Positions 1-64,000 of a stretch of DNA of 64,000 bases are shown one piece after another. The stretch is from Niabella agricola (GTDB lineage Bacteria > Bacteroidota > Bacteroidia > Chitinophagales > Chitinophagaceae): the NCBI RefSeq assembly GCF_021538615.1, contig NZ_JAJHIZ010000003.1, positions 3,410,001-3,474,000 of the forward strand. The letters are read 5' to 3'. Numbering within the stretch: position 1 is the first letter of the stretch; every line of letters begins with the position of its first letter. The notes beneath the pieces are model-generated. The model was not told where the DNA came from. It made no database searches and saw only the letters and a list, made by a program, of their open reading frames with translations. The position numbers were made by a program, and so were the translations under genes.

Positions 1-116
1 TCAATGATCCTTCCCCTCTGAAGCCGGTGCGTTTCCCGGCGCAAGGGGTTATTCATGTAGCCGCAGCTGCCCAATAAAACAGCCGTGGCCAGGGGTATGA
101 GGATGAGCGCGCGCAT
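1..116 (-). CDS. Lipoprotein, 5' part only (runs off left edge)
   Basis: The complement strand reads from an ATG at 116 without a stop to base 1, giving 38 codons and a partial one. The product starts MRALILIPLATAVLLGSCG, a lipoprotein signal peptide with a clear lipobox (L-G-S-C, Cys18), so the mature protein is probably lipid-anchored. After the cysteine the visible residues (YMNNPLRRETH...) match no family I recognise. The gene begins 52 bases downstream of the Nfu stop on the same strand, so the two may be cotranscribed. No upstream in-frame ATG exists before the Nfu stop. Function unknown. Confidence 0.7.
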   Translation of the reverse strand, partial: MRALILIPLATAVLLGSCGYMNNPLRRETHRLQRGRII

Positions 117-168
117 TAAAAAGCGCCACCGGTACGGTGACGCCAACAAATGTATTGATTCTGATGGA

Positions 169-765
169 TTATTCAGCTTCTGCCACAACTTCCTTTACTT
201 CAGGAATCATGCGTTTCATCATTCCTTCGATGCCTGCTTTAAGCGTAATCATAGAAGACGGGCAACCGCTGCAGCTACCCTGCATCATCAGGTTAACCAC
301 TCCGTCATTATAACTGCGGAACTGGATGGCACCGCCGTCCATTTCAACAGCCGGTTTTACATAATTCTCCAACAGTTCCTTAATACGTTTTACCACATCA
401 TCATCGTCTGCAGAAACTTCATTGCTGCTTTCTTTTTTAACCGTAACCACTTCATCTTCGTTGATCACCACCTTGCCCTCTTCCAGGTAGTCTTTTAAAA
501 ACTGGCGGATCGACGGGGTCACGTCCTGCCACTCCGCATCGGCGGTTTTTGTAAGGGTAACAAAATTGCTGGCGATGAAAACAGCTTTTATAAACGGAAA
601 ACCAAACAATTCGGTGGCAAGCGGTGATGGCTTGGCGGCTTCTGCATCCGGAAAATCAATGCTTTTACCGGGATATAGCAATTTGTTGGCCACAAACTTC
701 ATCGTTTCCGGGTTCGGAGTCATTTCTGTATAAATACTGATCACTGGATTACCTGTTTTTATCAT
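169..765 (-). CDS. NifU-like (Nfu) iron-sulfur cluster scaffold protein
   Basis: 198-residue cytosolic protein with the two-domain Nfu architecture. Residues about 10-98 are the Nfu N-terminal domain (TEMTPNPETMKFVANK, FPDAEAA). Residues about 122-198 are the NifU C-terminal domain with the cluster-binding pair C165-S-G-C168 in the context GSCSGCPSS. A short acidic linker (SADDDD) joins them. Family members hold a 4Fe-4S cluster at a dimer interface and hand it to target enzymes. The length and both domains are complete. The start is the only ATG before the conserved N-terminal domain. The lipoprotein gene at the left edge follows on the same strand. Confidence 0.93.
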   Translation of the reverse strand: MIKTGNPVISIYTEMTPNPETMKFVANKLLYPGKSIDFPDAEAAKPSPLATELFGFPFIKAVFIASNFVTLTKTADAEWQDVTPSIRQFLKDYLEEGKVVINEDEVVTVKKESSNEVSADDDDVVKRIKELLENYVKPAVEMDGGAIQFRSYNDGVVNLMMQGSCSGCPSSMITLKAGIEGMMKRMIPEVKEVVAEAE

Positions 766-1016
766 GATATGCTGCTATTAATTTACAAAATTAACAATAT
801 TTGGCCGTATTGGTTGAAAAGAGTCGGCTGCAACGCATAACATTTTATGGTTCAGCCTGTATGGGAACATATGGACGGCCCTGGCTGCTGCAGCTCAGAA
901 AAACAGGATACACCCGTGAATAATCTGTATCTTGTCCTGAATATCCTGCGGAAACTTATTGTTGCCTCCGGAGCCATAAATAAACCCATATATCTGTTTT
1001 GTGAAAAATTATTTAA

Positions 1017-3122
1017 ATGGTTGATAATAAAAGAGTTTTGAGCGAGCGATTCAAGCCGGTGGTGCTTTTGTATGGTACAGGCATCGCAATCAATTTTATT
1101 ACCCGCCTGGTGCTGCTTTTGGTTTCATTCAATGATCTGACGCTGGGGCTGAAAAATATAACAGGAATTTTTTTTATCGGGCTTTTTTATGATATCTGTT
1201 TCCTGTCTTTTGTATCCATTCCGTTTATCCTGATCGCCTGGCTTACCAATGATCTTCTTTTCAAAAATCCCTGGAAAAAAGGGGTGATTACACTTTTTAT
1301 TATCGGCATCGTCCTCTCGGTGATCCGCAACCCGATTCCGAGGGAGTTTGATAAAAAACTACCCTGGGTGTTTACCGGGTTGGTCGTGTTGTTGTTTGGC
1401 GCTTATCTGTTGCTGGCTTCAAAAACGGATGCCTATCGCCACCGCTGGAGAACCCGCGGCATGAAAGTATTCTTTTTTATCATTCTGTTTTTGTTTGTTT
1501 TTAATATCATCAGCGAGTATTTCTTTTGGGATGAATTTGGCTCTCGCTACAATTTTATCGCCGTGGATTACCTGATTTATACCAATGAGGTCGTGGGCAA
1601 TATCCGGGAATCCTACCCCATCGGCTGGATCATTGCCGGGGTATTGCTGGTGACGGTACTGGTTTTTATGCTTATCCGCAAGCGTTTGGATGGCTGGGCT
1701 TTTGCGTTCCCCGGGTTTGCACAGCGGTCGGCGCTGGCGCTGGGATTACTGCTGGTTCCCGTATTGGTTTATTTTTTGGTAAACAACCGGATCAAGAACT
1801 TTAGCGATAACGATTATGTAAACCAGCTGGCGGGTAACGGCGTATATGAATTTGGAGCTGCTTTCTGGAATAACGACCTGGATTTTTACCGGTTTTACAA
1901 AACCATACCGGATCAGGAAGCACTTGCCGAAGTGCGGAAACAATTGCTGGAGCGCTCTCCAACCGACAGTTTTTTAAACAACAACGGGTTTTCCATCGAG
2001 CGGATGGTGCACTATCCGGGTCCGGAAAAGCGGATGAACGTGGTTCTGATCAGCATTGAAAGTTTTAGTGCGGGGTTTATGGGCACATTTGGCAATACAC
2101 AAAACATTACGCCCTATTTAGACAGTCTGAGCCGGCAGTCCATATTCTTTAATAAATGTTATGCTACCGGCACCCGCACCGTGCGCGGGCTGGAGGTGCT
2201 TTCGCTTTCCATACCGCCCATCCCTGGACAAAGTATTGTGCGCCGCCCCGATAACGACAGCCTGTTTACCATTGGTGCTGTATTGCGGGAGCGGGGTTAT
2301 ACCACCCAGTTTTTATACGGAGGCTACAGCAGCTTCGACAATATGGGACCCTATTTTTCGGCAAACGGCTATGAAGTGATTGATCGTTCGGCTCTGAAAC
2401 CGGAGGAGATCCATTATGCCAATATCTGGGGGGTGGCGGATGAGGATATGTTTACCCTGGCTTTAAAACAGTTTGATAAAAATGCGGCAACGGGAACGCC
2501 ATTTTTTGCACAGATCATGACGGTTTCCAATCACCGGCCATATACCTATCCGGAAGGACGGATCGATATTTCTCCAAAATTGCAGAAGCGGGAAGGAGCA
2601 GTTAAATACACGGATTATTGTATCGGCAATTTCCTGAAACAGGCGGCGGCAAAACCCTGGTTTGCAAATACCGTATTTGTTATTGTTGCGGATCATTGTG
2701 CTTCGGCAGCCGGTAAAACAGACCTGCCGGTTACGGGGTATCATATTCCCCTGTTTATTTACAGTCCGGCTAACCTGCAGCCTCAGGTAGTGGATCATAT
2801 GGTATCGCAGATGGACGTGGTGCCAACTATTTTGGGGCTTTTGAATAAAAGTTACTGTTCCAAATTTTTTGGCCAGGACCTGTTGCGCATGCCGGCCGGA
2901 AAGGACCGGGCGTTTATCAGTACATATAGCGGACTGGGTTATTTAAGAGATAGTCAGCTGGTTGTACAAAAGCCACCGCTTAAAGTAGAACAGCAGCGCC
3001 CTGATTTCAGCTCCGGAACTGCTGCAAAAGTGAAGATGAATGACAGCTTGTACCGGCAGGCCCTAAGCTATTATCAATTGGCAGAAAAGATCTTCAAATC
3101 CGGGGGATATAAGCAGCGGTAA
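1017..3122 (+). CDS. LTA synthase/MdoB-family membrane sulfatase-fold phosphotransferase
   Basis: 701 residues. Five or so hydrophobic segments within residues 15-258 form the membrane part; the rest is a periplasmic alkaline-phosphatase/sulfatase fold. Metal and nucleophile motifs are visible: NVVLISIES near 341-349 (Glu348), the nucleophile region ATGTRTVRGLE (Thr386/Thr388) and VIVADH near residue 560. Known family members transfer phosphoglycerol or phosphoethanolamine onto cell-envelope polymers; Gram-negative homologues decorate periplasmic glucans or lipids, so the substrate here cannot be assigned. The start ATG at 1017 follows an AT-rich leader. No obvious operon partner: it is followed by 262 bases without a gene. 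Confidence 0.88.
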   Translation: MVDNKRVLSERFKPVVLLYGTGIAINFITRLVLLLVSFNDLTLGLKNITGIFFIGLFYDICFLSFVSIPFILIAWLTNDLLFKNPWKKGVITLFIIGIVLSVIRNPIPREFDKKLPWVFTGLVVLLFGAYLLLASKTDAYRHRWRTRGMKVFFFIILFLFVFNIISEYFFWDEFGSRYNFIAVDYLIYTNEVVGNIRESYPIGWIIAGVLLVTVLVFMLIRKRLDGWAFAFPGFAQRSALALGLLLVPVLVYFLVNNRIKNFSDNDYVNQLAGNGVYEFGAAFWNNDLDFYRFYKTIPDQEALAEVRKQLLERSPTDSFLNNNGFSIERMVHYPGPEKRMNVVLISIESFSAGFMGTFGNTQNITPYLDSLSRQSIFFNKCYATGTRTVRGLEVLSLSIPPIPGQSIVRRPDNDSLFTIGAVLRERGYTTQFLYGGYSSFDNMGPYFSANGYEVIDRSALKPEEIHYANIWGVADEDMFTLALKQFDKNAATGTPFFAQIMTVSNHRPYTYPEGRIDISPKLQKREGAVKYTDYCIGNFLKQAAAKPWFANTVFVIVADHCASAAGKTDLPVTGYHIPLFIYSPANLQPQVVDHMVSQMDVVPTILGLLNKSYCSKFFGQDLLRMPAGKDRAFISTYSGLGYLRDSQLVVQKPPLKVEQQRPDFSSGTAAKVKMNDSLYRQALSYYQLAEKIFKSGGYKQR

Positions 3123-3384
3123 AATGTACAATAAAAAATATTGAGGAATATAGAGCGGGTGATCCAGATGCGGGCAGCGGCCACAACAGTTACCGGCACG
3201 CAGCTACGGGAAGATCAGCCGCTCTTAATCGGCAATAAGATACGCCCGCTAATGCTAATCTTCAGCTTCAACACATAGCGCAAAAAATTTGTGGTGATAC
3301 CCCTTTTATTTGCTATTAGTTTATTTTTGGCGGGCTATTTTAAACGCATCAAACCAGCCCCGTTAGAGGCGATCTATCAGTAAC

Positions 3385-3741
3385 ATGAAAAAAATATATT
3401 ATCTCGCTACTTGCGATACCTGTAAAAAGATAATGGAAGATGCCGGAATCAGCGCGCAAAGCGGGTTTCAGCTGCAAGACATCCGTACGGAAAAGATAAC
3501 GCCGCAACAGTTAGGCGAAATGAAACAACTTGCAGGGAGTTATGAAGCCCTGTTCAGTCGCCGGGCACTGCTGTATAAGGAACTGGGGTTAAAAGATAAA
3601 AAACTAGCGGAAAGCGATTACCGCGATTATATCCTGAAGCATGATACATTTTTAAAGCGCCCGGTGGTGGTCGTTGGCGACCGCATTTTTATTGGCAGCG
3701 AAAAGAAAAATGTGGAAGCGCTGACGGCCTTCCTGTCTTGA
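3385..3741 (+). CDS. ArsC/Spx-family thioredoxin-fold protein (arsenate reductase-like)
   Basis: 118 residues, the size of the ArsC/Spx family. The N-terminus MKKIYYLATCDTCKK carries C10-x-x-C13, where family members have the redox Cys; the C-terminal KRPVVVVGDRIFIG matches the conserved RPI/V strand of the fold. True arsenate reductases have CX5R after the first cysteine (arginine is not visible here; the residues after C10 are DTCKKI), so this is more likely a YffB/Spx-like relative with unknown substrate than a proven arsenate reductase. No ars genes are nearby. A TAnnTTTG-like element (TATTTTTG, 3322-3329) lies 55 bases upstream. Confidence 0.8.
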   Translation: MKKIYYLATCDTCKKIMEDAGISAQSGFQLQDIRTEKITPQQLGEMKQLAGSYEALFSRRALLYKELGLKDKKLAESDYRDYILKHDTFLKRPVVVVGDRIFIGSEKKNVEALTAFLS

Positions 3742-3839
3742 TGGTTCAATACGCAGCGTCCCCTTCGGGAGATATTGCACTGGAATAAAGTGTTCCTGTT
3801 CGTGTGTTCTTACATTGATGTCAATTACTGTATATAGGT

Positions 3840-3869
3840 ACGCAGTGCCCCCTTTGGAAGACACTGCGT
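3840..3869. repeat. Inverted repeat downstream of the ArsC-like gene
   Basis: ACGCAGTG (3840-3847) and CACTGCGT (3862-3869) are perfect 8-base arms around a 14-base loop. A degraded copy of the same sequence (ACGCAGCGTCCCCTTCGGGAG) starts at 3751, so the unit has duplicated about 90 bases apart. It lies between two convergent genes and could act as a terminator for either, but there is no U-tract. Confidence 0.5.
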
Positions 3870-3894
3870 GGAAGCAACATATGAGTGTTGACCA

Positions 3895-4893
3895 TTAAGG
3901 CAGTTCGATATTGATGGGCACGATCCACCAGTTGCCATACCACACCATCACTTCGGGATCTCCCGGGATAAAGGTGATCTGGGTACTGCCTGATGCCTGT
4001 TTGGGCTGCATACCAAACTCCGGCTTGAGGTTAATGCTTTCTGCCATACGGATATCGGGGCCGTTTTCCAGTTTCAGCTCTAGTTTATAACGCCCCAGGG
4101 GAATATTGTTGATGTAAAGCTCATTGCTTTCCACCACCTTTCGGATGTTGAAGCTGATTTTTTCATCGGCATGCAACAGATCCAGCGGCGTAAGTTTTAT
4201 AAGGATCACCGAACCCACCGGAAAACTTCCGGGCAGTGGCAGCGACTCGGTGCGCAGGCTGTACGAAAGATGTATGGAGCCACCCATATAGCTGCTGGGC
4301 CAGTAGGGCCCCTTGATGATCTGCTCGGGTTGCCCCTGGCCATAAGGAAGCAGCACAAAGTTTTTTACGGCCCCGTTTGTGGACGTGAAGCTGGCCAGGC
4401 TGCTGTCTGCGGGAAACAAGGACACCGGTGCCTTTCCCGATTCGTAATCCATCAGGTATTTGGCTCCCCAAACGGCAACAGTACCTACGGGAAGCAGGAT
4501 CTCGTAATAGCCATTGGCATCGGTTTGACCGGAGGCTGAACTATAGGTGCCGCCAATGATGGAGGAGCGGGTGCCGATATCGGCTCCCTTCAGCGGGCGG
4601 CCATAGATATCCTTTACATATCCCCGCATGGTGTTTTGTTTAACGGAGAGACTCCGGAAAGCAGGCAGTTTGCTGCGTTGTTTTCCCATTAGGTCCACAT
4701 ACGTACGGGTGCCGGCAACCATAAATTCCCGGGAAGATGCGGGCAGTTGCTGAAAGGGAACGGGTGTGCGTACTTCATCTGCAGGAGAAGGTTTGCCCGG
4801 ATCTTCGTCTGAAGACGGTCCTTCTTTTTTGGAGCAGCCGGCAAATAAAAGCGCCAGGAGGCATAGGATAGCTGTAACAGTTCGTTTTTTCAT
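3895..4893 (-). CDS. Lipoprotein with carboxypeptidase-regulatory-like domain
   Basis: 332 residues. The lipobox LFAGC places the lipidated cysteine at residue 20, followed by a Pro/Asp/Ser-rich linker (about 22-46). Residues about 88-180 resemble a carboxypeptidase regulatory-like beta-sandwich (RGYVKDIYGRPLKGADIG, then QTDANGYYEILLPVG), the same fold found at the N-terminus of SusC proteins. The C-terminal half is beta-rich with no motif I recognise. Probably anchored in a membrane and facing the periplasm or cell surface. Transcribed toward the ArsC-like gene and away from the lipocalin-like lipoprotein. Function unknown. Confidence 0.8.
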   Translation of the reverse strand: MKKRTVTAILCLLALLFAGCSKKEGPSSDEDPGKPSPADEVRTPVPFQQLPASSREFMVAGTRTYVDLMGKQRSKLPAFRSLSVKQNTMRGYVKDIYGRPLKGADIGTRSSIIGGTYSSASGQTDANGYYEILLPVGTVAVWGAKYLMDYESGKAPVSLFPADSSLASFTSTNGAVKNFVLLPYGQGQPEQIIKGPYWPSSYMGGSIHLSYSLRTESLPLPGSFPVGSVILIKLTPLDLLHADEKISFNIRKVVESNELYINNIPLGRYKLELKLENGPDIRMAESINLKPEFGMQPKQASGSTQITFIPGDPEVMVWYGNWWIVPINIELP

Positions 4894-5262
4894 TTTAATA
4901 GTTGATTTTAGGTTTATGAATACCCCTTAAAAAGGCCCGCGCAAGATAAATTGCGATCGGCCGCTGGTTTAGGTTATTCTGCCAAATCCATATACAGCAG
5001 TTGAACAACAACATATGGAGATGAACAGACATCGCGCAGCCGGCTTTTACCATAACCAGGGATCATTGAGCGGCACCATGCCCCCACGCGGCAGTGTCTG
5101 AAACACGAAACATTGAAGCCGGCAACAGGCATGTACGGGGGAAAATGGTATTTGTCGATAAATCCGGCCTTTTGTCTTCCGGAACCGTTGCTGGTAGAAG
5201 GTGCGGCCCGGAATCAGAACGGCCGCTTAGTTTTGCCGGAAAATTCAAACCTATTAACAACT
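4894..5262. other. Divergent intergenic region (369 bases)
   Basis: Separates the divergent lipoprotein genes ending at 4893 and starting at 5263. An open frame runs through 5113-5262 in phase with the downstream gene, but its product lacks a signal sequence and its composition does not look coding. I find no well-matched TTTG/TAnnTTTG promoter, structured RNA or repeat in it. Confidence 0.5.
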
Positions 5263-5754
5263 ATGAACAGAACAACCGGATGGCCGTTGATGCCCCTGTA
5301 TGGAACTTTTATCATAAGCCTCTTTGCCATTGCATCCTGTCAGCTGCAGGCGCGTAATGCTTCAGAGGGCGAAGTGCCTTTCACAGAAAAGAACTGGCAG
5401 CTGGTTTCGTTAACGGTACAACCAGCGGTAGACTGGGATCTGGACGGCAGGCCGGAAACGGATATTGCTGCAAAACTGGATCTTTGCGAGCGGGATAACG
5501 GCCTTCTGTTCAGGAGCAATCGCCGGGTACTCCGGTTTTATGGTGCTGCCCGTTGTGAGGAGGAGGCGGCACAACGGGAAACCGGAAACTGGACCTACGA
5601 TGCCCTGCAGAAAAAACTGACGGTAAATGAAGAAAACACCGGGCCTAAAGTATACGAGGTAGCCACATCCGAAACGAGCCGGCTGGTGTTGTTGTACCGG
5701 TTTAACAATGGCAGCCGGGAACACGAAATGACGGCCATTTATACAATTAAATAA
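5263..5754 (+). CDS. Lipocalin-like small lipoprotein
   Basis: 163 residues from the ATG at 5263. I chose this start over the in-frame ATG at 5113 because it places a typical lipoprotein signal directly at the N-terminus (PLYGTFIISLFAIASC). The mature part (FTEKNWQLVSLTVQP, then NWTYDALQKKLTV) has the pattern of the small lipocalin-like/DUF4923-type domains common in Bacteroidota: an opening W-x-L strand, a central cysteine pair (CERDN, ARCEEE) and a late N-W-x-Y-D strand. The ligand is unknown. Its last 8 bases overlap the 3' end of the convergent response-regulator gene. Confidence 0.75.
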   Translation: MNRTTGWPLMPLYGTFIISLFAIASCQLQARNASEGEVPFTEKNWQLVSLTVQPAVDWDLDGRPETDIAAKLDLCERDNGLLFRSNRRVLRFYGAARCEEEAAQRETGNWTYDALQKKLTVNEENTGPKVYEVATSETSRLVLLYRFNNGSREHEMTAIYTIK

Positions 5755-6475
5755 TGAGGTTTTTGATATGTCCCAGGTAGTTCCGGCCCACATTCAGCTC
5801 CAGCCCGTTATCCATTACCAGTAAGGTTTTGCCCGCATCGCGGTAGAGCTCCTGCACGTGATCCATATTTACAATCACCGAGCGGTGTATGCGGATAAAC
5901 TTGGCCGGGTCAAACCTCCCTTCGATGATGCTGATGCCCAGTGTGCTTAAATAGGAGCCCGATCCGGTATGCACTTCTGTATAATCGCGGTTGGCCTTCA
6001 TATAAATAATAGCTGCTACCGGTATATTCTGGTATCTTTTTTTATGTTCTACCATAATGCGCTCGGGATAGCTGCCTCTTGTTGCGGTAACCTCCGCCAT
6101 CAGGCTGGAAAGCTGTTGGGGCGCTGTGTTTAAGCGGGTCATGGCATTATCAAAGCGTTCCCGGGTATAGGGTTTCAGCAGGTAATCGACGGCATTGATC
6201 TCAAAAGCCTTAATGGCATACTGATCAAATGCAGTGGTGAAAATGATCCGGGGCACATGCTCAATACGCTGTAATACTTCAAAACCATCGGCGCCCGGCA
6301 TCTGGATATCGAGAAACACCAGGTCCGGCTCCATTCCATTAATGTATTTGATGGCTTCAAGTCCATTGTGGCATTCGCCTGCCACAAAAAAATGATCATG
6401 GGCTTTCAGGTATTGTTTTACCAGTACTCTTCCATGTTCCTCATCGTCCACAACCAGTACGGATCTTTTTGACAT
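5747..6475 (-). CDS. LytTR-family response regulator
   Basis: 242 residues. The receiver domain (about 4-120) has the acidic pocket D10-D11, the phospho-acceptor D56 in DLVFLDIQMPG and the switch lysine in LLKPYTRERF. The C-terminal LytTR DNA-binding domain (about 140-240) shows YMKANRDYTEVHT and the FIRIHRSVIVN strand. Such regulators bind direct repeats with a beta-type DNA-binding domain. The divergently oriented LytS-type kinase 190 bases away is the obvious partner. The gene converges with, and overlaps by 8 bases, the lipocalin-like lipoprotein. Confidence 0.93.
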   Translation of the reverse strand: MSKRSVLVVDDEEHGRVLVKQYLKAHDHFFVAGECHNGLEAIKYINGMEPDLVFLDIQMPGADGFEVLQRIEHVPRIIFTTAFDQYAIKAFEINAVDYLLKPYTRERFDNAMTRLNTAPQQLSSLMAEVTATRGSYPERIMVEHKKRYQNIPVAAIIYMKANRDYTEVHTGSGSYLSTLGISIIEGRFDPAKFIRIHRSVIVNMDHVQELYRDAGKTLLVMDNGLELNVGRNYLGHIKNLII

Positions 6476-6665
6476 AACCGTTGTTTGCTAGAAAGGGTAA
6501 ATAAGGGCCAAGATAATCCGAATTCTTTAATGCGACTGTTCTTTTCGACAAACAACCTCAAAATCCGCGGAGTTGCGGGTTTCATCCGCTGTACGGGCGG
6601 TTGGTAGATCTGCGCCAGTACGGATTGTAATTTATCGTAAACTTGCAGGAATTAATCACCCCTTA

Positions 6666-7712
6666 ATGCAGCAGCAACAAAAATCATCCAACAACGCCAC
6701 CCGTAAGGAGCTCCTGGTGTTTATAGCCACCCTTGTTATTATGACTTTGCTGTATGGCAGCCCCAGGCTGATAGAAAAAGGAGGCTCCCTACACTACCTG
6801 AAGGTCTTAGGCATTGACTGTGCATTTATGGCGATTGCCAGTTGGCCGGTTTGGTGGATCCATTTCCGTAAACTCCACCACTGGTCCCTCAGGAAGCGGT
6901 TCCTGCTGCATATTGCAACAGGGTTATTTCCTTATTACGCAATTTGGGTGCTCCTGTATCAATGGTATAACCCCCTGATTGGTTTACCACTGATGACCAC
7001 CAAACAAATCATCCAGAACCTGGGGCCCAACCTGCTCTGGTATTTCCAGGTGTTTGGCATTCTGCACATCTATCATTTTTTTCGTGAGCGGGAAACGCAG
7101 CTGATAAGAGAAAAAGAGTTGCGGGAGCTGGCATACCAGGGAGAGATCAATGCGCTGAAGGCGCAGATACAGCCGCATTTTTTATTCAATACGCTTAACA
7201 GTATCAGTGCCTCCTTACCTCCCGAGCAGGAGCAGGCGCGGATGCTGATTGCCCGGCTGGCGGATACGTTCCGGTATGCACTGCTGTCTACGCGGGAGGA
7301 GCTGGTGCCGCTTTCGGATGAGCTCAATTTTATGCGCACCTATCTTGCTTTAGAACAGGCACGGTTTGGAAAACGACTCCGGTTTTCTGTTGATGCAGAC
7401 GGTAGCATTGCCCGGGTACGGATACCACCCATGTTGTTGCAGCCGCTGGTGGAGAATGCGGTGAAACACGGGATCGAGCCTGCGATTAACGGGGGCGCGG
7501 TTTCGGTTATCTGCCGGCAGCAAGGCGCAAAAGTACATATTGCAATCTGTAATACCGGACGTCCTTTTTCCGGAACAGTTGACCAGCTTTTTCATTCAAA
7601 GGGTGTAGGGCTGGTGAACATGGCCCGCCGGCTGGAGCGGCATTATAACGAAAAACTGGCGGTTTCCGATAACGGATCGGGGCTTTGCTTTGAGTTTTGT
7701 ATTCCTGTCTGA
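6666..7712 (+). CDS. LytS/YehU-type sensor histidine kinase
   Basis: 348 residues from the ATG at 6666; the longer frame from 6573 adds a basic stretch before the first membrane helix and is less likely. Four hydrophobic segments (about residues 15-140) are followed by a coiled linker (RERETQLIREKELREL) and the His_kinase domain with H171 in QPHFLFNTLNS. The ATP-binding part contains PPMLLQPLVENAVKHGI (N-box) and GVGLVNMARRLE (G-box). The sensor part is membrane-embedded with no large periplasmic domain, typical for this class. It is paired with the divergent LytTR regulator; signal and targets are unknown. Confidence 0.92.
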   Translation: MQQQQKSSNNATRKELLVFIATLVIMTLLYGSPRLIEKGGSLHYLKVLGIDCAFMAIASWPVWWIHFRKLHHWSLRKRFLLHIATGLFPYYAIWVLLYQWYNPLIGLPLMTTKQIIQNLGPNLLWYFQVFGILHIYHFFRERETQLIREKELRELAYQGEINALKAQIQPHFLFNTLNSISASLPPEQEQARMLIARLADTFRYALLSTREELVPLSDELNFMRTYLALEQARFGKRLRFSVDADGSIARVRIPPMLLQPLVENAVKHGIEPAINGGAVSVICRQQGAKVHIAICNTGRPFSGTVDQLFHSKGVGLVNMARRLERHYNEKLAVSDNGSGLCFEFCIPV

Positions 7713-8142
7713 ATACATAACCTATAATCGTTCTCCGATTATATTCTCCCAAAAAATATATGGCGTCATTACCGAAAGCAGTCCCGGACCACCATTCCTG
7801 CAAGCGGTTAAAAACAATTCAATAACCGGTTGCACTAACACAAATTTCCCCGAGTGTAACCGGGGCTGCGACAGATGCCTGGTCCGGATTTGTGCGGACC
7901 GGCAAGGATCCCCCTTGCGTTAATCCCCGATTTCATTTGTTCCCGTTAACGGATTGCTGTTGATCGGCTTCGGCGATAGTTGATCGGCGGGGAATGCGCT
8001 TTGTCGATTATGTGAAGGATACCTGTTTGCACGATCTAATTTTGGCAACCGTAAGAAAAAATACCACAGGCTGCTGTACACATGCCTTCCGGACTTTTCA
8101 AAAGAACGGGGTATACAGGATCAACACTCAAACAAAACACAT
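7713..8142. other. Intergenic region (430 bases)
   Basis: Lies between the kinase stop and the repeat-protein start. Short open frames here lack signal or family features. The only supported element is the TAATTTTG hexamer-type promoter box at 8037-8044. GGAC/GTCC-rich short palindromes around 7845-7915 suggest weak secondary structure, but no clear terminator with a U-tract is visible. Confidence 0.5.
8037..8044 (+). promoter_or_regulatory. Candidate -7 box (TAATTTTG)
   Basis: Exact match to the Bacteroidota -7 consensus TAnnTTTG, about 98 bases before the repeat-protein ATG. No TTTG sits at the usual 19-20-base distance upstream, so only half of the promoter is supported. Confidence 0.35.
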
Positions 8143-9897
8143 ATGAATCACTTACTAAAAAAGACGCTGCTCTGCACTGCATTGTTCCTCATGACTAACT
8201 GTACGGTATTTCGGGCGTGGGCGCAGGCCCCGGCCATTCAATGGCAAAAGGCACTGGGAGGTTCGGGATATGATGTGGCTTATGATGTAAAAGCAACAAA
8301 GGATGGCGGCTATATCATGGTTGGTTATACAACTTCAAACGACGGCGATGTTTCCGGGGGCAAGGGCAACTATGACTATTGGGTTGTTAAAGTCAACAGC
8401 AGTGGCGCTATTCAATGGCAGAAAACATACGGCGGTTCTATTGACGAATATGCTACTGCTGTACAGCAAACAGCAGACGGGGGGTATATCGTTACAGGCC
8501 ATGTCCGGTCGCTTGATGGGGATGTGACCGGCTACCGGAACGCGTACGACTACTGGGTGTTAAAATTAAACAGCGGCGGGGAACTGCAATGGCAAAAGGC
8601 GCTTGGAGGCACTTTTTCAGATATGTCTTATGCAATACAGCAAACGACTGACGGAGGCTATATTGTAGCCGGGTATGTCTACTCCAACGATGGGGATGTA
8701 ACCGGAAGCCATGGCAACGGTGATTGCTGGCTGGTAAAGCTAAGCAGCAGCGGTACTATTCAATGGCAAAAAGCCTACGGAGGCAGCGGTGAGGATCGTG
8801 CTTTTTCGGTACAGCAAACAACGGACGGGGGGTATATTATGGCAGGGTCAAGCCGTTCTAACGACGGAGATGTAACCGGCAATCATGGAGATATGGATTA
8901 TTGGGTGGTAAAGCTGAACGGGAGCGGAGTGCTTCAGTGGCAAAAATCGCTTGGCGGCACAGGTAGCGAAACCGCAAACACGGTGCGGCAAACGGCAGAT
9001 GGCGGCTATATTGTAGCCGGGTATGCCGAATCTGTTAATGGAGATGTTACGGGTAATAAAGGGCAGAGCGATTACTGGCTGGTAAAGCTGAGCGGCAGTG
9101 GAAGCCTTCAATGGCAAAAGACTTATGGCGGGCGTCATTACGATATGGCCCGGTCGGTACGGCAAACCCCGGACGGCGGTTATATTATCGCAGGATATTC
9201 CAGTTCAGATAACGGGGATATTACCAACCCCAGGGGGAACCAGGATTATTGGGTTGTAAAAATAAACAGTGGCGGAACCCTCCAATGGCAAAAAGCAATG
9301 GGCGGCCATTTAACCGATGACCCCATCGTTGTTGAGCCAACGGCAGACGGAGGATATATTGTTGCCGGTATGAGCGAATCCCCGGGCGGAGATGTAACCG
9401 GTAATCATGGCTGGTATGAAGCCTGGCTGGTAAAGCTGGCGCCCGATCCCGTGCTTCCGGTGGTATTTACCGGATTGCAGGCTTCTGTTTCGGAGGGGCA
9501 GCTCCGGGTTGACTGGGAAACGGCCAGTGAGCAAAATTGTTCGCACTATAGGGTAGAAGTATCGGCGGACGGCAACACGTTTAAACATGCAGGAACCGTG
9601 GACAGTAAAGCCATTCAGGGCAGCTCGAACCGACCGCTTTCCTATACATTTACAACAGCCACGGGTGCTGCAGCATTGGGCGTACTGGCCTTATGCCCGT
9701 TACTGATGGGCGCCTGGGGAAGAAGGCGGCGGGTCCTGGTTGCGCTGGCATTAACAGGAGCTTGCTTTGTGGTGGCCTGTAACAAACGGAGGGCAGCTAC
9801 TGTTGAAACCGGACGTCCGTTATTTGTGCGCATTATACAGGTTGATAAAGACGGGCAGCAATATACATCTAAAACTGTACGGGCTGTTAAACAGTAG
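8143..9897 (+). CDS. Secreted seven-repeat (beta-propeller-like) protein with membrane-hairpin insert
   Basis: 584 residues. A signal peptide ends near Ala29 (FRAWAQA). Residues 31-436 are seven consecutive repeats of about 58 residues with the frame x-QWQK-xxGG...QxTxDGGYIVAGY...NGDVTG...DYW-V-VKL-x-SG; seven such units suggest a seven-bladed propeller. Residues about 437-506 (PVVFTGLQASV...LRVDWETASEQNCSHYRVEVSADG) and 560-584 (LFVRIIQVDKDG) are the two parts of the FN3-like domain that usually precedes type IX secretion tails. Between them, residues about 507-559 contain two hydrophobic stretches separated by GRRRR, the second ending V-V-A-C. There is no ordinary type IX C-terminal signal. 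Likely exported and membrane-attached; role unknown. Confidence 0.85.
   Translation: MNHLLKKTLLCTALFLMTNCTVFRAWAQAPAIQWQKALGGSGYDVAYDVKATKDGGYIMVGYTTSNDGDVSGGKGNYDYWVVKVNSSGAIQWQKTYGGSIDEYATAVQQTADGGYIVTGHVRSLDGDVTGYRNAYDYWVLKLNSGGELQWQKALGGTFSDMSYAIQQTTDGGYIVAGYVYSNDGDVTGSHGNGDCWLVKLSSSGTIQWQKAYGGSGEDRAFSVQQTTDGGYIMAGSSRSNDGDVTGNHGDMDYWVVKLNGSGVLQWQKSLGGTGSETANTVRQTADGGYIVAGYAESVNGDVTGNKGQSDYWLVKLSGSGSLQWQKTYGGRHYDMARSVRQTPDGGYIIAGYSSSDNGDITNPRGNQDYWVVKINSGGTLQWQKAMGGHLTDDPIVVEPTADGGYIVAGMSESPGGDVTGNHGWYEAWLVKLAPDPVLPVVFTGLQASVSEGQLRVDWETASEQNCSHYRVEVSADGNTFKHAGTVDSKAIQGSSNRPLSYTFTTATGAAALGVLALCPLLMGAWGRRRRVLVALALTGACFVVACNKRRAATVETGRPLFVRIIQVDKDGQQYTSKTVRAVKQ
8233..9450 (+). repeat. Seven tandem 174-base coding repeats
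   Basis: The propeller-encoding part of the gene consists of seven diverged in-frame units of about 174 bases (58 codons), recognisable by recurring CAATGGCAAAA and GGNGGNTATAT motifs. Their divergence shows they are old protein-level repeats and not a recent expansion. Confidence 0.85.
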
Positions 9898-9947
9898 CGC
9901 AGGGCGCTTAAGGGCAACCCGTACGATTCCTGATTTGGTGATAGACA

Positions 9948-9988
9948 AAGAAACCGGCCTGGTCTTATATAACCGTGGCTGGTTTCTT
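9948..9988 (-). terminator. Hairpin overlapping the 3' end of the MFS gene
   Basis: AAGAAACCGGCC (9948-9959) and GGCTGGTTTCTT (9977-9988) form an 11-of-12-base stem. The MFS stop codon (9965-9967) lies in the loop. The complement strand continues TTTGTC, a weak U-run, so this may terminate the MFS transcript, though a role in mRNA stability is equally possible. Confidence 0.4.
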
Positions 9989-11194
9989 CTTAACATGAAG
10001 TACATAATAGGCAATTACAGCGCTGATCAGCATCAATGCTGCGCCCAGCACAAAAGGAGCTCCCGGAAAATAAACCGGGGCCTGATCATGGCTGAAATAA
10101 AAGAAAGTACGGGTCATCATCGGCGGGCCAATGATCGAAGTGAGACTCATTACGGCATTAAGGCCGCCCTGCAAGGCGCCCTGTTCATTGGCCGGTACTT
10201 CGTTGGTGATGAGAGCCTGTAAAGCCGGTCCGGCAATGCCGCCCATACAATAAGGAACGAGGAAGGCATACATCATCCAACTGCTGGTGGCAAAAGCAAA
10301 AAGGATCATACCAAAGGCATAAAAGAACAACCCGATATAAGCGCTTTTTTCATTACCCAGCCGGGGATTGGTATACCGGATCAGTCCGCCCTGTACCACA
10401 CCCACCAAAACCCCCACAATGGCCAGCGAGATCCCTACCTCTTTTTCGGACCATTTAAATTGATCCATGGTAAAATAACTCCAGTTGCTTTGAACCGCAT
10501 GACCTCCCAGGAATATAAATAAAAAGCAAAGCACCAGCCCCAGGATACCGGGATAGTTAAAGAACAGGCGCAGGGACCCGACGGGGTTTGCCTTGAGCCA
10601 GCTAAAGGGTCTCCGGTGCTCCGGCTTCAGCGATTCGGGTAATACAAAATAACCGTAAAGGAAATTGAGCAAGCATAGCCCGGCTGCCGCAAAGAACGGT
10701 GCCCTTAGCCCCCATACCGACAATAGCCCGCCCAGTGCCGGGCCAATAACAAAGCCCAGTCCAAAGGCAGCTCCGATCAGTCCGAAATTTTTTGCCCGGT
10801 TTTCATTGGTACTGATATCCGCAATATACGCCGTAGCCGTTGTAAAGCTGGCGCCGGTAATACCGGATAAGATACGCCCTACCACCAGCAGCGAATAAGT
10901 ATGCGCAAATGCCAGGATCAGGTAGTCCACACAAAAACCCAGTAGCGAAAGCAGGAGCACGGGTCTTCTTCCATACCGGTCGCTCAGGTTGCCCATAAAC
11001 GGGGAAAATAAAAGTTGCATGATGGCATAAAGTGCCAGCAGATCGCCGCCGTATACGCTGGCCTCGTTGATGCTGATGTGTTTTAACTCCACGATCAGTT
11101 TAGGCATGACGGGGATGATCAGCCCGAAGCCGATCACATCGATGGTCATGGTAATAAATATAAAACCGATAGCAGCATTGCGCGACTGTTTCAT
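9965..11194 (-). CDS. TetA-like MFS drug:H+ antiporter
   Basis: 409 residues from the ATG at 11194; the frame extends further to a GTG at 11290, but the conserved first helix (FIFITMTIDVIGFGLIIPVMP) begins right after Met-Lys-Gln at 11194. About twelve hydrophobic segments are visible. The loop 2-3 MFS signature GNLSDRYGRRPVL is at residues 68-80, and GRILSGITGASFTTATAYIAD matches the drug-proton antiporter motif C region of the TetA/TCR1.2 class. This class exports drugs by proton exchange; many environmental members do not confer tetracycline resistance, so the substrate is open. It is transcribed divergently from the first ROK gene, with 179 bases between starts. Confidence 0.88.
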   Translation of the reverse strand: MKQSRNAAIGFIFITMTIDVIGFGLIIPVMPKLIVELKHISINEASVYGGDLLALYAIMQLLFSPFMGNLSDRYGRRPVLLLSLLGFCVDYLILAFAHTYSLLVVGRILSGITGASFTTATAYIADISTNENRAKNFGLIGAAFGLGFVIGPALGGLLSVWGLRAPFFAAAGLCLLNFLYGYFVLPESLKPEHRRPFSWLKANPVGSLRLFFNYPGILGLVLCFLFIFLGGHAVQSNWSYFTMDQFKWSEKEVGISLAIVGVLVGVVQGGLIRYTNPRLGNEKSAYIGLFFYAFGMILFAFATSSWMMYAFLVPYCMGGIAGPALQALITNEVPANEQGALQGGLNAVMSLTSIIGPPMMTRTFFYFSHDQAPVYFPGAPFVLGAALMLISAVIAYYVLHVKKKPATVI

Positions 11195-11313
11195 TCGATT
11201 GGTTTTTTCCGGTGGTAATCTGTTTTTAACCGGTTGTAAAAAAAGGGCAGCAAAGATGAATAAATTTTTCGGATCTTGCAGGCGAAACACCCCCCCCCTA
11301 CAAATAAGATTTT

Positions 11314-11350
11314 TTAATAAACTTTTTAATTTTTTTAAAAAGTTTATTAA
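11314..11350. promoter_or_regulatory. 37-bp perfect inverted repeat: probable ROK operator 1
   Basis: Arms TTAATAAACTTTTTAA (11314-11329) and TTAAAAAGTTTATTAA (11335-11350) are a perfect 16-base inverted repeat around TTTTT. It ends 23 bases before the ROK ATG. The second ROK gene has a matching element at nearly the same distance (17936-17972, 31 of 37 bases identical). ROK repressors of the NagC/Mlc type bind AT-rich inverted repeats, so autoregulation, possibly including the divergent MFS gene, is the natural reading. Confidence 0.65.
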
Positions 11351-11373
11351 GTTTGCGTTAATTAAATATAGCT

Positions 11374-12600
11374 ATGAAAAAACGGTTGCAATATAACCTA
11401 CTAGTTCTAAAGGAATTTTATTATGCCGGAGCTTTGTCTTGTGCGGAACTAAGTATACGTATCGGCAAGAGTATTCCGTTTACCGCCCAGTTGCTGGCGA
11501 ATTTAGTAGCGGAGGGCACGGTATTGGAAAATGGACTGGCGCCTTCTGCAGGCGGCCGGCGTCCTGCGATGTACTCCGTAAAACCCGATGCGATGTATAT
11601 CATTGCGGTGGCCATGGATCAGCTGGTTACGCGGGTGGTGATCATGGATTTTGAAAACAAACCGGTAATGCCACTTCTGCAGGAGGAGCTGAAGCTGGCA
11701 GACAACCCCGAAGCGCTGGATCATTTGAAAGCGCTGGTAGAGGACACCATTAAAAAAGCAAAGATTCCGAAAAAGAAAATCCTGGGTGTCGGGATCGGGA
11801 TGCCTGGCTTTATTGACCCTCAAAAAGGGGTGAATTATTCTTTTGTATCTATTGATGACAACAGTATTTCCGGCTATCTGCATAAAGAATTGGATATGCC
11901 CGTGTATATCGATAATGATTCCAGTATTATCGCGCTGGCGGAGCAACATTTTGGAGTGGCCGTTGGGGTTGGAAATGCAATGGTGGTGAATATCGGCTGG
12001 GGGATTGGGTTGGGATTAATCCTGAATCACGAACTGTACAGAGGCGGAAATGGCTTCGCGGGGGAATTCAGTCATATTCCATTCTTTGATAACAACAAAG
12101 TGTGCTCCTGTGGAAAAAAAGGTTGCCTGGAAACAGAAACTTCCCTAAAAGTAATTATTGAAAAAGCAGAACAGGGATTAAAGCGAAAGGACGCATCTGC
12201 GTTTCTGAAGAAAGATTTTCGTACCGGTTCTGTGGAAAAAGACTGGCAGGCGATCGTAAAAGCGGCACAGATGGGCGATGAATATGTGGTGAAGTTGCTT
12301 ACAGCTGCGGGTTACGATATCGGGCGCGGCGTAGCCGTACTGATCCACCTGTTTAACCCGGAACTGATTGTGCTGAGCGGGCGCGGAGCCCAGGCTGGCC
12401 GTATCTGGCAGGCGCCGGTACTTCAGGCCGTGAACGAACATTGCATTCCCCGGCTGGTAGGCAATACGCTGGTAAAAATGTCGACCCTGGGATATAAAGC
12501 CGAACTAATTGGTGCCGCGGCGCTGGTACTCGAAAATCTGTCAAAAACAAAAAAGATCCATCCTTCAAAAACAATCGCACCTCTGCCAAACACTGTATAA
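11374..12600 (+). CDS. ROK-family transcriptional repressor (module 1)
   Basis: 408 residues. Residues about 1-70 form a winged helix (SCAELSIRIGKSIPFTAQLLANLV, wing AGGRRPAMY). The rest is a ROK sugar-kinase-type fold with the sugar-binding IDNDSS and GEFSH motifs and the zinc motif C-S-C-G-x-x-G-C-L-E. The ATP-binding DxGxT motif of ROK kinases is replaced by AMDQLVTR, so this is a sugar-sensing repressor (NagC/XylR/Mlc type) rather than a kinase. It heads the operon ROK-SusC-SusD (26- and 12-base gaps) and is preceded by its own 37-bp palindrome. It is a paralogue of the ROK gene at 17994; the C-terminal part of the two is almost identical. Confidence 0.92.
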   Translation: MKKRLQYNLLVLKEFYYAGALSCAELSIRIGKSIPFTAQLLANLVAEGTVLENGLAPSAGGRRPAMYSVKPDAMYIIAVAMDQLVTRVVIMDFENKPVMPLLQEELKLADNPEALDHLKALVEDTIKKAKIPKKKILGVGIGMPGFIDPQKGVNYSFVSIDDNSISGYLHKELDMPVYIDNDSSIIALAEQHFGVAVGVGNAMVVNIGWGIGLGLILNHELYRGGNGFAGEFSHIPFFDNNKVCSCGKKGCLETETSLKVIIEKAEQGLKRKDASAFLKKDFRTGSVEKDWQAIVKAAQMGDEYVVKLLTAAGYDIGRGVAVLIHLFNPELIVLSGRGAQAGRIWQAPVLQAVNEHCIPRLVGNTLVKMSTLGYKAELIGAAALVLENLSKTKKIHPSKTIAPLPNTV

Positions 12601-12626
12601 TCAATTAAATTTTAAACACAGAGAAA

Positions 12627-15600
12627 ATGAAGAAGAAACATGTACTACTGGTACTCTATGCCCTTTTTTTGAGTACCGGAAGCTTATTGGCTCAGGTAAA
12701 GCGCGCCCTTACCGGAGTGATTACGGATGCAGATGGTAAGCCGGTTGCGGGGGCTACGATAACAGTTAAAGGCTCTGGCCAGGCCGTAGTTGCCAACGAC
12801 AACGGAGCATATACGCTCACGGTGGAGGATCATCCCGATCTGGAAATCAGCGCCGTGGGTTTTACCTCTCAAACCATAAAAGTAGGCGACGAAAATAACA
12901 TTTCTGTTCAGCTAAAACCGGTGGAGCGTAGTCTGGAAGGCGTGGTGGTAACGGCGCTGGGTATTAAAAGAGAGCGGAAATCGCTCGGATATGGTGTGCA
13001 GGAGGTGAAGGGAGAAACTCTTTCAGATGCCAGGGAGCCCAATGTTACTAACGCGCTTTCCGGAAGGGTAGCCGGATTGCAGGTGTCCCGCTCAAGCAAC
13101 GGACCGGCCGGATCTTCCCGTATTATTCTACGGGGTAATAATTCACTCACCGGTGATAACCAACCTTTAATCGTTGTTGATGGAGTACCCATTAGCAATA
13201 CTTCAGGAGCGGGTGTAGGAAAAGGTATTAACCAATCTGGGATTGTACCGGGAGCAACAAACGATTACTGGAATCCTTCCTTAGATATGGGGAACGGGCT
13301 TTCTGATATCAACCCGGAAGATATTGCTTCCATCAGCGTGTTAAAAGGTCCTTCCGCAGCTTCCTTATATGGTTCCCGTGCGGGTAATGGTGTCATATTA
13401 ATTACCACCAAAACAGGAAAGGCACAAAAAGGACTGGGAATAACTGTTTCTTCCACGATCGGGCTGGAAAGCATCTTTACAAATCCCGACCGACAAACCG
13501 CTTTTGGTCAGGGTTCTGCCGGGATCTATGATAAAACACAGGCGAACAGCTGGGGCCCCATGATTGAAGGGCAGAATGTGGAAAGCTGGAATGGTGCTAC
13601 CGTGCCGCTGAAATATTATGATAATATTCATAACTATTTCGGAACGGGTTTTAACTCCAATCAGAGTATTACATTTTCGCAGCAATTCAAGGGTACTTCT
13701 GTTTATACATCTTTAAACAGGTTGGATGACAAAAGTATGATACCGGGTGCCAAGCTGGGCCGGACGAATATCACCACAAGAGCCTTATCGAAATTTGGGA
13801 AAGACGATCGCTGGACACTGGACGCAAAAGTGCAATATATTAATTCTAAAGCAACCAACCGGCCGCAGGCAGGTAATAATGCCGGTAATATTTACCGGTT
13901 GATGTATGTACTGCCCGTATCGCTGAATATTGAAGATTTTAAAAAAAACAGGGACGAGAACGGGAAGATGATCTGGTACGTTCCCAACAGCAGTACCGTA
14001 AATCCCTACTGGGCTCAGGATCATTATTTGAATACAGATACCCGTAACCGGTATATAATGACCGGGTCGCTGAAGTATGAATTCACCGACTGGCTGAATG
14101 CTGAAGTAAAAGCGGGATCGGATATGTACAATGTGGTGGCAGAAGGAAAAACTTATTCGGGAAGCCCTCTTGTCAATCAGTATAGCATCGGTAAATATTC
14201 GTTTTCTGAAACCAATTACAGTACGTTGATTACCGCACGTAAAGACAATGTATTTGGTAAGCTTGGTGGTTTTGCAACGGTGGGTGGCAATCTGATGTCT
14301 CAAAATGTAAATTCGATTAAGACAAACTCCGGGGAACTGGTGGTGCCCGATCTTTTTTCTGTGAACAACGGCAAAAATCCGGCAACGGTTGATGAACTGT
14401 ACAGTAACAAAAAGATTAATTCCGTTTATGGATCGCTGCAGTTGAACTGGGATGGATACCTGTTCCTGGAAACTACCCTTCGGAATGACTGGTCTTCTGT
14501 ATTGAGCAAGGATCACCGTTCTTACCTGTATAGCTCTACCAATTTCTCCTTTGTGCTTACAGATATGATCCGTCAGAACGGCGGCGCATTGCCCAACTGG
14601 CTGAGCTACGGTAAGCTGCGCGCTTCTGCTGCACAGGCAGGGAATGATATGGCGCCTTACCAACTGTACAATACATATAATATTGGCAAGGATCCCAATG
14701 GGAATACAACGGCCGGAAGAAATGAAACCTTGTTCGATCCGAATGTTAGAAACGAGTTGTTAAAAACCTATGAACTGGGTGCGGAACTGCGGATGTTTAA
14801 CAGCCGGCTCGGCATCGATTTCTCCTGGTATAAAACCAATGCTACCAACCAGTTGATTGCGATTCCGCTGGACCCCTTGAGTGGCTACAAATACAAAATG
14901 ATCAATGCCGGCGATATTCAGAACAAGGGTATTGAGCTGATCGTGGATGGCAAAATCCTGGAAAACCCCAATGGCATGAACTGGACCACACAGGTGAATT
15001 TTTCAAACAATAAAAACGTGGTGAACGCCATTGCGCCGGGCATCGATTTATATTCCTTGGGTGGATATGATGCTGTGACCGTTTATGCAGAGGCCGGGCA
15101 GAAATATGGACAGATTTACGGATCCGCATTTCAGCGCGTAAACGACCCTAAAAGCGAGTACAATGGCCAGTTGCTACTGAGCGCTACCGGCTTACCGCAG
15201 GGAACAGATGCCCGCAGGCTGGCCAGTCAGCAACCGGATTTTCTGTTAGGAAATACCAACAGCTTCTCGTATAAAGGTGTAGGTCTGTCCTTCTTATTGG
15301 ATGGTCGTTTCGGCGGAAAAATCTTTTCAGCAACTCTGGCAAGCATGCAGCGTGCAGGAACGGCAGCTGCTACTGTTGTTAACGGAGGAAGAGATAATAT
15401 AACTGTGCCGGGGGTGATCAGCGATGGCAAAGGCGGTTATATTAAAAATACCAATGAGGTTACACCGCAACAATACTGGCAGGCCATTCAGAGCGGTAAT
15501 ATCGGTATTACCGAGGCCAATCTTTATGATGCGTCTAATATCCGCTTAAGGAACGTTCAGCTCAGCTATCAGCTACCGCAAAAGATGTTGGGTACGTCGT

Positions 15601-15776
15601 TCATACAAAGAGCACGGGTGGGCGTTTCCTGCAATAACGTATGGCTCATCAGCAGTCATATGCAGGGAATGGATCCGGAATCTGTATTTGCAATAGGCTC
15701 TAATGCCGTTGGATTTGAAAACGGAGCGCCGCCCACATCCCGGTATTACATGTTTAATGTAACCTTAAGTTTCTAA
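12627..15776 (+). CDS. SusC-like TonB-dependent outer-membrane transporter (module 1)
   Basis: 1049 residues. Signal peptide to about residue 22 (SLLAQ), a carboxypeptidase-regulatory-like domain (about 25-95, LTGVITDADGKPVAGATITV), a TonB-dependent plug (VVVTALGIKRERKSLGYG, then PLIVVDGVPIS and SAASLYGSRAGNGVILITTKTG) and a long beta-barrel ending in aromatic YMFNVTLSF. SusC proteins import oligosaccharides or peptides together with the SusD lid. Second gene of the ROK-SusC-SusD operon. Its signal and first domain are clearly related to the SusC of module 2, showing the modules share ancestry. Confidence 0.95.
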   Translation: MKKKHVLLVLYALFLSTGSLLAQVKRALTGVITDADGKPVAGATITVKGSGQAVVANDNGAYTLTVEDHPDLEISAVGFTSQTIKVGDENNISVQLKPVERSLEGVVVTALGIKRERKSLGYGVQEVKGETLSDAREPNVTNALSGRVAGLQVSRSSNGPAGSSRIILRGNNSLTGDNQPLIVVDGVPISNTSGAGVGKGINQSGIVPGATNDYWNPSLDMGNGLSDINPEDIASISVLKGPSAASLYGSRAGNGVILITTKTGKAQKGLGITVSSTIGLESIFTNPDRQTAFGQGSAGIYDKTQANSWGPMIEGQNVESWNGATVPLKYYDNIHNYFGTGFNSNQSITFSQQFKGTSVYTSLNRLDDKSMIPGAKLGRTNITTRALSKFGKDDRWTLDAKVQYINSKATNRPQAGNNAGNIYRLMYVLPVSLNIEDFKKNRDENGKMIWYVPNSSTVNPYWAQDHYLNTDTRNRYIMTGSLKYEFTDWLNAEVKAGSDMYNVVAEGKTYSGSPLVNQYSIGKYSFSETNYSTLITARKDNVFGKLGGFATVGGNLMSQNVNSIKTNSGELVVPDLFSVNNGKNPATVDELYSNKKINSVYGSLQLNWDGYLFLETTLRNDWSSVLSKDHRSYLYSSTNFSFVLTDMIRQNGGALPNWLSYGKLRASAAQAGNDMAPYQLYNTYNIGKDPNGNTTAGRNETLFDPNVRNELLKTYELGAELRMFNSRLGIDFSWYKTNATNQLIAIPLDPLSGYKYKMINAGDIQNKGIELIVDGKILENPNGMNWTTQVNFSNNKNVVNAIAPGIDLYSLGGYDAVTVYAEAGQKYGQIYGSAFQRVNDPKSEYNGQLLLSATGLPQGTDARRLASQQPDFLLGNTNSFSYKGVGLSFLLDGRFGGKIFSATLASMQRAGTAAATVVNGGRDNITVPGVISDGKGGYIKNTNEVTPQQYWQAIQSGNIGITEANLYDASNIRLRNVQLSYQLPQKMLGTSFIQRARVGVSCNNVWLISSHMQGMDPESVFAIGSNAVGFENGAPPTSRYYMFNVTLSF

Positions 15777-15788
15777 CTTTTAATTCTT

Positions 15789-17738
15789 ATGACCATGAAA
15801 TATATAGTAAAGAAGATGTCGGTATCGATATGCGCGGTATTGCTGCTCGCATCCTGTAAGAAATTTTCAGAAATAAATGTAAACCCCATCGCTGCAGATT
15901 CCTCGCAGGTGCAGGTAGAGTACTTTATCAATAATTCCATCATTGGTGCCCAAATGGATCCTGATGTGGCCGAGCGTTCCTTTGTATTGTACTGGAAACC
16001 GGCGGGCCGGCAGGCCAGTGACTGGGATGGCGGGGCTATAAACGTAGGGAGTTATAACGACGGATGGTCTACCAATTATTATAACCAGTTATCCGGTTGG
16101 TTAAACAATGCGAATACGGCCATCCAGATTGGCGAATCGAAGATAAAGGCGGGTACGGCCAAATCGTATACCTCCAATTTGATACAGGTTGCCCGTATAT
16201 GGCGCGCTTACCTGATGAGCGAGTTTTCGGATAATTTCGGTCCGATGCCTGTAGATGCATTTAAAGGAACCAACCCCCAGTTCAATGATGTAAAAACGGT
16301 ATATTATTATATGCTGGCTGAACTGAAAGATGCAGCATCCAAGCTGGATTTGTCCGTCAACTCTTCCGATATCGCCAAGCAGGACCCGGCATACGGATAT
16401 AATTACACGCAATGGAAGAAATATGCTACATCCATGCGGCTTCGGCTGGCCATGCGATTGTCTGAAGTGGATGCCGGAAAAGCAAAATCGGAATTCGAAG
16501 ACGCCTGTGCGGATGTAAATAATCTCATTACCTCGCTGGACGATAATTTCCAGGTACAGGAAAAAGACGGATGGTCGGCCCTAACGGGGGTAATGACCCG
16601 CTCCTGGGATACACAGCCGCTATCTGTGACCCTCCGCAACGTGTATCAGGGATTGGGAGGTATTAAATCTGCCGACCTGCTGGGCGCTGCTTTTCAGACT
16701 GCGATCAAACCGGCCAACTGGCTTGGGCAACGCTACCTGGATCATTTTCCTGTAAAGAATAATGACCCGGTTACCGGCTACTGGCTGGATGGTCTTCCTT
16801 ACTCGATAGATCCCCGCGGCTATAAGGCTTTCTCCATTCCGGGGGATGTAAACAATCCGAATTACCCAAAACAAAATGGCAATTTTGATGTAATCAGCAC
16901 ACGGAACCTGAAAACTTCCGCAGGTGGCAACCTGAAATCCGTTGATGCCAAATACACCTGGAATGCCCGTATCGACGGCGATCTGGGGGTAAAGGATCCG
17001 ATGAATGAATTGTTCAACTACGGAGGTACCATGCCCCGGATCAATATGCAGTTCAGAAACAGTACGCAAAAGCGGATCTTCTTTGCGGCCTGGGAAACCT
17101 ATTTCCTTTTAGCGGAGGCCAGCGTTCGGGGCTGGACAACCCCCGTAAATGGAAAGACCGCTTATGAAAAAGGCGTTACACTGAGCTTTAACTACTGGGA
17201 TAATGGGGTAGTATCGCCGGGTACGGCTGCCATATCTCCTTTTGTGACAGCTTATTTGGCATCTACAACTTATAATAACTGTGGTACATCCGTAAGCTGG
17301 GACCACACGACAGAGCCGCCGGCATCGCGTATGATGGATTTCCAGGATGGGTATACCGGTACATCCGGAAGCGTGGCAATTATATATCCAGCAAATACGC
17401 TTTACAAATCGGGGACGGTAAAGAACGACCTTTTAACAAAGATCATTACGCAGAAATTTATCGCACAATGTCCCTGGTTGCCCCTGGAAACCTGGAGTGA
17501 TCACCGACGGCTTGGGTTGCCGTTTTTTGAGAATCCAACCATCGAAAAGCCTATACCCACACTGCCGGCATTGACCGATGGTACTTATATGACTTCCAAT
17601 ATCAAGTTCTTCCCGCAACGTCTGAAATATCCTTCAGTGCTGTCAAATTCCAGTCCTGAGGGCTATAAACAGGCAAAAGCGGCCCTGGGGGGTGAAGATG
17701 CTGTACTTACCCCGCTTTGGTGGGCCAAACAACAATAA
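15789..17738 (+). CDS. SusD-like outer-membrane lipoprotein (module 1)
   Basis: 649 residues with the lipobox LLLASC (Cys23) and the SusD-like N-terminus FSEINVNPIA. It belongs to the SusD-like_2 (nutrient-binding) group: TPR-like helices with RIWRAYLMSEFSDNFGPMP and a late ETYFLLAEASVRGW helix. It forms the surface lid for the SusC encoded 12 bases upstream. A second ATG two codons in (15795) is an equally good start. The gene is followed by an intrinsic terminator at 17765, which ends the module 1 operon. Confidence 0.93.
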   Translation: MTMKYIVKKMSVSICAVLLLASCKKFSEINVNPIAADSSQVQVEYFINNSIIGAQMDPDVAERSFVLYWKPAGRQASDWDGGAINVGSYNDGWSTNYYNQLSGWLNNANTAIQIGESKIKAGTAKSYTSNLIQVARIWRAYLMSEFSDNFGPMPVDAFKGTNPQFNDVKTVYYYMLAELKDAASKLDLSVNSSDIAKQDPAYGYNYTQWKKYATSMRLRLAMRLSEVDAGKAKSEFEDACADVNNLITSLDDNFQVQEKDGWSALTGVMTRSWDTQPLSVTLRNVYQGLGGIKSADLLGAAFQTAIKPANWLGQRYLDHFPVKNNDPVTGYWLDGLPYSIDPRGYKAFSIPGDVNNPNYPKQNGNFDVISTRNLKTSAGGNLKSVDAKYTWNARIDGDLGVKDPMNELFNYGGTMPRINMQFRNSTQKRIFFAAWETYFLLAEASVRGWTTPVNGKTAYEKGVTLSFNYWDNGVVSPGTAAISPFVTAYLASTTYNNCGTSVSWDHTTEPPASRMMDFQDGYTGTSGSVAIIYPANTLYKSGTVKNDLLTKIITQKFIAQCPWLPLETWSDHRRLGLPFFENPTIEKPIPTLPALTDGTYMTSNIKFFPQRLKYPSVLSNSSPEGYKQAKAALGGEDAVLTPLWWAKQQ

Positions 17739-17764
17739 GCGATTCAGGACCGTTGCCTGATAGT

Positions 17765-17798
17765 AGCCGCCTCCGGTATGCCGGGGGCGGCTTTTTTT
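17765..17798 (+). terminator. Intrinsic terminator of ROK-SusC-SusD module 1
   Basis: AGCCGCCTCCGG and CCGGGGGCGGCT form a 12-bp GC-rich stem with one G-U pair around the loop TATG, followed by seven T residues. It lies 27 bases after the SusD stop and isolates module 1 from module 2. Confidence 0.92.
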
Positions 17799-17935
17799 AT
17801 GCGGGTGTCTGAAGTTGCTGGCTATCGGCAAAACCTCCGTTTCGACCGAAACAAGGGTTGAGGTGTTGTACCGGCGTATGATGAACGCAGGCGTAAGCTG
17901 ATAGATATATTTTTTTTGTAAAAAATAAAAAAATA

Positions 17936-17972
17936 TTAAAATACTTATTAATTATTTTAAAAAGTTCGTTAA
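17936..17972. promoter_or_regulatory. 37-bp imperfect inverted repeat: probable ROK operator 2
   Basis: TTAAAATACTTATTAA (17936-17951), spacer TTATT, TTAAAAAGTTCGTTAA (17957-17972). It aligns without gaps to the perfect palindrome before ROK 1 (31 of 37 bases), and ends 21 bases before the ROK 2 ATG. The symmetry is reduced compared with copy 1, mainly in the left arm. Confidence 0.6.
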
Positions 17973-17993
17973 TTTTGAATTAACGATTTATTC

Positions 17994-19208
17994 ATGCAAA
18001 AGCGATTGCTATATAAACATGCGATTTTCAGGGAGTTTTACTATGCAGGATCCTTGTCTTGTGCAGAATTGAGCTCCCGGATCGGCAAGAGTATTCCGCT
18101 CACTACCCAGATGCTCAATAATTTGATCGAGGAGGGGGTAGTAGAGGAAAATGGATTAGCCCCTTCAAACGGGGGGCGGCGCCCCGCAATGTATGCGGTA
18201 AAGCCAGATGCTATGTATTTGGTTGCGGTGGCCATGGATCAATTGATTACCCGGATCGCCATTGTTGATTTTCATAATAGGCCGGTAAGTGCTGTTGCAC
18301 AACATGAGTTGCCGTTGGCTAATAATCCCAACGCGCTGCAGCAGTTAAAAACCATCATTGAGCAGGCCATTAAAAAATCGAAAATTCCGAAGAAAAAAGT
18401 GCTGGGAGTGGGTATTGGAATGCCGGGGTTTATTGATGCGCTGCAGGGGATTAATTATTCGTTTTTTCCGAATGAAAGTAAGAGCATTGCGGGTTATCTG
18501 AGTCATGCATTGGGTGTGCCGGTTTACATCGATAATGATTCCAGTATTGTGGCGCTGGCGGAGCATCGTTTTGGAGCGGCTGCGGGAACGCGTAATACAA
18601 TGGTGGTGAACCTGGGCTGGGGCGTGGGATTGGGCCTGATTCTCAACAATCAGTTGTACCGCGGTGAAAACGGATTTGCGGGAGAGTTTAGCCATATTCC
18701 TTTCTTTAATAACAATAAGGTATGCTCCTGCGGGAAGAGAGGTTGTCTGGAAACCGAAACTTCATTAAAGGTGATTATTGAGAAGGCAGAGCAGGGATTG
18801 AAAAGAAAAAGTACGGCGGCTTTTTTAAAAAAAGACTTTCGCACCGGCTCTGTCGAGCAGGATTGGCAGGCGATTGTAAAAGCCGCACAGATGGGCGACG
18901 AGTATGTGGTGAAATTACTTACCGCTGCGGGTTATGACATCGGAAGGGGCGTGGCCGTACTGATTCACCTGTTTAACCCGGAACTAATTGTGCTAAGCGG
19001 GCGTGGTGCCCAGGCAGGCCGTATCTGGCAGGCCCCGGTGCTGCAGGCGGTGAACGAACACTGCATTCCCCGCCTGGTGGGCAACACGCTGGTCAAAATG
19101 TCAACCCTGGGGCATAAGGCGGAGTTAATCGGCGCTGCGGCATTGGTGTTAGAAAACCTGTCGAGGTCAAAAATAAAAGAAACAGCTAAAAAAGTTGTTT
19201 TGCAATAA
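17994..19208 (+). CDS. ROK-family transcriptional repressor (module 2)
   Basis: 404 residues, same architecture as the ROK at 11374: winged helix (SCAELSSRIGKSIPLTTQMLNNLI, wing NGGRRPAMY), ROK fold with IDNDSS, GEFSH and the C-S-C-G-x-x-G-C-L-E zinc motif, no ATP-binding DxGxT. The two proteins differ at many positions in the winged helix and first lobe, but from about residue 285 to 370 they are identical over roughly 84 residues, although the DNA there has many synonymous differences. The winged-helix recognition region is also well conserved, so the two repressors may cross-bind. Heads the operon with SusC (49-base gap) and SusD. Confidence 0.92.
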   Translation: MQKRLLYKHAIFREFYYAGSLSCAELSSRIGKSIPLTTQMLNNLIEEGVVEENGLAPSNGGRRPAMYAVKPDAMYLVAVAMDQLITRIAIVDFHNRPVSAVAQHELPLANNPNALQQLKTIIEQAIKKSKIPKKKVLGVGIGMPGFIDALQGINYSFFPNESKSIAGYLSHALGVPVYIDNDSSIVALAEHRFGAAAGTRNTMVVNLGWGVGLGLILNNQLYRGENGFAGEFSHIPFFNNNKVCSCGKRGCLETETSLKVIIEKAEQGLKRKSTAAFLKKDFRTGSVEQDWQAIVKAAQMGDEYVVKLLTAAGYDIGRGVAVLIHLFNPELIVLSGRGAQAGRIWQAPVLQAVNEHCIPRLVGNTLVKMSTLGHKAELIGAAALVLENLSRSKIKETAKKVVLQ

Positions 19209-19257
19209 TACCTATAAAATAAGCCAAACATTTTATAATTATTTAAATGAGAAAAAA

Positions 19258-22200
19258 ATGAAGAAGAAACATGTATTGTTTGTTTTCGTCGCTTTGCTGT
19301 TGGGCTATGGAAGCCTGCAGGCTCAGGTTAAGCGGACGATAACTGGCGTGATCACTGATGCGGAGGGAAAGCCTGTTCCAGGTGCCACGATAACGGTAAA
19401 GGGTCGCAGTCAGGCTACGGTTGCCAATGAAAAGGGAGAATATTCCATTAATGTGGAAGGTAGTCCTGAATTGGAGGTTAGCTCTGTTGGGTTCGCAACA
19501 AAGGTACTAAGGGTAACCGGGAATAATACGTTGTCAATAATATTAGCGGCCGATCAGGGCAGTTTGGAAGGTGTTGTTGTTACTGCACTTGGTGTAAAAC
19601 GGCAACAGCGTTCTTTGGGATATGCAACCTCAACTGTGTCTGCCGGGGATCTTGTAAAAACGGCACCTACAAATTTTGCAGCGGCATTATACGGAAAAGT
19701 ACCTGGGTTGCAGGTGTCTTCCGCTCCCGGAGGTTCCACAGCGGGTGTGGTGATGCAATTGAGAGGGTTAAACTCTATTAGCTATAGCTCTACCCCATTA
19801 ATCGTTCTTGATGGTATTCCAATCAGAGACGGCGGCTTCAATAGTGGTGATTATTGGGGAGATGGCCGTGTACGGGGAAATGGTCTGATTGATTTGAACC
19901 TGGAAGATATGGAAAGCGTTACGGTCCTTAAGGGCGCCGCTGCCGCTGCATTGTATGGTTCTGAAGGTAAAAACGGTGTTCTTTTGCTTACCTCAAAGAA
20001 AGCAAAAGGGAAAGGATTCTCGGTTGATTTTAATGCTACCTACTTCCAGGATCGGGTAGCCTACTTGCCACGTCTTCAAAATGTAAGAGGAGCTGGCTTC
20101 CCGGTTCCCTATGGTGTATATCAAAGCGATGCTGATGGGTTTGGAAGTTATACCCTGAATGGTACAAAGTATAGAACGAATGTTCAAGCTGGTTTGAACT
20201 TCGGGCCACTGTTCGATGGTAAGCCGATTCTTACATGGGACGGCCAGGTGCGGCCCTATTCGGCGCAGCCGGACCGGTATGCGAACTTATTTCAGAAAGG
20301 CCAGAATTCAACACAAAACATAGCCGTTAGCAGTGCAACGGATAAGGCAGACATTCGTTTGTCATTAACACATCAAAGATTTGAAGGTATAAGCAAGAAC
20401 TCAAAGGATGAAAAATTGAATGCCAATTTTAACAGCACGGTTCGATTCAGTAAGAACTATTCAATGGATTTGATGATCAATTACATCAATCAGAACGTTC
20501 ATAATCGTCCTTTTTTAGTTGATCGAATGGTAAATAATTTTACGGGTATGATGCCGGCATTTGATAATGGCGACTGGTATTTTAACAAGTATAGAACCAG
20601 CCTTGGTTATAAATATGTTACCGGTAGTAACCGAAGCCTGACCCCTGACGAAAACATTAAGATTCCCAACTACCGTACCGATATCCTGGATTATGTATGG
20701 AATCTTATGTCAAATAATGTAGATGAATACAATAACCGGTTAATATCGAGTATTACAAACACGTTGAAAATTACGAATGACCTTTCCTTGCGTGGAAAAA
20801 TAGCAACAGATCTTTCTTTTAACAGAACCTTGAATAAATCACTTTCTTCACAACCGATAGCTTATGGCCCGTCGGGCGGATATACACAATCTACATATAA
20901 TTATAATATCCTGTACGGCGATGTCTTACTGAATTACAATAAGCAAATTTCCGAAGACTTTAGTCTGTCGGCTACAGCGGGTTATACTGCAAGGGATGAA
21001 AAAGGCATGAACACCAGCGTGGGAACAAATGGTGGATTGGGCGTGGAAAATAAATTTGACCTGACCGCATCCTACAACACGCCCTATAATAGCAGCGGAA
21101 GTCAAACTTATTTAACAACAGATGCTTTTCTGGGCACTTTAAATTTTAACTACAAGAATTATGCTTTCCTGGAAGGTACAATACGAAGGGATAGAACATC
21201 TACCATGAATCCCCAAAATAATACATTTACGTATCCTGCTGTAAATGGTAGTCTTATTCTATCGGATATCTTCAAGCTGCCGCAGGTAATTAATTATGCT
21301 AAGCTGCGTGCTTCGTGGGGGGTAGTTGGTAGCTATCCCGCAGCCTACCTGGCCAACGTGGCTTATAATACTGGTAATCTTGGCGTGCAAACTTCAGGCG
21401 GTAACCCCGTGTTAACTACTTCCACCATTACAAATCCATACGGGAATGACAACATCAGACCTGAGAAAAAGAAAACTTTAGAGTTCGGTCTGGCCGTTGA
21501 AACATTCAATAAGCGGCTTAATTTTGATGTTTCGTACTATCATGATAAAGTATATGATCTTATCATAAACCTGACACTTCCTCAAAGTATGGGGGCTTCC
21601 ACTATTTTATCGAATGTGGCCGAACTTTCAAACAAAGGATTTGAGGCGAACATTAATGCAACGCCTATACAAACCAGAGATTTTCGATGGAATCTTACGT
21701 TAAACTACTTTACGAATACCAATAAAATCGTTAAACTGGCAAATGGCTCTAAAGAGCTGATTCACGCTGATAATGATGGAAACGCGTATCAGATAAAATC
21801 CGTAGTTGGTCAGCCCGTGGGTGATATCTATGTACACCCCACCCTGGTAAACGACAACGGTCAGGCAATTATTACTGACGATGGTTTATATCAACAGGAT
21901 CCCAACAAAATGGTGTCGGGAGGAAACAGCCAGGTAAAAGGTGCGGGTGGTATTCTGAACACATTTACCTATAAGAATTTTGCATTAACATTTAATGCGG
22001 ATTTCAAATACGGGGGGTATGTGATTCCAACCGGTTTGTTTTGGATGAATAGCCGTGGTATAACTGAAGAAAGCCTTAAGTACATGGATGCAGCTCACGG
22101 CGGACTTAGTTATTATTTGGATGCAGATGGAAAGGGCATTGCAACAACAGGTACATCCGGACCCAAAGGAGAGACGGTTTTGCATGATGGTATGCTGTTG

Positions 22201-22578
22201 AAGGGCGTTACAGCTGATGGCAAAGAGAATACGAATATTATATCCCAGGCATATTATTATTGGAATATTTATAATTGGGGAGGACCCCAGTATTCGCCGA
22301 GTGCGTTGTATAATTTATATGTACAAAAAAACAATTACATCAAAATGAGAGAGATATCACTTGCATACACCCTGCCTTCCAAGATTGCCTCAAAAGTTTG
22401 GGCACAGCGGGTGACGGTTTCTGTATTTGCAAGAAATCCATTCTACTTATACCGGACTATAAAGGATATGGACGCAGAGCAGCTAACTACAAGCAATGTG
22501 TGGTACAACAATCTTAACAACGCCGGAAGCCAGCCGTCTACCAGGACTTTTGGTGCAATGATTCGGGCAACATTTTAA
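19258..22578 (+). CDS. SusC-like TonB-dependent outer-membrane transporter (module 2)
   Basis: 1106 residues from the ATG at 19258. I prefer it to the in-frame ATG at 19195 (inside the end of the ROK gene) because it begins a signal peptide, KKKHVLFVFVALLLGYGSLQAQ, that matches SusC of module 1. Regulatory-like domain (TGVITDAEGKPVPGATITV), plug motifs (VVVTALGVKRQQRSLGYA, PLIVLDGIPI, AAAALYGSEGKNGVLLLTSKK) and a barrel ending in FGAMIRATF. The plug and barrel are strongly diverged from module 1, suggesting a different ligand. The coding sequence is visibly richer in A+T than module 1 and the GH3 gene. Confidence 0.95.
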   Translation: MKKKHVLFVFVALLLGYGSLQAQVKRTITGVITDAEGKPVPGATITVKGRSQATVANEKGEYSINVEGSPELEVSSVGFATKVLRVTGNNTLSIILAADQGSLEGVVVTALGVKRQQRSLGYATSTVSAGDLVKTAPTNFAAALYGKVPGLQVSSAPGGSTAGVVMQLRGLNSISYSSTPLIVLDGIPIRDGGFNSGDYWGDGRVRGNGLIDLNLEDMESVTVLKGAAAAALYGSEGKNGVLLLTSKKAKGKGFSVDFNATYFQDRVAYLPRLQNVRGAGFPVPYGVYQSDADGFGSYTLNGTKYRTNVQAGLNFGPLFDGKPILTWDGQVRPYSAQPDRYANLFQKGQNSTQNIAVSSATDKADIRLSLTHQRFEGISKNSKDEKLNANFNSTVRFSKNYSMDLMINYINQNVHNRPFLVDRMVNNFTGMMPAFDNGDWYFNKYRTSLGYKYVTGSNRSLTPDENIKIPNYRTDILDYVWNLMSNNVDEYNNRLISSITNTLKITNDLSLRGKIATDLSFNRTLNKSLSSQPIAYGPSGGYTQSTYNYNILYGDVLLNYNKQISEDFSLSATAGYTARDEKGMNTSVGTNGGLGVENKFDLTASYNTPYNSSGSQTYLTTDAFLGTLNFNYKNYAFLEGTIRRDRTSTMNPQNNTFTYPAVNGSLILSDIFKLPQVINYAKLRASWGVVGSYPAAYLANVAYNTGNLGVQTSGGNPVLTTSTITNPYGNDNIRPEKKKTLEFGLAVETFNKRLNFDVSYYHDKVYDLIINLTLPQSMGASTILSNVAELSNKGFEANINATPIQTRDFRWNLTLNYFTNTNKIVKLANGSKELIHADNDGNAYQIKSVVGQPVGDIYVHPTLVNDNGQAIITDDGLYQQDPNKMVSGGNSQVKGAGGILNTFTYKNFALTFNADFKYGGYVIPTGLFWMNSRGITEESLKYMDAAHGGLSYYLDADGKGIATTGTSGPKGETVLHDGMLLKGVTADGKENTNIISQAYYYWNIYNWGGPQYSPSALYNLYVQKNNYIKMREISLAYTLPSKIASKVWAQRVTVSVFARNPFYLYRTIKDMDAEQLTTSNVWYNNLNNAGSQPSTRTFGAMIRATF

Positions 22579-22597
22579 TACTGAAAAAGATACTAAT

Positions 22598-24169
22598 ATG
22601 AAAAAAATAATTTTTGCTACGGTTATTGTTGCTGTTACAGGAATAGTGTCCTGTACCAAACAGCAGTTCGCCGACCATTATATTAATCCTAAAACAGTAG
22701 GAACGACAACGATCGAAAAGCAATTTGCTGGTTTTATCGCAGCCGATCTCGACTATGTCATGTATAAATATTGGAATTATTTTGTTGTTCTTCAAAATAC
22801 GGCATTGCCCTGGTCGCAGGCTGTGGGCGTTAATAATATTCCTGCAAGATATGTGCCGGGTGCGGCAGCTGTATCAGACCGGTGGTCCAACTTTTATAAC
22901 TTTCTTGCGCAGTATAAAGAACTGCTGAACGTATATAACAAGTCTACGGATGAAGAAAAAGCAGCAAAGAAAATTTATGTTACTTTGGCAACGATTCATT
23001 TTTACGATCAATCTCAGAAAGTTGTAGATCTGCACGGTGATATTCCCTGGTCAGCCGCCGGCCTTTTAAGCACGAATAAGGGAGATGTGGGCGCTTCCTA
23101 TGCGAAGTATGACAAAGCCAGTGATATTTATACGAAAATGCTTGATGATTTAAAAGGATTTGCCGAAGAACTGAATACCGTTTCATTATCAGCGCCCGTA
23201 GCAGCAACGTTAAAATCACAGGATTTTATTAATCAGGGCGATATTACTTTGTGGAAGAAGTATTGCAATTCTTTGAGGATAAAGTTGCTGATGCGGGCTT
23301 CTGGTGTTGCTGCATTCCAGGCGAGGGCAAATACAGAAATTGCGTCCATTTTAAATAATCCCTCAAGTTATCCTGTTGTGACTTCCAATGATGATAAAAT
23401 AGCGATTGAAGTTTATAATGCCTCCTCCGGGGTCAATAATGGTACAGCTACAGGTCAGAGTGCAGCCTTTTATACGGGTCTTATTGGTTGGGGGGGTGGA
23501 GACATTCCATCAAAGCAATTAATTGATTATATGAAGGCGAACACTGACCCGAGATTATCGCTGATGTTTCAACCGGGTGCTAATGCCGGAGGTAATTATG
23601 CGGGCCTGGATCCAAGCTTACCTTCCAATACTCAGGCTGATTTAGCAAATGGAGGAACATTGTCACGTTATAATTTTACCAACATTTCGCAGAATATTAA
23701 TATCCCCGGGATGTTAATCAACGCTGCTGAAACCTATTTTTATATTTCGGAATATTATCTGAACAATGGTAATGATGCGGCAGCAAAAACAGCCTATGAA
23801 AATGGCGTTAAAATTTCTATAGACTATTATGCTTTCTTAAGCGGAGGAACAGTTAGTAATGTTTTAAAAACAGCATATTTGGCATCACCAGGCGTAATCT
23901 GGTTGGGTGCCAATGCAGCTAAATTAAATCTTATTGCAACGCAAAAATGGATCAATTATAGCGTACTGCAGCCGTTAGAAAACTGGGCCGAAGTAAGGCG
24001 TTTAAAACTACCCGCTTTAACATTCACAGCTGATAATACGAATGCACAAAAAATGCCACCCAGTCGCTGGCAATATCCGACAAATGAGCAAACATATAAT
24101 GCAGAAAATTATGCAGCAGTTAAAGACAACGATAAGATCACTACTAAAATCTTTTGGGACGTTAAGTAA
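22598..24169 (+). CDS. SusD-like outer-membrane lipoprotein (module 2)
   Basis: 523 residues with lipobox GIVSC (Cys19). SusD-like_2 type: NPKTVGTTTIEKQFAGFIAADL at the N-terminus, then HFYDQSQKVVDLHGDIPWS and a late AAETYFYISEYYLNNG helix. It starts 19 bases after its SusC and is shorter than the module 1 partner (649), consistent with a different ligand site. Like its SusC it is A+T-rich. The stop is followed 21 bases later by an intrinsic terminator, so the GH3 gene is partly insulated. Confidence 0.93.
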   Translation: MKKIIFATVIVAVTGIVSCTKQQFADHYINPKTVGTTTIEKQFAGFIAADLDYVMYKYWNYFVVLQNTALPWSQAVGVNNIPARYVPGAAAVSDRWSNFYNFLAQYKELLNVYNKSTDEEKAAKKIYVTLATIHFYDQSQKVVDLHGDIPWSAAGLLSTNKGDVGASYAKYDKASDIYTKMLDDLKGFAEELNTVSLSAPVAATLKSQDFINQGDITLWKKYCNSLRIKLLMRASGVAAFQARANTEIASILNNPSSYPVVTSNDDKIAIEVYNASSGVNNGTATGQSAAFYTGLIGWGGGDIPSKQLIDYMKANTDPRLSLMFQPGANAGGNYAGLDPSLPSNTQADLANGGTLSRYNFTNISQNINIPGMLINAAETYFYISEYYLNNGNDAAAKTAYENGVKISIDYYAFLSGGTVSNVLKTAYLASPGVIWLGANAAKLNLIATQKWINYSVLQPLENWAEVRRLKLPALTFTADNTNAQKMPPSRWQYPTNEQTYNAENYAAVKDNDKITTKIFWDVK

Positions 24170-24190
24170 GAAATAATATCCGTACTTTTC

Positions 24191-24228
24191 AGGCTACTTC
24201 AGCATCTGTTGGAGTGGCCTTTTTTTTA
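24191..24228 (+). terminator. Intrinsic terminator/attenuator between SusD 2 and GH3
   Basis: AGGCTACTTCA (24191-24201) pairs with TGGAGTGGCCT (24210-24220), using two G-U pairs, around an 8-base loop, followed by eight T residues. The GH3 ATG is only 12 bases after the T-run. The GH3 gene must therefore be expressed by read-through or from a promoter within the 3' part of the SusD gene. Confidence 0.8.
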
Positions 24229-24239
24229 ATAAATATGCT

Positions 24240-26909
24240 ATGCGCAAATCCATTTATATAATACTTGCGATCTGTTTTATGTATTCATCATTCTGTGGAA
24301 AAGCCCAACAGCTATTGCCCTACAAAAATTCCCGCTTGCCCATCGAAACCCGCGTACAGGACCTGCTTTCCCGCATGTCACCAGAGGAAAAGTTCTGGCA
24401 GCTATTTATGATACCGGGCGATTTGGACAAGGCTGCGCCGGATCAATATAAGAACGGCTTGTTTGGCTTCCAGGTGAGCGCGGCTACAACCGGTGCCGGT
24501 GAAGCGGCCCAGCAAATGCTGAGTTATAACCAGAGTAAGGAGAATGCGTTGACGCTGGCAAAGAAGATCAACGGCATCCAGCGCTATTTTATTGAAAATA
24601 CCCGGTTGGGGATCCCGTTATTGTTTTTTGATGAAGCACTGCATGGACTGGTGCGTAGCGACGCCACTTCCTTTCCCCAGTCCATCGGTTTGGCTGCCAC
24701 TTTTGATACGGCAATAATGCGCCAGGTAGCCAATGCCATCGCGGATGAAACAAAGCAAAGAGGGATCCGCCAGATCCTTACTCCGGTAGTGAACCTGGCC
24801 ACGGACGTGCGTTGGGGAAGAACGGAGGAAACCTATGGGGAAGATCCTTTTCTGACATCAGCAATGGGAGTTGTTTTTGTGAGCGCTTTTGAGAAAAAAA
24901 ATATCGTTACCACACCGAAACATTTTGTAGCGAATGTGGGCGATGGAGGACGCGATAGCTACCCCATTCACTGGAGTGAACGCTTTTTGGAGGAAACCCA
25001 TTTTTTGCCGTTTAAGGCTTGTTTTCAAAAAGGCGGAAGCCGGTCGGTTATGACAGCTTATAACTCATTGGATGGAACAGCCTGCACCGCAAACTCCTGG
25101 CTATTGAATACAAAACTGAAAAAAGAATGGGGCTTTAATGGTTTTGTAATTTCGGATGCGGGGGCAACCGGCGGGGCGCTGGTGCTGCATCATACGGCAA
25201 AAGATTACCCGGAGTCCGGTGTCCAGGCGATCAATGGCGGACTGGATGTGATTTTTCAGACCGACTACCAGCACTACAAATTATTTGCACCGCATTTTTA
25301 TGACGGGAAGATCAACCAGGAGCGGATCGATGATGCCGTGGCGCGGGTGCTGCGGGCAAAGTTTGAACTGGGGCTTTTTGAAACGCCCTATGTGGATGAA
25401 AAGAAGGCAGCCATAAAATATGACCATAAACCGGTGGCAAAACAGGCAGCGCTTGAATCGTTGGTGTTGCTGAAAAATGAAGACCGGATGCTTCCCTTTG
25501 CAAAAACGATCCGGAAGCTGGCGGTTATTGGCACCGATGCTGCCGAAGCCCGGCTGGGAGGATACAGCGGCCCGGGTACAAATAAGGTTTCTATACTGGA
25601 AGGGCTAAAAGAAAAGAACGGAGCCACCACCGAAATCCTGTATGCTCCCGGCCCGGGAAGGAGCGATAAAGCCTGGAAGATCATTCCGGCAGACCTGCTT
25701 TGGCATGCCGAAGGAACGGTTTTAAAAAGAGGGTTACGATTCAGTGTGTTTGACCGTATCGATTTTTCGGGTACGCCGGTTGATACAGGTACTGACCAGG
25801 CGATTGATAAGCTCTGGACGCTCTCCGGTCCATCCTCAAAGCTGCAGCAGGATTTTTATGCGGTTCGTTGGGAAGGTATGATCCGGCCGGATGCTTCAGG
25901 CGATTATCGGCTGGGATTGAGTGGTAACGATGGTTTTCGTCTGTATCTTGATGATGAGCTGGTCATTGACAACTGGAAAAAAGAGTCTTTCAGAACTGCG
26001 CTTGTCCCGGTTTCTTTTGTGAAAGGAAAAACGTATAAGCTAAAAGTAGAGTATTATGAACCGGTGGGTAATGGAAAACTGCAACTGATCTTCCAGGGTG
26101 CGGATGATCGGGCGGCCCGGATCCGCGAAGCCGTGGCTGTTGCTGAAAAGGCAGACGCGGTGGTAATTGCTGCGGGTATCGAAGAGGGAGAGTTTAGAGA
26201 TCGCGCCCTGTTATCGCTTCCCGGCATGCAGGAGGAACTGATACAACGGGTATCAAAAACAGGAAAGCCGGTTGTGGTACTGCTGGTGGGCGGAAGTGCT
26301 ATAACAATGAGCAATTGGATCTGCGGTGTAAAGTCCGTTCTGCAAGCCTGGTATCCGGGTGAGGAAGGCGGTCGTGCGGTTGCGGATGTATTGATGGGCG
26401 ACTATAATCCGGCCGGACGCCTACCCATTACCTTTCCGTTACATGAAGCCCAGCTGCCCCTGGTATACAATCATAAGCCGACGGGTCGAGGAGATGATTA
26501 TGAGAACCTGTCTGGCCGGCCGTTATTTCCCTTTGGTTTTGGGCTTAGTTATACAACATTTGAGTACAGCAATATCCGGCTCGATAAACCGGTCATTGGA
26601 ATTGCAGATTCGGTACGGGTACATTTTACCATAAAGAATACCGGAACAATGGCCGGCGATGAAGTGCCGCAGCTTTATATCCGTGATGATGAATCGTCGC
26701 TTGCACAGCCGGTGCTCGCCTTAAAAGGATTGCAACGGGTGCTGCTGAAGCCCGGAGATACAAAGGAACTTGATTTCCTGATCACACCGGAATTATTGCA
26801 GCTGCTGAACCAGCAGATGAAATGGGTGGTTGAGCCCGGGAGTTTTAGTATTATGATTGGCGCCTCTTCCGCGGACATCCGGTTGCGGACGACGTTGATA
26901 GTAGAGTAA
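24240..26909 (+). CDS. Glycoside hydrolase family 3 enzyme with PA14 insert
   Basis: 889 residues, signal peptide to about residue 23 (FCGKAQQ), so periplasmic or exported. GH3 N-terminal TIM-barrel (about 35-330) with the nucleophile Asp306 in GFVISDAGA; KHF at 227-229 is the usual substrate-binding pair region. The GH3 C-terminal domain is interrupted by a PA14 domain (about 486-620, YAVRWEGMIRP...GDYRLGLSGNDGFRLYLDD), then continues (VVIAAGIEEGEF) into a C-terminal FN3-like domain (GDEVPQLYIRD). This layout is typical of beta-glucosidases/xylosidases that trim oligosaccharides. It is the only glycosidase of the locus and suggests a beta-linked glycan as the inducer and ligand of the two SusCD pairs; the exact sugar cannot be read. 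Confidence 0.93.
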   Translation: MRKSIYIILAICFMYSSFCGKAQQLLPYKNSRLPIETRVQDLLSRMSPEEKFWQLFMIPGDLDKAAPDQYKNGLFGFQVSAATTGAGEAAQQMLSYNQSKENALTLAKKINGIQRYFIENTRLGIPLLFFDEALHGLVRSDATSFPQSIGLAATFDTAIMRQVANAIADETKQRGIRQILTPVVNLATDVRWGRTEETYGEDPFLTSAMGVVFVSAFEKKNIVTTPKHFVANVGDGGRDSYPIHWSERFLEETHFLPFKACFQKGGSRSVMTAYNSLDGTACTANSWLLNTKLKKEWGFNGFVISDAGATGGALVLHHTAKDYPESGVQAINGGLDVIFQTDYQHYKLFAPHFYDGKINQERIDDAVARVLRAKFELGLFETPYVDEKKAAIKYDHKPVAKQAALESLVLLKNEDRMLPFAKTIRKLAVIGTDAAEARLGGYSGPGTNKVSILEGLKEKNGATTEILYAPGPGRSDKAWKIIPADLLWHAEGTVLKRGLRFSVFDRIDFSGTPVDTGTDQAIDKLWTLSGPSSKLQQDFYAVRWEGMIRPDASGDYRLGLSGNDGFRLYLDDELVIDNWKKESFRTALVPVSFVKGKTYKLKVEYYEPVGNGKLQLIFQGADDRAARIREAVAVAEKADAVVIAAGIEEGEFRDRALLSLPGMQEELIQRVSKTGKPVVVLLVGGSAITMSNWICGVKSVLQAWYPGEEGGRAVADVLMGDYNPAGRLPITFPLHEAQLPLVYNHKPTGRGDDYENLSGRPLFPFGFGLSYTTFEYSNIRLDKPVIGIADSVRVHFTIKNTGTMAGDEVPQLYIRDDESSLAQPVLALKGLQRVLLKPGDTKELDFLITPELLQLLNQQMKWVVEPGSFSIMIGASSADIRLRTTLIVE

Positions 26910-26975
26910 AGAAAGCAGGCCCAGTGATATAAAGGCGCCCGGATTATCCTTTTGTCTGAAAAAGAACAGAAAGGT

Positions 26976-27464
26976 TTACGCTATTTCTTCAAACACACCC
27001 GTTTGCCGGTTCTTACGTACTTTGCCGGCTTTGAAATAGCGCCCGTTCATGGCTACGTACACACCATGAGGGAGCGATTGTGCAAAGGCAATAGCGCTGC
27101 CCAGGTTGAATAATCCGTCGGAGCTACCAAACTTAATGGGGATCATAGCCCCGGTGAGCACAATCGTTTTGTTTTTGATCCGTTCTGCTAACAGTTGTGC
27201 GGTTACAGACATGGTGTCCGTTCCATGAGTGATCACGATCTGTTCTTCATCGGCCTGCTCGCATTGGTAAGCGATCAGTTCCCGGTCTTCATCGGTCATT
27301 TCCAGGCTGTCTACCATCATCAGGGTCCGGATTTCAACCGGTACGGTGTTGCGTCCTTTTTCAAGTAACTCCTGCAAATGCGTGTCTTTAAAGTAAAGCT
27401 CACCATTCAACATGTTGTATTCTTTATCAAACGTTCCACCGGTTATAAAGATGCGTATTGCCAT
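26976..27464 (-). CDS. Short asparaginase-domain protein
   Basis: 162 residues from the ATG at 27464, chosen because the conserved strand IRIFITGGTFD starts there and a -7 box lies directly upstream. It has the asparaginase N-terminal-domain landmarks: GGTFD with the nucleophile Thr, and ITHGTDTM with the second catalytic Thr-Asp pair, then KTIVLTGAMIP. It lacks the C-terminal domain of full asparaginases (about 330 residues). Stand-alone proteins of this kind are widespread; their substrate is not established. It converges with the GH3 gene and has no operon partner. Confidence 0.85.
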   Translation of the reverse strand: MAIRIFITGGTFDKEYNMLNGELYFKDTHLQELLEKGRNTVPVEIRTLMMVDSLEMTDEDRELIAYQCEQADEEQIVITHGTDTMSVTAQLLAERIKNKTIVLTGAMIPIKFGSSDGLFNLGSAIAFAQSLPHGVYVAMNGRYFKAGKVRKNRQTGVFEEIA

Positions 27465-27814
27465 AGTACAAAAGTATCGCATTCAGGTCAGAATACAGGC
27501 GCGGCCCTGGTTTGCAATAAGAACACCTGATCGTGTTTTTTTAATTTAAATGATTGGGATAGGGTTTTATTAGTGGTTTAACGGTGTTCCAAAGTCAAAC
27601 TTGCAAAATGTAAAACGCATTGGTTAAATAAATTGATTTTCTGAAATCAGTTGCCGGTAATCGGTTTTCAGCCCTCGGCTTCTGGCATCAGCGGGTTAGT
27701 GGTTGTTAATTACCCAGCGGGGCCCTTGCTGCCGGCAGCAAAAGGATCGGACATCCTGCATCGGGCTCTGGACGCGCCCCCAACCTGAAACCTTGAACTG
27801 AAACCTGCAACTGC
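27465..27814. other. Intergenic region (350 bases)
   Basis: Between the asparaginase-domain start and the antiporter stop, both on the complement strand. The only recognisable items are the TACTTTTG box next to the asparaginase ATG and, at 27785-27812, a degenerate run of CTGAAACC/CTTGAA-like words. No gene or structured RNA is visible. Confidence 0.5.
27469..27476 (-). promoter_or_regulatory. Candidate -7 box (TACTTTTG) adjoining the start codon
   Basis: On the complement strand TACTTTTG, a perfect TAnnTTTG, ends 4 bases before the ATG at 27464. If used, transcription would start at or next to the start codon, giving a leaderless mRNA. No TTTG is visible 19-20 bases upstream, so support is partial. 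Confidence 0.4.
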
Positions 27815-29425
27815 TTATCCCTTCCTGCTTCTTAGCCGGGCTTCTTCAAGATCCAGCTCCCATTCTTTTTCTTTAATGAGCTCCTCGCTAAAGGCTCCAT
27901 TGATCCGGTATTTCATCAGCTCATTGCGCTTTACATCGATCAGTTCCAGCAGCAATTGCCGGAACCGTGGCATAGATTCATCTGCGGCCGGACCATCTCC
28001 GGGTTTCAAACCCAGCTTTTGTTTGGCGGCGTCAATCATATGACTGTACCGGTTGCGCGTTAATAAAAACGGCTCGCTTTGTTCCAGGTCATCCTTATAA
28101 TGTACATCGATATATTTCAGTGCCAGCTCCGCCAGCCGCAATTTCAACTGCTGGTTTTCTGCTTTCCGTTTGTCTTCAGCAGCATCCCGGATCTTCAGCA
28201 ACCGGATCAGGGGAGATATCGTAAGTCCCTGTACCACCAATGTTACGATGATGACAACAAACGTTATGAAGAGGATCAGGTACCGGTAAGGAAACTCTAC
28301 ATTATTTTTTATATAGAAAGGAATGGCGAGGGCTGCAGCCAGCGATACCACACCCCGCATGCCACACCAGGCAACTAAAAACGTTTCTTTATTCGTGGGA
28401 ACCGCTGTGCCGGGCGACCATCGGCGTTTAATGCGCACTCTGACATAGTTGGAGGTATACACCCAAACGATCCGGATGATGATCACCGCTACGCTGATAA
28501 TGAGCCCGTAACCAAGCGCTTCCTTGACGGTATTTTTAGTGAAATTGGAAACGATAAAGGGCAGCTGCAATCCGATAAGAATGAAAATAAACCCGTTTAA
28601 TAAAAAGGTAAGCGTATCCCATACACCAGCCATATGGATCCGCGACTGGTATCCCAGCATCCGGTGGGTATGATAGCTCAGGAACAACCCGCCTGCAACC
28701 ACCGACAATACTCCGGAGCAATGAAACTGCTCCGCCACCAGGTACATTACATAGGGCGACAGCAGGGTAAAGGCGGTGTCAATGGCCGATGTGGTGGGAA
28801 AAAACCGGAGGATCAGGTAAATGATACCCGCAATGGCTAACCCGATACAAATGCCCATACCAGCTACAATAAAAAAGCTTTGGGTGGCCGTCCATGTGCT
28901 AAACTGGCCGGAGATCACCGCAAGCAACGCAAAGCGGTATACAATCAGGCTGGACGCGTCATTTACCAGGCTTTCACCTTCCAGCAGGTTCACCACGCTG
29001 CGCGGAACCTTTAGGCCTTTTAATACGGAGGTAGCCGCTACTGCATCCGGCGGGGAAATGATGCCACCCAGTACAAACCCTAATGCCAGCGTAAATCCTG
29101 GTATCAGCGCTGTGGAAAGGAACGCAATAATAGTGGAGGTGAAAAATACAAGCCCAAATCCCAGCATGGCAATACGACGCTTTAGCTTCCAGAACTCGGC
29201 CCAGGGCATCTGCATCGCCGCGGAAAATAATACCGGGGGAAGGAAGATCAAAAAAACAATGTCGGGATTGATCTTTATATCCGGTGTACCGGGGATCATA
29301 CTGATGATCAGCCCTGCGATCACTAAAAATATCGGGTAAGAGATTTTTAGCTTATTGCCCAGCATGGTAAGCAGGGTAATCAGGAACAGCATGGTAAGGA
29401 TCAATAAAAGCCGGCTTTCGATCAT
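27815..29425 (-). CDS. CPA1-family Na+/H+ antiporter
   Basis: 536 residues with about twelve membrane segments over the first 400 (starting LLLILTMLFLITLLTML), then a cytosolic tail of about 130 residues rich in charged helices. The transport-site motifs are GGIISPPDAVAATSVL and LLEGESLVNDASSLIVYR, where the ND pair marks electroneutral CPA1 exchangers. Expected to exchange internal Na+ (or K+) for H+ in pH and salt balance. Single gene with no clear operon partner. Confidence 0.92.
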   Translation of the reverse strand: MIESRLLLILTMLFLITLLTMLGNKLKISYPIFLVIAGLIISMIPGTPDIKINPDIVFLIFLPPVLFSAAMQMPWAEFWKLKRRIAMLGFGLVFFTSTIIAFLSTALIPGFTLALGFVLGGIISPPDAVAATSVLKGLKVPRSVVNLLEGESLVNDASSLIVYRFALLAVISGQFSTWTATQSFFIVAGMGICIGLAIAGIIYLILRFFPTTSAIDTAFTLLSPYVMYLVAEQFHCSGVLSVVAGGLFLSYHTHRMLGYQSRIHMAGVWDTLTFLLNGFIFILIGLQLPFIVSNFTKNTVKEALGYGLIISVAVIIIRIVWVYTSNYVRVRIKRRWSPGTAVPTNKETFLVAWCGMRGVVSLAAALAIPFYIKNNVEFPYRYLILFITFVVIIVTLVVQGLTISPLIRLLKIRDAAEDKRKAENQQLKLRLAELALKYIDVHYKDDLEQSEPFLLTRNRYSHMIDAAKQKLGLKPGDGPAADESMPRFRQLLLELIDVKRNELMKYRINGAFSEELIKEKEWELDLEEARLRSRKG

Positions 29426-29612
29426 GCTTTAATATACGAAAATTCTTTTTTGAATATGGAAATTTGCGAATATGGAATTAAAATGCTGTTCCCGTCCGGT
29501 GGTCTGTATTCTGATGAAATACCGGGATTAGCAATGAGCAATGAGAAATCAGAAAGGAGAAGTGAGAACCTGTACCTTGAATAAAAGTCCATCAAACATA
29601 AAATGGATTTAA

Positions 29613-29626
29613 CCCGCCGCGGCGGG
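29613..29626. repeat. GC-rich palindrome CCCGCC-GC-GGCGGG
   Basis: Perfect 14-base palindrome in an otherwise A+T-rich intergenic stretch. It resembles two palindromes with the same arm-2-base-arm design at 36790-36807 and 36949-36962, suggesting a dispersed short repeat. Confidence 0.4.
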
Positions 29627-29689
29627 CACGCATGGAACTTTAAGCTCTCAGAAGTGCATCAAGTATAAAAACGGATCTAACGTGAAACC

Positions 29690-30967
29690 TTAAACCGTTT
29701 CTTCCCGGTCTTCCGGCCGGATGATCATCCGGAAAGATTGGTCCTTGCTGAAATAAGCAATGATCCAGTTGGTTAGGGTCCGCAGTCGGTTCTTTAGCGT
29801 GAGTAAGGACATTACATGGATGAACAGCCAGATCAACCAGGCAAAAAAGCCACCAAAGCGCATTTTGGGTTTGGTAAGATCGGCAACGGCTTTATTACGC
29901 CCGATAATAGCCATGGACCCTTTATCTACATACGCAAAAGGTTTGAGGTTTTGCGGATGCAGCAGGTTCTTTGCGAGGTTGGCGCCTTGCTGAAGCGCCA
30001 CCTGTGCTACCTGGGGATGCCCGTTTGGAAAAGCGGCATCTGTGGTTTGCAGGCAGGTATCGCCGATGGCATACACATCCTGCAGTCCCTCCACCTTGTT
30101 ATATGCGTCTACTATTAAGCGCTTGCCACGTCCGTAGCATTCCGCTGGTATGCCTTCAAATGTTTTTGCCGCCACACCGGCCGCCCAGATCAGGTTCCTG
30201 GTTTCAATGGTGCTGCCATCGGATAAAAAAACCGTATCATTCACAAAATCCTTTACGGTGGTATTGAGTTTTATATGTACACCCAGGGCTTCCAGCGATT
30301 TTTTGGAATACTGCTGGGCATTTTTCGACATGGGTTTTAACACCGCATCCCCGCCGTCTACCAGGAAAATTTCTCCCAGGTTCCTTCCGATCAGATCGGG
30401 ATAATCTTTCCGGATGATCGTAGCCCGCATTTCTGCAAACATACCGGAGATTTCCACGCCTGTAGGACCTGCACCTGCAACCACAAAGGTTACCAGTTTT
30501 CTTTTATAATCCACATCTGTAGTACGGGATGCTTCTTCCAGCCGGTTCAAAAGCGTATTCCGCATGGCGAGGGCATCGCTTAATGTTTTCATCGGAATCG
30601 CATGTTGCTGTACCTGCTCCATGCCGAAATAATTGGTAGTGGCGCCGGTGGCCAGTACTAAAAGATCATAGCTCAGGGTACCATTGGAGAGCACGAGTTG
30701 CCGTTCATCAGGGAGTACTTTCTTTAACTCACCCATCCGGAAACGGATGTTTTTTTTACCTCTTAAAAATTTCCGGAACGGATAACTGATGCTGGAGGGC
30801 TCGAGGAAGCCGGTAGCTACCTGGTAAAGCAACGGGGGAAAGAAATTATAATTGTTGCTGTCTACCAGGGTTACGTCAAAACCTGGTTGGTTGTTGAGTT
30901 TCTTGGCCAGGGTTACCCCTGCAAATCCGCCACCAACAATCACTACTTTTTTAGACGATTGATCCAT
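29690..30967 (-). CDS. Type II NADH dehydrogenase (FAD-dependent)
   Basis: 425 residues. Two Rossmann motifs: KKVVIVGGGFAGVTLAKKL near the N-terminus for FAD and VVAGAGPTGVEISGMFAE near residue 165 for NADH. The flavin-site segment NYNFFPPLLYQVATG and the C-terminal YAIGDTCLQTTDAAFP are typical of Ndh-2. The C-terminus has a hydrophobic amphipathic segment (FAWLIWLFIHVMSLL), expected to dock the protein to the inner membrane, where it passes electrons from NADH to menaquinone without pumping. mqnC, which acts in menaquinone synthesis, lies directly upstream on the same strand, separated by a hairpin. Confidence 0.92.
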   Translation of the reverse strand: MDQSSKKVVIVGGGFAGVTLAKKLNNQPGFDVTLVDSNNYNFFPPLLYQVATGFLEPSSISYPFRKFLRGKKNIRFRMGELKKVLPDERQLVLSNGTLSYDLLVLATGATTNYFGMEQVQQHAIPMKTLSDALAMRNTLLNRLEEASRTTDVDYKRKLVTFVVAGAGPTGVEISGMFAEMRATIIRKDYPDLIGRNLGEIFLVDGGDAVLKPMSKNAQQYSKKSLEALGVHIKLNTTVKDFVNDTVFLSDGSTIETRNLIWAAGVAAKTFEGIPAECYGRGKRLIVDAYNKVEGLQDVYAIGDTCLQTTDAAFPNGHPQVAQVALQQGANLAKNLLHPQNLKPFAYVDKGSMAIIGRNKAVADLTKPKMRFGGFFAWLIWLFIHVMSLLTLKNRLRTLTNWIIAYFSKDQSFRMIIRPEDREETV

Positions 30968-30990
30968 AGGAATGTATTTTTAAAAGGCCC

Positions 30991-31028
30991 GTGAGGTTTT
31001 CTTCTTTCTTGGAAGGAGGAAACCTCAC
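30991..31028 (-). terminator. Hairpin between mqnC and the NADH dehydrogenase gene
   Basis: GTGAGGTTT (30991-30999) and AAACCTCAC (31020-31028) are perfect arms, extended by a shorter CTTC/GAAG pairing inside the loop. It sits 12 bases after the mqnC stop. On the complement strand GGGCCTTTTAAAAA follows, a short U-run. It could terminate mqnC or protect its mRNA end. Confidence 0.5.
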
Positions 31029-31040
31029 AGGTCTGTAGGT

Positions 31041-32165
31041 CTAATAATCCACCACTTGTTCCACAATAGCCTCCGGAATCTTACGCCATTCGTATTTCTG
31101 TGTGCGCAGCTGCGGTTCAAAACCGGCTTCGCGAATGGCTTCCTGTATGGATTTATAGGTGAACCGGTGCGGGGCTCCGGCAGCGCTTACCACGTTCTCC
31201 TCTATCATAATACTTCCGAAATCATTGGCACCGGCATGTAAACACAGCTGGGCTGTAGGTTTTCCAACCGTAAGCCAGGAGGCCTGAATATTTTTAATAT
31301 TGGGCAGCATGATGCGGCTGAGGGCTACCATTTTTATGTATTCATCTGCCGTGGTGAGGTTGTGTACACCGCGTATCCGTGTGAGCAAGGTATCCACATC
31401 CTGGAAGGTCCAGGCAATAAAGGCCAGGAACCCGTTGGCGCCTTCCGGCTTGCGGCTCTGAACTTCCCGTATTTTTACCAGGTGTTCAAAACGTTCTTCG
31501 ATAGTTTCCACATGGCCAAACATCATGGTGGCGGAAGTGGTAATATCCAGTTTGTGCGCTTCGTGCATGATATCCAGCCATTCCTGGGCGCCGCATTTTC
31601 CCTTGCTGATGAGGCGCCGTACCCGGTCGATGAGTATTTCGGCTCCGGCTCCGGGCAGCGAATCCAGCCCGGCCTCTTTCAGCGCCTGCAATACTTCCCG
31701 GTGTGTACTTTTTTCCAATTTGGTAATATGCGCTATTTCGGGTGGTCCGAGCGCGTGTAACCGGATGTCCGGAAACTCGGCCTTAATCTGGCGGAAGGTA
31801 TCTACGTAAAACTGAAGCCCCAGTTCCGGGTGGTGCCCGCCCTGCAACAGCAACTGGTCGCCGCCGTACTTGATGGTTTCCTCAATTTTTTTCCGGTAAG
31901 TGGGCATATCGGTAATATAAGCATCCGGGTGCCCGGGAATACGGAAAAAATTACAAAACTTGCAGTTGGCAATACATACATTGGTCGTGTTTACATTGCG
32001 GTCGATCTGCCAGGTTACTTTTCCATGTGGCACCTGTTGCTTCCGCAGCTCATCTGCGATCAACATCAGGTCGGAAAGTGGCGCATGGTGATAAAGAAAA
32101 ACGCCTTCCTCCACACTCAAAAATTCAAACGCCGCGGCTTTTTTATAAAGATCCTGTAATATCAT
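31041..32165 (-). CDS. mqnC: Cyclic dehypoxanthinyl futalosine synthase (radical SAM), menaquinone synthesis
   Basis: 374 residues. The radical-SAM cluster motif is C64-x3-C68-x2-C71 in NVCIANCKFCNFF. Family landmarks are GGDQLLLQGGHHPELGL, the LDSLPGAGAEIL loop and TTSATMMFGHVETIEER. The second radical SAM enzyme of the pathway, MqnE, is related; the start (FLSVEEGVFLYHHAPL) and the GLDSLPGAGAEI loop favour MqnC. It cyclises dehypoxanthinyl futalosine on the way to menaquinone. No other mqn gene is in the window. A TACTTTTG box (32185-32192 on this strand) lies 19 bases upstream of the ATG. Confidence 0.85.
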   Translation of the reverse strand: MILQDLYKKAAAFEFLSVEEGVFLYHHAPLSDLMLIADELRKQQVPHGKVTWQIDRNVNTTNVCIANCKFCNFFRIPGHPDAYITDMPTYRKKIEETIKYGGDQLLLQGGHHPELGLQFYVDTFRQIKAEFPDIRLHALGPPEIAHITKLEKSTHREVLQALKEAGLDSLPGAGAEILIDRVRRLISKGKCGAQEWLDIMHEAHKLDITTSATMMFGHVETIEERFEHLVKIREVQSRKPEGANGFLAFIAWTFQDVDTLLTRIRGVHNLTTADEYIKMVALSRIMLPNIKNIQASWLTVGKPTAQLCLHAGANDFGSIMIEENVVSAAGAPHRFTYKSIQEAIREAGFEPQLRTQKYEWRKIPEAIVEQVVDY

Positions 32166-32184
32166 AGACTGTTGAAATAAAATA

Positions 32185-32192
32185 CAAAAGTA
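32185..32192 (-). promoter_or_regulatory. Candidate -7 box (TACTTTTG) of mqnC
   Basis: Perfect TAnnTTTG on the complement strand, ending 19 bases before the mqnC ATG. No good TTTG partner at the normal distance. Confidence 0.4.
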
Positions 32193-32323
32193 CGATAGAT
32201 GCCGGTAATTATGGTACTGAAGGGCGTTGTTTCCTTTATTAAGAGGTTTGTGTCACAAGGTCTCAACCGTTGCGCCATGCCTTCTCAACCATCCCTGCCT
32301 GCTCATCGATAGCCGCAGCCCGG

Positions 32324-32355
32324 TTTGGCAAAAGCCTTTTTCTAAAGTATCTTTG
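32324..32355 (+). promoter_or_regulatory. Complete Bacteroidota-type promoter (TTTG-N20-TATCTTTG)
   Basis: TTTG (32324-32327) and TATCTTTG (32348-32355) are perfect matches to the -33 and -7 elements used by Bacteroidota sigma-A RNA polymerase, with a 20-base spacer. Transcription should start near 32362, about 60-75 bases before the IscA-type gene. Confidence 0.75.
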
Positions 32356-32423
32356 CAGTATAATAGCAGAAGTAGCGCCGGCTTCGAACTTTTAGGCCGG
32401 ATAATTGTTATCGTTACTTCTAA

Positions 32424-32801
32424 ATGACAGGTAAAATGGCGGAGCACACTAAAAATACAATACCCGGTAACATTTACGTAAGCGAAAGCGCCAAAAAGCG
32501 CATCCGCGAGATCCTGGCTGAAAAGCAGGCGGAAGATAACGGCTCGTATTTTTTGCGGGTGAGCGTGGTAAGCGGCGGCTGCTCCGGTTTGAGTTATAAA
32601 CTGGATTTTGATACACAGCAGCAGCCGATGGACCAGGTATTTGAGGATAATGATGTAAAAGTGGTGACTGATATGAAAAGTTTGCTTTACCTTTTAGACA
32701 CCACGCTTGAATTTTCCGATGGACTGAACGGCAAAGGGTTTTATTTCAATAATCCCAATGCATCCCGGACCTGCGCCTGCGGGGAAAGCTTTGCCGTTTA
32801 G
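32424..32801 (+). CDS. HesB/IscA-type iron-sulfur cluster assembly protein
   Basis: 125 residues (121 if the second ATG at 32436 is used). The cluster- or iron-binding cysteines are C53 in SGGCSGLSY and C117-x-C119 in SRTCACGESF, the standard A-type carrier set, and the length is usual. Such proteins accept clusters from scaffolds and load them into 4Fe-4S enzymes; the window encodes several clients (MutY, MqnC) but none is adjacent. It begins a likely operon with the TerC-like gene 33 bases downstream and has the best promoter match in the window. Confidence 0.93.
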   Translation: MTGKMAEHTKNTIPGNIYVSESAKKRIREILAEKQAEDNGSYFLRVSVVSGGCSGLSYKLDFDTQQQPMDQVFEDNDVKVVTDMKSLLYLLDTTLEFSDGLNGKGFYFNNPNASRTCACGESFAV

Positions 32802-32834
32802 ATCAACTACCACATTAAAATACATATATAAATA

Positions 32835-33806
32835 ATGACACAAGAACAGATCACGTACCTGGTTTTCGGGATTGTAATCGTATTGGCTTTGCTCTTTGAC
32901 CTGGGATTGATGAGTAAGAAAAATAAGGTGGTTACAATCAAACAGGCGTTGTTCCAGACCATTTTCTGGGTAGGCCTGTCCATGTGTTTTTTTGCATTTG
33001 TTTGGTTTGAAGATGGCCGCACCTTGGCGCTGGAATACATCAGCGCCTACCTGATGGAATGGAGCCTGAGTGTAGATAATATCTTTGTCTTCATTCTTAT
33101 TTTTTCATCCTTTGCCGTAAAAGAAAAACATTTTGGGCGGGTATTGCTGCTGGGAATTTTAATGGCGATTGTATTTCGTATCATATTTATTACAGTAGGC
33201 GTGGCCCTGGTAGAGCGCTTCCATTTCGTGTTGTATATATTCGGAGCCTTCCTGCTGTATACGGGTATTAAAATGTTCTCTTCCGGAGAGGGCGAGGAAA
33301 AAGATCCCCATGATTATGCTATTTATAAATGGATTAAAAAAGTGATCCCGCTGGTGCCGCATGATGGAAACGGAAAGTTTTCGGTGATTGAGGATGGAAA
33401 AAAGAAATACACGATGCTTTTTGTAGTGGTGTTGATGCTGGCGGGGATTGACCTTGTATTTGCGCTGGATTCTATCCCCGCGGTAATGGGTATTTCGAGG
33501 CATCCGATGATCATTTATACGTCCAATATTTTTGCAGTGCTTGGACTGCGTTCTCTCTTCTTCCTGCTGAGAGGCGCTGTAAATAAATTTGATTACCTCC
33601 AGCAGGGAATTGCCATCGTGCTGGTATTTATCGGCATAAAAATGCTTTGTGAACATTGGATCAATCAATGGCTCAGCAAACAACAGCAGGTGGGCATTTC
33701 CCTGGGTATTATTGTGCTGTGTATTGTGGGCAGCATCCTTTTTTCTATATACAAAAAGAAGAAAGGCGTTCCCGATGAAGTAGAAGATGGCAGTGTAAAT
33801 TTATAA
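32835..33806 (+). CDS. TerC/Alx-family integral membrane protein
   Basis: 323 residues with about nine hydrophobic segments. The family's acidic membrane motifs are present: WSLSVDNIFVFILIF (Asp81) and LVFALDSIPAVMGI. TerC/Alx proteins are linked to manganese export or metallation of exported enzymes and to tellurite resistance where they sit in ter clusters; there is no ter cluster here, so metal-ion handling is the likelier role. The next gene starts with GTG 2 bases after this stop, indicating translational coupling to murF-alr. Confidence 0.9.
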   Translation: MTQEQITYLVFGIVIVLALLFDLGLMSKKNKVVTIKQALFQTIFWVGLSMCFFAFVWFEDGRTLALEYISAYLMEWSLSVDNIFVFILIFSSFAVKEKHFGRVLLLGILMAIVFRIIFITVGVALVERFHFVLYIFGAFLLYTGIKMFSSGEGEEKDPHDYAIYKWIKKVIPLVPHDGNGKFSVIEDGKKKYTMLFVVVLMLAGIDLVFALDSIPAVMGISRHPMIIYTSNIFAVLGLRSLFFLLRGAVNKFDYLQQGIAIVLVFIGIKMLCEHWINQWLSKQQQVGISLGIIVLCIVGSILFSIYKKKKGVPDEVEDGSVNL

Positions 33807-33808
33807 CG

Positions 33809-36292
33809 GTGGCCGACCAATTCTACACTATTGAAGTTATTGCCCGGCTGCTGGGACTGCAACCACACGCTTCGCTTGTTGCAGGCATTATCGACACCCT
33901 GCTTACAGACAGCCGTAAACTGGTGTCCCCCGCCACCTCCCTTTTTTTCGCGCTGGAGGGTCCGCAACGCAACGGGCATCTTTTTATTCCGGAGTTGTAT
34001 AAAAAGGGCGTCCGCAATTTTGTGGTATCGCAACCGGTGGATGAAGCGGTTTATCCCGGCGCGGTATTTCTGCATGTAAGCGATACGTTGCAGGCGCTGC
34101 AGCAGGTCGCCGCGGCCCATCGCAGCCGTTATTCCATCGATGTGATCGGCATTACCGGCAGTAACGGAAAGACTGTAGTAAAGGAATGGCTGTACCAACT
34201 CCTGCAACCGTATAAGAATATTGTTAGAAGTCCCAAAAGCTTTAACTCCCAGCTGGGCGTGCCGTTGAGCGTGTGGCAGATCAGCAGTGAAAACAACCTG
34301 GCCATTTTTGAGGCGGGCATCAGCCGGCCCGGGGAAATGAAAAAGCTGGAACCGATTATTAAGCCTACCATCGGGGTGCTCACCAATATTGGCCCGGCGC
34401 ATGCAGAGGGCTTTAAAGACGATGCCGAAAAGCTTTCCGAAAAATTAAAATTATTCAAACATGCCAGGGTCATCATTGCCAATGGCGATCATTCGCTGAT
34501 CCGCGAAAGCATCAAAACCTATCCGGCCGTTTTTTTCTCCTGGGGTAAGCAAGCGCACAACGCGGTACAGGTACTGGATACCCTGGTGAAAGAAGAGGAA
34601 ACGGTGATACGGGTAAAACCGAAGGCCGGTGATCTTATCGAGCTGACCCTGCCATTCACCGATCAGGCCTCTGTCGAAAATGCGCTGACCTGTATTGCCG
34701 TGTTGCTATGGCTGGGCATTGCCCCGGCGTCCGTCATCAGCGGCATGAAAGGATTGCAGCGTGTGAATATGCGCATGGAATTTAAGCAGGGGATCAATAA
34801 TTGTATTGTGATCAATGATAGTTATAGTGCCGATCTCAACTCGCTGACCGTAGCATTGCAATTCCTGCAGCAACAGGCGGGTGGAAAACGGAAAACGGTG
34901 ATCCTCTCCGATATTCCCGAAAGCAAGGGTGAAGCACAGCCGTTATACCATACCATCCGGGAGCTGTTGCAACGCTATGGAGTGAACCGACTGATTGGCA
35001 TTGGTGAAAAAATGCAGGCACAGGCCGGTTTGTTTACTGCCGGTACCGCTATTCCTGAATATGCCTTTTATTTAACCACCAATGCATTTTTAGAACAGTT
35101 TCACAGTACGCAGTACCAGGATGAATACATCCTGGTAAAGGGCGCGCGCAAATTTGGCTTTGAGCGTATTGTGAACCAACTGGAACAAAAAGTGCATGAA
35201 ACAGTATTGGAGATCAACCTGGATGCAGTGGCGCAGAACCTGAAAACCATTCAGCAGCAACTGAAACCGGGGGTTAAGGTAATGGCCATGGTAAAAGCTT
35301 TTGGCTATGGGAGCGGCGCTGCGGAGATCGCCAATGTGGTACAGTTTCACAAGGCCGATTACCTGGGTGTGGCCTATGCCGATGAAGGAGTGGAACTCCG
35401 GAAGGCGGGGATTTCCATTCCGGTGATGGTGCTCAATACAGAGGCCAATGCCTTTGATGCACTTACCGATTATAACCTGGAACCGGATCTTTTTAGCTTT
35501 GAATTGCTGCTTGCCTTTGAACGGCATGTGAAAAATTCTGGACTGAAACATTATCCCGTGCATATTGAGGTAGAAACCGGTATGAATCGCACCGGATTTG
35601 CCGTAAGCGATATGGCTGCCCTGGCTGCTCATTTAAAAGACAATGAATGGATACGGGTGCAATCCGTTTTTTCGCACCTGGCAGCCAGTGAAGACCAGGT
35701 AGAGGATTCGTTTACCTTGCATCAATACGAACTTTTGATGGAAGCCGCAGGCGTGCTGGAAAACACGATCGGCTATCCGTTTCTGAAACATATTGCCAAC
35801 ACCTCTGCTATTTTGCGCTTTCCTCAATTGCAGCTGAACATGGTGCGGTTGGGCATTGGCCTCTATGGCATCTCCGGTAATGCGCGGGTGCAGCTGCAAA
35901 CCGTGGCAACCCTAAAAACCACCATATCTCAAATCAAGAAGATTCAAAAAGGCGAAACCGTCAGCTATAACCGCAGGGGTATTGCCAAAGAAGATTCGGT
36001 AATTGCTACCCTGCGTATCGGTTATGCCGATGGTTATTCGCGCCGGCTGGGCAACGGCGTGGGCAAGGTTTGGGTAAACGGGCAACTGGCCCCGGTGATC
36101 GGAACGGTTTGTATGGATATGACGATGATCGATATTACGCATATTCCGGGTGTAAAGGAGGGCGACGATGTAATCATTTTTGGGGCGCCTGTTCCGGTGC
36201 AGCAGCTGGCTGAATGGATCGGTACGATTCCCTATGAGATTATGACCAGTATATCGCAACGCGTAAAGCGGGTATATTATGGAGAGGGGTAG
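33809..36292 (+). CDS. murF-alr: Bifunctional MurF (UDP-MurNAc-tripeptide:D-Ala-D-Ala ligase) / alanine racemase
   Basis: 827 residues, GTG start 2 bases after the TerC-like stop; no later ATG leaves the MurF domain intact. Residues 1 to about 460 are MurF with the ATP loop TGSNGKT (116-122) and the later DSYSADLNS. Residues about 467-827 are alanine racemase: the PLP lysine is K496 in AMVKAFGYGSG, with ETGMNRTG, MVRLGIGLYG and GYADGYSRRLGNG downstream. The fusion makes D-alanine and joins the D-Ala-D-Ala dipeptide to the peptidoglycan precursor. This fusion is known in Bacteroidota; whether the MurF half is fully active cannot be judged from sequence. Confidence 0.93.
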   Translation: MADQFYTIEVIARLLGLQPHASLVAGIIDTLLTDSRKLVSPATSLFFALEGPQRNGHLFIPELYKKGVRNFVVSQPVDEAVYPGAVFLHVSDTLQALQQVAAAHRSRYSIDVIGITGSNGKTVVKEWLYQLLQPYKNIVRSPKSFNSQLGVPLSVWQISSENNLAIFEAGISRPGEMKKLEPIIKPTIGVLTNIGPAHAEGFKDDAEKLSEKLKLFKHARVIIANGDHSLIRESIKTYPAVFFSWGKQAHNAVQVLDTLVKEEETVIRVKPKAGDLIELTLPFTDQASVENALTCIAVLLWLGIAPASVISGMKGLQRVNMRMEFKQGINNCIVINDSYSADLNSLTVALQFLQQQAGGKRKTVILSDIPESKGEAQPLYHTIRELLQRYGVNRLIGIGEKMQAQAGLFTAGTAIPEYAFYLTTNAFLEQFHSTQYQDEYILVKGARKFGFERIVNQLEQKVHETVLEINLDAVAQNLKTIQQQLKPGVKVMAMVKAFGYGSGAAEIANVVQFHKADYLGVAYADEGVELRKAGISIPVMVLNTEANAFDALTDYNLEPDLFSFELLLAFERHVKNSGLKHYPVHIEVETGMNRTGFAVSDMAALAAHLKDNEWIRVQSVFSHLAASEDQVEDSFTLHQYELLMEAAGVLENTIGYPFLKHIANTSAILRFPQLQLNMVRLGIGLYGISGNARVQLQTVATLKTTISQIKKIQKGETVSYNRRGIAKEDSVIATLRIGYADGYSRRLGNGVGKVWVNGQLAPVIGTVCMDMTMIDITHIPGVKEGDDVIIFGAPVPVQQLAEWIGTIPYEIMTSISQRVKRVYYGEG

Positions 36293-36789
36293 TGGCTGTC
36301 TTTTTTTGCCCGGCTATGGTGCAGGTAGCAGCGGTCTTGCGTCGCACACTTGTACTGCTGTATATTTTTCATCGTTGAGAGGACGGGTGGGGCTTGTGGA
36401 ACACCCCTTCTAATCATTTTTTGGGGAGTGGCAAATGCTCCATGTCGCACCAGTCGCCAAAGTCCCCCGAAAACAAACTTGTCGTGGGGCTTTTTCTTGG
36501 GCATGCCTCCGGTCTGCACACCCCGTTGTTCCTTTCCGGGAAATAAATAACGGTAAAGCAATGGCCTGGAGACCAGCGCAAAAGAGACATGGCCACCAGG
36601 CCAGGTTCCAATCATCGTTCCCTACCTAAACGTGAGGCAAACGCGCCTAAAACCTAAACTACCGCAGCAAAAACCTCTGCTGTTGGAGCAAAATGCAAAC
36701 CCAGCCTCCCTAAAACCCTTGCGCACGAAGCTTGCAGGTGAGCCAGGTGCTTTAAAACCTTTGTGGCTAAAGGCCGGCAGGTGTGTACC

Positions 36790-36807
36790 CCCACCTGACC
36801 AGGTGGG
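36790..36807. repeat. Palindrome CCCACCTG-AC-CAGGTGGG
   Basis: Perfect 8-base arms around AC. Same design as TCCGCC-AC-GGCGGA at 36949-36962 and CCCGCC-GC-GGCGGG at 29613-29626. Confidence 0.45.
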
Positions 36808-36817
36808 CTGCCGAAGA

Positions 36818-36843
36818 AAAAACCTCCGCCGGCGTAGGTTTTT
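36818..36843. repeat. 26-base palindrome centred on CGCCGGCG
   Basis: AAAAACCT (36818-36825), C, CGCCGGCG (36827-36834), T, AGGTTTTT (36836-36843): symmetrical except for one base pair on either side of the core. It could fold as a strong hairpin with a U-run in both directions, i.e. a bidirectional terminator shape, yet no gene ends close by. Confidence 0.45.
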
Positions 36844-36948
36844 GCAGGTGGCGCCGGGTAAAAGGCGGACAAGGCTGACTCCATCTTCCACCAATAGCCC
36901 AAGTCCAAAACAATAAGCTGCCCTGTATTGAGGTGCTGAAGTGAGTGA

Positions 36949-36962
36949 TCCGCCACGGCGGA
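36949..36962. repeat. Palindrome TCCGCC-AC-GGCGGA
   Basis: Perfect 6-base arms around AC, about 160 bases from the 36790 palindrome and of the same design. Confidence 0.4.
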
Positions 36963-37189
36963 CAGGCGCAAGACCGCCGCCATAAACACTATTGCCCGGC
37001 CAATGAGCGGCGATTGGGTCATACCGCATCGTTCAATGATCTTAATGATTTTCCCTACTTTCGCAGGGGTCTTAAAAAGACCGGAACTTGAACTTCCACT
37101 TGCTGTAGCAGAAAATTGCGTGTTGCCGTAACTGAATGAAAAAATTGAAAATGGCAAAACACCCCTGCTCCTGCTTTAAAACCGTGTGA

Positions 37190-38584
37190 ATGAACTTGTT
37201 TGGAAAACGTATTGTTTTCATATACTGCTTTTTCTGTGCGATTGCTGCCAGGGCGCAGCGGGAAACGCTGTTGCCGGATCAGCCAGCAACTACCGGAACT
37301 CTGTTCCGGGCCGACAGCGCTTTCCGGATCCGGGAGCATAAGCCTTTTTTTGAAAAACAGGCCGTGGAGATCGGGTTTGCACCAGCATTATTTTTAGCGG
37401 CATCCGCCGTTACCTGGGGCGAAAAGAAAAGCATCCGTGAAGTACGCAACCGCTACCTGCCGGGGTTTAAACATACCTTCGATAACTATGCCCAGTACCT
37501 GCCCGCAGCTACTACTTTTGGTTTAAAGTTCGCCGGGGTAAAGGGGCGGAACAAGCTGTTGCGCAGTGTTTTTTCTTACGGAGCCAGTATTGCCATTATG
37601 GGGGTGCTGGTAAATAGTATAAAATACACGGCTAAAGTGGAGCGCCCGGATGGCACATCCAGGAATTCGTTTCCTTCTGGTCATACAGCTATGGCCTTTA
37701 CCAATGCCACCTTTATGCATAAAGAATACGGGCTGGTAAACCCTTCGTACAGCATAGCGGGTTACGGCACGGCCACATTTACGGGTATTGCCCGTGGGTT
37801 GAACAACCGCCATTGGTTCCCGGATATTCTTGCGGGGGCAGGCATCGGTATCTTATCTACCCAGCTGGGGTATTTTTTTATCGACCGGATTTATAAAAAC
37901 AAGGGAGATAATTTAAACCGCCTGAAATATAAACCTATCAGTCAGAACCCCTCATTCCTGGCCATCAAATGGGGCTATGCCAATGCCATGCACAACCTGG
38001 CCAAGAACCTGGAAATCAACGCCTCCTCTAAATTGGGTTTTGAAGCCGGGCTGGAAGGCGCTTATTTTTTTAACCGGAACTGGGGCATTGGCAGCGATCT
38101 TTCATTTACCAGTTTCCCCATTACGGCTTCGGAGATCTATACACCCAATGCGGAAGACCCCTCCTACCGGAATATGAAGTTTGAAACACAATCGATCGGT
38201 GCGGCCAACATCGCTGTAGGTCCTTATTACGCCCTCCACCTTGCCGACCGCTGGCAGCTGATGCTGAAGGCTCATTGCGGGTATTCTATTGGTTCCAGGG
38301 GAACGATATCGGTAAAAACAACCGCCTCCAGCAACGGGGATGAAATTGCGGCTTACAAACCAGCCAACACCTTCCGTGTGGGCGCCGGAGGATCGCTTAC
38401 CTATAAGCTCAACAGTCGCCTGGGGGTTACAGGCTATGCAGATTATCACTATTCCAATCCGGTTTTTAAATATGCATTTAATGAAAAGATCGTTGAAATT
38501 GAACCAGGTTTCAGCAGCCGCATGCGCATGCGCAACCATATGGATTATGTGGTGCTGGGGCTGAGACTAACGGCCTATTTTTAA
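37190..38584 (+). CDS. PAP2 phosphatase fused to a predicted outer-membrane beta-barrel
   Basis: 464 residues with a signal peptide (CAIAARAQ, to about 22). The PAP2/acid-phosphatase signature is complete: K145-x6-R152-P, P-S-G-H165 and R202-x5-H208-x3-D212. From about residue 250 the sequence alternates short beta-strand patterns and ends in the aromatic LGLRLTAYF typical of outer-membrane barrels. PAP2 enzymes remove phosphates from lipids such as undecaprenyl-PP or lipid A; the barrel suggests activity at the outer membrane, perhaps on lipid A or surface lipids. A 17-codon in-frame mini-ORF (37136-37189) ends right before this ATG. It lies upstream of lspA with a 180-base gap. Confidence 0.85.
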   Translation: MNLFGKRIVFIYCFFCAIAARAQRETLLPDQPATTGTLFRADSAFRIREHKPFFEKQAVEIGFAPALFLAASAVTWGEKKSIREVRNRYLPGFKHTFDNYAQYLPAATTFGLKFAGVKGRNKLLRSVFSYGASIAIMGVLVNSIKYTAKVERPDGTSRNSFPSGHTAMAFTNATFMHKEYGLVNPSYSIAGYGTATFTGIARGLNNRHWFPDILAGAGIGILSTQLGYFFIDRIYKNKGDNLNRLKYKPISQNPSFLAIKWGYANAMHNLAKNLEINASSKLGFEAGLEGAYFFNRNWGIGSDLSFTSFPITASEIYTPNAEDPSYRNMKFETQSIGAANIAVGPYYALHLADRWQLMLKAHCGYSIGSRGTISVKTTASSNGDEIAAYKPANTFRVGAGGSLTYKLNSRLGVTGYADYHYSNPVFKYAFNEKIVEIEPGFSSRMRMRNHMDYVVLGLRLTAYF

Positions 38585-38731
38585 GGAAGTTTGCCCGGGG
38601 CAATGTAAAATTCTGGGTATCGAATGTGGCATGCGAAAGCGAAACAAATGCTCCTGCCGAAATAAAAATTACATGCAGCAACAGGATGTGTTTTATGTTT
38701 AAATTTAATATTTTACATTGGATATTTTAAA

Positions 38732-38746
38732 TTCCCCACCGGGGAA
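38732..38746. promoter_or_regulatory. Inverted repeat TTCCCC-ACC-GGGGAA in the lspA promoter spacer
   Basis: Perfect 6-base arms positioned between the presumed -33 (TTTA, 38726-38729) and -7 (TATATTTG) boxes of lspA. A protein bound here would overlap RNA polymerase, so it is a candidate operator. Confidence 0.4.
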
Positions 38747-38749
38747 ACG

Positions 38750-38757
38750 TATATTTG
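38750..38757 (+). promoter_or_regulatory. -7 box (TATATTTG) directly upstream of lspA
   Basis: Perfect TAnnTTTG with TTTA (one mismatch to TTTG) 20 bases upstream. Only 7 bases separate it from the lspA ATG, so the transcript is predicted to begin at or very near the start codon (leaderless). Confidence 0.55.
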
Positions 38758-38764
38758 CTCCCGC

Positions 38765-39478
38765 ATGAAAGCAGGAAAATTAAGCACAGCAATAGGGATC
38801 ATTCTGCTGGTTTTATTGGTAGACCAGGTGGTAAAGATCTATATAAAAACGCACTATCCCATTGGAGAAGTAACCCGCATTTTCGGAATGAACTGGGCGC
38901 GGCTGCACTTTATCGAAAACTCGGGCATGGCCTGGGGCTGGAAATTCGGAAATGAAGCCGGAAAGGTAACCCTCACCCTTTTCAGGCTGGCTGCCGTGGT
39001 CTTCGGATCCTTCCTGCTGGTACGATTTGCGCGTGAAAAGTATACCCGCGGCTTTATGGTTTGCGTAGCGCTGATCTATGCCGGCGCGCTGGGTAACCTG
39101 ATCGACAGTATGTTCTACGGAATGCTTTTCGACAAAGGACTGCATTTTGACCCGGCATTTGGCGATTACGTAGGCTATGATGGTATTGCCAAAATGGGCG
39201 GAAAGGGGTATGCCTCCTTTTTGCATGGAAGCGTGGTAGACATGTTGTATTTCCCGATGGTGAAAACGCATTATCCCTCCTGGTTCCCCTGGGTAGGCGG
39301 ACAGCCATTCGAGTTTTTTGCTCCCATTTTCAACATTGCTGATATGGCCATTTCTACGGGTGTGATTGCGCTGCTGGTTTTTCAAAAGAAATTTTACAGG
39401 AAAGTAACGGGCGCCGCTGATCAGCTCGACTCCTCTGGCGACGCTGTTGCCGGTAGCGAAACCTCTTCTGCAGAGTAA
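38765..39478 (+). CDS. lspA: Lipoprotein signal peptidase II
   Basis: 237 residues, longer than the 160-170 of Proteobacteria, as usual for Bacteroidota LspA with an extended periplasmic loop. Four membrane helices; conserved segments are LLVDQVVKIYIKT, ENSGMAWGW, GNLIDS and the catalytic aspartates D159 in HGSVVDMLYFP and D193 in FNIADMAIS. It cleaves lipoprotein precursors after diacylglyceryl transfer; at least seven predicted lipoproteins are encoded in this window. The preceding promoter lies immediately before the ATG. The DUF6370-type gene follows 12 bases later and is probably cotranscribed. Confidence 0.95.
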   Translation: MKAGKLSTAIGIILLVLLVDQVVKIYIKTHYPIGEVTRIFGMNWARLHFIENSGMAWGWKFGNEAGKVTLTLFRLAAVVFGSFLLVRFAREKYTRGFMVCVALIYAGALGNLIDSMFYGMLFDKGLHFDPAFGDYVGYDGIAKMGGKGYASFLHGSVVDMLYFPMVKTHYPSWFPWVGGQPFEFFAPIFNIADMAISTGVIALLVFQKKFYRKVTGAADQLDSSGDAVAGSETSSAE

Positions 39479-39490
39479 ATACTACGCGTT

Positions 39491-39850
39491 ATGAAAACCG
39501 TTCTTTTTGCCTTTGTCCTTGAGATGGCGTCTTTTGCGGCACAGGGGCAGCAAACATCAAAACCAACCGTGCCCGATCCAGCTAAAAAGATACAGGTTGT
39601 TGATGCTGCCTGCGGCGAATGCCAGTTTGGAATGGAGGGGAAAAGTTGTGACCTGGCGATAATGATCAACGGCAAATCCTATTTTGTAGACGGAACTTCT
39701 ATCGATGAGCACGGCGATGCGCATGCAAAGGACGGGTTCTGCAATCGCATCCGGAAGGCAGAGGTACAGGGTGAGGTAGTAAACGGCCGGTTTAAGGCCA
39801 GCTATTTCCGGCTTTTGGGTGATAAAAAGAAGAAAATATCAAAAAAGTAG
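39491..39850 (+). CDS. Small exported cysteine-rich protein (DUF6370-like)
   Basis: 119 residues with an N-terminal export signal (FAFVLEMASFAAQGQ). The mature core has C41-x2-C44 in ACGECQFGMEG, C53 and C84 (DGFCNRIRKA), plus GDAHAKDGFC, a pattern I associate with the uncharacterised DUF6370 family of Bacteroidota. Four conserved cysteines and several histidine/aspartate residues suggest metal binding or disulfides; the function is unknown. It follows lspA by 12 bases and is followed by an intrinsic terminator. Confidence 0.8.
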   Translation: MKTVLFAFVLEMASFAAQGQQTSKPTVPDPAKKIQVVDAACGECQFGMEGKSCDLAIMINGKSYFVDGTSIDEHGDAHAKDGFCNRIRKAEVQGEVVNGRFKASYFRLLGDKKKKISKK

Positions 39851-39880
39851 ACGGGTTTATGCTGAAAATTTATACAAAGG

Positions 39881-39909
39881 AACGCCTGAACAGGGCGTTT
39901 TCTTGTTTA
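39881..39909 (+). terminator. Intrinsic terminator after the lspA-DUF6370 unit
   Basis: AACGCC-TGAACAG-GGCGTT hairpin followed by TTCTTGTTT, 30 bases after the stop. Confidence 0.75.
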
Positions 39910-40025
39910 TAGATGTTTTAAAATATGGGAAAAGAAAAAAGGACCGGTTCGTTATTTTCCTTTTTTATGTGTAATTGGACAATAAGGTCCATTTTATATT
40001 AGGGGTCGGTTATATTTTTTACTTC

Positions 40026-40057
40026 GCTGCGGAGTCTCCTGAAAGGGACTCCGCAGC
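40026..40057 (-). terminator. Strong hairpin just after fumC
   Basis: GCTGCGGAGTC (40026-40036) and GACTCCGCAGC (40047-40057) form a perfect 11-bp stem with a 10-base loop, starting 8 bases after the fumC stop. There is no U-run on the fumC side, so it may act as a 3' stabiliser, or as a back-up terminator for the opposite strand, where TATTATATTTTT follows. Confidence 0.6.
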
Positions 40058-40065
40058 AGTAAGTA

Positions 40066-41463
40066 TTATATTTTTCCCACCATTTTAGCCGGTACTACCC
40101 ACTCATCAAATTCTTTTTCGGTAAGATAGCCCAGCTTCACGGCCATAGCCTTCAGCGTGGTATTTTCCTTATGTGCTTTCTGGGCGATTTCTGCGGCCTT
40201 GTAATACCCGATCTTCGGATTCAGGGCCGTTACCAGCATCAGGGAATTATCCAGGTGCTTTTTAATGTTTTCTTCAATCGGCATCAGCCCTACCGCGCAT
40301 TTATCATTAAAGGATACACATCCGTCCCCGATCAGGCGCGCACTATGCAGGAAATTATAGATCATTACCGGCTTGAACACATTCAGCTCAAAATGACCGG
40401 TGGCACCGCCGATATTGATGGCTACATCGTTTCCAAGTACCTGTGCGGCAATCATGGTGAGCGCCTCGCACTGGGTGGGGTTTACCTTGCCGGGCATAAT
40501 GGAGGAGCCGGGCTCATTATCGGGGATGAACAGTTCGCCGATGCCGCTGCGCGGACCGGAAGACAGCATTCGGATATCATTGGCGATCTTCATCAGGCTT
40601 ACAGCGACTGTTTTTAAGGCGCCGTGTGCTTCCACAATGGCGTCATGCGCGGCCAATGCTTCAAATTTATTCTCTGCAGTTTTAAACGGCAGTTTGGTCA
40701 GTTTGGCAATTTCTTCGGCTACATTTTTTGCGTAATCAGGAGGGGTATTGATACCGGTTCCCACCGCGGTGCCGCCCAATGCCAGCTCCGATAAATGGGG
40801 AAGCGTATTTTTGATGGCTTTCAAGCCGTGGTTCAGTTGGGATACATAGCCGCTTAGTTCCTGTCCCAGTGTTAAAGGTGTGGCATCCATAAAGTGGGTA
40901 CGGCCGATCTTTACCACTTTCATAAATTGCTTGCTTTTCTTTTGCAGCGTATCTCTTAGTTTTTCGATACCGGGGATGGTTACCTCAACCAGGATTTTGT
41001 AGGCGGCAATATGCATGGCAGTAGGGAAGGTATCATTACTGCTCTGTGATTTATTGACATCATCATTGGGATGCAATACCTTTTCTTTGTCGGTAAGCCG
41101 ACCGCCGTTGAGCACATGGCCCCGGTAGGCGATCACTTCGTTTACATTCATATTGCTTTGGGTACCACTTCCGGTTTGCCAAACGACTAATGGAAAGCTG
41201 TTGTCCAGTTTCCCCTCCAGTATTTCATTGCAAACCTTTCCGATCAGGTCCGATTTTTTCTTCGGCAGTACCTTTGCTTTTGCATTGGTAATGGCCGCTG
41301 CTTTTTTCAGGTATGCAAAGGCCTTAATGATTTCTTTGGGCATCCGGTTAATGTCGGCGGCAATCTTAAAATTGTCAATCGAGCGTTGTGTTTGTGCACC
41401 GTAGAGCGCTTCTGCAGGCACTTTTACCTCGCCCATCGTGTCCTTTTCAATTCTGTACTCCAT
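40066..41463 (-). CDS. fumC: Fumarate hydratase class II
   Basis: 465 residues, the standard size. Signature [16 protein letters not shown] at about 317-332 carries the catalytic loop; [24 protein letters not shown] sequence (here [18 protein letters not shown]) and [16 protein letters not shown] form the substrate site. It reversibly hydrates fumarate to L-malate in the TCA cycle without a metal cluster. The aspartase family is related, but the [13 protein letters not shown] and [10 protein letters not shown] segments fit fumarase. Monocistronic; a TACCTTTG box lies about 65 bases upstream and a strong hairpin lies at the 3' end. Confidence 0.95.
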
Positions 41464-41527
41464 ATTCGTTTTTTAAGTTTGATAAAGACCTATAAGGGTT
41501 TCTTAAAACCCCATAGATATCTTCCCG

Positions 41528-41535
41528 CAAAGGTA
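41528..41535 (-). promoter_or_regulatory. Candidate -7 box (TACCTTTG) of fumC
   Basis: Perfect TAnnTTTG on the complement strand, 64 bases before the fumC ATG. The region upstream is A+T-rich but has no exact TTTG at 19-20 bases. Confidence 0.4.
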
Positions 41536-41603
41536 TTGGTAAATAAAGTTTATTTATCTTCAGTCCAGGTTTAAATATAAAAAAACGGTTTAAACAAAGA
41601 AGT

Positions 41604-42611
41604 ATGAAGAACATCCTGTTTGGCTCCTGTATACTTGCAATGATTTCCATACTTCCGGCTCGGCTGGCAGCACAGGGAAAACTGTATTTTTTTATGGACC
41701 CCAGAGATTCGCTGATCGGGGTGAAGGATGATAAAGGAAAGATCGTGATCCCTCCGAAAGGAGCGCCCATCATGTATTTTGAGCCGGATGTGCCAATCAC
41801 GGATTCGCTGATCAATCTTTTTGATTTCGATACGGCCGATACCGGTACCGCCATTTCTTTTGGCAGTATATACAACCGGAAGGGCCAGTTTTTGTACCGG
41901 CCGCTGGCCTATGATAATGGTCCGGATTATTTTGAAGAGGGGTTGGCACGCTGTGTGCAGAATGGAAAAGTGGGGTTTGTAAACGAACAGGGAAAGATCG
42001 CCATCCGGCCGCAATGGGATTGGGTTTCGCCGTTCAATTATGGATATGCCTTTGCCTGTAATGGTTGTTACTGGGACCGGGGCAAGGATGCAGAGCATCC
42101 GCCCCTGGCGTATAAGGAAAATGCAAGAACCTTTTATGTCAACCGGGAGGGCAAAAGCGTTCGGCTCATGAAGCAGCGAAAAACAGAGAAGGACCTGCCG
42201 GTGGATGGGGGGTATCTGCCCTATCCCTTTAAATATACTGCCGGAGAGCGGAAGATACTGGGTGAGATCGAAGCGATGGAAGTGTTGTCGAAGATCCGGA
42301 ATGCCAATCATGTTTCAAAACAGGAGGGCAAGGAAGCCTTGCTGCAGTTTGAGATCGTAGGCCGCCCTTCCACGCTGTCGCCGTATTATAAAATCCAGGG
42401 TTACCAGTATGGAAGTTTTGATAAAGAAGATCCGTTCCTGTTCTACCGGACATTAAACGGCGATTATTTTCAGGTGGGATGGGATGGTAAGGATAAAACG
42501 CCCTTCACGCAATGGCTGAAGGAGCAGCTGGAATCCTGTGCGAAGTACTTCAGGGAGCACCCGGATGCACCGAATAAGTTTGACGTGGGGAAATACCTTG
42601 AGAAGTTGTAG
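41604..42611 (+). CDS. Exported WG-repeat protein
   Basis: 335 residues with a signal peptide (FGSCILAMISILPARLAAQ). Residues about 30-150 contain WG-like repeats: LIGVKDDKGKIVIPP, then VGFVNEQGKIAIRPQWDWVSPFNYGYA. WG repeats form beta-rich domains of unknown binding specificity. The C-terminal half (about 200-335) is helical and charged, with no motif I recognise. Divergent from fumC. Likely periplasmic; function unknown. Confidence 0.8.
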   Translation: MKNILFGSCILAMISILPARLAAQGKLYFFMDPRDSLIGVKDDKGKIVIPPKGAPIMYFEPDVPITDSLINLFDFDTADTGTAISFGSIYNRKGQFLYRPLAYDNGPDYFEEGLARCVQNGKVGFVNEQGKIAIRPQWDWVSPFNYGYAFACNGCYWDRGKDAEHPPLAYKENARTFYVNREGKSVRLMKQRKTEKDLPVDGGYLPYPFKYTAGERKILGEIEAMEVLSKIRNANHVSKQEGKEALLQFEIVGRPSTLSPYYKIQGYQYGSFDKEDPFLFYRTLNGDYFQVGWDGKDKTPFTQWLKEQLESCAKYFREHPDAPNKFDVGKYLEKL

Positions 42612-42846
42612 GAGGAGAATCTGTTTCAGTTTAATGTTTCGCGTTAGATCTGTGCTAACGCTTGAAGCAGACGTTCAATTCCTGATTCCCGCAACATCCG
42701 GAAAGGACAGATCATAAAACAGTAACGACATCTCCACTTTACATTTAATATTTTTCATTTTAAATCCCCCTATGCCATATGCCAGATCACCGATCCTCGG
42801 CCGGCGTCAGCGGATCTCTGATCTCTGAAGTCTGAAATCTGCCCCC

Positions 42847-43626
42847 TCAACTACCTCTAAACTCCGCCTTCCGCTTTTCCATAAAGGCCGCAATGCCTTC
42901 CCGGGCATCATCGGTGGCGATCAGTTGGCCAAAACTTTCGGCCTCTTTTTCATAACCTGTTTTCCCTGGCGCATCCGTCAGGTTTGCAGCTTCGATACAG
43001 GCGGCAACGGCCAGCGGTGCTTTTGTATTAATAACTGTAAGAACAGACCTTGCTTCGGCCAGCAAGCCGGCCTGGGGCACCACCCGGTTTACAAGTCCGT
43101 AATTGAAAGCTGTAACCGCATCAATCATGGTTCCCGCAAGCAACAATTCAAGCGCTCTTCCTTTACCAATCAAACGGGTCAGCCGTTGTGTGCCGCCATA
43201 ACCCGGCAGTAAGCCTAGATTCACCTCCGGTTGCCCGAATTTTGCATTTTCGCTGGCGATCCGGAAATGGCAGGCCATGGCCAGCTCGCATCCGCCACCC
43301 AGCGCAAAACCATTCACGGCAGCAATAACGGGTTTGGGAGCGTTCTCAATCCGTGCAAAAAGCTGTTGTCCCTTTTGCGCGAGCCCCGTACCTGTTGCAG
43401 CATCCAGCCCGGAGAATTCAGAAATATCGGCTCCGGCAATAAAAGCTTTCTCACCGCTTCCAGTAATGATGGCTGATCTTAATACCGGGTGGGCAATAAA
43501 ATCATCAATAACCAGTGCCAGCTCCGTTAACACCATTTGGTTCAGCGCATTCAGCTTATCCGGCCGGTTAATGGTAATGGTTAAGACCGCGTCTTCAACA
43601 GATGTTAAAATCGTCTGATAGTTCAT
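42847..43626 (-). CDS. Enoyl-CoA hydratase/isomerase (crotonase) family protein
   Basis: 259 residues, complete crotonase fold. Oxyanion-hole segments AGADI (64-68) and ALGGGCEL (108-115) and both catalytic glutamates, E114 in GGCEL and E134 in FGQPEVNLGLLPG, are present, which supports true hydratase activity on 2-enoyl-CoA (fatty-acid or 3-hydroxybutyryl-CoA metabolism). The C-terminal FMEKRKAEFRG helix is typical. Single gene with a TAGATTTG box 14 bases upstream of the ATG. Confidence 0.92.
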   Translation of the reverse strand: MNYQTILTSVEDAVLTITINRPDKLNALNQMVLTELALVIDDFIAHPVLRSAIITGSGEKAFIAGADISEFSGLDAATGTGLAQKGQQLFARIENAPKPVIAAVNGFALGGGCELAMACHFRIASENAKFGQPEVNLGLLPGYGGTQRLTRLIGKGRALELLLAGTMIDAVTAFNYGLVNRVVPQAGLLAEARSVLTVINTKAPLAVAACIEAANLTDAPGKTGYEKEAESFGQLIATDDAREGIAAFMEKRKAEFRGS

Positions 43627-43639
43627 AGAATCCTTTTTA

Positions 43640-43647
43640 CAAATCTA
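43640..43647 (-). promoter_or_regulatory. Candidate -7 box (TAGATTTG) of the crotonase gene
   Basis: Perfect TAnnTTTG on the complement strand ending 13 bases before the ATG; no matching TTTG at the normal distance. Confidence 0.38.
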
Positions 43648-43821
43648 AGATATATTTGTTCCAGGTTTCATGTTTAAAGTTCCTGGTGTACCGGTCGTGG
43701 TGAGGCAGAACCGTTTTCAGGCCAGATACTTCATTTTTACATTCCCACATTATCCCACATCTTTTTCGTACAGGTTTAAACTTTTTTAAATGTGAGGGGT
43801 CAATAAGTAAAATACGATGGG

Positions 43822-45285
43822 ATGATGACTTCTAATCAGAAAAAAAATCAGCATCTTTTATGGCGCGCCGGTTTTGGACCGGCAGTGGAGCAATTACAGG
43901 AACTGGACCGGTATACACCGCGGGACTATTATACTGCCCTGGTAAAGGCTTCATCCAAAGCGCCGCAATACATCAATATTGCCAGCGATGATCTGTTACA
44001 GCTATATGAATCCTACCTGTCGCCCGGGAAACGGGGTACGCTAACGGCAGACGACCGCAGGATATTAAACCGGAAACAGCAGGCCGCAGTAAAGGACCTG
44101 AACCTGTACTGGCTAAAGGAAATGATCGCCAGTTCGGCACAACTGCGGGAGAAGATGGCTTATTTCTGGCATGGACATTTTGCCTGCCGCAACGGCAATC
44201 TGTTTTACAACCAGCTTTTTCTGCACACGCTTCGAACGCATGCGCTAGGTAATTTCAGAACCCTGCTGAAAGAAGTATCACAGTCGGCCGCCATGCTCTA
44301 TTTCCTCAATAACCAGCAGAATAAAAAAGGGCATCCCAATGAAAATTTTGCGCGCGAAGTGATGGAACTGTTTACATTGGGCCGCGGCAATTATACGGAA
44401 AATGATATTAAAGAAGGAGCCCGGGCCTTCACAGGATGGTCGGCCAATCCCCGGGGTGAATTCGTGTTCAATAAAAAGCAGCACGACGACGGGCCTAAAA
44501 ATTTTCTTGGAAAGAAAGGGAATTTTGACGGGAACGATGTGCTGGACATTATCCTGGAGGAACGGCAAACAGCTACTTTTATTACCGAAAAGATTTATCG
44601 CTTTTTTGTGAATGATACCATCAACAAAGACCGGGTGCGGGCGCTTTCCGATGCGTTCTATAAGGATTATGATATCGGCAAACTGATGGAACGGATTTTT
44701 ACCGCAGACTGGTTTTATGATGATCAAAATATTGGTACGCGTATTAAATCGCCTATTGAATTGCTGGCCGGCATTCAGCGGATGATACCCATGCGGCTCG
44801 ACAATGATAACGCGCTGATGAACCTGCAGCGGATCCTGGGGCAGCAATTACTGTATCCACCCAATGTAGCTGGCTGGCCGGGCGGAAAGTCCTGGATCGA
44901 CAGTAGTACCCTCATGATGCGCTTGCGGATCCCGCAGCTGTTCAATGATAAAGACCTGCTGAATGTAAAACCCAAACAGGATGATGATGTGATGATGGGC
45001 CGCAAGGCCGACGGGATGGCCAATATTCCGGTAAAACAAGCAGTGAAACCGGTGGCTGGTGCGGGTTTGATCAATGCAAAGATTGACTGGCCGCAGTATA
45101 TAGCCCAATTTGAAAAAGTAAAACGGGAGGCGATTTTTCCCGCTATCTCCAACTACCTGTTCCAGGTAAATGCCGCGGGTGTGGACCAGGTAGCTGCGAA
45201 ATTTGTAGACAGTACCGCCCGCGATGCCTACATCCGGTCGGTAACCATTCAGTTAATGAGCACTCCAGAATATCAAATGTGTTAA
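43822..45285 (+). CDS. DUF1800 family protein
   Basis: 487 residues. Helical DUF1800 protein: HLLWRAGFGPAVEQL at the N-terminus, MAYFWHGHFACRN near 112, NENFAREVMELFTLG, and YPPNVAGWPGGKSWIDS toward the end are the conserved blocks. The family always occurs with DUF1501 proteins, as here (10-base gap), and is thought to act in the periplasm or at the surface; its biochemical role is unproven. No N-terminal signal peptide is visible on this protein, although the partner has one. The region before it holds no clear promoter. Confidence 0.9.
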   Translation: MMTSNQKKNQHLLWRAGFGPAVEQLQELDRYTPRDYYTALVKASSKAPQYINIASDDLLQLYESYLSPGKRGTLTADDRRILNRKQQAAVKDLNLYWLKEMIASSAQLREKMAYFWHGHFACRNGNLFYNQLFLHTLRTHALGNFRTLLKEVSQSAAMLYFLNNQQNKKGHPNENFAREVMELFTLGRGNYTENDIKEGARAFTGWSANPRGEFVFNKKQHDDGPKNFLGKKGNFDGNDVLDIILEERQTATFITEKIYRFFVNDTINKDRVRALSDAFYKDYDIGKLMERIFTADWFYDDQNIGTRIKSPIELLAGIQRMIPMRLDNDNALMNLQRILGQQLLYPPNVAGWPGGKSWIDSSTLMMRLRIPQLFNDKDLLNVKPKQDDDVMMGRKADGMANIPVKQAVKPVAGAGLINAKIDWPQYIAQFEKVKREAIFPAISNYLFQVNAAGVDQVAAKFVDSTARDAYIRSVTIQLMSTPEYQMC

Positions 45286-45295
45286 ACCCAATGCC

Positions 45296-46549
45296 ATGAA
45301 CAAAAAAAGCGCTTCTTTCTTCAACAAAAAACAAACGGGCCCCGGCCTGCTGATCAAACGTAAGGAATTCATACAGCTGGGTTCTTTGGCAACGGCTTCA
45401 CTGATGATGCCCAAGTTTCTGAAGGCACTGGAAAACCCGGTTGCCGTGCCGGCAGGTAACAAAGTAGTAGTGGTATTGCAACTGAGTGGCGGCAACGACG
45501 GGTTAAATACGGTAATACCGGTGCGTAATGATATTTATTACAAGCTGCGGCCGGGCCTGGGGATACAACGGGATAAAACACTTTCCCTTACAGATGAAGT
45601 GGCGCTACACCCTTCGCTTACTGCCTTAAAGGGATTGTATGATGAAGGGAATATGGCGATCCTGAATAACGTAGGATACCCGAATCCTGATCGCTCGCAT
45701 TTCCGCAGCATGGACATCTGGCACTCGGCCAGTCAGAGCAATGAATACTGGAACAATGGCTGGATCGGCCGTTATCTCGATGCTCAATGCCAGGGCTGCG
45801 ATAAGCCCACGCAGGCGCTGGAGGTGGATGACGTGCTAAGCCTGGCACTGAAAGGTGAGCAGAACAATGCGCTGGCAGTAAAAGACCCGCGTCGTTTGTT
45901 TGGAACCTCCAATGAAAAATATTTCCGGGAGATCAATAAAAATCATGGAGGCGATCATCACGATGAAAAGCCCGTGGATTACCTGTATAAAACACTGGCG
46001 GAGACCATGTCTTCTGCGGATTATATTTTTAAGCAAAGCCGGATGCATCCTTCATCAGGATCCTACCCCAATACTGAATTGGGAAGCGGACTGAAAACGA
46101 TTGCATCGCTTATTTTCTCTGATATCAATACCAAAGTGTATTATATTTCACTGGGTAGTTTTGACACGCACGTAGGCCAGGACGGGCAGCAGGGACGACT
46201 GTTTACCCAGATGAGCGAGGCCATAAAAGCGTTTACCGATGACCTGAAAAAGAACGGCCGGATGGAAGATGTGCTGTTGTTTACCTTTTCGGAATTCGGA
46301 AGACGTGTGGCTCAGAATGCCAGTAACGGAACCGATCATGGCACGGCTAACAATATGTTCCTGATCAGCGGTGGATTGAAAAAGAAGGGTATCTTAAATG
46401 CCATGCCCGACCTCGAGGACCTGAATCAGGGGGATCTGAAATACAATGTCGACTTTAAAAACGTATACGCTACCATCCTTGAAAAATGGCTGGCTGCAGA
46501 TTCATCCCGGATCCTGAAAGCGCGGTATAATACAATGGATTTTATTTAG
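45296..46549 (+). CDS. DUF1501 family exported protein
   Basis: 417 residues. The N-terminus has a Tat-like leader: KRKEFIQLGSLATASLMMPKFLKALE. The mature part resembles a sulfatase/alkaline-phosphatase-type fold: VVVLQLSGGNDGLNTVIP at the start, SHFRSMDIWHSAS in the middle, FTFSEFGRRVAQNASNGTDHGTANNMF near the end. Second gene of the DUF1800-DUF1501 pair; both are probably in one transcript. Substrate unknown. Confidence 0.9.
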   Translation: MNKKSASFFNKKQTGPGLLIKRKEFIQLGSLATASLMMPKFLKALENPVAVPAGNKVVVVLQLSGGNDGLNTVIPVRNDIYYKLRPGLGIQRDKTLSLTDEVALHPSLTALKGLYDEGNMAILNNVGYPNPDRSHFRSMDIWHSASQSNEYWNNGWIGRYLDAQCQGCDKPTQALEVDDVLSLALKGEQNNALAVKDPRRLFGTSNEKYFREINKNHGGDHHDEKPVDYLYKTLAETMSSADYIFKQSRMHPSSGSYPNTELGSGLKTIASLIFSDINTKVYYISLGSFDTHVGQDGQQGRLFTQMSEAIKAFTDDLKKNGRMEDVLLFTFSEFGRRVAQNASNGTDHGTANNMFLISGGLKKKGILNAMPDLEDLNQGDLKYNVDFKNVYATILEKWLAADSSRILKARYNTMDFI

Positions 46550-46720
46550 CTTATTGCCACGGAGACACAGAAGCACAGATTTAATACTACAGCAACTACT
46601 GCTGCTTTTAATTTTAAAAAAGTTCAAGCCTTAGTTTTTTATTGCTTCTATGGCATCCATGAGCACTGCGCGCTGCTGCCCGGCGTCGCTGCGTGCAATT
46701 CAGTGTTTCTGTGGCTCTAA

Positions 46721-46756
46721 AATAAAAAGAGGCCGCCCCATGTTGAGAGACAGCCT
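46721..46756 (-). terminator. Intrinsic terminator of the YtxH gene
   Basis: On the complement strand AGGCTGTCTC pairs with GGGGCGGCCT (three G-U pairs) around TCAACAT, followed by CTTTTTATTTT. It starts 24 bases after the YtxH stop. Confidence 0.75.
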
Positions 46757-46779
46757 TTCCGTAAAAAAGATTTTCCGGA

Positions 46780-47007
46780 TTAAATACTTTCAGCCTTCAG
46801 ATTTTCGGTTTCATCATGAACATACTCTTCAAAATCATCCGCCCGGTCTTCGAATCGGCTGGCAACGCTGTCAATAAAATCTGCGAACTGATCCTTAAGA
46901 TCATTTCCCTTATCTGCAATACGCCGGCGGGTGGCGGTTCCTTTATCCGGGGCATACAAAATACCAACGATGAGGCCAAGGGCAAAACCTGTAACAAGCT
47001 TATTCAT
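46780..47007 (-). CDS. YtxH-domain small membrane-anchored protein
   Basis: 75 residues: one N-terminal membrane segment (KLVTGFALGLIVGILYAPDKG) with the YtxH pattern G-x2-G-x3-G-x-LYAP-x-KG followed by basic TRRRI, then a charged, probably coiled-coil tail (DFIDSVASRFEDRADDFEEYV). YtxH proteins are associated with general stress in Firmicutes; the role here is unknown. Monocistronic with its own terminator. Confidence 0.85.
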   Translation of the reverse strand: MNKLVTGFALGLIVGILYAPDKGTATRRRIADKGNDLKDQFADFIDSVASRFEDRADDFEEYVHDETENLKAESI

Positions 47008-47243
47008 AATATTTTAACTTTTGGGTTTAAAATTCGGGTTCTGATATAAAGGTACACAAATAACTATGCCAAAAAAAGCATTCCGGCGATTAAATAAAGC
47101 GCTATGCTGAACTTTTCTCTTTATTGAGGTGCTGTTTGACGGCTGATCAGGTGCGCAGGGAATGGGTTTGTTGATCCGGCCAAACGGTTCGGTTACCGAT
47201 AAGAAGAACAGCTCAATAGCGTTAAGGCCGGCTCTGTTAAAGT

Positions 47244-47993
47244 TTAATCCCTGTATGCCCTTCCCGTGAGCTGAAGAAACAATCCTTCCAGTCCGTCTTG
47301 TCCATGTTCCTGCTTCAGCGCTTCCAGTGTGCCCTGGCTGATGATGGTGCCGCCGTCGATAAGCGCCACTTCGGTGCAGAGGTCTTCAGCTTCCTTTAAC
47401 TGATGAGAAGTATAAATGAGGGTAGTGCCTTTCTGGTTGATCTCTTTTAGGAACTGAACAATAGCATTGCGCGACTGTACATCCACACCTACGGTGGGCT
47501 CATCCAGGAACAGGATAGGGGGGTTGTTCATCACGCCGATGGCCAGGTTCACCCGGCGCTTCATGCCGCCCGAAAATTCTTTCAGGGGTTTTTCGGCCAC
47601 ATGGCTCAACCCCATTACGTTTAGCAGGCTGGAGATGGAGGCCTTTACCTGCCGGTTGTTTAAACCATACCAGGCACCAAAGAACTCCATATTTTCTGCG
47701 GCACTTAACTCTTCATAAAATGAAAAGTCCTGGGGTACAAACCCAATGGTATTTTTGACAAACGCGCGGTTGGTCCGTACTTCCTTACCAAATAAACGAA
47801 CAGAGCCGTTAGTATAGGGTAGTAGCCCGGTCATCAGGCTCATCAGGGTTGTTTTTCCTGCACCGTTCGGACCGAACAGTCCAAACCGGCTGCCTTGCTT
47901 AACGGCCAGCTGAAGTTGCTGTATGATAAGCCGGGAGGTTCCCCTGTAACCATAGTTCAGCGCATTGATATGTAGAGCTTCTTCGTTCAGCAT
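47244..47993 (-). CDS. ABC transporter ATP-binding protein
   Basis: 249 residues, one nucleotide-binding domain: Walker A GPNGAGKTT (41-49), Q-loop VPQDFSFYEE, signature FSGGMKRR (140-147), Walker B ILFLDEP (160-166) and H-loop YTSHQ. It resembles the NatA/CcmA group that energises ABC-2-type exporters. No permease gene is adjacent: downstream is 236 bases without a gene and upstream (11 bases) is the DUF3109 gene. The partner must be encoded elsewhere. Confidence 0.92.
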   Translation of the reverse strand: MLNEEALHINALNYGYRGTSRLIIQQLQLAVKQGSRFGLFGPNGAGKTTLMSLMTGLLPYTNGSVRLFGKEVRTNRAFVKNTIGFVPQDFSFYEELSAAENMEFFGAWYGLNNRQVKASISSLLNVMGLSHVAEKPLKEFSGGMKRRVNLAIGVMNNPPILFLDEPTVGVDVQSRNAIVQFLKEINQKGTTLIYTSHQLKEAEDLCTEVALIDGGTIISQGTLEALKQEHGQDGLEGLFLQLTGRAYRD

Positions 47994-48004
47994 TGGAGTT
48001 GCAT

Positions 48005-48601
48005 TTACTGCTCCTTGTTGTCTTGATTTCGGTTGGCGATCTGGTCCAGTACGTCATAGAATTCCTGTCCGTATTTGCGGGTAAGCGGTTCTTTCAGGAA
48101 TTTATATACCGGCACCTGCAAGGATGCACCCAGTTTGCAGGCGGGGCTGCACATTTTTTTGCGGGGTTCATAATTGAGCCGTTCATAGTCGCCATGTTTT
48201 CCCTTGTAGGAAATTATGGGGTACAGGTGGCAACTAATGGGCTTTTTCCAGGGGATCTTGCCTTCATTATACGCCTGTTCAAAAGCGCATTTGATGAGGC
48301 CGTCCGGCTCCCGGTACGCATATACGCAGATCTCGTTGTCGCTGGGAAGGGTAGGGGTTACCCATCCAAACTCCTCATCGTACACATATTTGCCCTTTTT
48401 TTCAATCACTTCGATGGCCGGTGCAGGCAGGTAGGGTTTAACGATTTCGTAGTATTCCTCTGTCAGCTTCAATTCTGTTGCATCCAGGGGCGCACCCGCA
48501 TCTCCGTCTTCGCAGCAGCCGCCCTTACATTTAGACAGGTCGCATACAAACTGCTTTTCAATCACATCATCGCTGATGAGTTTATTGTCGATAACGATCA
48601 C
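48005..48601 (-). CDS. DUF3109 cysteine-rich protein
   Basis: 198 residues. The conserved cysteines C20-x4-C25-x3-C29-C30 (VCDLSKCKGGCCEDGDAG), followed by the pairs in EICVYAY, GLIKCAF, ISCHLYPI and KMCSPACK, match DUF3109, a family related to Fe-S/zinc-cysteine proteins of the YkgJ type. Biochemical function unknown; metal-cluster binding is likely. It lies between gldE and the ABC ATPase on the same strand (66- and 11-base gaps), so the three may be cotranscribed. Confidence 0.88.
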   Translation of the reverse strand: MIVIDNKLISDDVIEKQFVCDLSKCKGGCCEDGDAGAPLDATELKLTEEYYEIVKPYLPAPAIEVIEKKGKYVYDEEFGWVTPTLPSDNEICVYAYREPDGLIKCAFEQAYNEGKIPWKKPISCHLYPIISYKGKHGDYERLNYEPRKKMCSPACKLGASLQVPVYKFLKEPLTRKYGQEFYDVLDQIANRNQDNKEQ

Positions 48602-48667
48602 TTCAATTTTTTTGCAAAATTAAGCACCCGGGGCCGGGTGTGGAGGATTTTATTTGTAAAACGTGGA

Positions 48668-50023
48668 TCAACGTCCGTTAAAGGTATGGTTAATCGTAAC
48701 TTTTGCCGTTTTTACCCGGTTCTTTTCCGTTTCCATTACGGTAAATTCAAAGTCGCCGGTTCGTACTACATCGCCGGCATGGGTAAGCTCGCCGGAAAGT
48801 TCATTGATCAGCCCGCCCAGCGATTCACTATCGCCCCTTACTTCATCAAATGTTTCAATGGGTAATTTTAATGCTTTACACATATCGTGCAGCATGGTAC
48901 GCCCTTCAAAAATATAATTATTGTCGTCGATCTTGTTGATCAGCAGGTCTTCATCATCAAATTCGTCTTTTACTTCACCCACTACTTCTTCAATAATATC
49001 CTCCATGGTAACGATGCCGCTGGTTCCGCCAAATTCATCCACCACTACGGCAAAATGAATGCGCTTTTTCTGGAAATCCAGTAACAGGTCTTCGATCAGT
49101 TTGGTTTCCGGCACAAAATAAGGGGCACGTATTTTAGTATGCCAGTCTTTGATTTCGGATCCATCATCGAGATAGGGTACCAGATCTTTGATGTTTAATA
49201 CGCCGGCAATTTCATCCAGGCTGCCTTTATAAACGGGGAGGCGCGAGTAATGCAGATCACCTACCTGCCGGATCAGCTCTTCAAAAGGAGTATCGTATGC
49301 TACACCACTTACATAGAGACGGTTCCGCATTACTTTTTTTACGGAGATCTTTCCAAACTTCACGATCCCCTTCATGATATTCTTTTCTTCAGGGCTTACC
49401 TCGTCCGTTTGAATATCAATGGTTTCATCAATTTGCTGGATATTGGTTTCCTCCACCTTATTGGCGCCCACCGTTCGGCCAAAGCCATCGGCCACGGCAA
49501 CGGTCCATCGGCTGATCCTTCTCAGGGAAAGGTAAATGCCTTCAACGATCATAATAAGCACGGGCCATTCAAATGCAAAGCGCAGGTTGTTTTGAGTAGC
49601 CCATACACGTGGAAAGATTTCAACCAGGAAAAGAATGGCGAAAGCAATGACGGCAAATTTCAGGAAAATGCCCCAGGTGGTATCCAGGTACTGTGCCGGC
49701 ACATAGTAGTTGATCAGGTAATTGGCTAAAACGATGGTACAGATATTGACCAGGGTTTTGGCAATCAGCATGGAAGTAAAAACCTCCTTGGGCTCTTCCA
49801 GCAGGTTCAGGATTCTTTTTGCGGACGGCTGCTGTTTAGTTTTTAATACATCGATATCTTTTTCATCCAGCGAAAAAATGGCCGCTTGCGAACCGGCAAT
49901 GGAAAAAGAGATAATCACCAGCACCACCAGTGTCGCCACCAGCAGTGTTGCATTCTGTATGCCAACAGGGAGCTGCCCCTGTACAACATCTAAAAATATA
50001 AATACGTCAGATAGGGTTTTCAA
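48668..50023 (-). CDS. gldE: GldE-type gliding-motility-associated CNNM/CBS membrane protein
   Basis: 451 residues. CNNM membrane domain in the first 200 residues (TLLVATLVVLVIISFSIAGSQAAIFSL), CBS pair in the middle (VKKVMRNRLYVSGV..., ILNIKDLVPYL), and a C-terminal CorC_HlyC domain (FEGRTMLHDMCKALKLP). The family includes Mg2+/Co2+ transport relatives. The name GldE rests on gene order: ssb is directly upstream and mutY and an HU gene follow, the arrangement known in gliding Bacteroidota. The usual downstream partner gldD is absent here; a DUF3109 gene occupies the place. Confidence 0.85.
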   Translation of the reverse strand: MKTLSDVFIFLDVVQGQLPVGIQNATLLVATLVVLVIISFSIAGSQAAIFSLDEKDIDVLKTKQQPSAKRILNLLEEPKEVFTSMLIAKTLVNICTIVLANYLINYYVPAQYLDTTWGIFLKFAVIAFAILFLVEIFPRVWATQNNLRFAFEWPVLIMIVEGIYLSLRRISRWTVAVADGFGRTVGANKVEETNIQQIDETIDIQTDEVSPEEKNIMKGIVKFGKISVKKVMRNRLYVSGVAYDTPFEELIRQVGDLHYSRLPVYKGSLDEIAGVLNIKDLVPYLDDGSEIKDWHTKIRAPYFVPETKLIEDLLLDFQKKRIHFAVVVDEFGGTSGIVTMEDIIEEVVGEVKDEFDDEDLLINKIDDNNYIFEGRTMLHDMCKALKLPIETFDEVRGDSESLGGLINELSGELTHAGDVVRTGDFEFTVMETEKNRVKTAKVTINHTFNGR

Positions 50024-50080
50024 TATTTCAGTTTTCGTGAAGCAGATCTTTCAAAGGCGGGTCCGGTCCGCCTCATCATC

Positions 50081-50488
50081 TTATGAAAAAGGGTGCAGAT
50101 CAAACCCCTCCGGCCCCGTATTGCTGCTATGCTCATCGGGCGAAGGAATGCCTTCTGTTTTTTTGTCCAGCATGATCAGGTTCTCGCCCACCACTTCCGT
50201 CACATATTTCTTGGTGCCGTCCTTATCCTCCCAGCTACGGGTTCGCAGCCTGCCCTCAATATAAACCAGACTGGCCTTGCGCAGGAATTTCTGGGCCAGT
50301 TCTGCTAGTCCGCGCCACAATACAACGGTGTGCCATTCAGTTTGTGAAATCAATTTGCCGGTGCGGTCTTTAAAGGTTTCGGTAGTGGCCAGCGGAAACT
50401 TGGCCACAGCGATATTGCCTTCTAACAATTGTACATCCGGGTCTTTTCCTAAATTTCCAATCAGCATAACTCTATTAACGCCTCTCAT
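50081..50488 (-). CDS. ssb: Single-stranded DNA-binding protein
   Basis: 135 residues. OB fold over about 1-105: MRGVNRVMLIGNLGKDPDVQ, FPLATTETFKDR and QTEWHTVVLWRGLAELAQKFL are standard. The C-terminal tail is short and ends DLHPFS in place of the usual acidic D-D-x-P-F tip that recruits replication and repair proteins: it has an extra Ser and fewer acidic residues. Upstream of gldE with a 57-base gap, and downstream of mutY on the same strand. A perfect 12-base palindrome lies 31 bases before the start. Confidence 0.93.
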   Translation of the reverse strand: MRGVNRVMLIGNLGKDPDVQLLEGNIAVAKFPLATTETFKDRTGKLISQTEWHTVVLWRGLAELAQKFLRKASLVYIEGRLRTRSWEDKDGTKKYVTEVVGENLIMLDKKTEGIPSPDEHSSNTGPEGFDLHPFS

Positions 50489-50892
50489 ATGATATATTTT
50501 TCCTTATTTTTTGTTGACGAAGGTTAACCTTAACAAAAACACTGGTATCCTTTAAAAAAATAAAACATTCCGGCTTCTGTAAAATCTAACTAAAATTAAT
50601 TTTTTTGAGCGGATAAACAAAATTAAGAATGAGATTTCAGAAATCGGAAATACCCTTGCAACCTTATGTTGCATAAATTCTGGAGCGGTTAACGATCAGT
50701 TATTTTATGCTGCTGATGTACTGGTTGGGGTTTATTGCCCGCCGCCCGGCAATTTTTCAGGCAAGCTGGATACGCCCCGGGCTTTCAGCCGGGATTTAAA
50801 AGGAATACAGGCTATATGGTTATCTGCAGTCGCAGATGACCAGATTGGGAACGAAAAGAAAAAATCCGAGAATCAGCGGCCAATTCAGTTTG
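50489..50892. other. Intergenic region between mutY and ssb (404 bases)
   Basis: A+T-rich near ssb, moderately GC-rich near mutY. It contains the palindrome AAGGTTAACCTT at 50520-50531 and a weak hairpin CCCGGGCTTTCAGCCGGG near 50777. No frame has coding character and I see no structured RNA. Confidence 0.5.
50520..50531. promoter_or_regulatory. Perfect palindrome AAGGTTAACCTT upstream of ssb
   Basis: 12-base perfect palindrome, 31 bases before the ssb ATG, in the position of a promoter or operator. The binding factor is unknown. Confidence 0.3.
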
Positions 50893-51960
50893 TCAGTTGA
50901 ATATTCCAGCCCCGGTTTTATCAAAATACTGGGTAATGGTTTTGGGAAAAGGCAGGGTTTTTAAAACAGCAGCCTTGACCCAGTTATAGTTTTCAAACCG
51001 GGGATTTTTTTCATTAAGCCTGTAGGAAATAAAAACGGCCTTTATAAGCTGGTGGCTGAGTTTTTGGCTATGGACCGGACTTATGATAACGGCCGTTCCT
51101 TTTGGAATCCAACCTTTTTTAATCGCTGCGGCAACGATTGCTGCCGAACCGGTTTCTTCCTTTTTTTCAATCAGCGGAAATTCATAAAGATGTTGCCAGA
51201 TGTCTTTATCGAGCCGTTCTCTTACAGGCCACGCGTTCCGGTATTGCGGCAGGAAAAAATAGAAGTAACGGGTACGAACAGCGGTCCGTTTTATTTTTAC
51301 CGGCAGTAGTCCGACAATGTCTTCCTTATAAGCAGTGCAATCATTTTTAAACGGGCATTGCTCACAATCTGGGTTGGCGGGTTTACAAACCGTTGCGCCA
51401 AAATCCATAATGGCCTGGTTGTATTCACCCGGATTTTCTTTATCCAGCAACTGTTCTGCCAATGCGGTAATGATCTTTTTCCCCGCTGTAGTGTCTATCG
51501 CTTCCCGGATGCCGAAAACCCGTGCGAGGACCCGGAAAACATTGCCATCGATGACTGCATGCGGAAGATCAAAGGCAAAGGATGCGATTGCAGCAGCTGT
51601 ATAGGGTCCGATTCCTTTTAATTCCAGGATGGCCTCATAAGTATCCGGAAACCGCCCGTTTCGTTCCGAACTGATTACACGTGCTGTGTGTATCAGGTTT
51701 TTGCAGCGGGAATAATAACCAAGGCCCTCCCACAGTTTGAATACTTTTTTTTCATCGGCCGCTGCGAGGTCCTGAACGGCCGGAAAGTTGGTGATAAAAT
51801 TTTCGTAATACTTTAAACCTTGATCTACACGTGTTTGCTGCAAAATAATTTCGCTTAACCAAATTTTATAGGGATCTTTAACGCCCTTCCAGGGCATTTC
51901 CCGTTTGTTTTTATTTCGGTTCCAGTCGATTAAATAATGAGAAAAAAGATTATGGATCAA
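50893..51960 (-). CDS. mutY: A/G-specific adenine DNA glycosylase
   Basis: 355 residues. Helix-hairpin-helix glycosylase with the catalytic Glu38 in LSEIILQQT, LKGIGPYTAAAIASFAF and catalytic Asp138 in AVIDGNVFRVL. The four cluster cysteines C192, C199, C202 and C208 (VCKPANPDCEQCPFKNDC) bind 4Fe-4S. The C-terminal NUDIX-like domain (TRYFYFFLPQYRN...YEFPLIEKKEE) recognises 8-oxoguanine. It removes adenine mispaired with 8-oxoG. It is divergent from the HU gene, 178 A+T-rich bases away. Confidence 0.95.
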   Translation of the reverse strand: MIHNLFSHYLIDWNRNKNKREMPWKGVKDPYKIWLSEIILQQTRVDQGLKYYENFITNFPAVQDLAAADEKKVFKLWEGLGYYSRCKNLIHTARVISSERNGRFPDTYEAILELKGIGPYTAAAIASFAFDLPHAVIDGNVFRVLARVFGIREAIDTTAGKKIITALAEQLLDKENPGEYNQAIMDFGATVCKPANPDCEQCPFKNDCTAYKEDIVGLLPVKIKRTAVRTRYFYFFLPQYRNAWPVRERLDKDIWQHLYEFPLIEKKEETGSAAIVAAAIKKGWIPKGTAVIISPVHSQKLSHQLIKAVFISYRLNEKNPRFENYNWVKAAVLKTLPFPKTITQYFDKTGAGIFN

Positions 51961-52138
51961 TTTTTTATGTGTTAAAAAGTGCAGATTGTCAATTAAATTT
52001 AGTAAATTACCTTAAAATTTTTCAATTTTATAAAATTTGGATTAATAATTGATTGTAAACTATTTATTAAAGTTTTGCACATTTATTGCAGTAACTTTAC
52101 GTAACAGTAATCATTAAACTATCTTAATATCAGGAACT

Positions 52139-52462
52139 ATGCGAAAAGCAGACTTAGTAAATAAGATCTCAGACAAAACCGGTATTCCAAAGGTTGATGT
52201 GCTTGTTACTTTGGAAACGATGTTTAAAGAAGTAAAGGATACACTTGCTTCTGGAGAGAACATCTACATCAGGGGCTTTGGCAGTTTCATAACCAAAAAA
52301 AGAGCTGCTAAGATCGGCCGGAACATTAAAAAGAATGTAGCGGTTCATATTCCGGAACATTATATCCCTGCCTTTAAACCCGCAAAAGAATTTACCGCTG
52401 AGGTAAAAAAACTCGTTGAACCTAAACCGGATACCGGTCCGGGCGAAGATGCGGATGATTAG
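52139..52462 (+). CDS. HU/IHF-family DNA-binding protein
   Basis: 107 residues. The HU fold is complete to about residue 92: KADLVNKISDKTGIPKVDVLVTLETMF, the body strand GENIYIRGFGSFITKKRAAKIGRN and the DNA-binding arm NVAVHIPEHYIPAFKPAKEF. In place of a plain end it has an acidic Pro/Gly/Asp tail (about 95-107). Such proteins bend DNA and compact the nucleoid. Adjacent to mutY (divergent), the common himA-mutY pairing of Bacteroidota. Confidence 0.93.
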   Translation: MRKADLVNKISDKTGIPKVDVLVTLETMFKEVKDTLASGENIYIRGFGSFITKKRAAKIGRNIKKNVAVHIPEHYIPAFKPAKEFTAEVKKLVEPKPDTGPGEDADD

Positions 52463-52527
52463 AATTCTTTAAAAAAACTTCGTATTGTAGCGGATTGCAG
52501 TTACCTTTGCCGTCCAATTAAGGACAG

Positions 52528-53397
52528 TTGAAGAAACCTCAGGTAATAACAATCGCTATAGCGGTGGTGGCAATCGTGCTACTGCTGGCTTTTGGGCGTA
52601 CTACCCCCAAAGCAGGTCCGAAACCGGCTGCCGGAGAAACGGCGCAGGAACATGATCATGCGGATCATGAGGAAACTGCGGATGGGTTTTCTATTGATAC
52701 AGTGCTTGCGATGTCGAAAAAGGAACTTCCTGTGGACCAGGCGTTACGGCTCGATCTGCTGGAACAAAGCATCACTCGCGGTGATGTTCTGAAACAGAAA
52801 CTGGATGTATATCATCAGTTGGCTCATTTCTGGAAAGACACAGCAAAAGCTTTTATTCCTTATGCCTGGTTCACAGCTGAATCCGCAAGGTTGGAAAATT
52901 CCGAAAAAAGTCTCAACTTTGCAGCCCAAATCTTCCTGGGCCAGCTGCCTCAGGTTGAAAATGCACAAACCCGTCATTGGATGGCTGAGCAGGCAAAAGA
53001 CCTGTTTGAGAAGGTATTGTCTGTAAACCCCGCCAATGATTCGGCAAAAGTGGGCTTGGGGGCAACCTATCTTTACGGGGGTATCGGTACTCCGATGGAA
53101 GGTATTGGAAAAATCAGGGCTGTAGTTGAAAAAGACAGTACCAATGTTTATGCGCAGATGACACTGGCCACGGCTTCCCTTATGAGTGGTCAAAAGCAGA
53201 AAGCGCAGGAACGCCTGGAAACTGTATTGAAATTGCAGCCGCAAAATATCCAGGCAATCCTGATGCTTGGAGATCTATACGAAAAGGATGGTAATAAAGA
53301 CCAGGCGATACAGTGGTACTCAAAAGCTGTAAAGCTGGTGCAGAGAGCGGATATCAAGACAGAGCTGGAAAAGCGGATTGAAGCATTAAAGAAATAA
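52528..53397 (+). CDS. Membrane-anchored TPR protein
   Basis: 289 residues with a TTG start at 52528; the signal-anchor QVITIAIAVVAIVLLLAFG follows directly, so this start is favoured even though no ATG occurs. A His/Glu/Asp-rich linker (EHDHADHEET) is followed by TPR helices (about 100-285: AQTRHWMAEQAKDLFEKVLSVNPANDSAKVGLGATYLY, KAQERLETVLKLQPQNIQAILMLGDLYEKDG). Scaffold role in the periplasm is likely. It lies between the HU gene and the small basic protein, all on one strand. Confidence 0.85.
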   Translation: MKKPQVITIAIAVVAIVLLLAFGRTTPKAGPKPAAGETAQEHDHADHEETADGFSIDTVLAMSKKELPVDQALRLDLLEQSITRGDVLKQKLDVYHQLAHFWKDTAKAFIPYAWFTAESARLENSEKSLNFAAQIFLGQLPQVENAQTRHWMAEQAKDLFEKVLSVNPANDSAKVGLGATYLYGGIGTPMEGIGKIRAVVEKDSTNVYAQMTLATASLMSGQKQKAQERLETVLKLQPQNIQAILMLGDLYEKDGNKDQAIQWYSKAVKLVQRADIKTELEKRIEALKK

Positions 53398-53437
53398 AAA
53401 TATTTAATTAAAGTTCATTTTAAAAAATTTATTGAGT

Positions 53438-53530
53438 ATGCCTTGTGGTAAAAAAAGAAAACGTCATAAAATCGCAACACACAAACGTAAAAAAAGACTG
53501 AGAAAAAATCGTCATAAGAAAAGAAAATAG
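53438..53530 (+). CDS. 30-residue basic protein of the AURKAIP1/COX24 (mS38/bS22-like) type
   Basis: ATG at 53438, TAG at 53528-53530, 30 codons. The product MPCGKKRKRHKIATHKRKKR and the remaining LRKNRHKKRK are almost all Lys/Arg/His. This pattern occurs as a stand-alone small protein across Bacteroidota, annotated as AURKAIP1/COX24-domain; its relatives are the mitoribosomal mS38 and the actinobacterial bS22, so a small-subunit ribosomal protein is the probable role. It lies between the TPR gene and RNase G and is followed by a long inverted repeat. Confidence 0.85.
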   Translation: MPCGKKRKRHKIATHKRKKRLRKNRHKKRK

Positions 53531-53558
53531 AATAGCGTTTTTCTTTTAAGACATTTGA

Positions 53559-53601
53559 AATAACAGGTAGTATTCTGTTGAGATAGAAATTACCTGTTAT
53601 T
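53559..53601 (+). terminator. Inverted repeat after the small basic protein
   Basis: AATAACAGGTA (53559-53569) and TACCTGTTATT (53591-53601) form a perfect 11-bp stem with a 21-base loop, followed by GCTTTTG. It begins 28 bases after the stop. The U-run is weak, so it could be a terminator or an mRNA-end structure. Confidence 0.5.
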
Positions 53602-53739
53602 GCTTTTGTATGGATCGGTTTTTAAATAATGATGTGAGCATACCATCCTGTTTGCTGCCATAAAATAATATTTTGCCCCTCATTATTCGGCTAACCGTTT
53701 CTTTAAATACTTCAAGATGAGTACTCATGGTGGTTTCTC

Positions 53740-55293
53740 ATGAATAAAGACCTTATTATTAACGCCACCCCTACGGGAGTGGATATAGCGCTACTTGAAA
53801 ATAACAAACTGGTAGAGCTACATAGTGAAAAAACGGATTCCCGTTTTGCAGTTGGCGATCTTTACCTGGGCAAGGTAAAGAAACTGATGCCCGGGTTAAA
53901 CGCAGCATTTATTGATCTGGGATACGAAAAGGACGCATTCCTGCACTACACAGACCTGAGCCCTTATGTAAAATCCCTGCTGAAATTTACCACGCAGGCG
54001 ATGAACCAAAGCGGCGACCAGGGCATGGATTTTTCAAAGTTTGAGATTGAACCGGAGATTATTAAAACCGGTAAGATCACCGAGGTATTGAGTGGCAAGC
54101 CCCATATCCTGGTTCAGATTTTGAAGGAGCCCATTGCGGCCAAAGGACCAAGGCTAAGCTGTGAACTTTCGTTGCCGGGCAGGTATATTGTCATTACCCC
54201 GTTTAACAATATTGTGGCGGTTTCCAAGAAGATCCATTCTTCCGAGGAGCGGAAACGGCTGCAAAAAATTGTGGAAGCCGTAAAGCCCCGGAACTTTGGT
54301 GTAATTGTCCGCACCGCTGCTGAAGGAAAAAATACGGCGGAGCTGTATGAAGACCTCACCAACCTGGTAAACTCCTGGAAAACGATCGAGCAGAATCTGA
54401 AAGGGGCAGTAGCGCCAGCCAAGATCCTGAGCGAGCAGAACAAAACCAACAGCATTTTAAGAGACCTGCTCAATGCGGACTTTAACCGCATTATTGTAAA
54501 CTCGAAGAGTATTTATACCGAAACCAAACAATACATCCAGAAGATTGCGCCGGAAAAGGCTGAAATCGTTTCGCTGTATCAGAGCCCCGGTGGTATTTTT
54601 GATTCTTTTGGCATTACCAAACAGGTTAAAGCCTCGTTTGGAAAAACGGTGAACCTGAACAGTGGTGCCTACCTGATCATTGAGCATACCGAGGCCCTGC
54701 ATGTGATTGATGTAAACAGCGGTTACAAGAATGTAAGCAATAACCAGGAACAGAATGCACTGGCCACGAACCTGGAGGCTGCAGAAGAAATATCGCGACA
54801 GCTGCGGTTGCGGGATATTGGTGGCATTATTGTGGTGGACTTTATCGATATGAAGCAGGCCGAAAACAAACGGACCCTCTATGAAAAAATGGAGGAATTC
54901 ATGAAGGCAGACCGCGCCCGTCACTCGGTGCTTCCTATTTCAAAATTCGGACTCATGCAGATCACCCGGCAGCGCATGCGCCCGGAGGTGAATATCAACA
55001 CCCAGGAAATTTGTCCCACCTGTAACGGCACCGGTAAAATTGCTTCATCGCTGATTCTGGAAGACGAGATCGAAAAGAACCTGAGTTATCTGATTACACA
55101 TAAACATAAAGACCTGAAGCTGGTGGTAAACCCCATTGTGTTTGCTTACCTGACCAAGGGTTTCTGGTTTAACAGCAAACTGGCTAAGTGGAATAAGAAA
55201 TTCGGGCAAAAAATTAAACTGGAACAGAACAGCACCTACCAGCTGGTAGAATACCGGTTCTTTAACAGCGAGGAGGAAGAGATTAAAATGTAA
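53740..55293 (+). CDS. rng: Ribonuclease G/E family endoribonuclease
   Basis: 517 residues, RNase G size (no long RNase E scaffold tail). An S1-like domain (VGDLYLGKVKKLMPGLNAAFIDLGYEKDAFLH), the catalytic DNase-I-like domain with aspartates in HVIDVNSGYKN and GGIIVVDFIDM, and the zinc-link C-P-T-C-N-G-T-G-K-I near residue 430. It processes rRNA and decays mRNA. Downstream of the small basic protein, with its own intrinsic terminator. Confidence 0.94.
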   Translation: MNKDLIINATPTGVDIALLENNKLVELHSEKTDSRFAVGDLYLGKVKKLMPGLNAAFIDLGYEKDAFLHYTDLSPYVKSLLKFTTQAMNQSGDQGMDFSKFEIEPEIIKTGKITEVLSGKPHILVQILKEPIAAKGPRLSCELSLPGRYIVITPFNNIVAVSKKIHSSEERKRLQKIVEAVKPRNFGVIVRTAAEGKNTAELYEDLTNLVNSWKTIEQNLKGAVAPAKILSEQNKTNSILRDLLNADFNRIIVNSKSIYTETKQYIQKIAPEKAEIVSLYQSPGGIFDSFGITKQVKASFGKTVNLNSGAYLIIEHTEALHVIDVNSGYKNVSNNQEQNALATNLEAAEEISRQLRLRDIGGIIVVDFIDMKQAENKRTLYEKMEEFMKADRARHSVLPISKFGLMQITRQRMRPEVNINTQEICPTCNGTGKIASSLILEDEIEKNLSYLITHKHKDLKLVVNPIVFAYLTKGFWFNSKLAKWNKKFGQKIKLEQNSTYQLVEYRFFNSEEEEIKM

Positions 55294-55320
55294 AATTTAA
55301 AATATAGCATGTAAAATGTG

Positions 55321-55366
55321 AAAGTAAGGATGCGTTTGAAAAAAACGCTTTCTTACTTTTTATTTT
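55321..55366 (+). terminator. Intrinsic terminator of the RNase G gene
   Basis: Nested stem: AAAGTAAG/CTTACTTT outside and GCGTTT/AAACGC inside, then TTTTTATTTTT. It starts 28 bases after the stop and lies before the convergent YqgE gene. Confidence 0.85.
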
Positions 55367-55409
55367 TAATTTATATTAATTGCTTCTTAGATAATGGGGG
55401 TTTTCATCA

Positions 55410-55913
55410 TTATGGCTGCACCTTGTTTATATACAGCGTGTGCCAAAGCGTTTTTGTATCGGAGAAAAGAAGATCCGGTGAACAGGGTGCGATCTGCCAA
55501 AAGCCTTCTTTTATTTCCGTTTCAAGTTCGCCGGTATCCCATCCGCAATAACCGATCAATAATTTCAGATCCTGTTCAGCAGGGGAGTGTTGGTTGATAT
55601 GGGCCACTGCCTGCTTGAAATTCCCTCCGGAGTAAACGGAAGCATCAACGGGTATCCCCTCTTGTATCAGATCGGGACAGCGATGGATAAAGAACAGATG
55701 CTCCTGGTCAACCGGTCCGCCTTCAAATAAAGGAAACGCGGCACAATGACGAAACTCTACCAGCTCGTTAAATTTTCTTGGAAAAGGTTTGTTCATTATA
55801 AAACCCATAGCACCGGCTGTATTATATTCGGTGATCAGCAGTACGGCCTGCCGGAAGTTGGGATCGTCCATAGCCGGGGTACTGATCAATACGGTGCCGG
55901 AATTGATGCTCAT
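55410..55913 (-). CDS. YqgE/AlgH family protein
   Basis: 167 residues, slightly shorter than E. coli YqgE (187). Conserved blocks: GTVLISTPAMDDPNFRQAVLLI, GAMGFIMNKPF, FEGGPVDQEHLFFIH, GYCGWDTGELETEIKEGFW. The fold is known but the biochemical role is not. It forms a short complement-strand unit with the 80-aa gene just upstream (62 bases apart). Confidence 0.92.
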   Translation of the reverse strand: MSINSGTVLISTPAMDDPNFRQAVLLITEYNTAGAMGFIMNKPFPRKFNELVEFRHCAAFPLFEGGPVDQEHLFFIHRCPDLIQEGIPVDASVYSGGNFKQAVAHINQHSPAEQDLKLLIGYCGWDTGELETEIKEGFWQIAPCSPDLLFSDTKTLWHTLYINKVQP

Positions 55914-55975
55914 GTTGTGCGTTGTGAAATGGATAAGAAGAGTGCTTGCAAATACCAGTGGTTTTTTGGAACCGG

Positions 55976-56218
55976 CTAATTCTTATTGATCAGAAATTCA
56001 AACGCCTTTAGCTGGGGCCTGTTGATGGCTTTCAGGATCTTTCTTTTTTTTGCTGTAATACGGTTACGTGTAGCCAGTTCATGGGCGGTACAAAATTTTT
56101 CATCTGTATCTACACATGCAATCACTTTGTGCACAAACTGAACCTCCTGATCTATGTACTCCTGCGTACACCCATGCTCTTTCAGCAGGAAGATAATATC
56201 GCGGCTATAATCGTTCAT
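55976..56218 (-). CDS. Unrecognised 80-residue protein
   Basis: Charged, helical, no signal or membrane segment. Residues 1-40 (DIIFLLKEHGCTQEYIDQEVQFVHKVIACVD) and 41-80 (HELATRNRITAKKRKILKAINRPQLKAFEFLI) look like two short helical halves; the second is basic. I do not recognise a family. Start is the ATG at 56218. It lies 62 bases upstream of the YqgE gene, same strand, divergent from the glycosyltransferase, so cotranscription with yqgE is likely. Confidence 0.65.
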   Translation of the reverse strand: MNDYSRDIIFLLKEHGCTQEYIDQEVQFVHKVIACVDTDEKFCTAHELATRNRITAKKRKILKAINRPQLKAFEFLINKN

Positions 56219-56237
56219 TTTGTCGTTCTCAAAAAAA

Positions 56238-56252
56238 ATGTGACATTCACAT
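56238..56252. promoter_or_regulatory. Inverted repeat ATGTGA-CAT-TCACAT in the divergent promoter region
   Basis: Perfect 6-base arms around a 3-base spacer, 19 bases before the 80-residue gene and 76 before the glycosyltransferase. It resembles a compressed CRP/FNR half-site pair (TGTGA/TCACA), but the normal spacer is 6 bases, so the factor is uncertain. Confidence 0.3.
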
Positions 56253-56328
56253 CTATAAAAATAAGATTTTTTCCGATCCAGTACAAGAATATTTTTATCT
56301 GCAGGTACTGGTAAAGAACCGGCAATTC

Positions 56329-57468
56329 ATGAACCCGACACAGCAAAAAAAGCAGGTCCTGGTGGCTCCGCTCGATTGGGGACTTGGTCATACAACGAGA
56401 TGCATACCAATAATTTACGAGCTTATTAAACAGGGTGCGGAGGTCATAGCCGCCGGTAATGAAGTGCAATGCGGATTATTGCAAAAGGAATTCCCGCAGA
56501 TCCGCTGTCTGCACCTGGAGGGCTATAATGTACGGTATACTGCCAAACGAAGCGGCTTTCTTTTTAATCTGCTCAAACAGGTTCCGTCTATATGGAAAAC
56601 AATCCGGTATGAGCATCGCTGGCTGCAATCCGTCGTAAGAAAATACAATATTCATGGTGTGATCAGTGACAATCGTTTTGGTCTGTATCATACAAACGTG
56701 CCCACTGTTTTTATTACACACCAGTTGCGGGTAAAAAATCCACTGGGCCGGGGAATGGAAACTGTTTCACAATGGATCAATTACCGGTGGATCGAAAAAT
56801 TTTCGCGTTGCTGGATTCCCGATTACCCTGCGGCACCCGGGCTCGCGGGCGACCTTTCGCATCCGGCGCTAATGCCGGCAATACCTTTTGAATACCTGGG
56901 GCTGCTTTCAAGAATGCAACCGCAAAAAGCGGAAGTCTCAAAAGAAACGATCCTGGTTGTTTTATCGGGTCCCGAACCACAGCGATCCCTTTTTGAACAA
57001 ACTGTTTGCAATCAGCTGCAATCGCTTAAAATAGCCAGCATACTGGTAAGAGGGCTGCCCAATGGTGGTGGATCACGGCTTCCGGAACTGCCCTTTACGC
57101 AGGTATATGATCACCTGCCGGCGGCAGCCCTGAACCGGCTTATTTGTAATGCCGCATATGTTGTTTGCAGAAGCGGCTATAGTTCGATAATGGATCTGCA
57201 GGCAGTGGGCGCCCGGTGTATCCTGGTACCTACACCCGGGCAAACGGAGCAGGAATACCTGGCTCAGTTACTGGACCGGCAGCACCTCGCTGTAACCAGC
57301 TCACAGGAAGACTTTCAACTGGAAGCGTTGCTCGAAAAAGCTCAAAAGCTTCGCTACGCTGAACCGCCTGGCAACCGCGCCGACTTGGAGCAGGCTGTGG
57401 AGCGCTTTTTAAATGACTGTGGCGGAACCATCCATTCCAGGAAAATGATACAGGATGGCCGCTTATGA
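56329..57468 (+). CDS. MurG-like family 28-type glycosyltransferase
   Basis: 379 residues. N-terminal KQVLVAPLDWGLGHTTRCIPII has the glycine-rich loop of GT-B enzymes; the C-terminal lobe contains YVVCRSGYSSIMDLQAVGARCILVPTPGQTEQEYLAQLL, the nucleotide-sugar-binding signature shared with MurG and UDP-glucuronosyltransferase-like proteins. It is not MurG itself (length and middle differ). Acceptor and sugar unknown. Single gene, ending 27 bases before the convergent SixA-like gene. Confidence 0.85.
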   Translation: MNPTQQKKQVLVAPLDWGLGHTTRCIPIIYELIKQGAEVIAAGNEVQCGLLQKEFPQIRCLHLEGYNVRYTAKRSGFLFNLLKQVPSIWKTIRYEHRWLQSVVRKYNIHGVISDNRFGLYHTNVPTVFITHQLRVKNPLGRGMETVSQWINYRWIEKFSRCWIPDYPAAPGLAGDLSHPALMPAIPFEYLGLLSRMQPQKAEVSKETILVVLSGPEPQRSLFEQTVCNQLQSLKIASILVRGLPNGGGSRLPELPFTQVYDHLPAAALNRLICNAAYVVCRSGYSSIMDLQAVGARCILVPTPGQTEQEYLAQLLDRQHLAVTSSQEDFQLEALLEKAQKLRYAEPPGNRADLEQAVERFLNDCGGTIHSRKMIQDGRL

Positions 57469-57495
57469 ATTCTTGCTATCTGTTTAAACGTGCTA

Positions 57496-57984
57496 TCAAT
57501 CTTTGGGAGAAAACGTTGTTACCAGGTTTTTTTTAGCAGCCTCAAAATTACTCCAGTCATTCATATCCACTTCCATTATCGCAATACCGCAAGTAGGCAG
57601 GCTATCGATGCCAGCGTGGGTCAGATCATTTACAAAATTTGTTACACCCGGATTATGGGCTACAATGGCCAGTGTTTGGATGTTTTCCCCTTCTCTTAAC
57701 CACTCAATGGTTTCTGTAATACCCAGCACGTCGGCCAGGTAAAGGCCTTCGAAATAGCGGATATGATCACCGGGGATATCCAGGGTTTCTGCAAAGATCC
57801 GGGTCGTTTGCATGGTCCGTTCCGAATTACTGGAAAAGAGCCGGTCGATATGGTATCCCTTTGCCTTAAGCAGTGCCGCCATTTTTGTGGCGTTGCGCTG
57901 GCCCCTGTCGGTCAGCTTTCGCTCTATATCTTTTCCAAAACCCTGCTCGGCCTTCGCATGCCGGATGATAATCAATGTTTTCAT
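57496..57984 (-). CDS. SixA-like histidine phosphatase
   Basis: 162 residues. The phosphatase motif is LIIIRHAKAEQ (Arg8-His9), with LTDRGQRNATKMA and LFSSNSERTMQT following, and the second catalytic His in VAHNPGVTNFVNDL. Same size as E. coli SixA (161), which dephosphorylates phosphohistidine domains of signalling proteins. No histidine-phosphotransfer protein is nearby, so the substrate is open. Confidence 0.9.
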   Translation of the reverse strand: MKTLIIIRHAKAEQGFGKDIERKLTDRGQRNATKMAALLKAKGYHIDRLFSSNSERTMQTTRIFAETLDIPGDHIRYFEGLYLADVLGITETIEWLREGENIQTLAIVAHNPGVTNFVNDLTHAGIDSLPTCGIAIMEVDMNDWSNFEAAKKNLVTTFSPKD

Positions 57985-58202
57985 GCACCTGTTTTCAAGA
58001 GTGAGTGTAAAATTCTTTACAAGTTTAAGTAATAATACGGTTCAGACAATCTTCTTTTTGGATGAAATATCGGGTTGTTTCGATATACGGTAAGGGGCAA
58101 TAATATCGTGTTTTTAGTACATAATAAAAAAAAATTTTTTGTTAAAGAAATGTTACCTTCAATCGGATACTTCCTTCTTTTTAATTCTAAACTCAATGCC
58201 GT

Positions 58203-61200
58203 ATGGAAAGAATGAAAGTCTTTTACGTGCTACTTATGCTCTTGTGCCCCTGTTTTATGCTACACAGTTTCGGCCAGACAAAAACTGTTGTTGGAACTGT
58301 TACAGACGATAAGGGGAGTCCACTTCCAAATGTTTCTATTGTATTAAAGGGTGCTACTTCCGGAACCGCTACGGATGCGGAAGGAAAATTTTCGATTGCC
58401 GCCAAAGCCGGTGATGAGCTGGAGTTTTCGAGCGTCGGCTTTAAAACGGTTACGCTTAAAGCCAATGTGAATGCACCCATGGCTGTTCAGTTAGCCGCGG
58501 ATGTTTCCAGTTTAACCGATGTGGTGGTGATTGGTTATGGTACCGCGCGCAAAAAGGATCTTACCGGATCTGTAGCGGTTGTCGATATGAAAGAGTTGAA
58601 ACAACAACCGGCAGCAAGCCCCCTGGAGGCGCTTCAGGGTAAAGCCGCCGGGGTACAGATTGTGAATGACGGATCACCCGGGGCTACTCCCCAGGTCCGT
58701 ATCCGTGGTTTTAGTACCATCAACAATAATGATCCCCTGTACATCATAGACGGAATGCCCTACCAGGGAAAGCTGAGTTGGCTGAACTCCAGTGATATTG
58801 AAAGCATGCAGGTATTAAAGGATGCTTCTGCTGCTTCTATTTATGGAGCACGGGCCAATAACGGGGTGGTGATCGTTACTACCAAAAAAGGAAAATCCGG
58901 AGCGCCCAGGGTGAACCTGGATATGTACTATGGCAGCCAGAACCCCAACCGTGGCCGGTTTCCAAAGTATCTGAATCCCCAGCAGTTTGCAGAGTTCCTG
59001 TTTGCAGGGTATAAAAATGCCGGACTGGATCCTACAAAAACCGATTATTACGGAACGGATGCCAACAACCCTACCCTTCCGGAATATTTACTTGCAGGCG
59101 GTGTTTATGGCCAGAAAATTACAGCGGCGATGGTTAACCCTTCATTGTATAACTATTCTATGGATGGAAAAACCTTTTACCAGATTACCAAGGCCAACCG
59201 GGAAGGTACTGATTGGTACCGGACCATTACCCGGAATGCTCCCATACAAAACTACCAGCTTACTGTAAGCGGTGGTGGTGAAAACGCCAATTATGCGGTG
59301 AGCGGGGGGTATATGAATCAGGAAGGGGTGGTACGATACACCGGCTTTAAACGGTATACCATTCGCGCCAACAGTAATTTTACAGTGTTGGGCGACCGTT
59401 TGCAGATGGGTGAAAATATCCAGTATTCGCGCACCGAGAACCAGGGTTTTTCTACCAATGTAAATACGGCCGGAAGTTATATGGGTGAGGGGTCTCCAAT
59501 GGGCTGGGCCTACCGGATTCAGACCATTATTCCCGTTTACGATATTATGGGCAACTTTGGCGGCAGCCGGGGTAACCTGCTGGGGAACGCGGAAAACCCG
59601 ATGGCGGCGCTCTACCGGGCCAAGGATAATGTTGGTACTTCCAACCAGTTTTTCGGAAGTGTTTACGGCGATCTTAAAATCCTTGAATCACTGCACCTGA
59701 AAACCACCTATGGGGTTCGGTACGAAACCTATAACGGTGTAACCGTTGGATATCCGAATCCGGAGCGCGCAGAAGGAAGTTACAATAACCATACTTTCAG
59801 CGAGAACATGGGCTGGGGGACCGACTGGACCTGGTCCAATACGCTTACGTTTAAAAAGCGGTTTAATGAAAAACATGATCTTACCGTTATGGCAGGTACG
59901 GAGGCCGTAAGGGCCTGGGCGCGTTACCTGAATGGTTCTGCCAACGGCTATTTCCTGATGGGAGACATGAACTATTATTATATGAATACGGCAACCTCTA
60001 CACCGGTTGCCAGTAATGGTACATCTATCAGCCAGCCGAGTTCCCTGTATTCGATTTTTGGAAGAGTGGATTACGGATTCCTGGATAAATACCTGATCTC
60101 CGGAACCCTTCGCCGGGATGGATCTTCGAGGTTTAACCCCGGTAATAAATACGGGAATTTTCCGGCCGTCAGTCTTGCCTGGAGAGTGTCTAATGAAGGG
60201 TTCATGAAAAGCGTGACCTGGGTAGATGATCTGAAGTTCCGTGCCGGCTGGGGCGTTACCGGTAACCAATCCATTCCGGATTTCCAGTATCTGAAGCTGC
60301 TGCAGGCATCCATCAATTCTTCCTATTATCCGATTAACGGAAGCAGTCTTTCCAGCGGGGTATGGATCTCCGGCTATGCCAACCCGGATATTAAATGGGA
60401 GCAGGCGCAGTCGTTGAATATAGGAATTGACTTTACGTTGCTGCACCGCACACTGGATGGATCGTTTGATGTGTATAACAAAAAGACAGTGGATATGCTT
60501 TATCCGCTGGCTCTGCCGGCGCAGGCCGTTGGTGGTGGATCTTCGCCGTATGTAAACATCGGGGAAATGAGTAACAAGGGCTTTGAATTGGTATTGAATT
60601 ATCACTACACCAGTTCTTCCGCTAACAAGCCTTTTAATTTTGATGCTGGGGTAAACTTTTCAAGAAACATCAACAAACTGGTATCTCTGGCTCCGGGCAT
60701 TAAAAAAGTGAACATGCTGACCAACCGTTCGGTGATTCCTTCTGTGATTATGGCAGGGCTTCCTTTTGGTGCTTTCTATGGTTATAAAGTAGAAGGGCTT
60801 TTCAAATCGGCCGAAGAAATTGCCGGTGCTGCAAAACAAACGGGAGCTCATCCGGGCGGTTTCCGTTATGCGGATATCGATGGAAACGGCACCATCGACG
60901 ACAACGACCTGACCATGATTGGCAGCCCGCATCCGAAATTTATTTACGGGCTGAACCTAAATGCTGGCTATAGCAATTTTGATATTTCATTGGCGTTTAA
61001 CGGATCGCAGGGCAATAAGATCTTCGACTTCACACGCTTGTATACAGATCTCAGCCTGTTTGATGGCGCGGTAAGCGAACGCATGCTGAACGCGTGGAGC
61101 CCATCCAATGCCAACAGTGATATACCAGCGCCTTACCGCAGCCGGCCTGCTATTGAATTGTTATCCAATAGTTATTTCGTACAGGACGGAAGTTATCTGA

Positions 61201-61433
61201 AGTTGAAGCTGGCGCAGATCGGCTATAATTTTAAATTAAAAGGCGCGCTGCAGGACAGGATCAAGAACCTGCGCTTATATGTGAGCGGTACCAACCTGTT
61301 TACTATTACCAAATACAGCGGGCTCGATCCTGAAGTAACTTCTTCTCCGGGCACTTATGCTGCGCCTGGGGTAGACCTGGGCATGTATCCGATATCCCGG
61401 CAATACCTGGTTGGTTTAAACGTTACATTCTAA
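58203..61433 (+). CDS. SusC-like TonB-dependent outer-membrane transporter (third pair)
   Basis: 1076 residues; ATG at 58203, with a second ATG three codons in (58212) giving the same signal peptide (LLMLLCPCFMLHSFGQ). Regulatory-like domain (VVGTVTDDKGSPLPNVSIVLKG), then the TonB-box region DVVVIGYGTARKKDLTGSV, plug (PLYIIDGMPYQG, ASIYGARANNGVVIVTTKKGK) and barrel ending in GLNVTF. It lacks the N-terminal STN domain, so it is not expected to signal directly to an anti-sigma factor, and no sigma/anti-sigma gene precedes it. First gene of a pair with SusD 25 bases downstream. Confidence 0.95.
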   Translation: MERMKVFYVLLMLLCPCFMLHSFGQTKTVVGTVTDDKGSPLPNVSIVLKGATSGTATDAEGKFSIAAKAGDELEFSSVGFKTVTLKANVNAPMAVQLAADVSSLTDVVVIGYGTARKKDLTGSVAVVDMKELKQQPAASPLEALQGKAAGVQIVNDGSPGATPQVRIRGFSTINNNDPLYIIDGMPYQGKLSWLNSSDIESMQVLKDASAASIYGARANNGVVIVTTKKGKSGAPRVNLDMYYGSQNPNRGRFPKYLNPQQFAEFLFAGYKNAGLDPTKTDYYGTDANNPTLPEYLLAGGVYGQKITAAMVNPSLYNYSMDGKTFYQITKANREGTDWYRTITRNAPIQNYQLTVSGGGENANYAVSGGYMNQEGVVRYTGFKRYTIRANSNFTVLGDRLQMGENIQYSRTENQGFSTNVNTAGSYMGEGSPMGWAYRIQTIIPVYDIMGNFGGSRGNLLGNAENPMAALYRAKDNVGTSNQFFGSVYGDLKILESLHLKTTYGVRYETYNGVTVGYPNPERAEGSYNNHTFSENMGWGTDWTWSNTLTFKKRFNEKHDLTVMAGTEAVRAWARYLNGSANGYFLMGDMNYYYMNTATSTPVASNGTSISQPSSLYSIFGRVDYGFLDKYLISGTLRRDGSSRFNPGNKYGNFPAVSLAWRVSNEGFMKSVTWVDDLKFRAGWGVTGNQSIPDFQYLKLLQASINSSYYPINGSSLSSGVWISGYANPDIKWEQAQSLNIGIDFTLLHRTLDGSFDVYNKKTVDMLYPLALPAQAVGGGSSPYVNIGEMSNKGFELVLNYHYTSSSANKPFNFDAGVNFSRNINKLVSLAPGIKKVNMLTNRSVIPSVIMAGLPFGAFYGYKVEGLFKSAEEIAGAAKQTGAHPGGFRYADIDGNGTIDDNDLTMIGSPHPKFIYGLNLNAGYSNFDISLAFNGSQGNKIFDFTRLYTDLSLFDGAVSERMLNAWSPSNANSDIPAPYRSRPAIELLSNSYFVQDGSYLKLKLAQIGYNFKLKGALQDRIKNLRLYVSGTNLFTITKYSGLDPEVTSSPGTYAAPGVDLGMYPISRQYLVGLNVTF

Positions 61434-61458
61434 TATTGACTTTTAAAAATAGTATGGT

Positions 61459-63186
61459 ATGATAAAGAAATTATATAAACCGATATGCTTCCTTTTACTT
61501 CTGGCAATGTGCTGTTCCTGTGGAAAAGGATTCCTGGAAACAAAACCCCAGGGGGCACTTTCGGAAGCTTTGCTAACGAATACTCAAGGTGTGGAAGCCG
61601 CGCTGATCGGCGCTTATGGCATTATGAACGGTAACATCAATGGCACCTGGGGCAACTACTCCAGCGGCCCCAGCCAGTGGTTGTTTGGAGAAGTGGCAGC
61701 CGACAATGCACATAAGGGTAGTAATGGTCCGGATCAATCGCCCATGAACGACATCGAATTGCATAATGTCAATTCATCCAATGATAATCTGCCCGTAATG
61801 TGGCGGGTGTATTATGAAGGAATCACCCGCTGTAATACCACGCTCAGGCTTCTTGCTGCAGTACAAGGCGGCGGCAGTGATAAGTTCTCCGAGGAGCGCG
61901 CTACTCAAATAGCTGCAGAAGCAAAGATGCTTCGGGGGCATTATTATTTTTTCTTAGCTCGGTTGTTTAAAAACATTCCTTATGTCGATGAAAATATGAC
62001 AACCCAGGACGCTACAAAAGTACCGAACGACAAGAGTGTATACCCGATGATCGAAGCGGATTTCAAAGCGGCCATGGCAGGCCTGCCCCAGGATTATTCA
62101 AAACCTTTGGGAGAAGTAGGCCGTGTAGATAAATACGCAGCCGAAGCCTATCTGGGTAAACTGTACCTCTACCAGAAAAAATATGCAGAAGCACTGATCC
62201 TGTTCAAGGATGTAATTACTAAAAAAGCGGCGTTGACCAGTCTGGATTTTAATGCGAACTTTAATATTAAAGGAAAGAACGGTGCGGAAGGGATTCTGGT
62301 GTCCCAAAGCAAAATTAATGCAGACGGAAGCGGTGATAACGCTAACGTGGGCGATATGCTCGCCGGTCTTTATGGAAATTCACCAGGCGGTTGTTGCGGT
62401 TTTTACCAGCCATCCGTTGATCTGGTAAATGCATTTAAAGTAGATGCAAACGGACTGCCTTTTTTAGACGGTACGTACCGGAACAATCCTTATAAATCAG
62501 ACCAGGGGCTGAGCGGTCCGGCACTGGATAATTACCAGTTGGATGTGTCTCTGGTTTTTGACCCCCGGCTGGATTATACCGTGGGCCGGAGACAGGTGCG
62601 ATACCGCGACTGGGGTGTACTGGTTCCGGGTTGGATCCGGGATCAGCCTTTCGGAGGACCCTTTGTTGCGGTAAAGCAATCGATTAACCAGGCAGATTTT
62701 AGCGGCAATGTAGCCAATGGGGCCAATTATCTGAATGCACAAAATGTTAACATTATCCGGCTGTCTGATGTATACCTGATGGCGGCAGAATGTGCGGTAG
62801 AAACCAACGACCTGGATGCAGCAAAAACCTGGGTGAATCTGGTGCGGACGCGTGCGGCTACTTTAGCGCCGGTGCTGACCGGATCGGGCCAACCCGCTGC
62901 CGTTTACAAAATAGGCACCTACCCATCCTTCCCCAGTCAGGATTATGCGCGGAAAGCGGTGCGGTTTGAACGAAGATTGGAACTGGCACTGGAGGGGCAC
63001 CGTTATTATGACCTGGTACGCTGGGGCATTGCCAAAGATGTGCTGGAATCCTATAAGGATTTTGAAAAGCAATATGTATCTGCGTCTCAGCCGGCAGGAT
63101 TCACCTATCCCGATTGGGATAAGGGAATGCTCATTCCACGGGAGCAGATCGACCGGGCACAGGGTGTGTTGAGGCAGAATCAATAA
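61459..63186 (+). CDS. SusD/RagB-family outer-membrane lipoprotein (third pair)
   Basis: 575 residues, signal PICFLLLLAMCCSC with the probable lipidated cysteine at 18-21. Opens FLETKPQGALSEALLTNTQGVEAALIGAYGI, the SusD N-terminal domain, and has the RagB/SusD C-terminal blocks NIIRLSDVYLMAAECAVETNDLDAAKTWVNLVRTRA and AVRFERRLELALEGHRYYDLVRWG. This is the canonical SusD/RagB group, unlike the SusD-like_2 proteins of modules 1 and 2. A terminator-like hairpin follows 27 bases after the stop. Confidence 0.95.
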   Translation: MIKKLYKPICFLLLLAMCCSCGKGFLETKPQGALSEALLTNTQGVEAALIGAYGIMNGNINGTWGNYSSGPSQWLFGEVAADNAHKGSNGPDQSPMNDIELHNVNSSNDNLPVMWRVYYEGITRCNTTLRLLAAVQGGGSDKFSEERATQIAAEAKMLRGHYYFFLARLFKNIPYVDENMTTQDATKVPNDKSVYPMIEADFKAAMAGLPQDYSKPLGEVGRVDKYAAEAYLGKLYLYQKKYAEALILFKDVITKKAALTSLDFNANFNIKGKNGAEGILVSQSKINADGSGDNANVGDMLAGLYGNSPGGCCGFYQPSVDLVNAFKVDANGLPFLDGTYRNNPYKSDQGLSGPALDNYQLDVSLVFDPRLDYTVGRRQVRYRDWGVLVPGWIRDQPFGGPFVAVKQSINQADFSGNVANGANYLNAQNVNIIRLSDVYLMAAECAVETNDLDAAKTWVNLVRTRAATLAPVLTGSGQPAAVYKIGTYPSFPSQDYARKAVRFERRLELALEGHRYYDLVRWGIAKDVLESYKDFEKQYVSASQPAGFTYPDWDKGMLIPREQIDRAQGVLRQNQ

Positions 63187-63213
63187 CCGGGCATCAGGCT
63201 GGTTCATATGTAT

Positions 63214-63244
63214 ACCCCCATCAATGTTGTATTGGTGGGGGTTT
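63214..63244 (+). terminator. Hairpin after the third SusD gene
   Basis: ACCCCCATCAAT and ATTGGTGGGGGT pair over 12 bases (one G-U) around GTTGT; only three T residues follow. It may separate the SusCD pair from the cytochrome gene. Confidence 0.65.
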
Positions 63245-63318
63245 GCATATCCGGAGCGGCTATGATTATCCAGTAATAAAATCTTATTTTCGTTTACAGC
63301 AACGATAAAACATTCCAT

Positions 63319-64000
63319 TTGAAAATAATTACCATCATCCTTTCCCTGCTGGGCCTTTCGATCTGCCTGTTTACCTGCACCAGCCGGTACAATTCTGGTA
63401 ATGATTCAAGAGGTCCGCAATATGCAGGGGCCGCCCGTTGTGTTCAATGTCATCAGGAAATAGCGCGCAGTTATGTTCACGCCCATCATTATAAAACATC
63501 ATCTAAAACAGACGTGGATGTGGTTAAAAAAATCATCACCGCTTTAAATGACACCGTCCGTTTTCCAGGTAATCAACTGGTGCGCCTGGAGACCGTTAAT
63601 AAGGGGATCATGCAAACCTATATGTTGAATGGAGGGCAAGTGGCCCGTGAGCAGATGGATTTTGCATTTGGCTCAGGAGAAAAAGCGTGGACCTTTGGCT
63701 ATTGGCGGGATGAGAAACTGTACCAGTTGCCGCTTACCTACCTGTCGGAATTAAAACGCTGGACAAACAGTCCGGGCTTTCCCGCAGATCATCCGGACTA
63801 TTCACGACTTATTGTAGGCCGGTGTATGGAGTGCCATAGTTCATATGCTGCTGTAGAAAGAAACCTGGAGGGGGGCATGCGCTATACCGAAAAGATCGAT
63901 CCCGGCTCCATCATTTATGGAATCGATTGTGAGCGTTGTCATGGCCCTGCCGCGCAACATGTAGCGTTTCATATGGATCATCCGGATGAAAAGACTGCGA
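63319..64000 (+). CDS. Multihaem cytochrome c-type lipoprotein, 5' part (runs off right edge)
   Basis: An open frame starts with TTG at 63319 (no ATG) and continues without stop to 64000, 227 complete codons. Signal IITIILSLLGLSICLFTC has a lipoprotein-type L-F-T-C. Three haem-binding motifs are visible: CVQCH, CMECH and CERCH, the first in ARCVQCHQEIARSY, the last in GIDCERCHGPAAQH, the arrangement of family-type cytochrome c554/multihaem proteins. Likely periplasmic or outer-membrane electron carrier. It lies 132 bases after the SusD gene, past a hairpin, so it need not belong to the same operon. The 3' half is outside the window. Confidence 0.8.
   Translation, partial: MKIITIILSLLGLSICLFTCTSRYNSGNDSRGPQYAGAARCVQCHQEIARSYVHAHHYKTSSKTDVDVVKKIITALNDTVRFPGNQLVRLETVNKGIMQTYMLNGGQVAREQMDFAFGSGEKAWTFGYWRDEKLYQLPLTYLSELKRWTNSPGFPADHPDYSRLIVGRCMECHSSYAAVERNLEGGMRYTEKIDPGSIIYGIDCERCHGPAAQHVAFHMDHPDEKTA

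Follow-up and report, generated by a model that had tools for sequence, protein, structure and literature searches.

The NanR–nanOU system of Bacteroides is the known precedent for repressor control of a SusCD-like pair. In Bacteroides fragilis, a putative HTH repressor lies 5' of the nan operon, its deletion makes the aldolase constitutive, and the nan genes, including nanOU, rise with sialic acid, according to the account in PMC3969230, which terms the mechanism of NanR unclear. For Bacteroides thetaiotaomicron, the regulators given in PMC3878776 include NanR (BT0433), listed as ROK family, and ManR (GntR family), with a predicted control of an operon with SusC/SusD and mannosidases. The B. 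fragilis NanR and BT0433 are equated here by name only.

The window, a stretch of 64,000 nucleotides from Niabella agricola, carries a ROK–SusC–SusD module twice in tandem (11374–24169) with a GH3 gene after it, all on the + strand, in the order and orientation given in the preliminary description. Module 1 consists of ROK1 (11374–12600), a winged-helix plus ROK repressor-type protein of 408 aa; SusC1 (12627–15776), a TonB-linked outer-membrane transporter (TIGR04056, 588 bits); and the SusD-like lipoprotein SusD1 (15789–17738). Module 2 consists of ROK2 (17994–19208, 404 aa), SusC2 (19258–22578; the mechanical ORF begins at TTG 19195), and the SusD-like SusD2 (22598–24169). Pfam assigned ROK (PF00480) to ROK1 and ROK2 with 146.8 and 155.1 bits (cut-off 22.9), Plug and CarboxypepD_reg to both SusCs, and SusD-like families to both SusDs; the adjoining susC–susD pair that serves as the PUL criterion is thus found at the locus. 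Among the large ORFs scanned from 9965 to 27482, we found neither FecR nor a SusR-type or hybrid two-component regulator, in line with what had been claimed, and no nan catabolic gene was among those scanned at the locus.

The GH3 glycosidase (24240–26909, + strand) had also been counted as part of the ROK-controlled locus. Its adjacency holds: it adjoins module 2 and also forms the right-hand end of the locus in three relatives (G433, G434, and G436), with Glyco_hydro_3 N and C, PA14, and Fn3-like domains in Pfam, while scoring under all the NCBIfam cut-offs listed. Membership of the same control unit is less certain, since a terminator-like hairpin on the + strand (24191–24220, 13 pairs, T tail) stands in the SusD2/GH3 gap and the window scan gave no high-scoring operator-like site near the gene; it lies outside the ROK–SusC–SusD unit proper. 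Downstream of triplets, where 70 of 88 candidate proteins were scanned, the 25 most frequent of 78 families included GH29 (9), GH92 (5), GH3 (2), and others, and contained no nan genes in the relatives. This enzyme mix was too varied, and we rejected naming a glycan substrate from the neighbouring enzymes.

The two ROK proteins are 77% identical and have different transporters behind them. They had been described as lacking the ATP-binding motif and keeping the sugar and zinc motifs, and the clade alignment bears this out: both glycines of DxGGT are lost in 46/46 members, D82 is kept in 46/46 and T86 in 39, and N181-D182, E231, H234, and C244/C246/C251 are invariant in all 46. In an alignment with E. 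coli Mlc, that repressor has likewise lost the ATP-site motif and kept the zinc-site residues, so this is a general trait of ROK repressors rather than something special to the locus. HTH_24 scored above its cut-off in ROK2 only; an N-terminal winged helix is supported by long matches to Listeria Lmo0178 and Mlc, both by profile and by structure model, which include the N-terminus. The structure model (pLDDT 88.8) most resembled Lmo0178, an operator-bound ROK repressor, and Mlc. Residues about 250–395 of ROK2 are of the ROK1 type, which we read from the sequence as a partial gene conversion.

Both ROK genes are preceded by a palindrome with the core ACTTnTTAA-N5-TTAAnAAGT. Putative operator 1 (11314–11350) is a perfect 16-bp inverted repeat with a 5-bp spacer, whose first base, 11314, is where the preliminary description had the locus start; its 23-bp core (11321–11343) reads ACTTTTTAA-TTTTT-TTAAAAAGT. 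The putative core of operator 2 (17943–17965) reads ACTTATTAA-TTATT-TTAAAAAGT. These are the only two exact core matches in the 6.26-Mb genome. Operator 1 differs by one base among three genomes, whereas its flanks diverge, and 22 consecutive bases of operator 2 are invariant in five genomes, as in a footprint. In both modules the core ends 4 bp before a -7-like box on the + strand, TAAGTTTG (11348–11355) in module 1 and, at the same offset, TAATTTTG (17970–17977) in module 2; the full arms of operator 1 extend into its box. We take TAAGTTTG to fit the Bacteroidota -7 box TAnnTTTG, as a candidate box. Scanning for sigma-70 promoters gave no useful signal, with 32 found vs. 33.2 expected. Module 1 is followed by an intrinsic-terminator-like hairpin on the + strand (17765–17792, 12 pairs, T tail); such sites as a class were not enriched (18 found vs. 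18.3 expected). We rejected the palindromes themselves as terminators or hairpins: operator 1 lies between divergent genes, and operator 2 comes after the hairpin at 17765–17792.

Exact matches alone were informative in the genome of the window. When as many as 3 mismatches were allowed, the palindrome had 66 sites there, fewer than the 101 of its reversed control; it was thus not enriched, and we rejected a large regulon drawn from such loose matches; the half-site pattern matched exactly only at the two modules, with 53 sites vs. 43 for the control at up to 2 mismatches. Across 147 family genomes, the strict palindrome had five exact matches vs. six for the reversed control, and four of the five lay no more than 50 bp upstream of a clade ROK; therefore, its specificity rests on position, not on number.

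From these features we infer that each module is probably an autoregulated one-component switch, with a constant ROK part and an exchanged SusCD. A ROK dimer would bind the palindrome directly upstream of its own gene, adjoining the -7 box on its upstream side, and would repress a single rok-susC-susD transcript. As the glycan is taken up, a sugar released from it, or a derivative of such a sugar, would enter the cytoplasm and occupy the ROK pocket, and the ligand-bound repressor would then release the putative operator, giving more SusCD and more ROK. Because a terminator-like hairpin and then a second operator follow module 1, the two modules would be separate transcription units. The constant part would comprise ROK and operator together with the susC 5' end, beneath which the SusC barrel and SusD would be swapped via recombination within that 5' end.

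Replacement of SusCD is seen among the Niabella relatives. Between G433 and G434, the first module is alike throughout (ROK1 98.0%, SusC1 98.1%, and SusD1 97.4% identity), while in the second ROK2 is 97.5% identical and SusC2 and SusD2 only 53.6 and 48.1%. The break between these relatives falls within the 5' end of susC, and the DNA similarity of our SusC2 to G433, G434, and G436 stops at about 19400–19502, within the gene. A Mantel (distance-matrix) test was rejected as proof of ROK–SusC decoupling, for the 14 FecR–SusC pairs of our own genome likewise showed no correlation (rho -0.002); the test is not specific, and the claim is carried by close-pair comparisons. SusC barrels were only 0.30–0.53 identical in 10 of the 15 pairs with a ROK identity of at least 0.80, nine of these 10 being among five Niabella-type ROK2 genes. 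In the other five pairs SusCD stayed with its ROK (barrels 0.66–0.98 identical).

Those five pairs suit a different reading, in which each ROK recognises the saccharide that its own SusCD imports and the two specificities go together. ROK1 accompanies SusC1 and SusD1 in three genomes at 92–98% identity, and the divergence of the two ROKs of the window, serving different transporters, points the same way. We nonetheless regard this reading as unlikely, given the 10 pairs with dissimilar barrels, the invariance of the pocket and zinc residues throughout the aligned clade, and the ROK1-type C-terminal stretch in the ROK2 of our own genome. A SusC barrel and SusD exchanged beneath a constant ROK make a common breakdown sugar a more likely ligand than a transporter-specific oligosaccharide, which favours a shared intracellular sugar. 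Direct sensing of the imported sugar by the ROK proteins, as first proposed, is not supported, given that SusCD pairs differ behind ROKs that are nearly the same.

It is improbable, in our judgement, that SusCD is constitutive or mainly controlled by other means, with ROK tuning only itself. A candidate for such control exists in a histidine kinase and LytTR regulator (LytS/LytTR pair, 5747–7712) 3.6 kb upstream; however, two genes intervene, one of them a divergent MFS gene. The distance from the ROK stop codon to the susC start is 26 bp in module 1 and 49 bp in module 2, and the window scan gave no operator-like site between them in either module. Moreover, where the ROK–susC gap exceeds 150 bp, an extra site stands before susC itself in 5 of 11 cases (five relatives); it is absent from the other six, including the third triplet of our own genome (456 bp).

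The autoregulated switch is also in line with the distribution of the clade. Members at 300 bits or more occur in 52 of the 147 family genomes and, among 296 phylum genomes searched, only in this family and in two others, one from its order and one from its class. Within the family, 53 of the 65 clade ROK genes examined stand directly before susC, confirming in the gene neighbourhoods the expected co-occurrence; 12 of 65 in the family and 3 of 8 outside it do not. With a motif model seeded with the consensus read by eye and counted leave-one-locus-out, so that only the same locus was held out and relatives are not independent, the site was present at 45 of the 53 clade ROKs heading susC (8 lacked one above threshold) vs. 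0 of 11 not heading it (Fisher p 1e-7); part of the 0/11 may be explained by ROKs inside an operon, which would in any case have no promoter or site of their own. Other upstream regions reached the threshold in 19 of 559 cases, of which 10 are divergent neighbours of a ROK and four are SusCs behind one. It is still less probable that the palindrome serves another regulator and that ROK plays no part at the locus or exerts its effect elsewhere. Sites above threshold upstream of three genes at one further locus of our own genome (L045), where there is only a distant ROK, fit that idea, yet site presence tracks the ROK-before-susC order, the dyad symmetry suits a dimeric winged-helix repressor, and the best fold match is an operator-bound ROK repressor. 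Least probable of all is a ROK activator acting from the same site. Some ROK-type regulators can activate, but a core ending so close before the -7-like box is well placed to block polymerase.

At the level of the transporter, control by ECF sigma/FecR resembles the modules in having a regulator gene directly before susC, and differs in being tied to an STN domain on SusC: 13 of 15 FecR-linked SusCs have one vs. 0 of 53 ROK-linked SusCs. The SusCDs of the window are not of the ECF sigma/anti-sigma type, as neither has FecR upstream and SusC1 and SusC2 have no STN; the 26 FecR matches obtained all lie outside the window. One-component control of SusCD by ROK, as first suggested, is supported by several independent lines, namely linkage, palindrome, extra susC sites, and STN absence; direct sensing and control of GH3 have no such support.

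We tentatively propose, at somewhat less than even chances, that this ROK clade in Chitinophagaceae- and Sphingobacteriaceae-type genomes is a further class of SusCD control, of the one-component kind, with the form of a fixed expression site and standing beside hybrid two-component, SusR-type, and ECF/anti-sigma control. If so, recombination places different SusC-barrel/SusD pairs behind an unchanging ROK, operator, and susC 5' end, and a single general sugar signal can govern glycan receptors that keep changing. A constant switch with a variable transporter bears on how new glycan uptake is gained without rebuilding control. A FecR gene lies close upstream of only 15 of the 56 SusCs listed for our own genome, and control of the remaining SusCs is the question at stake. 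The clade offers a readable putative operator and a clear discriminator, a SusC without STN, which makes the regulation directly testable.

Compared with known systems, Mlc and Lmo0178 are among the best sequence and fold matches (about 23% identity) and share the winged helix, the ROK domain, and the zinc motif, but are not known to have SusCD targets; the release of Mlc depends on a PTS protein. In the phase-variable loci of Bacteroides, SusC/SusD variants alternate at one place, whereas here it is different species that carry different pairs, the break lies in the 5' part of susC, and no invertase was among the genes scanned at the locus. ManR is likewise a one-component regulator predicted for a SusC/SusD operon, from a different protein family and for one regulon. 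NanR, compared by description and not by alignment, is alike in being a repressor linked to a SusCD-like pair, NanOU, which is among the nan genes, and regulates sialic-acid catabolism. By contrast, each ROK of the window belongs to the clade described above and opens a rok-susC-susD module, present in tandem and with an exchangeable SusCD.

The tandem ROK-SusC-SusD modules are best read as autoregulated repressor-transporter operons induced by intracellular sugar. The ROK protein would bind a palindrome ahead of its gene, an intracellular sugar would release it, and rok, susC, and susD would be carried on one transcript.

At the locus level, the two triplets and the GH3 gene that follows have the order and orientation claimed in the preliminary description, all on the + strand. 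ORF calling and domain scans placed ROK1 at 11374-12600, SusC1 at 12627-15776, SusD1 at 15789-17738, ROK2 at 17994-19208, SusC2 at 19258-22578, and SusD2 at 22598-24169; the GH3 protein at 24240-26909 also carries PA14 and Fn3-like domains. The ROK-SusC and SusC-SusD gaps are 26 and 12 bp in module 1, and 49 and 19 bp in module 2. Because the gaps are only 12-49 bp, each triplet is probably transcribed as a unit. Terminator-like hairpins lie 3′ of SusD1 (17765-17792) and SusD2 (24191-24220, 19 bp upstream of the GH3 start), in a window scan with no overall excess of such hairpins (18 vs. 18.3 in shuffles). The hairpin ahead of GH3 is possibly a partial terminator that keeps expression of the enzyme below that of SusCD. 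The locus is flanked on the left by a divergent MFS gene and on the right by an asparaginase-domain gene. At 5747-7712, a LytTR response regulator and a LytS-type kinase are encoded divergently, upstream of a 584-aa repeat protein.

In the putative operator 1 (11314-11350), ahead of ROK1, two 16-bp arms form a perfect inverted repeat around a 5-bp spacer. It shares the core ACTTnTTAA-N5-TTAAnAAGT with the putative operator 2 upstream of ROK2 (core at 17943-17965), and a TAnnTTTG box begins 4 bp 3′ of the core in each module (11348-11355 and 17970-17977). Across the whole 6.26-Mb genome of three contigs, the exact core was found only upstream of ROK1 and ROK2. The 147 family genomes contain five exact sites, including these two; the others lie 43 bp 5′ of the clade ROK of genome G114, 35 bp 5′ of that of G077, and inside an open frame of G030. 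A reversed control pattern gave six sites vs. five for the true core, and therefore only the position of the core is informative. In operator 2, 22 consecutive bases are invariant across five genomes, and in operator 1 one base varies across three; the flanks of both differ widely.

The ATP-motif loss with zinc residues kept, as first described for these ROK proteins, holds in 46 aligned members of the clade (ROKs matching ROK2 at ≥ 300 bits). Every member keeps D82 and Q83, but none has either glycine of the kinase motif DxGGT, and W209 stands at the position of T in glucokinase 2qm1; N181, D182, E231, H234, C244, C246, C251, and E255 are also invariant. The best fold matches of the ROK structure model (pLDDT 88.8, pTM 0.88) were operator-bound Lmo0178 (5f7q) and Mlc (1z6r). 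The lost glycines and these matches argue strongly for a repressor-type protein rather than a kinase. Towards its C-terminus (columns/residues about 250-395), ROK2 of the window is of ROK1 type, unlike the ROK2-type genes in genomes G433-G436; the two tandem copies have probably undergone partial gene conversion.

The co-occurrence of ROK with susCD in Chitinophagaceae, implied by the preliminary description, recurs in relatives. ROK2 had some match in 135 of 147 family genomes; among the matches listed, 83 reached at least 300 bits, in 52 of the 147. We read the neighbourhoods of 65 of these 83, chosen before the neighbours were seen: SusC lies directly downstream on the same strand in 53 and not in 12. 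SusD is next in 51 of the 53, one case being at a contig end and another masked by a spurious short ORF. Outside the family, SusC follows five of eight clade ROKs (L163, L164, L166-L171; not L164, L166, or L167), and it directly follows one of 18 more distant ROKs (L180 among loci L172-L189). Among 296 phylum genomes, matches of at least 300 bits fell in the own family (G000, G004, G014, G022), in a second family of the same order (G302), and in a third of the same class (G148, G223, G241, G264, G279, G354, G400), which a Pedobacter record suggests is Sphingobacteriaceae-like. Five Niabella records (L190-L194) carry ROK2 at 73-86% identity, and the own genome holds a third triplet (L046, C3:4881889). 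At two loci (L055 in G109, L056 in G009), the clade ROK sits 3′ of SusC-SusD and 5′ of a gene run including GH3, with no site ahead of it: a different layout with the same regulator.

The site was modelled as a 37-bp weight matrix by expectation-maximisation, from a seed consensus chosen by eye. In a two-fold hold-out excluding the own genome, 42 of 61 clade ROK upstreams reached at least the 95% level of shuffles. Among the other genes at the same loci, 19 of 559 upstreams reached this level when scored with the matrix built from all 61. On manual reading, these 19 were ten divergent ROK neighbours, which cover the same intergenic region from the opposite side, four SusCs behind ROK, and five others. 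Leaving one locus out at a time, the site was present at 45/53 susC-heading ROKs vs. 0/11 non-heading ones (Fisher p 1e-7, a rough value since relatives are not independent). Here, L080_15840, one of the 12 non-direct cases, counted as susC-heading since it is followed by another ROK and then by susC, and L102 was excluded for its short upstream. Where the ROK-susC gap exceeds 150 bp, a second site precedes susC with a score above the 99% level in 5/11 (L050, L058, L072, L080, L091), and the other six have none at that level. These second sites tie the site to susC, not to ROK alone. The own genome also has a more distantly related ROK (230 bits) at L045 (C3:540000-556000). Close to it are a SusC and a divergently oriented gene that resembles an MFS sugar porter by eye, and the upstreams of these two score 14.7 and 13.8 with the operator matrix.

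STN is a SusC domain associated with FecR (anti-sigma) signalling. It was found in 0/53 ROK-linked SusCs (first 320 residues or fewer scanned) and in 13/15 FecR-linked SusCs of the own genome. Of the 56 SusCs listed for that genome, a scored subset of 161 candidates, 15 have FecR ≤ 2.5 kb upstream.

Beneath the ROK, the transporters can be exchanged. Genomes G433 and G434 share 98.0% identity in ROK1, 98.1% in SusC1, 97.4% in SusD1, and 97.5% in ROK2, and after ROK2 only 53.6% in SusC2 and 48.1% in SusD2. Their DNA identity is 85-96% across ROK2 to about the 50th codon of susC, then background; in the G434-G435 comparison it drops near codon 115. The window resembles G433 across ROK2 as far as about 19502 and again inside GH3 from about 24342. 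In five relatives, the SusCs that follow the last ROK share only 33-34% identity with SusC2 of the window. GH3 closes the right end of the locus in the own genome, G433, G434, and G436; the G435 and G437 stretches stop short of its position. The exchange beneath a near-constant ROK is not universal: in 15 triplet pairs with ROK identity ≥ 0.80, SusC barrel identity was 0.30-0.53 in ten and 0.66-0.98 in the other five, including G433-G436 (0.86). Across 58 triplets, ROK distance followed the SusC N-terminus (rho 0.31, p 0.003) and was uncorrelated with the barrel (rho 0.035, p 0.34) and SusD (rho −0.06, p 0.88); barrel and SusD distances were correlated (rho 0.49, p 0.003). FecR and SusC were likewise uncorrelated in 14 pairs of the own genome (−0.002), so the ROK-barrel result alone is not special. 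At 19258-24169 and in Niabella loci L226-L232, the same chromosomal place between the last ROK and the conserved GH3 holds a variable set of SusCD pairs, from one to at least three; the pairs differ between close species, and the breakpoint falls within the 5′ end of susC.

Since SusCD is exchanged under a constant switch, a common breakdown sugar is a likelier ligand than one sensed specifically for each transporter. Among the titles and abstract openings searched, with subscription literature mostly outside, none concerned rok-susC-susD triplets, and the passages covered from papers pairing 'ROK family' with 'SusD' described no ROK control of SusCD. A putative repressor gene, nanR, lies 5′ of the nan operon, with nanOU, and its mechanism is described as unclear (PMC3969230); NanR and ManR regulons are predicted in B. 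thetaiotaomicron (PMC3878776). NanR-nanOU is a precedent for a putative repressor linked to SusCD-like genes.
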